NCBI GenBank assembly: GCA_030645295.1
Contig: JAUSMG010000466.1
Span: 1-42,751, forward strand
Length of the DNA: 42,751 nt
Source of the DNA: Saprospiraceae bacterium
Lineage (GTDB): Bacteria > Bacteroidota > Bacteroidia > Chitinophagales > Saprospiraceae
Direction: 5' to 3'
Shown one piece after another: positions 1 to 42,751 of the stretch. Position 1 is the first letter of the stretch. Each line of letters begins with the position of its first letter. Position numbers and translations under genes: made by a program. The notes beneath the pieces were generated by a model. The model searched no databases. It was not told where the DNA came from and saw only the letters and a list, made by a program, of their open reading frames with translations.

Positions 1-2
1 AG

Positions 3-3000
3 GGTTTGCCTCCCGGACAGGATACATTAGATCATGCGAATACCAATATGCCGGCCGCCTTTAGTTATTGGGTGGTCGTAACAGATGCCAATGGTTGCAT
101 GAACACCTCCAATACCGTTATAGTGGTGCAGGATAGCTGTCTGGCGGATTCAATTTGCATTCCGGAAACGTATAACCTTTCCTTTACCGCCACCAACCAG
201 ATGCCCAATTGCAACATCGTGGACTTTGCGGTGACTTCAAGTGCCAACGTGACGCTTACTAGCTGGAATTTCGGTGACCCAAACAGCAATGCCAACAATG
301 GCACCATGCAAAATGCCATCCACACCTATACGCAAGCGGGTTGCTTCAAAGTTCTGTTACAAGGTATGGTGCCTCAGGAACCTCCCGGCACAGGTTTCTG
401 TCCGGTTAGTTTTGGCGCACTCGTTTGTGTTCCATTAGCGGCGAACTTCAGCTTTACGCAGGTTTGCAATACCGCAACCTTTACAGATTTAAGCACTTTC
501 CAACCAGGGCAAGGCCCTGTGTCCTGGGACTGGGATTTTGGGGACGGGAACACTTCCACCCTTCAAAATCCAATGAATACCTATCCCGGACCGGGACCCT
601 ATACCGTTATGCTCACGGTTACCAACGCGAATGGATGTGAAGCAAAGATCACCCGGACTATTACGATTGGAGGAGCACCCGCACCGGTCCTTTCGGCAAA
701 TCCAAATCCGGCCTGTGTTGGGGAGCCCGTGATGTTTACTGCTGTTGCTGCGGGTATCATAAGCTGGTCCTGGGATTTTGATGATGGCTCCACCAATGGG
801 GCCCAAAACCCATCGCATACCTATCTGGTTGCTGGGAATTACAATGTGACCCTGACGGTAACCGATGCATTTGGATGTACGAATTCGGCAACAATAGCAA
901 TCACGGTAAATCCTGCAGTTCCCCCCGGCGTAATAACCGTTGCGCCCGCTCTAACGGTTTGTGCCGGCACGACCGTGACACTGACTGCTCCGGCAGGTTT
1001 TACCTACCTATGGTCAACGCTGGCTACGACCCAGGTTATTACCACCACCACCGCAGGCACTTATACGGTGACACTTACGGATGCGAATGGTTGTACACGG
1101 GTGCTTGACCCTGTTACTGTAGTGATATTGCCTGCGCCGCTTGCTTACATTTCGGGCAATCCGGTTATCTGCGACGCTGGCTGCACGACTTTGAGTGCCC
1201 CGTTGGGCTCCGGCTATACTTATCAATGGCTCGATGCCGGCAATAATCCAATACCCGGGGAAACCAATCAGACTTTAGTAGTTTGCGACAATAACCTCCT
1301 GGCGGGATACTCCGTAATCGTCACAGATGCCAATTTGTGTTCGGACACCTCGGCATTGTTTGTGGTTTCCGTCAAAATTTCTCCGGTATTCACCATTACA
1401 GTAACCCCGGACGACTGCGAAGGCACACCTGTAACGCTTACGATCACACCCATTCAGGCAAACGTCGTTTATTCCTGGAGTAACGGGGCCACAGGCACTT
1501 CGATCACGGTTTTACAGGCGGGTACCTATTATGCTATCGGGACAGACACCACCAGTGGTTGCCAGGGAACAGCCAGCGCGATAATTCACCCGCTACCGGA
1601 TCTGTGCCTTGTACCTGTGGGCTGTTACGAAGCTTGTAATCCGGATACTATTTGTGGCCCGGCCGGGATGGCCCAATATCAATGGAACAAAGATGGTGTA
1701 CCTATAACAGGGGAAAATCAGCAATGTCTGATCGTGACCCAAAGTGGCACCTATACGCTTACTTGTACTACAAATTTTGGCTGTACCGATACCTCCGATT
1801 CTTTGATGCTTTTGCTCATCAATTGTGGCTGCGAAGGATTGATGGTGGAAGCAGAGCCGCTGGAAGGAGACTCTTGCTGTTGGATAATTTCCTATACAAA
1901 TCCGCTTGACAGTCTTTTTGGACTGGTAATTCACAGCGACGATGCAGACTTCAATTTTGACTTGACAAGCCTTGATCCATCGTTGAGCGTATATTCCATC
2001 AGCGCTAATTCTATTGGCCTGGTCAATAGTATTGCCAATACCCCACTCCCGGAAGGGGCCTTAGACAGTTTTCTTATTATCTGCCTGACCAATGTGCAAA
2101 ATCTGCCCCAGCAGGTCATTTTCGACTGGTACGATTTTGAGTTTAATATCGTGTGTTCTGACACCCTGGAGTTCGATTGCCCGGTCGAGCCGGATTGCCT
2201 CTATTTAGCGTCTGATTCCATTTATTGTCATGATATGGACGTGTATTACACGATAACCGTGTGTAATCCGATCGATGCAGGGTTTAGTATCCAGTATATT
2301 GCGATCAATCCTACCAGCCCTGCAGGTATAGTGGTCACCCCGCCGTTTATCGATGCCTCCGGCGACCCAATCGATCCGGGTGAATGTCAAACCTTTACGC
2401 TGATCTTGTCCGGCCCCAATATCGCCGATTCGCTGTTCTGTTTTAACCTTACCGCCCATGATGAGGAACCCGATCCGATAGACACATCTAGGTGCTGCTC
2501 CCTGGATACCTTGTATTGTATCGAAATACCGGATTGCCAACCTTGTGATGATATAGGCGTCGAATTGGTGGAAGACGTAACTCCGGCAGGGGATGAGGGT
2601 TGTTGCTATAGTATTAGCTTGTACAACAACTATTCCAATGGTTATTTTGATGGTATCAGTCTTTGCATGTTGAGTACCGGCGTCACTATGACCATGAATA
2701 ATCCATTTGGATCGGGTTGGTTTACAAGCAGTTATACGCCTACTGTGATTGATCTGGATGTTGTGCCACCCCTTGGCGCCAGCATACCTTTGGGCGTGGT
2801 CACTTTGCCGACCATTTGCATTCAAACGGATCAGGCGCCGCCACAATTCCTGGAGATCAAATGGATGAAAGACGGCGATGTAGTTTGCAGAGACACCATT
2901 GAATTGAGCTGCGAGCCACCGTGCGGTTATATTTCAGATAAGGAGATCACCTGCAATCCCGATGGTTCGGGCAGCTGGATCTTTTCCGGAACCATCCACA

Positions 3001-3818
3001 ATACCTCCAATTATACGATGGGCGAGGCCCATATTGTTTTCACTTCACCTGCGGGTTTAGGCGCCTACGACCAAACCATTGTATTCGGTGGCGGATTGCC
3101 TCCTGGCGGCACACAGGCTTTCAGTATTGCCTTAGGTCCCCCGGCAATGGCTGGAGACACCGTTTGCTTTACCGTAGCACTGCACGCCCTGGACGATGAC
3201 GACAACCATACCCAGTGTTGCAATTTTTATGATTGCATTGTCTTGCCCGATTGTGTTTTGGGGGCAAACTGCCTTTGTGATCATTCTATGGTGGATATCT
3301 TTTTACAAGGGATCATATATCTCAACATACAGCCTCAAAGCTATATGGCAATGTTTCAACCCCGAAGCACCCTTTGCTCCACGGATAAGGTCTACTGGTA
3401 CTTTACAGATTCGAATGTAATAGAGCAAACGAGCGGAAATGAGGCGGTTCAACACAGCTTCCCAGGGCCTGGATCTTATAGCGTCTGCATGTACGTTTTC
3501 CGAACAGAACCAACCGGGGATCAATGCGATACAGAAAGCTGTGTAGATGTGGAATATATAGGTCCCGGCAACACCTTTGCGGTGTATCCAAATCCCAATA
3601 AGGGTGAGTTCAGCATAAGGATCAACCCGGATTGGACCACACCCCTGCAGTTGCGTGTTTTTGATATCAATAGCCGTGTAATGTTGCAACAACAAATAGA
3701 TGATCCGGCCGGGCACGAATTTATCCCAGTCAATGTGGACGGTATGGGAAGTGGCATTTATTTGGTAGAGCTGATGGTGGATGGGAAACGCTGGACGAGA
3801 CGGGTCGTGATCGAATAG
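3..3818 (+). CDS. Large secreted PKD-domain protein with T9SS type A sorting domain (5' end outside window)
   Basis: The reading frame is open from the first bases, so the N-terminus and signal peptide lie upstream of the window; about 1270 residues are visible. Three PKD-like domains carry WNFGDP, WDWDFGDG and WSWDFDDG cores near residues 85, 175 and 253. Ig-like segments with YLWST and YQWLD cores follow to about residue 600. Next come four cysteine-rich modules in an alternating A-B-A'-B' order (nt about 1826-3255), where A types hold SCCW or GCCY and B types hold RCCSLDTLYC or QCCNFYDC. The last 80 residues start with FAVYPNPNKGEFSI and end GIYLVELMVDGKRWTRRVVIE-like (positions 3730-3815), a typical type A T9SS sorting domain. 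The protein is therefore expected to be secreted through T9SS and anchored or released at the cell surface. The substrate or binding partner is unknown. Confidence 0.9.
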   Translation, partial: GLPPGQDTLDHANTNMPAAFSYWVVVTDANGCMNTSNTVIVVQDSCLADSICIPETYNLSFTATNQMPNCNIVDFAVTSSANVTLTSWNFGDPNSNANNGTMQNAIHTYTQAGCFKVLLQGMVPQEPPGTGFCPVSFGALVCVPLAANFSFTQVCNTATFTDLSTFQPGQGPVSWDWDFGDGNTSTLQNPMNTYPGPGPYTVMLTVTNANGCEAKITRTITIGGAPAPVLSANPNPACVGEPVMFTAVAAGIISWSWDFDDGSTNGAQNPSHTYLVAGNYNVTLTVTDAFGCTNSATIAITVNPAVPPGVITVAPALTVCAGTTVTLTAPAGFTYLWSTLATTQVITTTTAGTYTVTLTDANGCTRVLDPVTVVILPAPLAYISGNPVICDAGCTTLSAPLGSGYTYQWLDAGNNPIPGETNQTLVVCDNNLLAGYSVIVTDANLCSDTSALFVVSVKISPVFTITVTPDDCEGTPVTLTITPIQANVVYSWSNGATGTSITVLQAGTYYAIGTDTTSGCQGTASAIIHPLPDLCLVPVGCYEACNPDTICGPAGMAQYQWNKDGVPITGENQQCLIVTQSGTYTLTCTTNFGCTDTSDSLMLLLINCGCEGLMVEAEPLEGDSCCWIISYTNPLDSLFGLVIHSDDADFNFDLTSLDPSLSVYSISANSIGLVNSIANTPLPEGALDSFLIICLTNVQNLPQQVIFDWYDFEFNIVCSDTLEFDCPVEPDCLYLASDSIYCHDMDVYYTITVCNPIDAGFSIQYIAINPTSPAGIVVTPPFIDASGDPIDPGECQTFTLILSGPNIADSLFCFNLTAHDEEPDPIDTSRCCSLDTLYCIEIPDCQPCDDIGVELVEDVTPAGDEGCCYSISLYNNYSNGYFDGISLCMLSTGVTMTMNNPFGSGWFTSSYTPTVIDLDVVPPLGASIPLGVVTLPTICIQTDQAPPQFLEIKWMKDGDVVCRDTIELSCEPPCGYISDKEITCNPDGSGSWIFSGTIHNTSNYTMGEAHIVFTSPAGLGAYDQTIVFGGGLPPGGTQAFSIALGPPAMAGDTVCFTVALHALDDDDNHTQCCNFYDCIVLPDCVLGANCLCDHSMVDIFLQGIIYLNIQPQSYMAMFQPRSTLCSTDKVYWYFTDSNVIEQTSGNEAVQHSFPGPGSYSVCMYVFRTEPTGDQCDTESCVDVEYIGPGNTFAVYPNPNKGEFSIRINPDWTTPLQLRVFDINSRVMLQQQIDDPAGHEFIPVNVDGMGSGIYLVELMVDGKRWTRRVVIE

Positions 3819-3862
3819 GATTTTCTGATGATCCGCATCTCGTACAGTGCTGACGTGAAAAG

Positions 3863-3908
3863 AAAAAGCCGCTCCGCCACCGACGTTTCGTGGCAGAGCG
3901 GCTTTTTT
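3863..3908 (+). terminator. Strong intrinsic terminator
   Basis: A 12-bp perfect stem (3863-3874 with 3896-3907) is extended by an inner GCCAC/GTGGC pairing and ends in a run of six T. It lies 45 bp after the stop of the large PKD protein. The A-run on the left arm makes it potentially bidirectional. Confidence 0.9.
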
Positions 3909-3972
3909 GTATCTGGAAAGAAATTGATAAAAACTTCGGAAGATACTTGAATCACCAATCCACCGATCACCA

Positions 3973-4001
3973 TTGCGCCACTCACCAATTAACTAACTTC
4001 G
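3973..4001 (+). promoter_or_regulatory. Candidate Bacteroidota-type promoter of the acyltransferase gene
   Basis: TTG at 3973-3975 is followed after 18 bp by TAACTTCG (3994-4001), one mismatch from the Bacteroidota -7 consensus TAnnTTTG. The inferred transcription start is near 4008, giving a leader of about 15 nt before the ATG at 4023. It sits just after the terminator, as expected for a new transcription unit. Confidence 0.45.
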
Positions 4002-4022
4002 CCGCCCTAAATCCATCGCAAC

Positions 4023-5159
4023 ATGCAAAACGAAACGGGGCCTTCCATATTCAGCGACGAGGAAGCCAAATCAGCCATTCAGGAACTTTTTAGCTTTCCA
4101 AGTCTGGTCCAGGGGATGAAAGCATTTTTACCTCCCGCGCTTAATGACCTGATCCTGAGCGTAAAAGACCAGGTCAATTCTGTGCAGGATTTTCAGGAAA
4201 AGATTGCCTACCCGCTTTTTAAAGCCATTGAAAAAGACAGCATTTCCCAACTGACGTCCAGTGGTCTGGAGCAACTTGACCCTTCGGCGCAATACCTGTT
4301 CATCTCCAACCACCGGGATATCATTCTCGATTCGGCTTTCCTCAACATCGTATTGTTTGAACATAAGTTTCGAACCAGTCAGATCGCTATTGGCGACAAT
4401 CTGATGCGGCACCGGATCTCGGAGTTGATCTTCCATATCAATAAAAGTTTTGTGGTAAAACGCGTTGGAACGCCCATGGAGTTGTACCGTTATTCGGTGC
4501 AGTTGTCTGAGTACATCTGGCAACAAATTAACCAAAATATTGATTCTGTGTGGATTGCGCAGCGCGAAGGCCGGGCCAAAGATGGTGATGACCGTACCCA
4601 GGTCGGACTGGTAAAAATGCTGAGTCTGAGCGCGAAAACTGATCTAAAAACCTATTTCAGGGAATTGAAAATCGTGCCCGTCTCTATCTCCTACGAGTAC
4701 AACCCTTGTGATGTCCTTATGGCACAGGAATTCCTGAATAAACGCGCCGAACCGGACTTCAAAAAAACCTTTGAGGAAGACGTACAACACATGCTGCTGG
4801 GCTTGAAAGGCTACAAAGGGGCCGTGAATTTCCATTTTTCAGCACCCTTTGACGCGGAATTGGACGCTTTTGACGCAATCCCGAGTTCAAAAAAGCAATT
4901 GGAATTGCTGGCGGAGATGGTCGACCAGCGCATCCATCAGCATTACAAACTGCGGCCAATTAATTATATGGCACAAGACCTGTTGACCAAAATAGAGGCA
5001 TTCCGAAATTACTATTCGGCCGAAGAACACACGCGACTTTTGGCATTTTTTGAAGCGCGTTTCAAACTATTGACCAACGATAAGGAAGGATTGGGTAGAG
5101 AGTACTTGTTGAAAATGTATGCGAATCCTTTGATCAATCAGTTGGCGGCAGATGGTTAG
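4023..5159 (+). CDS. Glycerolipid acyltransferase of the PlsC/PlsB superfamily
   Basis: A 378-residue protein predicted to transfer an acyl chain to glycerol-3-phosphate or lysophosphatidate at the cytoplasmic membrane. The acyltransferase blocks are readable in order: block I ISNHRDIILD at residues 94-103; block II around FVVKRVGTPMELY; block III WIAQREGRAKDGDD; block IV IVPVSISYEYNPCD. The catalytic His-Asp spacing is unusual: classical enzymes have HX4D, whereas here H97 is followed by D99 and D103. At 378 residues it is longer than a plain PlsC (about 240) and much shorter than PlsB (about 800). It stands alone between a terminator and the PLP enzyme, with its own candidate promoter. The family is confident; the exact acceptor substrate is not. 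Confidence 0.85.
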   Translation: MQNETGPSIFSDEEAKSAIQELFSFPSLVQGMKAFLPPALNDLILSVKDQVNSVQDFQEKIAYPLFKAIEKDSISQLTSSGLEQLDPSAQYLFISNHRDIILDSAFLNIVLFEHKFRTSQIAIGDNLMRHRISELIFHINKSFVVKRVGTPMELYRYSVQLSEYIWQQINQNIDSVWIAQREGRAKDGDDRTQVGLVKMLSLSAKTDLKTYFRELKIVPVSISYEYNPCDVLMAQEFLNKRAEPDFKKTFEEDVQHMLLGLKGYKGAVNFHFSAPFDAELDAFDAIPSSKKQLELLAEMVDQRIHQHYKLRPINYMAQDLLTKIEAFRNYYSAEEHTRLLAFFEARFKLLTNDKEGLGREYLLKMYANPLINQLAADG

Positions 5160-5350
5160 GGGTTGGGTGAAAAGGTTTGCTCCAAATTTTGCCTCTGCCG
5201 TTGTTGGCGTCCTCGCTAGGGAACGCGGTCGAAATAAAGTAACAGTTTTGGGGTGGCGTTTTTGTCTCTGTCGAGGCGCGAGGAGGGCATTTAGTGGGAA
5301 AAGTGTCACTTCTCCAAAAAACCTCACTTTTGCGCTCTAACATATTGAAC

Positions 5351-6529
5351 ATGAACCATCCGAACGCCCCCCACCTCTCCGATATCCTCACCCACCTCGG
5401 CGAAGACCGCGAGAATTATTTTCAGGCCATTTCGCCGCCGGTCATTCAGTCCAGCAATTTCGCTTTCCCGGATTTGGCAGCCTTTCGCGAAGCCTTTTCT
5501 AATGAGCTGGAAAATCATGTGTACTCCAGGGGCAATAACCCTACGGTAGAGATCCTGCGGAAAAAACTCGCCGCGCTGGAAGGCACTGAAGATGCGCTCG
5601 TCTTTAGCAGTGGGGCCGGAGCGATCGCAGCAGCGGTCATTGGCAATGTAAAAGTGGGCGATCATATCGTATGCCAGAAAGGCCCGTATTCCTGGACCTC
5701 AGCATTGTTGCGCAAATTTCTGCCGCGTTTTGGGGTGGAGCACACTTTTGTAGATGGAACGGATATTCAGGAGATCGAAGCGGCCCTTAGGCCCAATACC
5801 ACCGTGCTGTATCTGGAAAGTCCGAATACGATGACCTTTGAATGTCAGGATCTTGCGGCCTGCGCCAGGCTCGCCAAATCCCGGGGCATCGTGACGATGA
5901 TCGACAATTCCTATTGTTCGCCCATTTACCAAAATCCTGCGGCCTTTGGTATTGACATCGTGTTGCACTCTGGCACCAAGTACCTCAACGGCCACTCAGA
6001 TGTAGTGGTAGGGGTACTTTGTGGCAGCAAGGCAATGGTGAAAAAGATCTTTGAATCCGAACTGATGACCCTCGGCGGTATCCTCGGTCCGCACGATGCG
6101 GCCCTGGTGATCCGTGGATTGCGAACACTCCCGCTGCGATTGCAAAAAAGCTCCGAAAGTGCTCAGTGGCTTATTGAGAAACTGGATGGTCACGTAAAAG
6201 TGGAACGCATCTGGTATCCTTTCCATCATTCGTTCCCGCAACTTGAATTGGCCAAACGCCAGATGCGGGGTTGCGGAGGACTTTTCTCTGTGCAATTCAA
6301 AACCGATACTATGGAAAAAATGGAAGCCTTCGTGCATCGGCTGGAGCGTTTCCTCATGGCCGTCAGTTGGGGCGGGCATGAGAGCCTCATCATCCCAACC
6401 ATTGGCTTTTACAACATTCCGGGTCGGCCTGCGCCGCCTATGCCCTGGCAGTTTGTGCGGTTTTACATTGGCCTGGAGGATGCGGAATGGCTCTGGGAGG
6501 ATTTAGAGCGGGCCATGGGGGAATTGTAA
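5351..6529 (+). CDS. Cys/Met metabolism PLP-dependent enzyme (cystathionine gamma-synthase / beta-lyase / methionine gamma-lyase family)
   Basis: A fold-type I PLP enzyme of 392 residues, the usual family length (380-400). It acts in trans-sulfuration or methionine breakdown in the cytoplasm. Visible marks are the substrate/PLP loop VYSRGNNPTVE near residue 60, FSSGAGAIAAA binding the PLP phosphate, IDNSYCSPIYQNP with the PLP-ring aspartate, and the Schiff-base lysine K210 in LHSGTKYLNGHSD. The start at 5351 is chosen because MNHPNAPHLSDIL begins at the expected point and the 19 extra upstream in-frame residues look non-coding. The motifs do not separate gamma-synthase from the lyases. The 190 bp before it hold no gene I can support. 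Confidence 0.9.
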   Translation: MNHPNAPHLSDILTHLGEDRENYFQAISPPVIQSSNFAFPDLAAFREAFSNELENHVYSRGNNPTVEILRKKLAALEGTEDALVFSSGAGAIAAAVIGNVKVGDHIVCQKGPYSWTSALLRKFLPRFGVEHTFVDGTDIQEIEAALRPNTTVLYLESPNTMTFECQDLAACARLAKSRGIVTMIDNSYCSPIYQNPAAFGIDIVLHSGTKYLNGHSDVVVGVLCGSKAMVKKIFESELMTLGGILGPHDAALVIRGLRTLPLRLQKSSESAQWLIEKLDGHVKVERIWYPFHHSFPQLELAKRQMRGCGGLFSVQFKTDTMEKMEAFVHRLERFLMAVSWGGHESLIIPTIGFYNIPGRPAPPMPWQFVRFYIGLEDAEWLWEDLERAMGEL

Positions 6530-6568
6530 CGGCTGTTGCGGACAAAGGGCCGGATTTGGCAGGCACAT

Positions 6569-6719
6569 AATTAAACAGCAAAACCGCAAAACCGGAGAAC
6601 AGGAAAATTTAAAACCGTGCATTATGTTCCGAAGATGGCCAAAACCTGCCCTTTTCGAGATCAATTTCTCACGGCTTTAATTTTTCTTGTTCTCCGGTTT
6701 TGCGGTTTGCTGTTTAATT
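6569..6719. repeat. Palindromic repeat element with ~50-bp arms
   Basis: Left arm 6569-6618 and right arm 6670-6719 are near-perfect reverse complements, differing at a handful of positions, and enclose a ~50-bp centre. The arms start AATTAAACAGC and include CCGGAGAAC. The element fills the convergent gap between the PLP enzyme and the charged-repeat gene and contains no ORF. A related single arm occurs at 11443-11471, so it is a dispersed family (a REP/MITE-like element by inference). As RNA it could form a long hairpin and end transcription from both sides. Confidence 0.8.
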
Positions 6720-6753
6720 CTTCTTTCTAAAAATCAAGGATGCCTTTCGCGGC

Positions 6754-7257
6754 TTAGTTTTTCTTTTCCGCTTTGCGCTGCTTTGCTGCTTTTTTCTCCT
6801 CTGCCTTTTTCATCTTCTCTGCCGCTTTCTTTTCTTTGCGCAATTGCTTTTCTGCTTTGCGGTCGCGCTTATTCTCGACACGGTCACGCTTGTCTTCGCG
6901 GTTATCGCGCATATTTTCTTGCTTGTCGCGGGCATCTTCTTGCTTGTCGCGGGCCTTTTCGACGCCATCGCGCTTTTTGAGCTCACCGCCTTCGCGTTTC
7001 ACATCGCGTACTTCTTCGCGAGCCTCACTCAGTTCCTCTTTGGATTTGCGTTTTTCGGTGCGGCGTTCCGCTTTGTTTTCTTCGCGGGCCTGCTTGTTTT
7101 CCACCCGCTCTGCTTTGTTTTCATCCCGTTGAGCTTTGTTTTCATCCCGCTCTGCTTTGTTTTCAGCCTTTTCTTTCACGACTGGCTGTTGGGCTTGCAG
7201 GGTGTTGAACGCGGCCAAAACAAAGAGGCAGCCTAGGAACAATAGAGTCTTTTTCAT
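6754..7257 (-). CDS. Exported Lys/Glu/Arg-rich heptad-repeat protein
   Basis: A 167-residue protein with a clear Sec signal peptide (MKKTLLFLGCLFVLAAFNTLQAQ). The mature part is almost wholly charged. Residues about 32-70 are seven-residue repeats of the ENKAERD / ENKAQRD type, and residues about 98-136 repeat ARDKQED / MRDNRED-like units. Alternating acidic and basic residues with hardly any hydrophobics suggest long single alpha-helices or a charged coiled coil in the periplasm or outer surface. I recognise no enzymatic domain. The underlying 21-bp repeats make copy-number change possible. Divergent to the FG-GAP protein, with a 210-bp shared upstream region. Confidence 0.75.
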   Translation of the reverse strand: MKKTLLFLGCLFVLAAFNTLQAQQPVVKEKAENKAERDENKAQRDENKAERVENKQAREENKAERRTEKRKSKEELSEAREEVRDVKREGGELKKRDGVEKARDKQEDARDKQENMRDNREDKRDRVENKRDRKAEKQLRKEKKAAEKMKKAEEKKAAKQRKAEKKN

Positions 7258-7410
7258 GTAAACTAATTTTGTGTTTGTTAAAATGTTTTACTTCATCATG
7301 CTCAAAGAACAAACATCCGATAAAGTTTAGAGATAGGGGTGATATTAACGCTTCCTTATGGTGTGTCTTAAATTCCACTGTCGTCGATTTGCCAATCAAC
7401 GCTCTTCATT

Positions 7411-7439
7411 TTGAAGGTAAAACTTTCCCGCTACCTTGC
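7411..7439 (+). promoter_or_regulatory. Weak candidate promoter of the FG-GAP protein gene
   Basis: TTG at 7411-7413, then 18 bp, then TACCTTGC at 7432-7439, a two-mismatch version of TAnnTTTG. A start near 7445 would leave about 23 nt of leader before the ATG at 7468. The rest of the 210-bp divergent gap shows no gene. Confidence 0.3.
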
Positions 7440-7467
7440 AGTCCGTTTTTCCATCCTTTATTTGAAA

Positions 7468-10329
7468 ATGAAAAGATTAACAACCCTCCTACTGCTTTCT
7501 ATCTCGTTTTTTATAAACATTTCAGCACAAATTAGTTTCTCCAACAAAACCAACCTGCTTACGCCTACCAATCATTTTAGTGGCGTGGCCATTGCCATTC
7601 TTGACATGAATGGCGACGGGCTGGACGACATCGCCCGGCTAAGTCAGGGCACCGCCCTTAACATACAGTACCAAACTACGCCCAATCAAGCATTCACTGC
7701 TACGGGCATGACCCCGCTCCCCGGAACCAGTGATACCTGGGGAATGTGCGCCGCTGATGTAAACAATGATGGTTTCGGCGATGTGCTGGCTGGCGGATTT
7801 TACAATGGGATAAAAATTGCCCGCTCTAATGCCAATGGCACCTTTAGTATTCAAAACCTCACAACCCCCAGCACCTTTGTACAAGGCGTGAATTTTGCTG
7901 ACATTAACAACGACGGCTGGTTGGATGCCTTCGTTTGCCATGACGATGAAGTATCGCGTATTTTTGGCAACAATGGCGATGGAACTTTCAGCTACCAGCC
8001 CAATTGGATCGACCTGGCAACCTCCCCCGCTTCTGATAACTCAGGCAACTACGGCTCGGTGTGGAGTGACGTGAACAACGATGGACATCTGGACCTCTAC
8101 ATCGCACACTGCAGGCAAGGTATTAATAGCGCCAGTGATCCCCGCCGCATCAACCAACTTTTCCTGAACAACGGCAATGGCACCTACACCCAAGACCTCA
8201 GCAACACTTCCGGCCTGCGCATCGGAGCGCAAAGCTGGACTGCCGATTTTGGTGACATTGACAACGACGGTGATTTTGACTGCTTCATTACGAACCACGA
8301 TGTGAACTGCCAACTGCTTGAAAATGATGGCAGTGGTCATTTCACTGACATCACCGTAACGTCTGGTTTTATGGGTGCAATACAAGGTTTGCCCATCCAA
8401 GGGGTGTTTCGTGATTTCGACAACGACGGCTTTACAGATATCATCTTAGCAGGCGATCAGCACTATATTTTTCGGAACCATGGCGACAAAAGCTTCTCTG
8501 CTGTCCCGAATCCTTTTGGCAACAATGAGGTGGAATCTTTCGCTATTGGCGATCTGAATGGAGACGGTTTTCAGGACGTTTATGCAGGGTATGCACTGGT
8601 ATACACCGACCCATCCACAATCCCGGATGCGCTTTGGATGAACAATGGAAACGGGAACCATTTCTTTGCACTCAATTTGCGTGGCCAGCAAAGCAACCGC
8701 AGCGGGGTGGGTGCAAAAGTCCACTTGTACTCATCCCTCGGTATCCAAACCCGCGAGGTACGTTCCGGAGAAAGTTATGGCATCAGCAATTCGCTGCAAA
8801 TCCACTTTGGTATGAGCCAGGTCACCCAAATAGATTCTGTTGTGGTCCATTGGCCTTCCGGCGTACGCGATGTACTGGCTCAACCCCTTGTAGATCAATA
8901 TATTACAGTTAATGAAGGCGGCTGTATTACACCCGCAGTTTCTCTCCTGGCTGATGGGCCAACCACACTTTGTGCCGGACAAAGTGTGTCAATCGGTACA
9001 GTCGCTGCATTCGACCATTACCTGTGGAATACCGGGGATACCACGTCTACTATCCTCGCTACCATTACGGGCATTTACAACGTAACCATTACCAATTCGG
9101 AAGGCTGTACGGCGGTTTCTAATTCAATTCCTGTCCAATTCGACCCGATTCAAATCCCAATTATTCAGGCCTTAGGCGACACCACTTTTTGTACTGGCGG
9201 GGAAGTCGTGCTGAGTGCTTCGGAAGCATCCAGTTACCTCTGGAGCACGGGGGATACCACCCAAAGCATAGCAGTAAGCCAGAGTGGCCAATATTCTGTG
9301 GCCACCCAGGGACTTTGTGCGATGTTCAACTCCGTCCCCACCAGCATCCAGGTGCTCGCTGCACCCTTGCCTACGGTAATGCCTGACACTGTTCTGGTGG
9401 GAGAATCCGCAACACTTATCGCCAGTGGCGATCAATTGTCGTGGTATGCAACAGAAAACGCTCAGATCAATCTGGCAGTAAATGATACCCTTGTCACCCC
9501 TGCACTCACCGAGACCACTACGTATTGGCTCAGCAATACTTCCGTCTATGGTGTCCCGAATGATTTTGTAGGAATGGTGAACCACCAAGGCTCAGCCTTG
9601 AGTGATAATAGTTACAATGGTGGGTTGATTTTCGATTGTTTTGAACCCTTCATTTTGCTAAAAACGAAAGTCATAACTTCCGTAGCCGGCGAGCGCAAAA
9701 TTGAACTCCGCACCCCCAATGGAGATGTTATACTGAGTAAAATTGTAAATATCGGGACAGGAACAACGGTTATTGACCTGGATTTCGACGTGCCAATGGG
9801 TACCGATTTTCTGCTTACTACCGACGAAACATTCAACGAAAGTAGCATTGGATCTTCTAGTCCACAATTGCGCCGGAGCAGCCAGGGCTGTGATTTTCCT
9901 TATGAAATTCCGGGCGTGGTGAGCGTCAAGAATTCGACCTTCAACACGGAACGCTACTACTATTTTTACAACTGGGAAGTAGGTTTTTATGGTTACGAAT
10001 GTACCAGCGAGCGCGTGCCTGTGACGGTGGTCGTGAATGAGCCCAGCGGTATTACGCCTTTACCCGCCTGGGCTGCCGGACTGCGCATCTTCCCCAACCC
10101 GACTGCCTCCTCCCTAAATCTTGATATTCAGGGATTTGCGGGGGGCGATCTTTTGGTAACGGTTAAAAATTCGCAGGGCCAAACACTCCAAACCCGCAGC
10201 TTCAATGTTCCAATGGGTGACGCAGCCTTTACCACTGACTTAAGCCATTTCGCTGCTGGAATCTACTGGATTGAATTGTCCAGTGAGGGTGGTGTGGCAC
10301 AGCGGAGGGTGCTTTTGCATCAGAAGTGA
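7468..10329 (+). CDS. Secreted FG-GAP/VCBS beta-propeller protein with ASPIC/UnbV domain and T9SS type A sorting domain
   Basis: A 953-residue exported protein. The start at 7468 gives an immediate signal peptide (MKRLTTLLLLSISFFINISAQ), so the 19 in-frame residues upstream are excluded. Seven calcium-binding FG-GAP/VCBS motifs can be read in series: DMNGDGLDD, DVNNDGFGD, DINNDGWLD, DVNNDGHLD, DIDNDGDFD, DFDNDGFTD and DLNGDGFQD, consistent with a seven-bladed propeller. An ASPIC/UnbV domain follows (around GVGAKVHLYSS and VVVHWPSGVRD), then two Ig-like repeats with YLWNTGDTT and YLWSTGDTT cores. The C-terminus (LRIFPNPTASSLNLDI to RRVLLHQK) is a type A sorting domain. It is likely a surface adhesion or binding protein; the ligand is unknown. 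Confidence 0.92.
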   Translation: MKRLTTLLLLSISFFINISAQISFSNKTNLLTPTNHFSGVAIAILDMNGDGLDDIARLSQGTALNIQYQTTPNQAFTATGMTPLPGTSDTWGMCAADVNNDGFGDVLAGGFYNGIKIARSNANGTFSIQNLTTPSTFVQGVNFADINNDGWLDAFVCHDDEVSRIFGNNGDGTFSYQPNWIDLATSPASDNSGNYGSVWSDVNNDGHLDLYIAHCRQGINSASDPRRINQLFLNNGNGTYTQDLSNTSGLRIGAQSWTADFGDIDNDGDFDCFITNHDVNCQLLENDGSGHFTDITVTSGFMGAIQGLPIQGVFRDFDNDGFTDIILAGDQHYIFRNHGDKSFSAVPNPFGNNEVESFAIGDLNGDGFQDVYAGYALVYTDPSTIPDALWMNNGNGNHFFALNLRGQQSNRSGVGAKVHLYSSLGIQTREVRSGESYGISNSLQIHFGMSQVTQIDSVVVHWPSGVRDVLAQPLVDQYITVNEGGCITPAVSLLADGPTTLCAGQSVSIGTVAAFDHYLWNTGDTTSTILATITGIYNVTITNSEGCTAVSNSIPVQFDPIQIPIIQALGDTTFCTGGEVVLSASEASSYLWSTGDTTQSIAVSQSGQYSVATQGLCAMFNSVPTSIQVLAAPLPTVMPDTVLVGESATLIASGDQLSWYATENAQINLAVNDTLVTPALTETTTYWLSNTSVYGVPNDFVGMVNHQGSALSDNSYNGGLIFDCFEPFILLKTKVITSVAGERKIELRTPNGDVILSKIVNIGTGTTVIDLDFDVPMGTDFLLTTDETFNESSIGSSSPQLRRSSQGCDFPYEIPGVVSVKNSTFNTERYYYFYNWEVGFYGYECTSERVPVTVVVNEPSGITPLPAWAAGLRIFPNPTASSLNLDIQGFAGGDLLVTVKNSQGQTLQTRSFNVPMGDAAFTTDLSHFAAGIYWIELSSEGGVAQRRVLLHQK

Positions 10330-10339
10330 CACTTTTACC

Positions 10340-10375
10340 TACGGATGCCGCTCCAAACCGGGAGCGGCGTCCGTA
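10340..10375. terminator. Bidirectional hairpin between convergent genes
   Basis: A 15-bp stem with one mismatch (10340-10354 with 10361-10375) sits in the 62-bp gap between the FG-GAP gene and the GNAT gene, both of which end here. There is no real T-run, so it may end transcription weakly or protect 3' ends. Confidence 0.6.
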
Positions 10376-10391
10376 AATCAGGCAGCGCGAA

Positions 10392-10931
10392 CTATTCCCG
10401 AATCCGCGCCATCAAAATCACGTCGATCAACTCCCCATTTTTGATCGTATGCTTCCGGGCAAAGCCTTCGCGCTCGAATCCTGCTTTTTCGAGCACCCGA
10501 GCCGAAGCCGGGTTATCAGAATGTACTTTGGCTTCGATGCGCACCAATGGCGGACGGCTTTCAAACAGCCAGTCGCACAGCGCATGTACAGCATTGGTTG
10601 CAATCCCCTGACCGCGGAACGGTGCTCCAAGCCAATAGCCGATCTCGTCAAGATGGCCATCTACACCCGTGTGTAAAAAAGCACCAATGCCTCCGATCAC
10701 ACCATGCGCTTTATGACGGATGGCCCAATTGTAGGTCTTCCCGTGCAGTGCCCGGTTCTCCTGGGCCATATTGATCCACTGATCCGCATCAGCCTCTGTG
10801 TAGGGGGACGGAATACGCAGCGTATTTCGGTAAAGCTCCGGGTCGTTGAGGTATCGCACCAGATTAGTCTGGTCGCCCGGCTCGAAGGGGGTAAGCGAAA
10901 GGTGTTCGCGGAGGTAGATTTTTTCTTCCAT
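10392..10931 (-). CDS. RimJ/RimL-type GNAT N-acetyltransferase
   Basis: A 179-residue cytoplasmic acetyltransferase expected to move an acetyl group from acetyl-CoA to an amine. The acetyl-CoA loop is RGQGIA (residues 106-111) within GYWLGAPFRGQGIATNAV. The C-terminal NPASARVLEKAGF motif (140-152) is typical of the RimJ/RimL branch, which modifies protein N-termini but also includes enzymes for small molecules. The start at 10931 (MEEKIYLREH) matches the family N-terminus; 29 further in-frame residues run into the neighbouring thioesterase stop and look spurious. It follows the thioesterase by 77 bp on the same strand. Confidence 0.88.
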   Translation of the reverse strand: MEEKIYLREHLSLTPFEPGDQTNLVRYLNDPELYRNTLRIPSPYTEADADQWINMAQENRALHGKTYNWAIRHKAHGVIGGIGAFLHTGVDGHLDEIGYWLGAPFRGQGIATNAVHALCDWLFESRPPLVRIEAKVHSDNPASARVLEKAGFEREGFARKHTIKNGELIDVILMARIRE

Positions 10932-11008
10932 GCTCCAAATTTCTGTTGGGAAACATTGAATGAAACCTGAGAGATCCAAAGAAAGTTTCACGCAGGCGCC
11001 TGGAATCT

Positions 11009-11416
11009 CTATTCCCAAACCTGCTGCTTCCGAAAAGCCACGCCCCGGAAAAAGGCTACCGCCGAGCCATCCTGTTTTATCACCGTAATGGCGTAGTTGG
11101 AAATAGATTTCCCAAGATTTTCTTCTCGCGCTTCAGCGGTAAGTACATCGCCCTCAAACACAGGAGCGACGTGCTCTACCGTGCAATGGATGGATACGGT
11201 GTGTCGTCCGCGCGAGTTGCAAGCAAATGCAAAGGCGCTATCGGCCAGGGAAAAGGAGATGCCCCCGTGCGCCACGCCAAAACCATTGAGCATTTCAGCG
11301 CGAACGGTCATGCGCAGCGTACAGACGCCCTCGTCTATCGACAAAAGCTCCGTGCCCAACCACTTGCTGAACGGGTCATTGCCGTACATTTTATGGAAAA
11401 TCTCGAGAGGGGACAT
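11009..11416 (-). CDS. PaaI-like hotdog-fold acyl-CoA thioesterase
   Basis: A 135-residue single-domain hotdog thioesterase, the normal size for the family, expected to hydrolyse acyl- or aryl-CoA thioesters in the cytoplasm as a homotetramer. The signature runs LNGFGVAHGGISFSLADSAF (residues 43-62): N44, the HGG turn at 50-52 and D59 match the PaaI active site. No phenylacetate degradation genes are nearby, so a general CoA-housekeeping role is as likely as a true PaaI role. It lies between greA and the GNAT gene on the same strand. Confidence 0.88.
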   Translation of the reverse strand: MSPLEIFHKMYGNDPFSKWLGTELLSIDEGVCTLRMTVRAEMLNGFGVAHGGISFSLADSAFAFACNSRGRHTVSIHCTVEHVAPVFEGDVLTAEAREENLGKSISNYAITVIKQDGSAVAFFRGVAFRKQQVWE

Positions 11417-11442
11417 ATCGCAAAAATAAACATGAGTCAGCC

Positions 11443-11471
11443 CGGTTTTGCTGTTTTGCTGTTTAATTCTC
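11443..11471. repeat. Solo arm of the 6569-6719 palindromic family
   Basis: The segment reads CCCGGTTTTGCTG followed by TTTTGCTGTTTAATTCT, closely matching the right arm at about 6692-6721 apart from a few changes. It occupies most of the gap between greA and the thioesterase gene. Only one arm is seen, so this is a degraded or partial copy. Confidence 0.6.
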
Positions 11472-11499
11472 CCACTAAAAAATGGCTTATGCGGGAAAA

Positions 11500-11985
11500 T
11501 TAAAAGTCATTCCCAATCGTGATCTCCACCACTTCGAATTCCAGCGAGCCTCCCGGAGTAGTAACTTTAGCGATCTCGCCCCTGATTTTGCCCAGCAGCC
11601 CCTGGCCGATTGGCGAGGTGACGGAAATTTTCATCAGTTTCGCATCAGCTTCGGTTTCCGACACCAGTTTGTAGGTCATTTCCTTCCCGGTTTTGAGATT
11701 TTTGATGGTTACATTGGAAAGGATAGCCACTTTGGAATCATCCAGAAGGCTTTCGTCGATGATGCGGGCCGTGGAGAGCACGGTCTCCATTTCGCTGATT
11801 TTAAGTTCGAGCAAACCTTGGGCCTCTTTGGCTGCGTCGTATTCCGCATTTTCCGAAAGATCGCCTTGCGCGCGGGCTTCTGCGATGGCGTGCGCAGCCT
11901 CTCGCCGACCGTTGGATTTTAGTTCCTCCAGATCCGTTTTCAGCTTGTCGTAGCCTCCCTGTGTCAGGTATGTGTAGTTTGACAT
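11500..11985 (-). CDS. greA: Transcription elongation factor GreA
   Basis: A 161-residue protein covering the whole GreA family. It binds the RNA polymerase secondary channel and stimulates cleavage of backtracked RNA. The N-terminal coiled coil ends in the conserved acidic tip GDLSENAEYDAAKEAQ (residues 41-56), with D42 and E45 as the catalytic acids. The C-terminal globular domain carries the SPIGQGLLGK motif near residue 127. The start at 11985 (MSNYTYLTQGGYDKL) agrees with the family. It is preceded by the terminator of the PorV-like gene, so it probably has its own promoter; a TACCTTGG at 12046-12053 on this strand is a weak candidate. Confidence 0.97.
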   Translation of the reverse strand: MSNYTYLTQGGYDKLKTDLEELKSNGRREAAHAIAEARAQGDLSENAEYDAAKEAQGLLELKISEMETVLSTARIIDESLLDDSKVAILSNVTIKNLKTGKEMTYKLVSETEADAKLMKISVTSPIGQGLLGKIRGEIAKVTTPGGSLEFEVVEITIGNDF

Positions 11986-12077
11986 TTTTTTGAATTAAAG
12001 TTGATTCCCATCCTCTTTAAACTCCGGTGGGTAAAGTGATGCCCGCCAAGGTATACTGCTTCGGCGGGTAAAGGCAG

Positions 12078-12118
12078 AAAAAAACAGAAACGTCCTTGCC
12101 GGGTGGACAAGAACGTTC
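12078..12118 (-). terminator. Intrinsic terminator after the PorV-like gene
   Basis: Reading leftward, an AACGTTCTTGTCC / GGCAAGGACGTT hairpin (12104-12116 with 12088-12100) is followed within a few bases by seven T (12084-12078). It closes the TonB/exoprotein/PorV-like unit and separates it from greA. A second GC-rich inverted repeat (12042-12047 with 12063-12068) lies just beyond, in the greA leader. Confidence 0.75.
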
Positions 12119-12191
12119 CTGCAATAAACTTGGCACAAAGGTATGGGCAGTTTAGGGAAAGATAAAAGCCCCCTGCCTATATTTCTTAATT

Positions 12192-13232
12192 TTAGAACTC
12201 CAGACGGAGGCCCAGGTTGTGAATTCCATCGAAAACCTTCGTTTGACGGTATCCGTAGTCCAATGCGATCCGGGTGTCAGAACCCTTACGGACAGGAATT
12301 GCAAAGCTCAGGCCACCACTGATGCCATTGTCGATAGTTTCTTCAGCCGTTGGGGCATCCAGCTCAATTTTGTAACCTAAGCGAAGGGAAAAGTTTTTGA
12401 GGACAGACAGCTCCACACCTCCGCCCAACTGGTCGCGGGAAAATGCGTTGGAAGTAAAGTTACCCATCAAAGTAAGACGGTTCTGTTTGCCCAAAAGCCA
12501 ATCGTAAGCAGCGCCAATGTTGAGTTGTGAAGGCAACTCATACGCCGTAGCACGTTCGTAATAGGTGTTATTGTAGCTAATTGGACCAGGATTGGGCAAT
12601 TGTTTAGAAAGACCCTCTCCCGAAAAACGCATCTTGGAACCAACATTACGCAGCGAGATACCAAACTTGAAATTGTCGTTCTCACCAGTTACATATTGTA
12701 CGCCTGCATCAAGTGCAAAAGCGCGGGCCCCAGCGTTGCTGATGGACTCGTTGACCAATTTAGCAGTTACCCCTACCGATACTTTGTTTTCGAAAAGGTG
12801 CGCGTAAGATAAGCCCATATTGAAGTAGGTAGGGCTGAATGTGGCCCCGGATCCTTCAGGATTTTCTGTGGTGGTAAATTCGAATTCACCAAGGTCCATG
12901 GCAACGAGGCTTATTCCAAAAACACCTCCGCCTTTGCCCACTGGCTGCGCGAAACCTATCGCATTGAGGTTGATATCAGCGATGTAACGGGTATGACCCA
13001 ACTGGATCTGTGATCCGCTAACCCGTGAAAGGCCCGCCACGTTAAGGTACATTGCTTCAGGTCCTACCGTGTTGGCAGTATTCATAGCATGGAGACCCGC
13101 GCAACGTGCCCAAGGGTTGATAATGAGTTGGTTAGCACCTGCTTCCCCCTGACGGTCGGGGTTGCCCGCTAATGCAACGCCAGTGCCTAAAAAGGCTGAA
13201 AAAGCGAGCAACAATGTGTATTTTCTATTCAT
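12192..13232 (-). CDS. PorV/PorQ-family outer membrane beta-barrel protein
   Basis: A 346-residue protein with a signal peptide (MNRKYTLLLAFSAFLGTGVALA). The N-terminal region is typical of PorV/PorQ proteins: LIINPWARCAGLHAMNTAN and YLNVAGLSR, followed by alternating amphipathic strands and a terminal aromatic residue (LGLRLEF). This FadL-like family includes PorV, which carries T9SS cargo from the translocon to the surface attachment complex. Here it is the last gene behind a TonB receptor and a very large exoprotein. I infer that it is the dedicated outer membrane partner of that exoprotein. Whether it is the genome's main PorV cannot be told from this window. Confidence 0.82.
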   Translation of the reverse strand: MNRKYTLLLAFSAFLGTGVALAGNPDRQGEAGANQLIINPWARCAGLHAMNTANTVGPEAMYLNVAGLSRVSGSQIQLGHTRYIADINLNAIGFAQPVGKGGGVFGISLVAMDLGEFEFTTTENPEGSGATFSPTYFNMGLSYAHLFENKVSVGVTAKLVNESISNAGARAFALDAGVQYVTGENDNFKFGISLRNVGSKMRFSGEGLSKQLPNPGPISYNNTYYERATAYELPSQLNIGAAYDWLLGKQNRLTLMGNFTSNAFSRDQLGGGVELSVLKNFSLRLGYKIELDAPTAEETIDNGISGGLSFAIPVRKGSDTRIALDYGYRQTKVFDGIHNLGLRLEF

Positions 13233-13280
13233 GACAGATGAATGAGTGTGTGAGTTAAGAAGGTTAATAAAGGTTGATGG

Positions 13281-13354
13281 AGGTTTATGAAGGTTGAGAA
13301 TTGAGCCAAAAACAATTTCTATATACTAACTCAATCATCAATCCTCATAAACCT
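13281..13354. repeat. Imperfect inverted repeat between exoprotein and PorV-like genes
   Basis: Arms 13281-13305 and 13330-13354 (25 nt each) pair with about five mismatches around a 24-nt loop. The arms resemble the GGTTGAG-rich motif found again at 23220-23280. It fills much of the 155-bp gap. There is no T-run on the transcribed strand, so it is more likely an mRNA-stabilising or attenuating structure than a full terminator. Confidence 0.5.
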
Positions 13355-13387
13355 GCACCTACCCTTATCCACTGGAAAACGGCTACG

Positions 13388-16300
13388 TTACAGCCCCGAT
13401 GGGTCGTATTGCCGCCCTATGCCAAACCACTTGAGGGTTCGCTCGCCCATGTCGGGCGCCTTAATATGCACCAAATAAACACCGCTGGCAACGGGGATGC
13501 CTTTATTGTTTTTCAAATCCCACTCGATGGCGGGCGAGATCTGATCGTAAGGCATGTACACTTCGTCACGGATATACTGCCGAATGAACTTCCCATCCAG
13601 TGAGTAGATCGTCACGGTACACTTCCCGGGCAGGTTGGTGATCTTTACGGTATTGGTGAACTGTGAAGACTCATATTCTGAGAATCCATAGTACGGGTTT
13701 GGCACCATTTTCACCGAATCAAGTGCGTTGTCAATGGCCACTTCCGTCAATGAGGATGGCTCACGACCTTCGATCTTAAAGAGGTATTTCGGGTGACCTG
13801 TACGCCATGGCTTGCCGGCAGCGTCGACAGGATTGCTCTCGTCGTACCAGGTTTGGTAAGCATTGTCTACCCGAAGTTTGATGCGTGTATCGTTCGGAAT
13901 GAGGCCCTCGCTGAGCGGTTTCATCCTGAAGCCTGTTGCCAGTTGAAGCATTCCCGCCCAAGCGATCTTGCCCACTTGCTGCACTTTAAGTGCCGCTGCG
14001 CCAAACTCAGGCGTAATACGCTTTCGAAGTTGGTTGCAGGAGTCATAACGGGTGTTCATCACATAGATCCAGTGATGACCGCCCAACACTGCACCGCCCC
14101 AATAATTTGGAAGTTCAGGATCAGTGAATTGATCCGTTGGATTCCAAAGCATGTCACGGCCAGTGAAATTCGGGTCGAGCGCGGAGCTAAAGCCGGAGTT
14201 CTCACCAAAGAAAATATTGAGTCTCTGACCCGTCTCTACGTCCACGGCATAGCCTGGGAACCAACCCATACCATACACAGGTTGACCCTGGAAACTGGCG
14301 GGAATACCCTGGTTGGCAGGTGCAGTGGAAGGATACAATTCACCATCCGGATCAGGCAAACCATCCCCATTGGCATCGTTCTTTCCAACGGAGAGGGAGT
14401 AGCGCGTATCGAACATCAAACGGCCCTTGCTGCCATTGTTCTGTGTTCTAACAACGCCTGTATCGCGTGTGAATGCTCTTGCAGCAGTTTCTATCACGAC
14501 GCAGCGACTCCATTTAGATTTGTCGCTGGTCAGCACGATGTCCACGTTGGGCAATTCACCAAGCTTCTTTTTCCGGTCACCCACAGCTGCCTGATTCAGG
14601 CCGTTCGTCCAGGCAGGCGTTATCACGTCGAATTCTGTAGCATCCGTATCCCAGTCCGCCAGCACATACGGTACGAACCAGCCTTCGCCCAGGGTACTCA
14701 AGCCTTGTTTTGGATCGAGTATTTCATCTTCCTCCAAGGCGCCCGTTTTCACAAAATTGAAGAATGGATTGCCAAAAATATCGTCAGACCAACCAAATAA
14801 CCATGCGTCATTTGGATTGGAATACTCCACTTCTGCACCAATACCCCCGTTACTATCATCATCTTTGTTGCCGGGTTCAATGGTTTGGGCAATGGTTATG
14901 GAGAATCCATATTCCAAAATGATCTGTTCATTGAGTTTTGCAATGGTCTTTTCCGCTCTGATCAACGCTCCGTCAGGAAGTTTGCGCAATTCCCAACGAG
15001 CGGTATCGTCCAATTTTGTGTCCGACAGGTTGCCATCCACAAATTTGAGCTCATACTCACCATCTTTTATCTCAAACGGATTGAATACGGTAACGGTAAG
15101 CGGTCCACGGCCCGGCTCGTAAGTCAAGGTACTGTCGAAGTCACTATTGAGCACGCGATTTCGGGTATTTTCGTCCATATCCAGGAAATTACCGCCTGCA
15201 CCCTGACCTTCCAAACGGGTGATGACCACGCCTTCACCATAAACGGTATTCAGCGATTGATCTACGATGGGTCGCGGTATTACCGTTTTGATCTCGATAT
15301 TCCGGCGACCTGCCAGGAAGGGGCGTTGCTGCCCGGTCACTGGCTGCGCGAAGGGATCAAGTGGTCCAAAACTGTTGTATGCATACGCGAGCACCGAGAA
15401 GTAGTACTTCTTGTGATTGATAAGCCTTTTGTCGTTGCCACTGGCAAATCTATCCTCCGTGATGCTGAACGTATGGCGGATGCCCTTATCGGCTCCATCA
15501 ACCTGTAGTACAGGATAATATACTTTTTTGTCCGTGGCTGGATCGCGCGTTTCTACCCAGTTGTATAACTTTTTAACGCCATTTTTGATATCCACCTGAT
15601 ACACCAGACGACCTTTTTCAGGGTTGCTGTAATCTTTGGCAGAAACGTTCTCGTCCTTCAACTGATAGATCAGGTAGCCTTCGAACTTGTAGTAAGCCGA
15701 ATCTCTTACCAATGGATCTGGATGGTCTTTGTAATAGTCCGGAGCAAGGAAGTCCAACTGCTGATAATCTTCATTTTCCTTGTCAAAGTTATTGGACTCG
15801 GGATAAGGCTTGTTTGTGAGTACAACCACCACTTCTTTGTTCAATTCGATCCAGTCGGCAGTAGGCGCATCCGGACCATCCAACAATTCAAAACAGTTGT
15901 CAAAAAGACCCTGTGCGAGTTTGTCAGCACGGAAGAGGTTCTCCATATCTGGACATGGATATTCAATGTCCGGTACCCAAGGCACACCGATGATCAGTTC
16001 GTTTACCGCACCTGGCTTCAGGGTGAATGGGCCTGATGCCTGCAAAGTACGGCGGTCGCCCAAAGGCAGGTTGGCCGTACACATGCTCCAGCCCGTTTGA
16101 TCGTTTGGTGGCTCGGTGAAACAGTAGCGGACACGTTGTGCCGTAGGATTTCCGGGAGAGTAACCGCTGCCGCCATAAGTAAGCGGAGTGCCATCAGCCC
16201 AGGTACCTGTGATGTAGTTGTAATACTGATTCGGAGCAGAAGGGTCTCCCTGACCGCCTCCACCACGATTGTAATACATAAAAGAATTCATGCCCAATTC

Positions 16301-17431
16301 ATATTCCTCGTCTTCTCCCATAGAATCGAGCCTAACTCCCAATGGACCGCGGAAATAGTCTACACCAAGCAATGGAATGTTGGAACCATAAGTAGCAGCG
16401 CCACTTGGGCAGGTAGCCCCAGGATTGCCGTCTGTCTGGTCCTGATTGTAGATGTACATCAAACTTTTGGCTGTATCGCAACCAATGTAATCATCTTCGT
16501 CACAGCCAAGATCCGGGTCGATCCACATTGCAAAGAACATCGAGTCAATGCGGTCTTTAGCGCGGTTGATCAGCTTGTAACGCTGAAAGGTCATGTCATT
16601 CAACTCATCGTTGGTCGTGTAGCCGAATGCCTGCACCTGCACCTCCATCTGAATGGGGTCGCCGGTAGTCTTGGCATGCGCCTGGCCACCACCGTGGTCG
16701 TTGTACACCCAATAGATCATCTCGTCAGGATACTTGTCGAGCGGACATCCCCGGATTTCGATAGAAGGGTAGTCGCCCTCGAGCGGCTCATAGGTACCAA
16801 TGGTCGGGCCTACATCATAGAAGCCTGCAAGGGCCTGGTCGGTAAAAGGCAGGTCAAAGCCCCAAACAGACTGAAAATATTCATTGCCTTTGGAAGGCCA
16901 ACCTTTAATGTTGCGGGGAATGTCGTTTTCATTAAGATTGCCTTTGGCGATATTGGCCAGGTGCTTGCGGATATCATCACCGGTCACACGGAAGTGACGG
17001 TCCCAGTTGGCACAGGTAAATGATTCAGTGACACCCGCCAACGAGATCGGGCCAGGCCAGAAATCGTTTTTGCCGTCGCTGCGATAATCCTGGCAGGCGA
17101 GTTTGAGGTTATTACCCGGGTCAATACCACCCAGCCAAACTGCACCTGCAAAAATAGACGACACTTCTGGCTGACCAGAAGCCGGATCCACTTTTGGCAC
17201 GATATAGCGCCCTCTGCTCAAGTCCCACCAACAGTCGCCACCACCCAGAAGTCGGGCGCGAACGTTGTTGATCGCCTGGTCAATGGCACTCTCAGAGTTG
17301 GCGCAAAGGTCACGGTATTGCGCTTTTTTGATGGTTCTCGGAGCATTTTTCCGACCATCCGGCTCACGGGCTTCAAGGCCCCAAGTCCCCAAAGCCAGCA
17401 AGGCTATTATCCAAAATCTATTTATACGCAT
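13388..17431 (-). CDS. Very large exported protein of a TonB/PorV-linked family, FlgD-like C-terminal domain
   Basis: A 1347-residue protein with a signal peptide (MRINRFWIIALLALGTWGLEA). The N-terminal part contains YIVPKVDPASGQPEVSSIFA and AVWLGGIDPGNNLKLACQ; many Trp/Gly/Asp-rich segments follow and no catalytic motif is recognised. The last about 110 residues (VPNPYYGFSEYESSQF, VKITNLPGKCTVTIYSLDGKF, PVASGVYLVHIKAP) form an FlgD/T9SS-type A-like beta-sandwich. It continues past the usual basic end to finish GIGRQYDPSGL, which is atypical. The gene lies 75 bp after the TonB receptor and is followed by the PorV-like gene. Export by T9SS is the best inference; a surface scaffold or binding role is possible. 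The function is unknown. Confidence 0.8.
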   Translation of the reverse strand: MRINRFWIIALLALGTWGLEAREPDGRKNAPRTIKKAQYRDLCANSESAIDQAINNVRARLLGGGDCWWDLSRGRYIVPKVDPASGQPEVSSIFAGAVWLGGIDPGNNLKLACQDYRSDGKNDFWPGPISLAGVTESFTCANWDRHFRVTGDDIRKHLANIAKGNLNENDIPRNIKGWPSKGNEYFQSVWGFDLPFTDQALAGFYDVGPTIGTYEPLEGDYPSIEIRGCPLDKYPDEMIYWVYNDHGGGQAHAKTTGDPIQMEVQVQAFGYTTNDELNDMTFQRYKLINRAKDRIDSMFFAMWIDPDLGCDEDDYIGCDTAKSLMYIYNQDQTDGNPGATCPSGAATYGSNIPLLGVDYFRGPLGVRLDSMGEDEEYELGMNSFMYYNRGGGGQGDPSAPNQYYNYITGTWADGTPLTYGGSGYSPGNPTAQRVRYCFTEPPNDQTGWSMCTANLPLGDRRTLQASGPFTLKPGAVNELIIGVPWVPDIEYPCPDMENLFRADKLAQGLFDNCFELLDGPDAPTADWIELNKEVVVVLTNKPYPESNNFDKENEDYQQLDFLAPDYYKDHPDPLVRDSAYYKFEGYLIYQLKDENVSAKDYSNPEKGRLVYQVDIKNGVKKLYNWVETRDPATDKKVYYPVLQVDGADKGIRHTFSITEDRFASGNDKRLINHKKYYFSVLAYAYNSFGPLDPFAQPVTGQQRPFLAGRRNIEIKTVIPRPIVDQSLNTVYGEGVVITRLEGQGAGGNFLDMDENTRNRVLNSDFDSTLTYEPGRGPLTVTVFNPFEIKDGEYELKFVDGNLSDTKLDDTARWELRKLPDGALIRAEKTIAKLNEQIILEYGFSITIAQTIEPGNKDDDSNGGIGAEVEYSNPNDAWLFGWSDDIFGNPFFNFVKTGALEEDEILDPKQGLSTLGEGWFVPYVLADWDTDATEFDVITPAWTNGLNQAAVGDRKKKLGELPNVDIVLTSDKSKWSRCVVIETAARAFTRDTGVVRTQNNGSKGRLMFDTRYSLSVGKNDANGDGLPDPDGELYPSTAPANQGIPASFQGQPVYGMGWFPGYAVDVETGQRLNIFFGENSGFSSALDPNFTGRDMLWNPTDQFTDPELPNYWGGAVLGGHHWIYVMNTRYDSCNQLRKRITPEFGAAALKVQQVGKIAWAGMLQLATGFRMKPLSEGLIPNDTRIKLRVDNAYQTWYDESNPVDAAGKPWRTGHPKYLFKIEGREPSSLTEVAIDNALDSVKMVPNPYYGFSEYESSQFTNTVKITNLPGKCTVTIYSLDGKFIRQYIRDEVYMPYDQISPAIEWDLKNNKGIPVASGVYLVHIKAPDMGERTLKWFGIGRQYDPSGL

Positions 17432-17462
17432 GGTAATTGTGTTTTTAATTTTTAAAAGGGCT

Positions 17463-17497
17463 AGGGTTTGACCAATTCTATTAAAAAGTCAAACCCT
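17463..17497. repeat. Perfect 10-bp hairpin between TonB receptor and exoprotein genes
   Basis: AGGGTTTGAC (17463-17472) is the exact reverse complement of 17488-17497, with a 15-nt loop. It occupies the 75-bp gap inside the presumed operon. On the transcribed strand only a short TTTT follows, so partial termination or RNA processing to set the receptor:exoprotein ratio is plausible. Confidence 0.55.
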
Positions 17498-17506
17498 TCC
17501 CGGAAT

Positions 17507-20500
17507 TTAGAATATCAAAGAAGCCCCGATGAAAATACGGCGTGGCTGTGCAAAATTGTTTGGGTTGCGCACCAGCCAGGAGTAAGAATCTATGTAGGCT
17601 TGTTTGTCCAGACCAATGAGTTCCACTTCGCGAATTTCCGAAAGGCCGTCCGTATAAGAAAGGAAGCCATCATCCGTTGGTGAACCGGTAGCACGGTACA
17701 CGCTTACCACGTTGAGGCGGTTTAGTACGTTGGCTACACGCAGGTAGACATTGGCCTCCAGCGGAGTCTTGGCTTTTGGATTCAGGCGGAAGGTCTTGTC
17801 CACCCGCAAATCCACGTTAAAGCGCCAAGGCAGGCGGCTGCCATTGATGGCGCCTACAGTACCCAGTGCGTCAAAACGGGATGGTCTCAGTTTGGCCGTA
17901 TATGGGCGGCCCGAAGCTGCATTGATAAGCAGGTTAACGCCAAAGTTTTCCAGGATCTTCTTTCCGTTGATGATCGGACCGGTGTAAGCTTTTCCAGCGT
18001 CATAACGATAATCGATCGTGGTGCTCAGGTTGTGGCGCTCATCAAAGTTGAGCGGGAATAAGTAACGGATGTTGCCACGGTTGGTAAGGTTACTTTGTGA
18101 TTCTGCATCCGAACCGGTACCATCTGCAAACTGCAAGGTATAGGCAATGCGCACTTCCGTATTTTTTGTACGGCGCAGGTCATACTGCCAGGTAAAGCCT
18201 TTTACAGTACCAAAGTCTTCGTTGCCATAAGTATCGTAGTTGCCGATAACCGGTACATAAAGAATGGTACGGCGCTGGATCATGTCGCGGAATTCTCGGT
18301 AGTAAGCCGAAAATTTGATGGCCGAACGCTTGTTAAGTTCCTGTTGGAAGCCCACTTCATAGTCCACCACGCGCTCCGGACGAAGGTTTGCATTGTTCTT
18401 AGTGCCAGGGCGGTAGAAGTAGAAGTAGTTACGAGGCGTTACTTCCCAGTTGCTCGGCGGGCGCTGCACCAAAATGTCATAGTGCGCAAAGAAGTTGGCT
18501 TTTTCCGAGATCGGGAACGAGAACGCCAGACGTGGCAACCAGTTCACTTGTGGAGTGTAGTCGTCAAAAGAACCATTTGGATCAAAATCCGGTGTTGTGA
18601 TATCGTCATTTGGGTTGAGCAGATATGGGTTCACCACACCGCCACCAAAGATGACATTACCGTCGTTGGCCTGGCGACCATCAGGGAAATACCAGGTGTT
18701 TTCGTCACGGTAAGCTGTTACTGTTACATCCTGCTCGCTCACGGTGTATACTTTGAAATCATCCTCAATGGTATTCGGACGTTGCTCGCCAGTAGGTACG
18801 GTCGCAAAGAAGGTCTTTGCGTCCATTACTTTGTACAGCGAGAACTGGTCCTGCAATACTTTGGTATTCAGGTCAAAGCGCTCTACACGCACACCAAGGC
18901 TGAAGATCATTTTGTTGAACGTGAACTTATCCTTCAACCAGGCAGCCTGGTACAGCGGGCGCAATGGCGCATTGGGAAAGTTACGGACGTTGTCGATATC
19001 CCGGCTGGTAAAGAAGTCGTTGAATGTAATGCCGTCTCCGGTCTTATCGCCTTTGTAATCATAGCCATAATAGCTAACGAGACCCTGGTCCATCAGCTCC
19101 CGTGGCGCAAACATCGAAATATCCAACTGACTTGGGTCCAGCGCATTTACGTTCACCCACTCATTGAGCGGCAAGCCGAGCGATTTGCGGATCTCACGAT
19201 AAAACCGGTTCTCCGGCAGATCTACCGTTGCATACGGGTGCAATGGAACATCAATGCCGGGAGGGTCAAAAAATTTATACCCAATGGTATCGGTTTTATC
19301 CAGGCCATTGAAATGGATATTGGCGTATTGATTGGCCCAGAGATACAGTTGGTTTGGGTTTACACGATAATATCGATTGGTGCGCTGTTCATTGAGCAGA
19401 CCGAACTGGATGTTGTGCGTACCACTGTTACCCAATCTTAAGTCAAAACTTACAGTAGCATTGAGGGTTGCAATGTCATTCTCATTCTTCTCATAACGGT
19501 TGTAGGACATGCCGATATTGGAGTACATCCCATCCCAGACATCGTCAAACACCTGAGTGAACTCACCATTTCTTGCGAAGTAGGTCAAAAGGGCAGGAAA
19601 CTGCGACGTGCGAATGGTTTCTTCATCTTTGATCGCAAATTCATTGTAATTTTCAAGCACCGGGTTTTGAGTTCCTGGCTCATAGCCTACAAAAAGGTCA
19701 TTATAGCCTACGTTTTCCCAGACACCAAGATCATTGGGTTCGGCGATCGCGTCTTGTTCCGTGTAGAATTTACCGATGTAGCCATAGTCAAACAGACGGT
19801 CTTCGTGGCGTTTGTCGTAGGTCTTGAACAGACTGCGTTCAAAAGCAAACTGCAAAGTGTAGTTGGCGTTGCTGATGGCAACACGCTTGCTGCTTGCCGC
19901 ATCCTGGCTTGGCTCAGAATTGCCAAGACGGTGACGGAAACGGAAATTTCCGCGGTAGGTATTTCTGTACTCAGTAGGGTTGTTCTGTGCGTTCAGGATG
20001 GACCAGGTAGGCCGACCCGTTTCGTCGCCGCCATCCACCAGATTACGGCCATCTGTGAAAGTTCCCGTTAAGCTGACGTCAATATTATTGGAAAGGCGCA
20101 GGTCGATCTTTCCGTTGAGGTCAAGGTTGGTAGCTGCCTGAAAAGGCCGTGCTTCCAATGCATCGACATCTTTGTTGGTGAGGTAGGATGCACTGCTGAT
20201 AAAATTGGGGCCCAAACGGCGCATTGGGTGCTGTTCGAGTTCGTCCAGCACACTTTGTTTCGCCCGGTAAACCGGCAATGCTGCGGGATCATCTTCGTCG
20301 CGGGTCAGGTATTGACCTGAAAGCCTGAAACCCAATACTGTACGGCTTTTGCCGTCGGGCAATTTTTTCCTGATCAGCGGACCACTGACGTTGGCAGTAG
20401 CCAGCAGATAGCCAAAAGCATCCAGGCCTTTCGAGTTTTCAACGTCGATACCGCCGTGAAATTCGCCTGCCGGACCTTTAGTAGTACCAGACACGATACC

Positions 20501-21133
20501 ACCGGTCACGTCGCCGATTTCAGCGCCCAGGCCGCTGGTAATTACCTGCAACTGCTCCAGATCCTGTACCGGCGGAATACCACCTGAAACCCGGATACCG
20601 TCAATGTAGTAGTCGGTACCGTTGGCGCGCGCGCCCTTGATGTTCACGTCCCCACCATCGATCGAGGAGGCGCCCACTGTGGTCGCCACGATGGTGTTCA
20701 CACTACGGGTTGGAAGATTTTTGATCTGATCGGAGGTCAGCGTTTGACCACTCGATGTTTGGTCTTGCTGGATAAGCGGGACTTTGTAGCCAACTATTTC
20801 GATTTCATCCAGCAATGTAGAACTAGACATTACCACATTTTGTGTTGTGATCTGTCCTCCAAGCACCCGGATCCCCGTGATACGTTGGGTTTGAGAACCA
20901 GTAAAGGCGAATTCTACATCGTAGGTTCCCGGATCAAGTGGAATACGGTAGTCGCCGTTGTAATCCGTGATAGAGCCACGCACGAAATCTGTGCCCCTTG
21001 AGACTTTCACGGTCGCCCCTATCAGTGCTTCTTTGCCATCGGTTATATTGCCCGTCAACACCGTTGACTGAGCATATGCGACGGCAGCACCTAGCAGGAG
21101 CATCGCAAATGTTAATAGTAAAGAACGTACCAT
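17507..21133 (-). CDS. TonB-dependent outer membrane receptor with CarboxypepD-regulatory N-terminal domain
   Basis: A 1208-residue receptor. The signal peptide (MVRSLLLTFAMLLLGAAVAYAQ) is followed by a carboxypeptidase-regulatory-like domain at residues about 25-105 (GNITDGKEALIGATVKVSRG, YNGDYRIPLDPGTYDVEF). A TonB-box-like stretch DEIEIVGYKVPL comes next, then a plug domain (LTSDQIKNLPTRSVNTIVA, VNIKGARANGTDYYIDGIRV). The rest is a long beta-barrel ending IFIGASLIF, with the C-terminal Phe required for BAM insertion. This is the SusC/OmpA-regulatory architecture common in Bacteroidota, but no SusD-like lipoprotein follows. The next two genes encode the large exoprotein and the PorV-like protein instead. 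It starts only 19 bp after the dehydrogenase stop, so cotranscription is likely. The substrate is unknown. Confidence 0.92.
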   Translation of the reverse strand: MVRSLLLTFAMLLLGAAVAYAQSTVLTGNITDGKEALIGATVKVSRGTDFVRGSITDYNGDYRIPLDPGTYDVEFAFTGSQTQRITGIRVLGGQITTQNVVMSSSTLLDEIEIVGYKVPLIQQDQTSSGQTLTSDQIKNLPTRSVNTIVATTVGASSIDGGDVNIKGARANGTDYYIDGIRVSGGIPPVQDLEQLQVITSGLGAEIGDVTGGIVSGTTKGPAGEFHGGIDVENSKGLDAFGYLLATANVSGPLIRKKLPDGKSRTVLGFRLSGQYLTRDEDDPAALPVYRAKQSVLDELEQHPMRRLGPNFISSASYLTNKDVDALEARPFQAATNLDLNGKIDLRLSNNIDVSLTGTFTDGRNLVDGGDETGRPTWSILNAQNNPTEYRNTYRGNFRFRHRLGNSEPSQDAASSKRVAISNANYTLQFAFERSLFKTYDKRHEDRLFDYGYIGKFYTEQDAIAEPNDLGVWENVGYNDLFVGYEPGTQNPVLENYNEFAIKDEETIRTSQFPALLTYFARNGEFTQVFDDVWDGMYSNIGMSYNRYEKNENDIATLNATVSFDLRLGNSGTHNIQFGLLNEQRTNRYYRVNPNQLYLWANQYANIHFNGLDKTDTIGYKFFDPPGIDVPLHPYATVDLPENRFYREIRKSLGLPLNEWVNVNALDPSQLDISMFAPRELMDQGLVSYYGYDYKGDKTGDGITFNDFFTSRDIDNVRNFPNAPLRPLYQAAWLKDKFTFNKMIFSLGVRVERFDLNTKVLQDQFSLYKVMDAKTFFATVPTGEQRPNTIEDDFKVYTVSEQDVTVTAYRDENTWYFPDGRQANDGNVIFGGGVVNPYLLNPNDDITTPDFDPNGSFDDYTPQVNWLPRLAFSFPISEKANFFAHYDILVQRPPSNWEVTPRNYFYFYRPGTKNNANLRPERVVDYEVGFQQELNKRSAIKFSAYYREFRDMIQRRTILYVPVIGNYDTYGNEDFGTVKGFTWQYDLRRTKNTEVRIAYTLQFADGTGSDAESQSNLTNRGNIRYLFPLNFDERHNLSTTIDYRYDAGKAYTGPIINGKKILENFGVNLLINAASGRPYTAKLRPSRFDALGTVGAINGSRLPWRFNVDLRVDKTFRLNPKAKTPLEANVYLRVANVLNRLNVVSVYRATGSPTDDGFLSYTDGLSEIREVELIGLDKQAYIDSYSWLVRNPNNFAQPRRIFIGASLIF

Positions 21134-21152
21134 AAAACAGAGATTGAAAAAT

Positions 21153-22097
21153 TTACTTGTTAGGTTTGACGATTATTTTATCCAAAAGAACTTCTGCCAG
21201 TCGCCGCTTCGATTCATGTGTCCAGCCAGCCACATGGGGCGAAAGAACTACGTTTTCGAAAAGATGCAAGCGCTTATAAAGCACATTTTCATTTTTTGTG
21301 AATGTGGGAGGCTTCTCGTTCTCAAACACATCCAGGCAGGCTCCTCCAACTTGTCCTGATTCCAAAGCCTCCACCAGATCTTTTGTTTGCACACATTTCC
21401 CCCGGGCCGTATTGATCAACACAAAACCTTTTTTACAATTCTGGAAAAACCGTGCATCTGCATACGCCCGGGTCTCCTCTGTCAGTGGCAAATGTAAACT
21501 TATGATGTCTGCCCGTTCCTGAATTTCCTCCAAACTTACTTCCTGCACCCAGGACATTTCTTCTGAAAATCCATTTGCCTTGTATTTATCAAAAGCCAAA
21601 ACCTCCATTTCCATTCCTGCCAATTTTCGGGCGAATTGACTGCCTGTATGCCCAAAACCTATGATACCCAGCACTTTACCTTTTAGTTCCCAGCCCCGGT
21701 TTGCCTCTCGCCGCCAAATGTTCTGGCGCAGTTCCCGGTCGGCGCGGAGGAGATTGTTTGCCAAAACGAGCAGCATCCCCAGGGCTTGTTCTGCTACTGC
21801 ATTTCGGTTTCCTTCCGGGCTGCTCCAAACATGCACTCCTCGTTTTGCTGCATATTCTCGATCCACAATTTCCATCCCTGAGCCTAATCGAGCCACAAAA
21901 CGCAATTTCACCGCCGCATCTATAAAGTCCCGGTTCACTAAAATCTTGCTGTTGATCACCAGCCCTTCGTAGTCTGCAATGATTTCGCGCGTTTTTTCCG
22001 GGGTGATGTCTGGCAAGTAATCGCAACGCCAACCCTTTTGTTCAAGCCCCTCTTTTAAGATCGGGTGGCAATCGTCTGTAATTAGCACGCTTCCCAT
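21153..22097 (-). CDS. D-isomer-specific 2-hydroxyacid dehydrogenase (phosphoglycerate dehydrogenase-like)
   Basis: A 314-residue NAD-dependent oxidoreductase. The Rossmann loop is GFGHTG (G147, G149, G152) and D170 at the end of the next strand points to NAD rather than NADP. The catalytic triad is readable: R232 in NTARGKC, E261 in DVFENEK and H288 in SPHVAGW. It resembles short SerA-type phosphoglycerate dehydrogenases without the ACT domain, which make 3-phosphohydroxypyruvate for serine synthesis, but no serC or serB is nearby. The frame stays open to 22325. I chose 22097 because MGSVLITDDCHPILKEGL begins where the family begins; a TATCTTTG at 22294-22301 leaves a longer form starting at 22265 possible. 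Confidence 0.85.
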   Translation of the reverse strand: MGSVLITDDCHPILKEGLEQKGWRCDYLPDITPEKTREIIADYEGLVINSKILVNRDFIDAAVKLRFVARLGSGMEIVDREYAAKRGVHVWSSPEGNRNAVAEQALGMLLVLANNLLRADRELRQNIWRREANRGWELKGKVLGIIGFGHTGSQFARKLAGMEMEVLAFDKYKANGFSEEMSWVQEVSLEEIQERADIISLHLPLTEETRAYADARFFQNCKKGFVLINTARGKCVQTKDLVEALESGQVGGACLDVFENEKPPTFTKNENVLYKRLHLFENVVLSPHVAGWTHESKRRLAEVLLDKIIVKPNK

Positions 22098-22218
22098 TTC
22101 GAGGTTACATTTAACAAGGTCGAAAATAGACCCCCTCATTATAGTGTTTTCGGCGGAATGTGTGAATGGCAACTCTGGAAGGGCGAACGATACGCCCCGG
22201 TTCGTAAAAGAAGTTGGC

Positions 22219-22241
22219 ATTTCCGCTTTATCTGCGGAAAT
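22219..22241. promoter_or_regulatory. 8-bp inverted repeat in a divergent intergenic region
   Basis: ATTTCCGC and its exact reverse complement (22219-22226 and 22234-22241) flank a 7-nt spacer in the 217-bp region between the divergent dehydrogenase and small exported-protein genes. It could be an operator or a leader hairpin; no regulator gene is adjacent. Confidence 0.35.
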
Positions 22242-22293
22242 TTGCACCCTCCAAGTTTCTTCCATCAACTTCAGCCTTTCGCCCGACAAGCGG

Positions 22294-22301
22294 CAAAGAT
22301 A
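22294..22301 (-). promoter_or_regulatory. Candidate -7 element for the dehydrogenase/TonB unit
   Basis: TATCTTTG on the minus strand matches TAnnTTTG exactly. I see no well-spaced TTG upstream of it. A start near 22287 would leave about 190 nt of leader to the chosen ATG, or about 22 nt to an alternative ATG at 22265. Confidence 0.35.
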
Positions 22302-22314
22302 TTCAGACAAGTAT

Positions 22315-22977
22315 ATGAAGCACATCTTTTTTTCAATTCTGACAGTATTGGCTTTTTGTCATTGTCAAACCCCCGCTCCTACACCCAAAAACATCCTCAA
22401 CTGCTATGCGCGTTTTGATGCAGCTGGCCGAATGGTTAAAGCCGAGGCTACTCTGATGGACAGCGCTACCCGGAAAATCATCGAAATACCGGGAGGACTG
22501 CGTTTCCAATCTACCGAAATGAAGATCCGGCCAGTGCAGGGCATCACCTATACAGCAGAGTTCCCGGCTGCGTACACCGCCGAGCAGGTCTTTGAATGGA
22601 AAAATAAAAAAGGAGAAAAGGGCGAATTCAAACTCGGCATCCCGTCTATTGATTCTTTTTATTTTGACACCAAGGTACTTTCGGTCACCAATCCGGCCAT
22701 CCTCCAATGGATCGGAAAGCCGCTTGGCAAAGGGGAAACGCTCGTTTTTATCTGGGAAAATTCCGCTGAAGGACGGACTCAACCAATGGAGGTCAGCACG
22801 ACACTGGGTGCGCCACTCATCGAAATTCCGGCAGCCAAACTGGCGCAGATAGGTCCCGGCAATTGGTCCCTCTATCTGGTGCGAAAACGCATGGCGAGGG
22901 CTGAAGTCACCGATTTTTGGGTAGAAAGCACGTCGGAGTACTATACCCGGCCGATTTCTGTGCGGGTTGAGGAGTGA
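22315..22977 (+). CDS. Small exported protein, possibly a lipoprotein, of unknown function
   Basis: A 220-residue protein. The start at 22315 places a hydrophobic signal directly at the N-terminus (MKHIFFSILTVLAFCHC) followed by a Pro/Thr linker. Cysteines at 15 and 17 make a lipoprotein possible, but neither context (LAFC, FCHC) is a canonical lipobox. The mature part reads as a two-sheet beta-rich protein (TYTAEFPAAYTAEQVFEW, LVFIWENSAEG, WSLYLVRKRMARAEVTDFWV) without catalytic signatures. It is divergent from the dehydrogenase gene and convergent with the Ig-like lipoprotein gene, so context gives no function. Confidence 0.75.
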   Translation: MKHIFFSILTVLAFCHCQTPAPTPKNILNCYARFDAAGRMVKAEATLMDSATRKIIEIPGGLRFQSTEMKIRPVQGITYTAEFPAAYTAEQVFEWKNKKGEKGEFKLGIPSIDSFYFDTKVLSVTNPAILQWIGKPLGKGETLVFIWENSAEGRTQPMEVSTTLGAPLIEIPAAKLAQIGPGNWSLYLVRKRMARAEVTDFWVESTSEYYTRPISVRVEE

Positions 22978-23015
22978 GGGTCAGGGCAAACGCATGAAAT
23001 TTTAAACGTAGTAAT

Positions 23016-23181
23016 AGCTGCAGAGTCCCGAAGAAATCGGGATCTGTAGAAAATGATTCACGCAAGATTATCGGAGGTGCAGAGCACCGAAACAACCCGT
23101 CGCGTGTTACGGTGCTCTGCACCTCCAATATTATTTTTGCCATTTTTCTACAGATCCCGATTTCTTCGGGACTCTGCGGCT
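23016..23181. repeat. Nested palindromic element (166 bp)
   Basis: Outer arms 23016-23055 and 23141-23181 are reverse complements with one substitution and one inserted base. Each outer arm holds its own small hairpin (TCCCGA AGAAA TCGGGA). Inside, GGAGGTGCAGAGCACCG (23073-23089) is the exact reverse complement of 23110-23126 around a 20-nt loop. The element lies in the 306-bp gap between two convergent genes and has no ORF. It can fold into a long multi-branched structure as RNA or as a DNA cruciform. Confidence 0.85.
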
Positions 23182-23219
23182 TTTTAATACAAACATACCT
23201 GCGTCTGCCCTGGGGGGTG

Positions 23220-23283
23220 AGGGGGTTGAGCATGTTGAGATTGTAAGTGCAAAATCTCAACTCCCTCAACATTCTCAACCCCC

Positions 23284-23284
<1 letters not shown>
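23220..23284. repeat. GGGGGTTGAG inverted repeat at a gene end
   Basis: A G-rich arm (GGGGGTTGAGCATGTTGAGA from about 23221) is matched by its complement ending CTCAACCCCC at about 23283, with an imperfect middle containing repeated GTTGAG units. It abuts the stop codon of the Ig-like lipoprotein gene. It is probably a leftover of the same repeat type as the inverted repeat at 13281-13354. Confidence 0.55.
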
Positions 23285-25044
<1,760 letters not shown>

Positions 25045-25102
25045 GTTGCGGCAAAATTACAACAACGATGGCGGTGAATGTGTCGCGGCTTTCAAAGTCA
25101 TT

Positions 25103-25110
25103 TACCTTCG
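25103..25110 (+). promoter_or_regulatory. -7-like element directly upstream of a GTG start
   Basis: TACCTTCG is one mismatch from TAnnTTTG and ends four bases before the GTG at 25115. If it is the -7 element, the mRNA would begin at or next to the start codon (leaderless). Confidence 0.35.
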
Positions 25111-25114
25111 CGCC

Positions 25115-25876
25115 GTGAAAATCATCCTACTTGGCACTGGCACATCACAGGGTGTACCCGTCATCGGCTGCGATTGTCCGGTGTGTACCTCCACCGACCC
25201 TTTGGACAACCGACTTCGTTCGGCTGCACTGGTGACCGATGGCCATACCAATGTGCTCATTGACGCCGGTCCGGATTTCCGCCAACAGATGCTCCGTTAT
25301 CGCGTAAAGCACCTTGATGCCATTCTGCTGACGCATGAACACAACGATCACGTGATCGGGCTGGACGATATCCGGCCATTCAATCACCGCTCCGGCGAGG
25401 CAATGGCGGTGTACACCTTGCCCCGGGTGGCCGGAGAAGTACGACGCCGCTTCGAATATGTTTTTACCGAATACATCCCCGGATTACCCCGCATTGAACT
25501 GGTTCCGATTGACAAAGACACGCGCTTACAATTTGGCAATATTGCCATTCAATCGCTCGAAGTAATGCACGGACGATTGCCTATTTTGGGTTTCAGGATC
25601 GGGGATCTGGCCTATTTGACGGACGTAAAAACCATTTCAGATGCGGAAATGAAAAAACTGGAAGGCGTTAAATACCTGGTTGTCGCTTCATTGCACCGAA
25701 TGGCACACCCCACGCACATGAATCTTGAAGAAAGCCTTGCTTTTGTGCAAAAACTTGGGCCTGAACGCGCCTGGCTCATGCATGTGAGCCACCAGATGGG
25801 GCTGGCAGCAGAGGTAAATCCCAAGTTGCCGTCCAATGTGAGACTGGCGTATGATGGACAGGAGATCGAATGGTAA
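25115..25876 (+). CDS. PhnP-like MBL-fold metallo-hydrolase
   Basis: A 253-residue metallo-beta-lactamase-fold hydrolase. The GTG at 25115 is chosen because KIILLGTGTSQGVPVIGCDC is the family N-terminus; upstream in-frame residues look non-coding. The metal-binding motif THEHNDH (H74, H76, D78, H79) and later VMHG, AYLTD and MHVSH supply the two-metal site. C19, C21 and C24 (GCDCPVC) match the structural zinc site of PhnP, the phosphoribosyl cyclic phosphodiesterase. No other C-P lyase gene is present, so a cyclic phosphodiesterase acting on another substrate is more likely. It is convergent with the small helical-protein gene, 11 bp away. Confidence 0.87.
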   Translation: MKIILLGTGTSQGVPVIGCDCPVCTSTDPLDNRLRSAALVTDGHTNVLIDAGPDFRQQMLRYRVKHLDAILLTHEHNDHVIGLDDIRPFNHRSGEAMAVYTLPRVAGEVRRRFEYVFTEYIPGLPRIELVPIDKDTRLQFGNIAIQSLEVMHGRLPILGFRIGDLAYLTDVKTISDAEMKKLEGVKYLVVASLHRMAHPTHMNLEESLAFVQKLGPERAWLMHVSHQMGLAAEVNPKLPSNVRLAYDGQEIEW

Positions 25877-25887
25877 CGGGAAGAAGA

Positions 25888-26115
25888 TCAGGCTGCCTTG
25901 GCCCTAATGGAGATTTCTATATTGAAATCCATGAGAAGATTAGCAAGTTCTGAAGAGAGCTGCTTTTTCATTTTAAGCCAGCTTTTCAATGAAAGGTCAT
26001 CTTTACCACCTTGGTCTTGGTGAAGCTGAATTAGATTGTTAATGCGCCCAATGCGCTGAAGAACATCTTGAATGGCTTCAAATGAATAATCAAAATTGTT
26101 TTGAGCAGATTCCAT
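25888..26115 (-). CDS. 75-residue helical protein, partner of the nucleotidyltransferase
   Basis: A small, mostly alpha-helical protein (MESAQNNFDYSFEAIQDVLQ, WLKMKKQLSSELANLLMDF) ending in a short strand, NIEISIRAKAA. The start at 26115 is an ATG two bases after the TGA of the nucleotidyltransferase gene; a TTG at 26121 could give two more residues and would overlap that stop. The tight junction implies translational coupling. I recognise no named family. A toxin-antitoxin or regulatory partnership with the upstream gene is inferred from context only. The lower G+C than its neighbours is compatible with acquisition. Confidence 0.7.
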   Translation of the reverse strand: MESAQNNFDYSFEAIQDVLQRIGRINNLIQLHQDQGGKDDLSLKSWLKMKKQLSSELANLLMDFNIEISIRAKAA

Positions 26116-26117
26116 AT

Positions 26118-26576
26118 TCAAAAGTTGAGTTGGACAAAGCCCTTTTTTAACATTTTACCAGTTTTCCTATTTCGACGTGTAGTGGAAAACAGAAAATTCC
26201 ATTCTGCACGATCCATGTTGTACAAATTGTGCAACGAATGTTCCTCTGGATAAATAATGACAAAATAGCAATCCAAAGTATTGGACTTAAAAAGGTTTGG
26301 AGATAACTTTTCTTCTATAAAGGGCAAATTTTGATAGTTAAGAAAAGTCACCACATCAATGTCTTTTGGAAAGGTTTTTTGTGTAACAAAACTACCGTTG
26401 ATCCATTGAAAAAAATTACTTAGATCTAATTCCCTCAACGTGCGCAAAAAGACTAAGTATTCTTCGAATAGATTTTCACGATGGGTATTTGTTGCAAAAG
26501 TTTCCTTGACTGTTTCCAAGTCTGTTCTGATTGGCTCAAAGGGTGTTAAAAAACCATTTTCATCAAAAAGCATCAT
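26118..26576 (-). CDS. Minimal nucleotidyltransferase (Pol-beta-type) domain protein
   Basis: A 152-residue protein. The segment FQWINGSFVTQKTFPKDIDV (residues 56-75) carries the Pol-beta nucleotidyltransferase signature: G61-S62, nine residues, then D72-x-D74. This resembles the small DUF6932-type / MNT-like proteins. A further acidic residue in NTLDCYFVIIYPEE could complete the metal site. MNT-type proteins are known as antitoxins that AMPylate HEPN toxins, or as toxins that modify tRNA. The companion here is not an obvious HEPN protein. It starts with two consecutive ATG codons, has an exact TAAATTTG -7 element 24 bp upstream, and overlaps no other gene. The activity is not proven. Confidence 0.75.
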   Translation of the reverse strand: MMLFDENGFLTPFEPIRTDLETVKETFATNTHRENLFEEYLVFLRTLRELDLSNFFQWINGSFVTQKTFPKDIDVVTFLNYQNLPFIEEKLSPNLFKSNTLDCYFVIIYPEEHSLHNLYNMDRAEWNFLFSTTRRNRKTGKMLKKGFVQLNF

Positions 26577-26600
26577 TTCGAAGAGGGTTGTTTGGCGGTC

Positions 26601-26608
26601 AAATTTAC
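26601..26608 (-). promoter_or_regulatory. Candidate -7 element of the nucleotidyltransferase unit
   Basis: TAAATTTG on the minus strand matches TAnnTTTG exactly and lies 24 bp upstream of the ATG at 26576. The -33 region shows only TTC at the expected spacing. Confidence 0.45.
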
Positions 26609-26651
26609 GGATAATTGTAATTGAACATTAGAAACAGGCATGTTTAAGTGA

Positions 26652-26659
26652 TAATTTTG
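26652..26659 (+). promoter_or_regulatory. Candidate -7 element of the adenine deaminase gene
   Basis: TAATTTTG matches TAnnTTTG exactly and leaves about 30 nt of leader before the ATG at 26697. The nearest TTG upstream (26622) is too far for ideal spacing. Confidence 0.4.
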
Positions 26660-26696
26660 AAAAAACACTGATATTTAACGGTTTACTAATTAAAAT

Positions 26697-28370
26697 ATGA
26701 CCCTCACCGCCCATCTCGTCGACCTGCACCAACGCCGCATCTACCCAGCCGAGATCACGCTGGGAAACGGACGAATCAGCCAGATTCGGGAAGTTGCCAG
26801 TGTACCCGAAAATTCAGGTTTTATCCTCCCTGGTTTCGTGGATGCCCACGTCCACATTGAAAGCAGCATGTTGCCGCCTACCGAATTCGCCCGAATGGCG
26901 GTGGTACATGGCACGGTCGCCACGGTGTCTGACCCACACGAGATCGCAAATGTGCTTGGAAATGAAGGTGTTGCGTTTATGCTTGAGGATGCCGCGCGTT
27001 CACCCCTGAAGTTTTGCTTTGGCGCGCCTTCCTGTGTGCCAGCCACTTCATTTGAAACTTCCGGGGCGATTCTGAACGCTGCCGACGTAGAAAAACTCCT
27101 CCAAAACCCCGCCATTGGCTACCTCTCCGAAATGATGAACTTCCCGGGAGTGCTGCACGAAGACCCGATGGTAATGGCAAAAATTGCTGCTGCACAAAGG
27201 CTTGGAAAACCGGTGGACGGCCATGCGCCCGGCCTGCGCGGCGAGGATGCCCGGCGTTATTTCGCAGCAGGTATTTCGACAGATCACGAATGCTTTACCT
27301 ACGAAGAAGGCCGGGAAAAAGCCCAACTCGGCGTGAAAATCCTCGTCCGGGAAGGCAGCGCGGCTCGGAATTTTGAAGCGCTTTGGCCGCTGCTGAAAGA
27401 ATTCCCGAAGCAGGTCATGTTCTGCTCTGACGATAAACACCCGGACGATCTGGTGCAGGGCCACATCAACCAGCTTGCATCCCGCGCCCTGGCCCACGGC
27501 TGTGATTTGTTCGATACTTTGCGAGCGGCTTGTATTCATCCGGTGGAACATTACCGGCTACCTGTAGGATTGCTGCGCGAGGGCGATCCTGCGGATTTTG
27601 TTCGGGTGGCTGATCTCTTGAATTTCAAGGTTTTGGAGACTTGGATTGACGGGGAAAAAGTAGCCGAAAATGGCAAGACTTTACTTCCGCGTTTGTCGGT
27701 GGATGCGCCCAATCAGTTTTTGGCAAAACCCCGACAAGCGATTGATTTTCAATTAATAACAAAACTTCCCGAAAGTTTAGAACTTTCGGGAAGCTCCATA
27801 AACTGCCGCGTTATCAAAGTCTTCGACGGTGAAATTGTTACCGGTGAAGACGAGGTATTGACCGAGGTTGTCGACGGACATTACCTTCCTGACCCTTCGC
27901 AAGACCTGCTTTACATCGCTGTCCTGAACCGCTATGCGCCCGATGCAAAACCAGCCATCGGATTTGTTCGAGGTTTTGGTTTGAAGCGCGGCGCTTTGGC
28001 CAGCAGCGTGGCCCACGACTCCCATAATATTGTCGCCGTGGGCGCTTCTGATGCGGCTTTGGCTGAGGCTATAAATGCCGTGATAGCCGCCAAAGGAGGC
28101 ATTGCTGCCACCGATGGCGCAGGCGATGTGCACACACTCCCGCTCCCCATAGCCGGCCTGATGAGCCAAAGCGATGGCTGGGAATTGGCTACAGCTTATT
28201 CCCAACTCGACCGCTGGGTCAAATCGGCATTGGGCTGCGGTTTGCGGGCCCCGTTCATGTCGCTCTCCTTCCTCGCCCTGCCCGTGATCCCGAAGTTGAA
28301 AATGACGGATCGGGGCTTGTTTGATGTGGAAAGGTTTGGGTTTGTGGGGGTGGAGAAGGGGGAAGGGTGA
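26697..28370 (+). CDS. ade: Adenine deaminase
   Basis: A 557-residue amidohydrolase converting adenine to hypoxanthine plus ammonia in purine salvage. Metal ligands sit in GFVDAHVHIESS (D50, H51, H53), followed by VSDPHEIANVLG, GHAPGL, STDHEC and FCSDDKHPDDL, all typical of bacterial Ade. The C-terminal lobe has VAHDSHNIVAVGAS and the GGIAATDGAGDVHTLPLPIA stretch (from about 28095), also characteristic. An interdomain segment at residues about 356-367 (KLPESLELSGSS) is encoded by a near-perfect 13-bp hairpin repeat, suggesting an in-frame repeat insertion. The gene is convergent with the Asp-box protein, with only 4 bp between stops. Confidence 0.95.
   Translation: MTLTAHLVDLHQRRIYPAEITLGNGRISQIREVASVPENSGFILPGFVDAHVHIESSMLPPTEFARMAVVHGTVATVSDPHEIANVLGNEGVAFMLEDAARSPLKFCFGAPSCVPATSFETSGAILNAADVEKLLQNPAIGYLSEMMNFPGVLHEDPMVMAKIAAAQRLGKPVDGHAPGLRGEDARRYFAAGISTDHECFTYEEGREKAQLGVKILVREGSAARNFEALWPLLKEFPKQVMFCSDDKHPDDLVQGHINQLASRALAHGCDLFDTLRAACIHPVEHYRLPVGLLREGDPADFVRVADLLNFKVLETWIDGEKVAENGKTLLPRLSVDAPNQFLAKPRQAIDFQLITKLPESLELSGSSINCRVIKVFDGEIVTGEDEVLTEVVDGHYLPDPSQDLLYIAVLNRYAPDAKPAIGFVRGFGLKRGALASSVAHDSHNIVAVGASDAALAEAINAVIAAKGGIAATDGAGDVHTLPLPIAGLMSQSDGWELATAYSQLDRWVKSALGCGLRAPFMSLSFLALPVIPKLKMTDRGLFDVERFGFVGVEKGEG
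27765..27793. repeat. Perfect hairpin repeat inside ade
   Basis: CTTCCCGAAAGTT (27765-27777) and its exact reverse complement (27781-27793) flank a 3-nt loop within the coding region. Such a stem-loop is more typical of intergenic repeats, and here it encodes a low-complexity linker in frame. Confidence 0.75.
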
Positions 28371-28374
28371 GGGT

Positions 28375-30495
28375 TTATTTCAAAAAAACTTTACCTAGCC
28401 CAATTCGTTCGCCATTTTTGTTAAGTTCAAGGGTATACAGCCCCGGGACAATATCAGCCACTGAAACATACGCCGGAGCACTATTTAATGTTTGATGTGT
28501 AATTACCCTGCCACACAAGTCTCGCAAAATAACGGTAATAGGCATTTCGCTTTTTTCACTGTCCCAATTTATCCAAAAACCGCCCTCTGCAGGGTTTGGG
28601 AAGACTTCCAATGCATAATCCCGAGCTTGGGCCTGACTCGTGCTTACGGTTGTCTCAAGTGTCTTGAAATGGCCGTCGCCATCAGTGCAGACCCAAAGGC
28701 GTTGATTGGAATCAAAAGCAAGTTCAACAATCCCGGTGAAACTCGTTGAAGGAATATCGAGCAAAGCCGACCAGGTGCTGCCATTGTCTTTTGTTACGAA
28801 GATCCGTTTCGAGTTAATATCCCCAATATATATATCACCTGCCGTATTTATTTCTAAAACCAATACGTCAAGGGGTGCTGTACTTTTTTTCCATGAATCG
28901 CCATTGTCTTCTGAAATGTAAAAGGTTGCACCATAATTGGCTACAATTTTCCCATTCGGCGCTATTTGAACCTTCTCAATTAGATTGTAGAGGGGATTTA
29001 GTGCGACAATTTGCCATGAATCCCCATTATCGTCTGAGCGAACCAAATTAGAGCCCGGCCCATTGGGGTTTAATGCAATGCCATAAAAAGTGCCACTCGG
29101 ATGGAAAGCAATGGGTTGGTAGGAGAATCGGATATTGGGATTCATCGCTTGCCATGTTTGCCCCTGATCAGAAGATCGAACGAAATTAGTATCACGGACC
29201 ATGAACAGATCTCCCGTTTGTGGATGCACGGCCACACGAGCAAAATTACCCAAAGAAGAATCCGGCGAAATGTTTTGAAACGTCTCTCCATCATCGGTCG
29301 AACGCTGCAAAAGATAAGGCCGCATCACATACAGGTCTCCATTGGGAGCAATTTCCAGATTGTAAACGCTGAACTCAAATGATTTGGTAGCACTATCTGG
29401 CAAAACTATCTGCCAATGCTCGCCTGTATCCATTGAACGCCACACGCCTGAAGAAGAAAGCCCAAAAGCCTTATCCGAGCCTTTAAATGTCCAGTCATGG
29501 ACCCAAGCATTCTCAACGCCGTATCCACTAAACTTCCAAGTCTTGCCCAAATCAATTGATCGCGCGATATTGCCATCGTAGCTCCGTCCTCTGAGCAAGA
29601 GGTTGCCAGGTAGTACTCTGGTTGAAAAACTGAAAAAGACATTCCCTTCATAGGCCTGCCAGGTATTGCCGCCATCATCGGAAATCCGACTTTTGTAATA
29701 ATCACTTACAATGATACTTCCAGAGGAAGTCACTACGAAATCCTCTTCCTGGGGAGAAATTATATCTGGTGAAAGGAGGATAGGAGAAGCGCTTCCAATA
29801 CTGGTTTTAAATACCATTTGGGAAAAATGTTTGCAGGAGAAAATATACTCACTATTGCCCAAAGCGGCCAGATTAGCAATAGGTCCGGCGCCCGGGAGCG
29901 AATCCCAGGTACTTCCGTTGTTTTGAGAAATCAGAAAGTAGTTTCCTGAAAAGGAGTCGTAACAATCATCGGGTGATGCCACCAAAGTTCCATCAGGAAG
30001 CCAGCCCAATTCACGAATTTCGGCATTCCAACCCCAGGGATTAGGGTTCAGGTAAAGGGTATCCCAGATCAGGTCATCGTACGTTCGAAGGATTGAACCC
30101 TCCACTGATACCAGGAATCCTCCATCGGCTGCTTCGGTAAAAGCAGAAGAATAGTATGGATTGGATACTTTATCCCAGGTATCGCCAAGGTTGGCCGAGC
30201 GATAAATCGTGACCCAATCTGTCCCCACACAATACAAGGTGCCGTTATAACCGACTTCCAATCTTCTGATCTCCAAACCGGTAACAGGCCCTTTGATTTC
30301 TTCCCAGGAAAGACCGACGTCAACAGAACGGTAAGTGCGATCCTTATAATCCGTTGCATAAAAAACACCTTGAGCGGAATATTTCAGGGTTTCAATGTTT
30401 AGCCCATTGGGCCCGGAAGCACGTTCCCAGAAGGATTGGGCAAAAAGTGAAACGCAAAAAAATAGGGCGAAAAGCAGGGTAAAAGACTTCTTCAT
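28375..30495 (-). CDS. Secreted Asp-box (BNR/sortilin-like) beta-propeller protein with T9SS type A sorting domain
   Basis: A 706-residue exported protein with signal peptide MKKSFTLLFALFFCVSLFAQ. About eleven Asp-box motifs of the S-x-D-x-G-x-T-W type are readable along its length, including RSVDVGLSW, SQNNGSTWDS, SDDGGNTW, RSTDDGETF, RSSDQGQTW, RSDDNGDSW and TKDNGSTW. This points to a large, perhaps ten-bladed, propeller as in Vps10/sortilin or xyloglucanase-type folds, rather than a six-bladed sialidase; no sialidase FRIP or catalytic Tyr/Glu set is evident. The C-terminus (LEVFPNPAEGGFWINW to GLGKVFLK) is a type A sorting domain. Likely a surface binding protein; the ligand is unknown. 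Confidence 0.9.
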   Translation of the reverse strand: MKKSFTLLFALFFCVSLFAQSFWERASGPNGLNIETLKYSAQGVFYATDYKDRTYRSVDVGLSWEEIKGPVTGLEIRRLEVGYNGTLYCVGTDWVTIYRSANLGDTWDKVSNPYYSSAFTEAADGGFLVSVEGSILRTYDDLIWDTLYLNPNPWGWNAEIRELGWLPDGTLVASPDDCYDSFSGNYFLISQNNGSTWDSLPGAGPIANLAALGNSEYIFSCKHFSQMVFKTSIGSASPILLSPDIISPQEEDFVVTSSGSIIVSDYYKSRISDDGGNTWQAYEGNVFFSFSTRVLPGNLLLRGRSYDGNIARSIDLGKTWKFSGYGVENAWVHDWTFKGSDKAFGLSSSGVWRSMDTGEHWQIVLPDSATKSFEFSVYNLEIAPNGDLYVMRPYLLQRSTDDGETFQNISPDSSLGNFARVAVHPQTGDLFMVRDTNFVRSSDQGQTWQAMNPNIRFSYQPIAFHPSGTFYGIALNPNGPGSNLVRSDDNGDSWQIVALNPLYNLIEKVQIAPNGKIVANYGATFYISEDNGDSWKKSTAPLDVLVLEINTAGDIYIGDINSKRIFVTKDNGSTWSALLDIPSTSFTGIVELAFDSNQRLWVCTDGDGHFKTLETTVSTSQAQARDYALEVFPNPAEGGFWINWDSEKSEMPITVILRDLCGRVITHQTLNSAPAYVSVADIVPGLYTLELNKNGERIGLGKVFLK

Positions 30496-30529
30496 AAATC
30501 ATTATGGGTTGGGTGTAAATTTGAAAGAA

Positions 30530-30578
30530 TAAAAATATCTGTCTACCGCTTATTATACAGCAAAGCGGATAGACAGAT
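30530..30578 (-). terminator. Terminator of the small membrane-protein unit
   Basis: Arms 30536-30551 and 30562-30578 pair over about 16 bp with one bulge (TATCTGTCTA core). Read leftward, the hairpin is followed by a short run of T. It closes the 30657-30990 unit and precedes the Asp-box gene. Confidence 0.65.
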
Positions 30579-30656
30579 AAAAATAATAGCTTTTAATCTT
30601 GCAGACCCAAATGATTTGGTTTACGCCAGATTGCGACAAAAAATGACTTGATTTAC

Positions 30657-30872
30657 CTATTTGTCGCTAGAGGGCGCCGGACAGGTAGACATGCCCACCA
30701 ACCTGTAAAGCGGGCAAAAACCCACCAGACTGGTCAGCGCAAAAATGGCGGCTACGACCAGTGCCACGATGCCCATCGTGCCTGTGAGGGTTCCGTTGGA
30801 ATAGAGAAAAACAGCAATGGCCGCAATGATCAGGCGGATGATCCGGTCGGCAGTACCCATGTTCTTGTTCAT
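30657..30872 (-). CDS. DUF2892 / YgaP-like small inner membrane protein
   Basis: A 71-residue protein with two hydrophobic helices (IIRLIIAAIAVFLYS and MGIVALVVAAIFALTSLVG) and the family ending GFCPLYRLVGMSTCP. The N-terminal MNKNMGTADRIIR is the expected family start, so the ATG at 30872 is used rather than the longer frame to 30929. Homologous domains are found alone or fused to rhodanese in YgaP; the two conserved Cys suggest thiol or sulfur chemistry, but no activity is established. It is preceded at 13 bp by a 34-residue membrane ORF. Confidence 0.88.
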   Translation of the reverse strand: MNKNMGTADRIIRLIIAAIAVFLYSNGTLTGTMGIVALVVAAIFALTSLVGFCPLYRLVGMSTCPAPSSDK

Positions 30873-30885
30873 AATTGAGACAATT

Positions 30886-30990
30886 TTATTTTGATGAAAA
30901 ATGGTTGACCAACCAGACAATGAGCGCAATTAAGCCCATGCAAAGGCTGCAGGCTACTGCAAATTTAAGCAAAAAAGGCCTCTTTTTCAT
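30886..30990 (-). CDS. Putative 34-residue single-helix membrane protein
   Basis: The frame reads MKKRPFLLKFAVACSLCMGL then IALIVWLVNHFSSK: a positively charged N-terminus, one 20-residue hydrophobic helix with two Cys, and a polar tail. It ends 13 bp before the DUF2892 ATG on the same strand. The Lys/Arg-flanked helix and the spacing argue for a real small membrane gene, but no homologue is known to me. Confidence 0.5.
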   Translation of the reverse strand: MKKRPFLLKFAVACSLCMGLIALIVWLVNHFSSK

Positions 30991-31056
30991 CGTCTGGCTG
31001 ATTTTGCATCAAAAATACCCCAATTGAGCGCAAGGCCAATGCGATCTGGATCACAT

Positions 31057-31200
31057 TCACAAAATTATTTCTATTACCCCACGGGCATGGTTGCTGCACC
31101 AGCCAATCCACCAGATCACTTTGGTCAAATCAGGGAATGCTTTTCTCAGCGTTTGTAAATTCGGATGTCCGGGTTCGGGCGTAATAGGCTGGCCGTTCAT
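31057..31200 (-). other. Doubtful 47-residue ORF in the gap before murF-alr
   Basis: The 272-bp gap 30991-31262 holds one protein-like frame (MNGQPITPEPGHPNLQTLRK then AFPDLTKVIWWIGWC) ending at 31057. Its frame also continues upstream to 31335 across the murF-alr start. A GAATTTTG lies upstream as a poor -7 match. It may be a small gene, a gene remnant or chance; I recognise no family. Confidence 0.2.
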
Positions 31201-31250
31201 TGTTGGCACAAGATGCCCAAAATTCACCCACACACTAAGCGTTGCTGTGG

Positions 31251-31258
31251 TAATTTTG
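31251..31258 (+). promoter_or_regulatory. -7-like element directly upstream of the murF-alr GTG start
   Basis: TAATTTTG matches TAnnTTTG exactly and ends four bases before the GTG at 31263, the same geometry as at 25103-25110. Confidence 0.4.
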
Positions 31259-31262
31259 CAGC

Positions 31263-33803
31263 GTGACTTACACCCTCTCCGACATCCAACAAATCCTCCA
31301 GGCAGGATGGCTGCAAAAAACAGAAGCCGATCCAACCTTGGAGCATTTGCTTTTTGACAGCCGTTCGATGGCAGCGCCTGCGGTATCCCTGTTTTTCGCG
31401 CTGCCGGGTAAACACCGTGATGGCCACCGGTTCATTCCCGAATTGTACGCTCAAGGGGTTCGGCAATTTGTGGTGAGCCAAATGGTGGACACCCAAAAAT
31501 TACCCGAAGCGAATATCCTGAAAGTTGAAAATACGCTGGATGCACTTCAAGCTCTAGCTGCTTTCCATCGCGCCCGATTCAAGATCCCCGTCATTGGTAT
31601 AACAGGCAGCAACGGCAAAACCGTCGTAAAAGAATGGCTCGCGCAACTTCTTTCGCCGGATTTCGACCTGGTAAGGAGTCCCAAAAGCTACAATTCCCAG
31701 ATCGGCGTTCCCCTTTCTGTGTGGCAAATGCAGCCGCGGAATACACTGGCGATTTTTGAAGCGGGCATTTCGCAGCCCGGTGAAATGGAGCGCCTGGAAA
31801 AGATCATCCGTCCTACCATCGGCGTTTTTACTAATCTTGGCCCTGCTCACCAGGAGGGATTTTCTTCCGATGCTGAGAAGTTGGCGGAAAAAATGCGGCT
31901 GTTTGAACGGGCAGATACGCTTGTGTGCGAGGCACGCTGGGCTCCGAAAAAAACAGCCACCCAATTTTTCACCTGGTCAAAAAACGGCGAAGCGGCTGAC
32001 CTCAAAGTCCTTAAAATTGAAAATAATAAGACCGGAGGGGTTAAAATCTGGGCGGAAATTCCGGAGGTTCGGGGTCGTAAGACCCTCGAACGGCAGCAGC
32101 TCCTCTCCCCTGAAACAATAATCGGGGCGGAGCAAAAATCGGAAATCGGAAATCGGAAATCGGAAATCGCAATTCCCTTCTCCGATCCTGCCAGTATCGA
32201 AAACGCGCTCCATTGTTGGGCCGTTATGCTTTTGCTTGGCATCCCGCAAGAAGAAATTGAACAGCGCATGCTTCGCCTTGAAGCCGTAGAAATGCGCCTC
32301 GAAGTAAAAGCCGCCATTCACGGATGTACGCTTATCAATGACGCCTACAGCAATGACCTGGCCTCGCTTCGGCTGGCCCTGCAGTTTGCAAGACAACAGG
32401 CCGGTACTGGAAAACTCACCCTCATTCTTTCGGACATTCTCCAAAGTGGCCAGCCGGGTGAAAAACTGTGGAAGGTGGTAGCAGAGGCTGTTCGGACACA
32501 GAAAGTGGCGCGTATTTTCGGGATCGGTACAGAAATTGCGGCGATCCGGGCAAATCTTCCTGCTACCATGGAGACCGTTTTTTATCCTGACACGGAAGCT
32601 TTTTTAGAAAAGATAGCAGAACATGATTTCCAGGAAGAAACGATTTTGCTAAAAGGTGCGCGGGCCTTTACTTTTGAGCGAATTGCCCGGCGATTGGAGC
32701 AAAAAGCGCACAAAACGGTACTGGAAGTGAATCTTTCCGCCCTTGCACACAACCTCAAAACCTACCAGCGTCTGCTTCAGCCAGGTGCAAAAATGATGGT
32801 GATGGTGAAAGCGGAGGGCTATGGCGCCGGCTCGGCACAGGTTGCAAAATTGCTGGAATTCCATCAGGTGGACTACCTCGGCGTGGCTTATGCGGATGAG
32901 GGCATCGCGCTTCGCCAATCCGGGGTCAATTTACCCATTTTGGTGCTGAATCCTGAACCTGCCAGTTTCGATGTGTTGTGGCGGTTTCGGTTAGAACCAG
33001 AGGTGTACAGTCTGCCCATGCTCGACGAAATTGCGGCGTTTGCCAGCGCCGGAAAACCGCTGGGCATTCACCTGAAACTGGACACAGGGATGCATCGTTT
33101 GGGTTTTGAACCTGCTGACATTCCCGTATTGGTGGAAAAACTGCGTGAATTTCCAAGTTTGCACGTGGTCACTGTTTTTTCCCATCTTGCGGCCAGCGAC
33201 GCTGCTCAGCACGATGATTTTACCCGAAGACAAGCGGCAGTTTTTTCTGAAATGTTTGGCCAGATCAGCAATGCATTGGGCTACAAGCCATTGCGCCACA
33301 TCTGCAATACGGGTGGCATTGAGCATTGGCCGGAGTTCCACTTTGACATGGTGCGATTGGGCATCGGATTGTATGGCATTGGTGGTAAAAAAATAAGCAG
33401 TCAACTTCAAACCGTGAATTCACTAAAAGCCACGATCAGCCAGATCAAAACCATAGCGCCAGGCGAAACGGTAGGCTACAACCGCAACAGCGGGCCGCTT
33501 ACTACCTCCAAACGCATTGCTACGATCAGCATCGGATATGCCGATGGGTTGCTGCGGCTGGCAGGAGGCGGGCGATTTTCGGCCTTGCTGCGTGGTCAGC
33601 GGGCGCCCACCATCGGGAATATCTGCATGGATATGACCATGTTAGATGTCACACAGATCCCGGATGCACAAGTAGGCGATGACGTCACCATTTTTGGAGA
33701 AAACGCACCCGTTCAGGATCTTGCCGAATGCCTGCAAACCATTCCATACGAGGTATTTACGAATGTTTCGGAGCGGGTGAAACGGGTTTATTGGCAGGAA
33801 TGA
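31263..33803 (+). CDS. Bifunctional UDP-MurNAc-tripeptide:D-Ala-D-Ala ligase / alanine racemase
   Basis: An 846-residue fusion. The N-terminal half (to about residue 475) is a MurF-type Mur ligase: substrate-domain DSRSM, P-loop GITGSNGKT with K119, and VRSPKSYNSQIGVPLSV, EAGISQPGEM and NDAYSND motifs. The C-terminal half is a fold-type III alanine racemase: PLP lysine K516 in MVKAEGYGAG, LDTGMHRLGF, and the second catalytic Tyr in ISIGYADGLLR. The fusion joins supply of D-Ala to use of D-Ala-D-Ala in peptidoglycan precursor synthesis. It starts with GTG. Residues about 292-303 (QKSEIGNRKSEI) come from a heptanucleotide repeat. A complete second MurF follows 12 bp later, so the ligase half may be redundant. 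The MurF-Alr fusion is a known Bacteroidota arrangement. Confidence 0.95.
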   Translation: MTYTLSDIQQILQAGWLQKTEADPTLEHLLFDSRSMAAPAVSLFFALPGKHRDGHRFIPELYAQGVRQFVVSQMVDTQKLPEANILKVENTLDALQALAAFHRARFKIPVIGITGSNGKTVVKEWLAQLLSPDFDLVRSPKSYNSQIGVPLSVWQMQPRNTLAIFEAGISQPGEMERLEKIIRPTIGVFTNLGPAHQEGFSSDAEKLAEKMRLFERADTLVCEARWAPKKTATQFFTWSKNGEAADLKVLKIENNKTGGVKIWAEIPEVRGRKTLERQQLLSPETIIGAEQKSEIGNRKSEIAIPFSDPASIENALHCWAVMLLLGIPQEEIEQRMLRLEAVEMRLEVKAAIHGCTLINDAYSNDLASLRLALQFARQQAGTGKLTLILSDILQSGQPGEKLWKVVAEAVRTQKVARIFGIGTEIAAIRANLPATMETVFYPDTEAFLEKIAEHDFQEETILLKGARAFTFERIARRLEQKAHKTVLEVNLSALAHNLKTYQRLLQPGAKMMVMVKAEGYGAGSAQVAKLLEFHQVDYLGVAYADEGIALRQSGVNLPILVLNPEPASFDVLWRFRLEPEVYSLPMLDEIAAFASAGKPLGIHLKLDTGMHRLGFEPADIPVLVEKLREFPSLHVVTVFSHLAASDAAQHDDFTRRQAAVFSEMFGQISNALGYKPLRHICNTGGIEHWPEFHFDMVRLGIGLYGIGGKKISSQLQTVNSLKATISQIKTIAPGETVGYNRNSGPLTTSKRIATISIGYADGLLRLAGGGRFSALLRGQRAPTIGNICMDMTMLDVTQIPDAQVGDDVTIFGENAPVQDLAECLQTIPYEVFTNVSERVKRVYWQE
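32138..32172. repeat. Heptanucleotide tandem repeat (ATCGGAA)x4 plus one degenerate copy inside murF-alr
   Basis: Four perfect ATCGGAA copies (32138-32165) are followed by ATCGCAA. It encodes a hydrophilic insertion in the MurF half between the central and C-terminal domains. Gain or loss of one unit would shift the frame and remove the racemase. Confidence 0.9.
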
Positions 33804-33815
33804 TAAAATGACACA

Positions 33816-35126
33816 ATGACAAACATCTCATCACTCTACTCCATTTTTCAACACCACCCCGTGGTAAGCACCGATACCCGGCAATTGCCGCGCGGCTGTA
33901 TTTTTTTTGCCCTGAAAGGGGACTATTTTGACGGCAATAAATTTGCGGCACAGGCCCTCGAAAACGGAGCGGCTTACGCGGTGATTGACGACCCAAGCTG
34001 CCAGACCAACAAGCGTTTGCTACTCGTGCCAGATGTGTTGAAAGCCATGCAACAATTGGCCAATCACCATCGCCGCCAATTCGATATTCCCGTTATCGGC
34101 ATCGCCGGATCGAACGGAAAAACAACCACCAAAGAGTTGGTTTCGAGCGTTTTATCGGGCCATTATCCCTGCCATTTTACGAGTGGGAATTTGAATAATC
34201 ACATCGGTGTGCCACTTACTCTATTGTCGATGCCGCGTGGTACAGAGGTTGCGATCATTGAAATGGGGACCAATCAACCAGGCGATATCGAGGAACTTTG
34301 TCACATTGCGCAACCGACACACGGGTTGCTCACCAATATTGGAAAGGAGCATCTGGAAGGCTTTGGCAGCATCGCCGGGGTAAAAAAAGCGGAGGGTGAA
34401 TTGTTTGATTATTTAGCTAAAAACCATGGCTGCGCTTTCGTGAATCTATCAGAAAAATACCTTCCGGCGATGTCCAAAAAGGTTCCCATGCGCGTAGGGT
34501 ATCATCGCACCGAAGCACTGCGGACCAATCCTGGCGTCATCGAAGTCCAGATGCTGGCGGATATGCCTTTTGTGCAGGCGGCTTTCCTATCCGATGATGG
34601 ACCGAGGATGGAAGTGACCACCAAACTTTTTGGAAACCACAATTTTCAAAATGTAATGACGGCCATTGCCCTGGGGGTTTATTTCAAAGTACCCGCTGGA
34701 AAAATCAAGGAAGCTTTGGAAAGTTATACCCCCTCCAACAACCGTTCTCAATTGATTCAGCGCAACGGAGCGACCATTTTACTGGATGCTTACAACGCCA
34801 ATCCTTCCAGTATGCAACCAGCGCTCCAGAGCCTTTGTGCCATGCCTGCAGCGCGTCGCATTGCTATTTTGGGCGACATGCTTGAACTTGGCGATGACAG
34901 TCAAAAAGAGCACGAAGCCCTGCTCCGCTTTGCTGCACGACTCAAGATCAACCAGATCGTTTTGGTGGGAAAAGAATTTGGGAAAACCCCGTTTTCTACA
35001 TTCGGGGCGCTGCATTTTGCGGACAATCTGGCGGCCAAGCAATGGTTTGATGCGCAGGATTTTCAGGGTTCGGCCATCCTGATCAAGGGTTCCAGGGGAA
35101 TTCAATTGGAAAAAGTGCTGGAATAA
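33816..35126 (+). CDS. murF: UDP-N-acetylmuramoyl-tripeptide--D-alanyl-D-alanine ligase
   Basis: A 436-residue stand-alone MurF, normal family length, adding D-Ala-D-Ala to the UDP-MurNAc-tripeptide with ATP in the cytoplasm. Visible motifs: DTRQLPRGCIFFALKGDYFDG (uridine-binding domain, from about residue 20), P-loop GIAGSNGKTTTKE with K102, SGNLNNHIGVPLTLL, EMGTNQPGDIEEL, TNIGKEHLEGFGS, GNHNFQNVMTAIA and LDAYNANPSSM. It lies 12 bp after the MurF-Alr fusion gene and is almost certainly cotranscribed. The catalytic motifs are closer to canonical MurF than those of the fusion, so this is probably the main ligase (inference). Confidence 0.96.
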   Translation: MTNISSLYSIFQHHPVVSTDTRQLPRGCIFFALKGDYFDGNKFAAQALENGAAYAVIDDPSCQTNKRLLLVPDVLKAMQQLANHHRRQFDIPVIGIAGSNGKTTTKELVSSVLSGHYPCHFTSGNLNNHIGVPLTLLSMPRGTEVAIIEMGTNQPGDIEELCHIAQPTHGLLTNIGKEHLEGFGSIAGVKKAEGELFDYLAKNHGCAFVNLSEKYLPAMSKKVPMRVGYHRTEALRTNPGVIEVQMLADMPFVQAAFLSDDGPRMEVTTKLFGNHNFQNVMTAIALGVYFKVPAGKIKEALESYTPSNNRSQLIQRNGATILLDAYNANPSSMQPALQSLCAMPAARRIAILGDMLELGDDSQKEHEALLRFAARLKINQIVLVGKEFGKTPFSTFGALHFADNLAAKQWFDAQDFQGSAILIKGSRGIQLEKVLE

Positions 35127-35127
35127 T

Positions 35128-35163
35128 CAGGGGCTGAAGGCGATCTAACTCCTTCAGCCCCTG
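35128..35163. terminator. Hairpin between convergent murF and the SprB-like gene
   Basis: A 13-bp perfect stem (35128-35140 with 35151-35163, core AGGGGCTGAAGG) with a 10-nt loop lies just after the murF stop. There is no T-run, so its strength is uncertain; it may serve both converging transcripts. Confidence 0.65.
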
Positions 35164-35186
35164 CGATTTATCTTACCTTACAATGC

Positions 35187-38100
35187 TTACCGCTGTAATG
35201 TCACATCTCCGGTAAACAGCTCTTCTTTTCCATCCGCAAACAGCACGGTTGCCTGCCAGATGAACACTGCCGGGTTCAAGTTTTGACCTTTAAAGGTTCC
35301 GTCCCAGCCAATGTTCGTGTCGATGGGTGAAAAATCTTTCCGTTCAAACACCTGTTCTCCCCAGCGCGAATACACCTGCAGGGATTTTATCCGTTCCACC
35401 GACACCGGGTCGGCAAAGATGGTAAACTCATCGTTGGTGCCGTCCTCGTTTGGTGAAAAGATATTGGGGGCGTAGATCTTACGCGTCTTGTCGACCGTGA
35501 GCAACAGGCTGCCCCGGGCCTCGCAACCTGCCTTCGATATTACCAATAATTGATAGTTTGTTGTGTTATCCGGCATAGCCCCCGTATTCAAACACGTATC
35601 GCACTCCAAGCCTGTTGAAGGGGTCCAATTGATGGAAGCGATGTCGGAAGGAGGAATATTCACCGTCGCATCGATCTGGTAATTTTCTCCGAGGCCAATC
35701 TCAGCTGTTGGCACGAGTGAAATTACCACCAGATCAGGCGCTTCCACGACCACAACCGTTGTTGCATTACAGCCATTTCCACCTTGGACTTCCACGGTGT
35801 AGGTACCCGGGGCAAGGTTAGTAAACTGATTTTGTACACTCGGCAGACTGTTGTTCAGACTGTACAAAATTGGGTCCGACAAACCAGTCACGGAATCAAT
35901 ATGCACCGTACCCTGCAATTCCTGGCAGGTAGGCTGCTGTACGGAAGCAAAAGCCACCGGAACCTCCGGATCGATCGTTACGGCATCTGTATCGGTACAG
36001 CCATTGGCCGGATTGGTCACGAGCAATTGGTACGTTCCTGCTTCGTCAATCAGCGGGTTGGCAGTCATAGCGCCTGAGACAAAATGGCCATCCTGGGTGG
36101 TCCAGGAATAGGTCAGGTTTGGCGCACCCGAACCACTGCCATTGAGGCCGGCGGTTTCGCCCGCACAATCCACGGTAAAAGGAGCGCCCGCATTTGCGGT
36201 TGGCGGGGCTATATCGGCAGTGACGTTCACTGGAATACCGTTTGCACAGTTATTGGCCGGGTTCAGGCCGAGCAGGTAATACGTGCCCGCGGTGGAAACC
36301 GGAAATGTTGTTCCACTGCCCAAAATCGTGGTATCCGTTCCAATAATGGTTGCCCAGCTGAACTGAACTCCACCCACAGTCGAACTACCCGTCAGTGTTT
36401 GCAAAGGGTTAGAACAGGTCAACAGTGCAGGATTTGCGACGGAGAGGGTCGGTGGGTTCAGATTTTGAGTGATGGTAATACTGGCTGTTGCTGTACAGAA
36501 GGTCACGTCGTCCGATACCACCAACACATATTGGCCGGGGGCGTTCACCATAAGGCTACTGCCGCTGCCAACCGGGTTGCCGTTGTTCAGCCATTGTAAT
36601 GTGCTGGGGTTGGCGGTCCCTGTCACCGTTCCATTGAGGGTAGTGGATATCGTACTACAATCCAATGCAGTGGTATTCGCAGCAATGCTGGCCTGTGGTT
36701 GAGTCGTCTGGTCGGCGATCACAAAACTGGCCGTATTGGTGCAGGCTCCGCCACCGTTCACGGTCACGGTGTACGTGCCCGGGGCAAGGTTCGAAAGGTC
36801 CTCTGTTATTGCCGCGTTCGACCAGATAAAGGTATAGCCGGTGGCTGGGCCGACTACCAGATCAATGGCCCCGTTGTTGGTTGCACAGGAATTGTCGGCA
36901 GTAGGAGTACCGCTGATCAGAGGGGATATCCCGTTGTCAGGAACCGTAAAATTCCCCGTTGATGTGCAGCCGTTGGCCGCAGTTACGGTCACGGTGAACT
37001 GTCCTGAAACAATGTTCAAAAGGTCTTCTGAAGTAGCCGCGTTCGACCAGCTAAATCCGTAGGGCGCAGGGCTTCCGGTCACACTCAGGTCTATGCTGCC
37101 GTTCGCTTGACCGCAAGTTGCCGCCACGATGTTGTTGGAAAGTGAGGGAACTGGCACATTGCTCGTCACGGTAAAATTGGCGGTACCAGTGCAAGCGCCT
37201 CCGCCGTTCACCGTCACGGTGTATGTTCCTGCAGCAATGTTTAACAAATCCTCCGTAATGGCCGCGTTCGACCATAGGAAGGTGTAGCCTGTTGCCGGGC
37301 CGACGGTCAAATCAATTGCCCCGTTATTTACGACACACGAAGTTGCGGCCGTGAGGGTACCATTGATCTGAGGGAGGATCACATTTTCCGGAACGGTATA
37401 ATTCCCTACCGAGCTGCAGCCATTGGCGGCTGTTACGGTCACGGTAAATGTCCCGGAAACGGTGTTGGAAAGGTCTTCCGTTGTGGCTGCATTCGACCAA
37501 ATGAAATCGTAAGGTGCTACGCTTCCCATGACGCTCAGGTCGATGCTCCCGTTTACCTGCCCGCAGGTAGCGGCTGCAATATTGTTGGAAATGCTTGGCA
37601 GTGGAACGTTGCTTGGCACCATAAGGACCGCAGTGCTGCTACAGGCGCCTCCTGCGCTTACCGTCACCGTGTAAATCCCCGCCGCTATATTGGCCAGGTC
37701 TTCTGTAATGGCGGCATTCGACCATAAATAGGTGTAGGTTCCGGCAGGGGTTATCGTCAAATCGATGGCCCCGTTGTTGACCGTACAGGAACTCGCAGGA
37801 CTGAGCGCGCTGCCGATGGCTGGGGAAAATGAGTTCTCCGGTACTGTGTAATTTTCGACGGTGCTGCAGCCGTTGGCGGCCGTCACCGTGACCGTATAGT
37901 TCCCCGAAAGGATACCGTTAAGGTCTTCACCCATGGCGGCGTTTGACCAGTCGAACTGGTAGGGCGCAGGACTTCCCGACACAGTCAAATCAATAGCGCC
38001 ACTGGCCTGACCGCAAGAAGCCGCCGTAATGTTTTGGGCGAGCAATGGTGTGGGGACATTACTGGTTATGGTAAATGCTGCTGTATTGGTGCAATTGCCG

Positions 38101-41100
38101 CCCGCGCTCACAGTGACCGTGTAAGTACCTGCGTTCAACCCGTTGAGGTCTTCGGTAACGGCCATGTTGGACCACAGGTAGGTGACCCCTCCGGGCGGAT
38201 TGACGCTCAGATCGATGGCGCCATTGTTTTGTATACAGGAACTATTGGCACTTGGCGTACCTGCCAGTGCAAACGAAATGGAATTGCCGGGCACGACAGC
38301 ACTTGCTGTTACGGTGCAGTTGTTTGCATCGGTGACGGTTACGAAGTAGGTACCTGCCGGGATGTTGTTGAGGTCTTCACTCATATGTCCGCTTGCCCAA
38401 TTGTAACCAAAGGGCACAGTGCCGCCACTGACACTCAGGTCAATGCTGCCATCCGTTTGGCCGCAGAGTTCAGGCACTATGGTTTGGGAACTGAGTGGAT
38501 TGCTGCGTTGGTCAATGACAAAATAGGAAGCTGTGGCGGTGCAACTGCCCGATTCGGTCACTGATACGGTGTAGGTTCCGGGCGGCAGGCCGCTCAGGTC
38601 TTCCGTGGTGGCCATGTTGGACCACAGATAGGTATAAGCACCGGCAGGGGTGATACTAAGGTCGATGGCTCCGTTGTCGGCGGAACAGTCGGTAAGTGGC
38701 GCTGGAGTAGCGGCCAGGCTAAAGGTCGAAGCGTTATTTGGCACGTTGATGGTGGCCACTTCAGTACAGCCGTTGGGCGCGGTGACGGTAATGGAATAGT
38801 TCCCGGGCAGTAGGCTGGCAAGGTCTTCGGTGGTTGCCATGTTTGACCAGATGTAGGTATAGGGTCCCGTTGGGCCGCTTACACTCAGATCAATGCCGCC
38901 GTTGTTTACCCCGCAGATCGAGGCGGTGATTGCTTGGTCAAGCACTGGTGTGGCGGTATTGTCTGCAATTGAGAAAGTGCTGGTGGACTGGCAGGTGCCC
39001 AGCGTGACGGTCACGGTGTATACGCCAGCCGATAGGTTATTGAGGTCTTCATCCGTTGCAGCGTTTGACCACAGGTAAGCGTAAGTTCCGGCAGGCGCTA
39101 CAATGATGTCGATTGATCCGTTGGCAGTGGTGCATGAGGTGTTCCCAACGGGTGCAGCGGTGACATTGAGCGGGATATTGTTGTTCAGGACCGTAACAGC
39201 ATTAATTGCCGTGCAGCTATTTGCTCCTGTTACGGTTACGGTGTACGTTCCTGGGAGCAGGTTAGCAAGATCCTCTGTAATGGCAGTGTTGGACCAGAGG
39301 TAAGTGAATGGTCCTGTCCCACCGCTCACGCTAAGATCGGCGGCGCCGTCATTCTGGCCGCAGTCGGCAGAGGTTCCGGCGGCGGATAAATTGGGAGAAA
39401 GCGCTTCGTCTGCTATGGAGAAGGTACTGGTGGACAGACAGGTTCCAAGGCTTACCGTAACGGTATAGGTGCCAGGAGACAGGTTGTTCAGGTCCTCCGT
39501 AGTGGCGGCATTAGACCAAAGATAGTTATAGGTACCGGCAGGGGTTATGGCAATATCAACGGAGCCGTTTGCTGTTGCACAAGAGGTATTCCCAAGGGGT
39601 ACGCCGTTTACATTTAAGGGGATGTTATTGTTCAAAACAGTTGCAGCACTTACGGCCGTGCAACTATTCGCCCCTGTTACGGTGACGGAATAAGTACCTG
39701 GGGTTAGGTTGGCCAGGTCTTCGGTCGTCGCGGCATTGGACCAAAGGTAACCGAATGGCCCGGTTCCGCCACTCACCGTAAGGTCGGCAGATCCGTTGTC
39801 CAGCCCACAGTTGGTTGAGCCGCCAGAGGCTGACAGATTGGGCGGCAAGGCATTGTTGATCACGGTAAAGGTGTCCAACGCGATACAACTGACCCCCAAT
39901 GTGACGGTGACCAGATAATTGCCGGCGGTCAGGTTATACAGACTGTCGGTGGTTTGACCATTCGACCAGATAAATACATAGGAAGAGTCAAGTGGGGTAA
40001 CATTCAGATCGATTGCCCCGGTTGGTGCAGTACAGGAAAAATTATCGATCACATTCTCCTGAATTCTGATGGTGTCATTGAAATTGGGCACTATGAACGT
40101 GTTCGTGTTGGAGCACCCCGTCGCAGAGGTCACTATCACAGTAAAAGTGTCCGCAAGGATTCCTGTAAGGTCCTGGGTGGTAGCCCCGTTTGACCATTGG
40201 TAGGTAAGAGGGGCGACGGCGTTGCCTAAAATGATCAGGTCAATTCCGCCGTTGGCCAAACCACAAGTGCTGGTATCCAGCAGCGCGGGAATGATGGGAT
40301 ATTCTCTAAGATCGCCGACCAAGTATGTCTCTTCGGCGGTGCATGTGCCGCCAGCACTGATGGTCACTGTATAGTTTCCAGGGGCAAGTGGGCTTAAATT
40401 GGTCGTGGTTGCCCCGTTTGACCAGGTATAAGCAAGGTTTGCAGGGAAAAGTGATAAAGAAATCCTACCGTTGATTGTATCACAGGCGGTTTGATCCGTA
40501 ACTGTAGCACTATAACTAAATATGGCTTGATTGTCTTCTACTATCACATTCCCGGTACTGGTACAACCATTGGAAGAGGTCAGGGTCACGTCATAACTCC
40601 CGCCAGGAATATTGGCAAGGTCTTCTGTTGTAGCGCCATTTGACCAGAGGTAGGTATACGGTGCAATCCCACCAGGAAGGGTGGTTAAGTTGATAGCTCC
40701 GTTGCTAAGCCCACAACTGGCCGTGGTATTGGTGAATGAAAGGGCGGGGAGTATTGGCTCATCTTCAATATAAAACCCTTCTACGTCCGTACAGGTGCCC
40801 AGTCTCGTGACGGTAACGAAATAAGTCCCACTGGACAAATTGGATATATTTTGGGTGGTTGCACCATTCGTCCAGAGAAAAGTAGCAGTGGGAGTCCAAT
40901 TACCTGCCGGGCCGTAGGTGATGCTTATGCTCCCGTTATTGCCAATACAGGTGGTATTGGGGGTGACTACCCAACCTTCAATAACAACCGGCAAGTCACC
41001 TGCTGGAACCAATCCTGACAGGGTACTGCTACAACCATTGTCACCCGTTACGGTCACGGTATACTCGCCTTCAACAAGGTTGAATATCTGGAAATCCGTT

Positions 41101-41879
41101 GCGCCATTCGACCATTCATAGGTGTAGGGCGGTACGCCACCCTGCGCAAACACGGACGCCGAGCCATTCCCTGTTTCACAAAAATCTATGTCAAAGCCTC
41201 CAATGGGAGGGCTTAATATTGGAGCAACCGTAAGATTGGGCACAACAAACTCCTCTACTGTAGTACAAGTGACCCCAAAGGTGACGGACACTGTATAAGT
41301 TCCGGGGTCAATATTCACAAGGTCCATATCGGTCGAACCGTTCGACCATAAGTAACTCCATGACGCTGGCAATGGATCAACCGTCAAATCAATCGCACCA
41401 TTGCTGGTGCCATTACAAAGGGTGTTCCCGGTAATTGCGCCAGTTATAGAAAGCGGAGCAATGGGAGGCAATTCTCCCACGAAGGCTTGCACTACTTGAA
41501 AATTGTTGTTGGCGTCAAAAACACTTACCTGATAAAACCCGGTGGTAAGACCCAAAAGCGGGTTGACGGTTTCGCCATTCGACCATACATATACCCAAGG
41601 GCCTTGGGTGTTAGGGTCGGGGGTCACTTCTATGAATCCAAGGCCCTGACCACATAAGTCATTTTGCACAAAAACTGTTGGAGCGAGCGATCCCTCCTTG
41701 CCAACAGCCCTAGAATCAGGCTCCAGACCAACCGTTGGAATGTTTTCTTCTACCTCCAGATTTTCAATTAATAACAGGGTGTCAGCGGGCCCTGAAAAAG
41801 TAGAAAATGTAGGTTTTGCTGAAAGGGGGGTGCTGCAAAGTGATGAAATACAAACAAAGAGTATTGAAAAAAATCTCAT
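35187..41879 (-). CDS. Giant SprB-like repeat adhesin with T9SS type B (gliding motility-associated) sorting domain
   Basis: A 2230-residue exported protein. The start at 41879 (MRFFSILFVCISSLCSTPLSA) gives a clear signal peptide; ten extra in-frame residues upstream are ignored. From about residue 75 to 1735 it consists of 22 consecutive ~75-residue SprB-like repeats with the core C..NG.IDL......Y.YLWSNAATTEDL...GTYTVTV....C. The repeats alternate between two subtypes. Three Ig-like domains follow (TLQWLNNGNPV, FSWATIIGTDTT, YSWTTQDGHF), then an adhesin-linker region. The end is the type B sorting domain (KIYAPNIFSPNEDGTNDEFT, SLQVYSRWGEQVFE, GWDGTFKGQNLNP, VTLQR). Likely a filamentous surface adhesin, possibly used in gliding or attachment. 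It is downstream of a paralogue on the same strand. Confidence 0.92.
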   Translation of the reverse strand: MRFFSILFVCISSLCSTPLSAKPTFSTFSGPADTLLLIENLEVEENIPTVGLEPDSRAVGKEGSLAPTVFVQNDLCGQGLGFIEVTPDPNTQGPWVYVWSNGETVNPLLGLTTGFYQVSVFDANNNFQVVQAFVGELPPIAPLSITGAITGNTLCNGTSNGAIDLTVDPLPASWSYLWSNGSTDMDLVNIDPGTYTVSVTFGVTCTTVEEFVVPNLTVAPILSPPIGGFDIDFCETGNGSASVFAQGGVPPYTYEWSNGATDFQIFNLVEGEYTVTVTGDNGCSSTLSGLVPAGDLPVVIEGWVVTPNTTCIGNNGSISITYGPAGNWTPTATFLWTNGATTQNISNLSSGTYFVTVTRLGTCTDVEGFYIEDEPILPALSFTNTTASCGLSNGAINLTTLPGGIAPYTYLWSNGATTEDLANIPGGSYDVTLTSSNGCTSTGNVIVEDNQAIFSYSATVTDQTACDTINGRISLSLFPANLAYTWSNGATTTNLSPLAPGNYTVTISAGGTCTAEETYLVGDLREYPIIPALLDTSTCGLANGGIDLIILGNAVAPLTYQWSNGATTQDLTGILADTFTVIVTSATGCSNTNTFIVPNFNDTIRIQENVIDNFSCTAPTGAIDLNVTPLDSSYVFIWSNGQTTDSLYNLTAGNYLVTVTLGVSCIALDTFTVINNALPPNLSASGGSTNCGLDNGSADLTVSGGTGPFGYLWSNAATTEDLANLTPGTYSVTVTGANSCTAVSAATVLNNNIPLNVNGVPLGNTSCATANGSVDIAITPAGTYNYLWSNAATTEDLNNLSPGTYTVTVSLGTCLSTSTFSIADEALSPNLSAAGTSADCGQNDGAADLSVSGGTGPFTYLWSNTAITEDLANLLPGTYTVTVTGANSCTAINAVTVLNNNIPLNVTAAPVGNTSCTTANGSIDIIVAPAGTYAYLWSNAATDEDLNNLSAGVYTVTVTLGTCQSTSTFSIADNTATPVLDQAITASICGVNNGGIDLSVSGPTGPYTYIWSNMATTEDLASLLPGNYSITVTAPNGCTEVATINVPNNASTFSLAATPAPLTDCSADNGAIDLSITPAGAYTYLWSNMATTEDLSGLPPGTYTVSVTESGSCTATASYFVIDQRSNPLSSQTIVPELCGQTDGSIDLSVSGGTVPFGYNWASGHMSEDLNNIPAGTYFVTVTDANNCTVTASAVVPGNSISFALAGTPSANSSCIQNNGAIDLSVNPPGGVTYLWSNMAVTEDLNGLNAGTYTVTVSAGGNCTNTAAFTITSNVPTPLLAQNITAASCGQASGAIDLTVSGSPAPYQFDWSNAAMGEDLNGILSGNYTVTVTAANGCSTVENYTVPENSFSPAIGSALSPASSCTVNNGAIDLTITPAGTYTYLWSNAAITEDLANIAAGIYTVTVSAGGACSSTAVLMVPSNVPLPSISNNIAAATCGQVNGSIDLSVMGSVAPYDFIWSNAATTEDLSNTVSGTFTVTVTAANGCSSVGNYTVPENVILPQINGTLTAATSCVVNNGAIDLTVGPATGYTFLWSNAAITEDLLNIAAGTYTVTVNGGGACTGTANFTVTSNVPVPSLSNNIVAATCGQANGSIDLSVTGSPAPYGFSWSNAATSEDLLNIVSGQFTVTVTAANGCTSTGNFTVPDNGISPLISGTPTADNSCATNNGAIDLVVGPATGYTFIWSNAAITEDLSNLAPGTYTVTVNGGGACTNTASFVIADQTTQPQASIAANTTALDCSTISTTLNGTVTGTANPSTLQWLNNGNPVGSGSSLMVNAPGQYVLVVSDDVTFCTATASITITQNLNPPTLSVANPALLTCSNPLQTLTGSSTVGGVQFSWATIIGTDTTILGSGTTFPVSTAGTYYLLGLNPANNCANGIPVNVTADIAPPTANAGAPFTVDCAGETAGLNGSGSGAPNLTYSWTTQDGHFVSGAMTANPLIDEAGTYQLLVTNPANGCTDTDAVTIDPEVPVAFASVQQPTCQELQGTVHIDSVTGLSDPILYSLNNSLPSVQNQFTNLAPGTYTVEVQGGNGCNATTVVVVEAPDLVVISLVPTAEIGLGENYQIDATVNIPPSDIASINWTPSTGLECDTCLNTGAMPDNTTNYQLLVISKAGCEARGSLLLTVDKTRKIYAPNIFSPNEDGTNDEFTIFADPVSVERIKSLQVYSRWGEQVFERKDFSPIDTNIGWDGTFKGQNLNPAVFIWQATVLFADGKEELFTGDVTLQR

Positions 41880-41982
41880 AGTACAAATAGGTTTTGTGTG
41901 ACCTCTCAAATACTTTCTGGGAAGTGCATTGCGATGATCAGCGGACTGGATCGGGGAAACTTGTTCGACAAAGATAAGAATG

Positions 41983-42006
41983 TCCCCCGATTCGCTTCAC
42001 GGGGGA
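41983..42006. repeat. 7-bp hairpin in the gap between two paralogous surface-protein genes
   Basis: TCCCCCG (41983-41989) pairs exactly with 42000-42006 around a 10-nt loop, with an A-run on the + strand side. The T-run precedes rather than follows the hairpin on the transcribed (minus) strand, so it is not a standard terminator. Nothing else is seen in the 194-bp gap. Confidence 0.4.
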
Positions 42007-42073
42007 TAAAAAAAATGTGAAGTTCTCTACCAAGGACAGAGAAAATAGCCTGGAGGTCTTCAAGTCTAGGCCC

Positions 42074-42751
42074 TTACCGCTGCAGCGTCACATCGCCCGT
42101 AAACAGTTCCTCCTTCCCATCCACAAACTCCACCACCGCCTGCCAGACGAATACTCCAGGGTTCAACTTCTGCCCCTTGAAAGTACCGTCCCAACCTGTG
42201 GCGATGTCACCTGCGGTAAAATCCTTTTGTTCAAACACCTGTTCTCCCCAGCGGGAGTACACCTGCAAAGACTTGATTTTCACCACCGTAAAGGGATCGG
42301 CGAAGATGGTGAACACGTCATTGTTGCCATTCTCGTTTGGCGAGAAGATGTTTGGAGCATAGATCTTGCGAGTCTTGTCTACGATCAACTGCAAATTGCC
42401 GCGTGCTTCACAGCCGGCATCGGAGACCACCAAAACCTGGTATTGTGTTGTGTTGAACGGCGTCGCTTCCGTATTCAAACAAGTGTCGCAATCCAAACCC
42501 GTCGACGGGGTCCAACTCACAGATGCGATTTCCGTGTCCGGGATATTCACTGTCGCATCGATCTGGTAACTGTAGCCAAGATTTATCGTAGCCGTTGGTT
42601 CGAGTGAAATCTCCACCAGATCAGGCGCTTCTACGACCACTACCGCCGAAGCATTGCATCCATTGTCCCCCAGCACGTCCACGATGTAGGTGCCCGGAAC
42701 AAGGTTTGTAAACTGATTTTGTGCAGCGGGCTGACTGTTGTTCAGGCTATA
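42074..42751 (-). CDS. C-terminal part of a second T9SS type B surface protein (gene continues beyond window)
   Basis: The frame is open to the window edge, so only the last 225 residues are seen. They align along their whole length with the end of the neighbouring SprB-like protein: the SLNNSQPAAQNQFTNL segment, the IDATVNIP and SWTPSTGLDCDTC region, then the type B sorting domain (IYAPNIFSPNENGNNDVFT, LQVYSRWGEQVFE, VTLQR). Most differences are conservative. This is a tandem paralogue, expected to be exported by T9SS to the surface. Whether it also carries SprB-like repeats cannot be seen. Confidence 0.9.
   Translation of the reverse strand, partial: YSLNNSQPAAQNQFTNLVPGTYIVDVLGDNGCNASAVVVVEAPDLVEISLEPTATINLGYSYQIDATVNIPDTEIASVSWTPSTGLDCDTCLNTEATPFNTTQYQVLVVSDAGCEARGNLQLIVDKTRKIYAPNIFSPNENGNNDVFTIFADPFTVVKIKSLQVYSRWGEQVFEQKDFTAGDIATGWDGTFKGQKLNPGVFVWQAVVEFVDGKEELFTGDVTLQR

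Follow-up and report, generated by a model that had tools for sequence, protein, structure and literature searches.

What could a TonB-dependent receptor (TBDR), a large exported protein and an outer-membrane barrel of the PorV/PorQ family do together when their genes lie side by side? The question is raised by a contig of a Saprospiraceae bacterium (GCA_030645295.1, JAUSMG010000466.1), of which we analyzed the stretch from position 1 to 42,751 (the window, 42,751 nucleotides). The ORF list places the three genes contiguously on the minus strand in the order TBDR, exoprotein, barrel (Table 1). The intergenic gaps are 75 bp between TBDR and exoprotein and 155 bp between exoprotein and barrel, just as a first-pass annotation of this DNA had described them. 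That annotation had also closed the triplet with a terminator at 12078-12118, and a strong candidate is indeed present there. It has a 17-pair stem followed by six T (12122-12084, minus strand), compared with 5-6 pairs at the nine other terminator-like sites of the region. The fold z-score of this stretch is -3.87, and the total of 10 terminator-like sites is no more than shuffled sequences give (12.9). The transcript may hold four genes, since the TBDR start lies 19 bp after the end of a serA-like gene. The open frame of this gene spans 21153-22325, and its near relatives begin at residue 77. Rfam and tRNA scans of the window gave no matches. Near the module, positions 7411-10329 (+) encode an ordinary T9SS cargo of type A that contains FG-GAP and ASPIC/UnbV repeats, and an open frame of 2240 aa occupies positions 35187-41909 (-).

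Table 1. Features of the triplet locus and of loci compared with it. Positions refer to the window unless a locus is named.
Feature	Position	Strand	Basis or remark
TonB-dependent receptor (TBDR), 1208 aa	17507..21133	-	ORF; CarboxypepD_reg and plug; signal peptide by eye; first triplet gene
Exoprotein, 1347 aa	13388..17431	-	ORF; signal peptide by eye; T9SS-type C-terminal domain
Exoprotein N-terminal domain, residues ~41-515	15887..17311	-	glycoside-phosphorylase/glucoamylase N-domain fold (predicted)
Exoprotein C-terminal domain, residues ~1229-1340	13412..13747	-	PorZ-like Ig fold (predicted)
Exoprotein conserved C-terminal tail, residues 1335-1347, ends RQYDPSGL	13391..13429	-	low pLDDT, monomer model
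PorV/PorQ-family outer-membrane barrel, 346 aa	12192..13232	-	family models
Intrinsic terminator closing the operon	12084..12122	-	17-pair stem, then six T; fold z-score
SerA-like D-2-hydroxyacid dehydrogenase, possible fourth gene of the message	21153..22097	-	ends 19 bp upstream of TBDR start
greA, conserved downstream neighbor past the terminator, outside the module	11500..11985	-	Pfam and neighborhood conservation
Barrel-OmpA fusion	L043:10270-12036, L044:3781-5937, L045:3786-5936
CXXCH TPR gene behind the barrel	L084, L086, L089, L093, L095, L096, L097, L112
Stand-alone cargo with exoprotein N-part	L240:1270-4119, L241:4558-6255, L242:5794-7497, L243:7694-9433		type A domains

Here, we show that the triplet is a real and deeply conserved gene unit, more than a chance neighborhood. 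The first-pass annotation had let its proposal depend on a conserved neighborhood in related genomes, and this test did not refute it. Within the window's order, TBDR, exoprotein and barrel genes follow each other on one strand in identical order in 20/20 loci, 15 of them from other families. This count takes in L046, where the exoprotein is broken into three frames and the TBDR is cut by the contig end. The greA gene stands behind the triplet in 19 of these 20 loci, and in L048 it stands behind a second exoprotein gene. Second full-length exoprotein genes behind the barrel gene were seen in L048 (11456-15487), L133 and L158. Of 60 genomes searched, counting that of the window, 55 contain relatives of the exoprotein (44 of the 46 with good completeness), mostly as one full-length match per positive genome and in some as two. 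A set of 80 loci from named genomes, the best among at least 584 relatives, comprises 70 complete triplets, 6 loci truncated by contig ends and 4 that belong to neither group. In L133 the second exoprotein copy had been picked, in L175 and L182 the frames are broken, and L185 carries the exoprotein alone. The named genomes are mostly Saprospiraceae and include Neolewinella, Lewinella, Membranihabitans and Saprospira grandis DSM 2844.

Across the phylum, the exoprotein profile matches 198 of 392 genomes, again with the window's own included. Positive genomes make up 187 of 287 outside the class and 5 of 85 in the other orders of the class, three of these five at only E ~1e-6. The triplet with short gaps is found in 37 of 39 loci from outside the class, which were taken non-randomly, one per genome, from the better matches of positive genomes, with L121 (20 bases) excluded. 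Two of these 37 have a damaged TBDR gene: in L083 the contig ends within it, and in L093 it is spread over two overlapping frames. PorV-family matches (E<=1e-5, fragments included) number 1-5 per genome in 11 Bacteroidia genomes and 4-19 in 11 outside-class genomes, 10 of which have 11-19. We walked through these PorV-family loci in two single-contig genomes from outside the class. Triplets account for 19 of the 31 walked loci, 9 of 16 in G190 and 10 of 15 in G088, and two of the 19 have an extra gene inside; two 28-bit fragments among the 19 matches of G190 were left unwalked. Each of the two genomes also has one PorU-PorV locus and one permuted locus in which the exoprotein gene has moved upstream of the TBDR, and the remaining eight walked loci have no TBDR. 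The permuted loci, L203 and L226, belong to two different families and share the order exoprotein-x-x-receptor-barrel, and hence a second conserved layout may exist.

In G190 (n=10), paralog distances correlate with r=0.77 for TBDR and barrel, 0.68 for exoprotein C-domain and barrel and 0.63 for TBDR and C-domain. The corresponding values in G088 (n=11) are 0.81, 0.60 and 0.73. All have p<0.001 in 5000 permutations, with the permuted loci L203 and L226 included and their exoproteins truncated at the locus end. The remainder of the exoprotein shows such agreement too. Since the distances of TBDR, C-domain and barrel agree, the triplet is inherited and diverges as a unit.

The receptor had been called SusC-style. 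This holds for its domain layout, with CarboxypepD_reg and Plug both above the Pfam cut-offs, but the SusC/RagA model TIGR04056 gave no match to the window TBDR at E<=0.1. Among the 20 TBDR orthologs four are matched by this model at E<=0.01, an E-value level at which the family cut-off may not be reached. The neighboring exoprotein is not a SusD-type lipoprotein partner, as it has no Pfam match and its signal peptide, assigned by eye, is followed by a first cysteine only at residue 43. A loose lipobox pattern matches 3 of 73 and 6 of 39 exoprotein relatives; in three of these, which were inspected, the cysteine falls behind the apparent cleavage site. In the predicted structure, the N-terminal domain matches the N-domains of glucoamylases, glycoside phosphorylases and GH116 enzymes. 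Glucoamylases are classed as GH15, and the fold is termed a supersandwich. In carbohydrate-active enzymes a catalytic helical barrel would come after such a domain; either exoprotein model shows few helices, and the middle part (~720-1225), which has no assigned fold, is hardly covered by structure searches. A sequence search with exoprotein and barrel against solved structures gave nothing at E<=1.

The C-terminal domain of the exoprotein points to the T9SS. PorZ is its best match both in the predicted fold and in sequence, the sequence matches being weak. The PorZ model NF052228 gives 26.9 bits, below its equivalog cut-off of 260 and with the C-domain alone matching, PorU gives 17.7 bits (cut-off 420) and the type A sorting-domain model TIGR04183 13.9 bits (cut-off 23). 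In the wider exoprotein family, TIGR04183 matches 39 of 40 members at E<=0.1 and the PorZ model matches 36 of 40. The type B model TIGR04131 is absent among the matches of the window exoprotein and of the 40 wider members. Three of the 40 have weak matches to CHU_C, the type B domain. Four stand-alone T9SS cargo proteins share the N-part of the exoprotein (Table 1); they carry ordinary type A domains over the cut-off, PorZ is not among their matches, and no partner gene directly adjoins them. With its Ig-like C-terminal domain of the T9SS kind and with SprA in the genome, the exoprotein is a T9SS cargo in the wide sense, and the sequence data support its export by this route. SprA is found in 320 of 392 genomes of the phylum, namely in 198/198 exoprotein-positive versus 122/194 exoprotein-negative genomes, tallies that include the window's own genome. 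Shared ancestry accounts for part of this co-occurrence, and some of the weak positives may owe their match to the C-domain. When a profile of the N-part was used, 9 of 10 checked genomes stayed positive; of the weakly positive G101, G123 and G237, G123 dropped out.

The best conserved block of the exoprotein is its last 47 residues (0.74). The tail that follows the C-domain is RQFDPSGL-like in Saprospirales and KKRVQLNTF- or QEQQILDRF-like elsewhere. Outside the class it ends in F, Y or L in 37/37 triplet exoproteins and in K in all 3 complete exoproteins without partners. In Saprospirales, 68 of 71 exoproteins having both neighbors end in L, F or Y. These counts cover exoproteins above 500 aa and 100 bits, the outside-class rows L098 and L111 being cut by the locus end. 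The alignment-type sets A5 and A6 cover the 85 non-redundant sequences except L163. The tail is specific to the exoprotein ortholog group, as paralogous triplets mostly carry the usual basic ends. It is conserved, yet the monomer model assigns it low confidence, the pattern to be expected if such a peptide folds on a partner. We also considered the tail as a mark of exoproteins that have a barrel of their own and rejected this idea. The tail is missing from the second exoprotein copies in L128 and L158 and is kept in the second copies of L048 and L133 and in the lone exoprotein of L185, and these last three do not strictly fit.

The proposal of a dedicated PorV/PorQ-family barrel beside one T9SS-type cargo and one TBDR is borne out by the family models. 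The barrel reaches 143 bits with NF033709 (PorV_fam, PorV/PorQ family), above the cut-off of 90, and 27.6 bits with PF19572 (cut-off 27). It stays below the cut-offs of the PorV equivalog NF033710 (57.9 vs 250 bits), the PorQ equivalog NF033711 (80.3 vs 220 bits) and the PorP family (16.3 vs 90.55 bits). A different contig of the window's genome carries a PorU-PorV pair (PorU 1199 bits, PorV 487.7 bits with NF033710), and this genome has six PorV-family matches in all and SprA. Because the equivalog cut-offs are missed and the genome has these other components, the window barrel is, judged by its scores, an extra PorV-family member, nearer PorQ than PorV. In L043, L044 and L045 the barrel is fused to OmpA-type peptidoglycan-binding domains (Table 1; L043 and L044 were also domain-scanned). 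The separate PorU-PorV pair and SprA speak against the self-contained export that the first-pass annotation had suggested, and because of them export of the exoprotein most likely uses the common T9SS. Of the earlier wording, an export, anchoring or uptake complex, anchoring plus uptake is the best reading.

How could the three proteins work together? On balance we lean toward the reading that the exoprotein is exported by the T9SS, is kept by its own barrel and acts as a SusD-like surface partner of the TBDR. The exoprotein would be secreted by Sec and then, via its C-terminal domain, through the general T9SS channel SprA. At SprA the dedicated barrel would collect it and stay bound; the C-domain would remain uncleaved, and the barrel would be the lasting membrane anchor of the exoprotein. 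PorQ keeps PorZ bound in this way, and such a hold is proposed for PorP/SprF on type B cargo. The large exposed part, led by the domain with the putative carbohydrate-enzyme fold, would sit over or beside the co-encoded TBDR and would capture its ligand or pass it on. This would be the job that SusD does for SusC, with a protein barrel replacing the lipid anchor. The OmpA-type fusion seen in three loci would tie the unit to peptidoglycan, as is proposed for PorP-PorE in the accessible part of PMC9143113. We infer retention on the barrel with an uncleaved C-domain by analogy, because the C-domain is nearest to the PorZ domain. We also infer the contact of the exoprotein with the TBDR and the ligand class of the unit.

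The barrel might instead be a mere shuttle from SprA to the attachment complex, in which case PorU would cleave the C-domain, the exoprotein would be LPS-linked or free, and the TBDR would only be co-regulated. According to PMC12618676, secretion of a type B cargo depends on its cognate shuttle, and both PorU and PorV exist in the window's genome. However, the C-domain resembles the retained domain of PorZ more than it does ordinary type A domains, and the TBDR accompanies the exoprotein-barrel pair in almost every locus and diverges together with it. We therefore regard the shuttle as unlikely.

We give little credence to the idea that the triplet is an envelope-biogenesis or T9SS-accessory unit without nutrient uptake, in which the TBDR would act like PorF, itself a TBDR that is reported to belong to the T9SS, or the exoprotein would be a BAM-like canopy. 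Each of the two walked genomes has about ten divergent copies, a number better explained by a range of ligands than by a single housekeeping task. Moreover, the exoprotein profile matches 0/14 listed genomes of family f20 of the same order, 13 of which have a strong SprA match and one (G327) a marginal one. It is true that the triplet is nearly universal in its genus group, usually with one full-length exoprotein per genome, and that it lies there between serA and greA. A PorV of Cytophaga hutchinsonii co-precipitated a PorF-related TBDR, and BamG, a barrel of the FadL family, holds a protein at the surface (PMC8564354 and PMC12611786, respectively).

A unit for surface redox, metal or heme handling, whose TBDR would move metal or heme, is brought to mind by 8 of 38 outside-class loci, in which the barrel gene is immediately followed by a gene for a TPR protein with seven CXXCH motifs (Table 1; three of the proteins were scanned). 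This gene is not a direct neighbor in the other 30 loci, the window has no frame with two or more CXXCH motifs, and the N-domain of the exoprotein is carbohydrate-enzyme-like, all of which makes this function quite improbable. That the three genes are neighbors without joint function, left by chance in an old gene order near serA and greA, is hardly credible: this order is indeed old, because SerA also lies upstream in 10 of 38 loci outside the class (L082-L119, without L120), but the three genes stay together and co-diverge in paralogous copies elsewhere in the genome.

If the exoprotein is a barrel-held, SusD-like partner of the TBDR, the triplet may be an unrecognized alternative to the SusCD nutrient-uptake pairs, kept across much of the phylum. 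More tentatively, such triplets could form a separate class of TonB-dependent uptake in which a T9SS cargo, attached to its own barrel by an uncleaved C-domain, replaces SusD. This class might be ancestral to the phylum, with about ten units per genome in such lineages outside Bacteroidia as the two walked ones, and persist as part of the core of the Saprospirales. The T9SS, usually viewed as the exit path of enzymes, adhesins and virulence factors, would then underlie nutrient uptake in a large share of the phylum. The 11-19 PorV/PorQ-family matches in 10 of the 11 sampled outside-class genomes would be explained in part, and a large unnamed protein family would gain a function. The stated rule of one PorV shuttle common to type A signals would be broken, and T9SS cargo sorting, with release versus lasting anchoring, would become testable on natural cargo-barrel pairs.

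Cognate barrels are already known for type B cargo and for PorZ. A TBDR-linked type A-like version was not found in print by a literature search that left most subscription papers and all preprints uncovered, and the triplet is undescribed in the accessible parts of PMC12611786, PMC12578637, PMC12618676, PMC9143113, PMC10994853, PMC10202324 and PMC8564354. The BAM complex of Bacteroidota was considered because BamG is a FadL-family barrel. It resembles the triplet in that this barrel holds a surface protein. However, the complex is assembled on BamA and includes BamH as a lipoprotein, and the accessible parts of PMC12611786 and PMC12578637 mention neither CTD cargo nor a TBDR. A TBDR-CTD-barrel unit is not described there, and we have dropped this link.

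With SusCD the triplet shares a CarboxypepD_reg TBDR beside a large surface partner and, outside the class, several paralogous units per genome. It differs in that the partner is T9SS-cargo-like without a lipobox and presumably anchored by a protein barrel, in that TIGR04056 is unmatched, and in that there is no SusD in the triplet. Another comparison is with PorZ-PorQ and PorU-PorV of the T9SS attachment complex, where a retained C-domain sits on a PorV/PorQ-family barrel (PMC10202324). As here, barrel and cargo genes can be adjacent, porU and porV being neighbors in the window's genome, G190 and G088. However, the exoprotein is neither PorZ nor PorU, has another N-part and is accompanied by a TBDR. 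The type B systems are similar in another way. Next after a type B cargo gene there is commonly a gene for a cognate barrel of the FadL family (PorP/SprF), the proposed anchor, according to PMC12618676 and PMC9143113, and the latter describes PorE as an OmpA-type partner of PorP in some of these systems. In the triplet, too, an own barrel gene follows the cargo, and the OmpA-type part is fused to the barrel in L043-L045. In contrast to type B systems, the triplet has a type A/PorZ-like cargo domain, a barrel of the PorV/PorQ family and, in nearly all loci, a TBDR gene at its head. PMC12618676 states that the PorV shuttle recognizes every type A CTD. Since the known cognate pairs are type B with PorP/SprF and type A signals are read by PorV, the triplet would be their type A-like counterpart plus a receptor.
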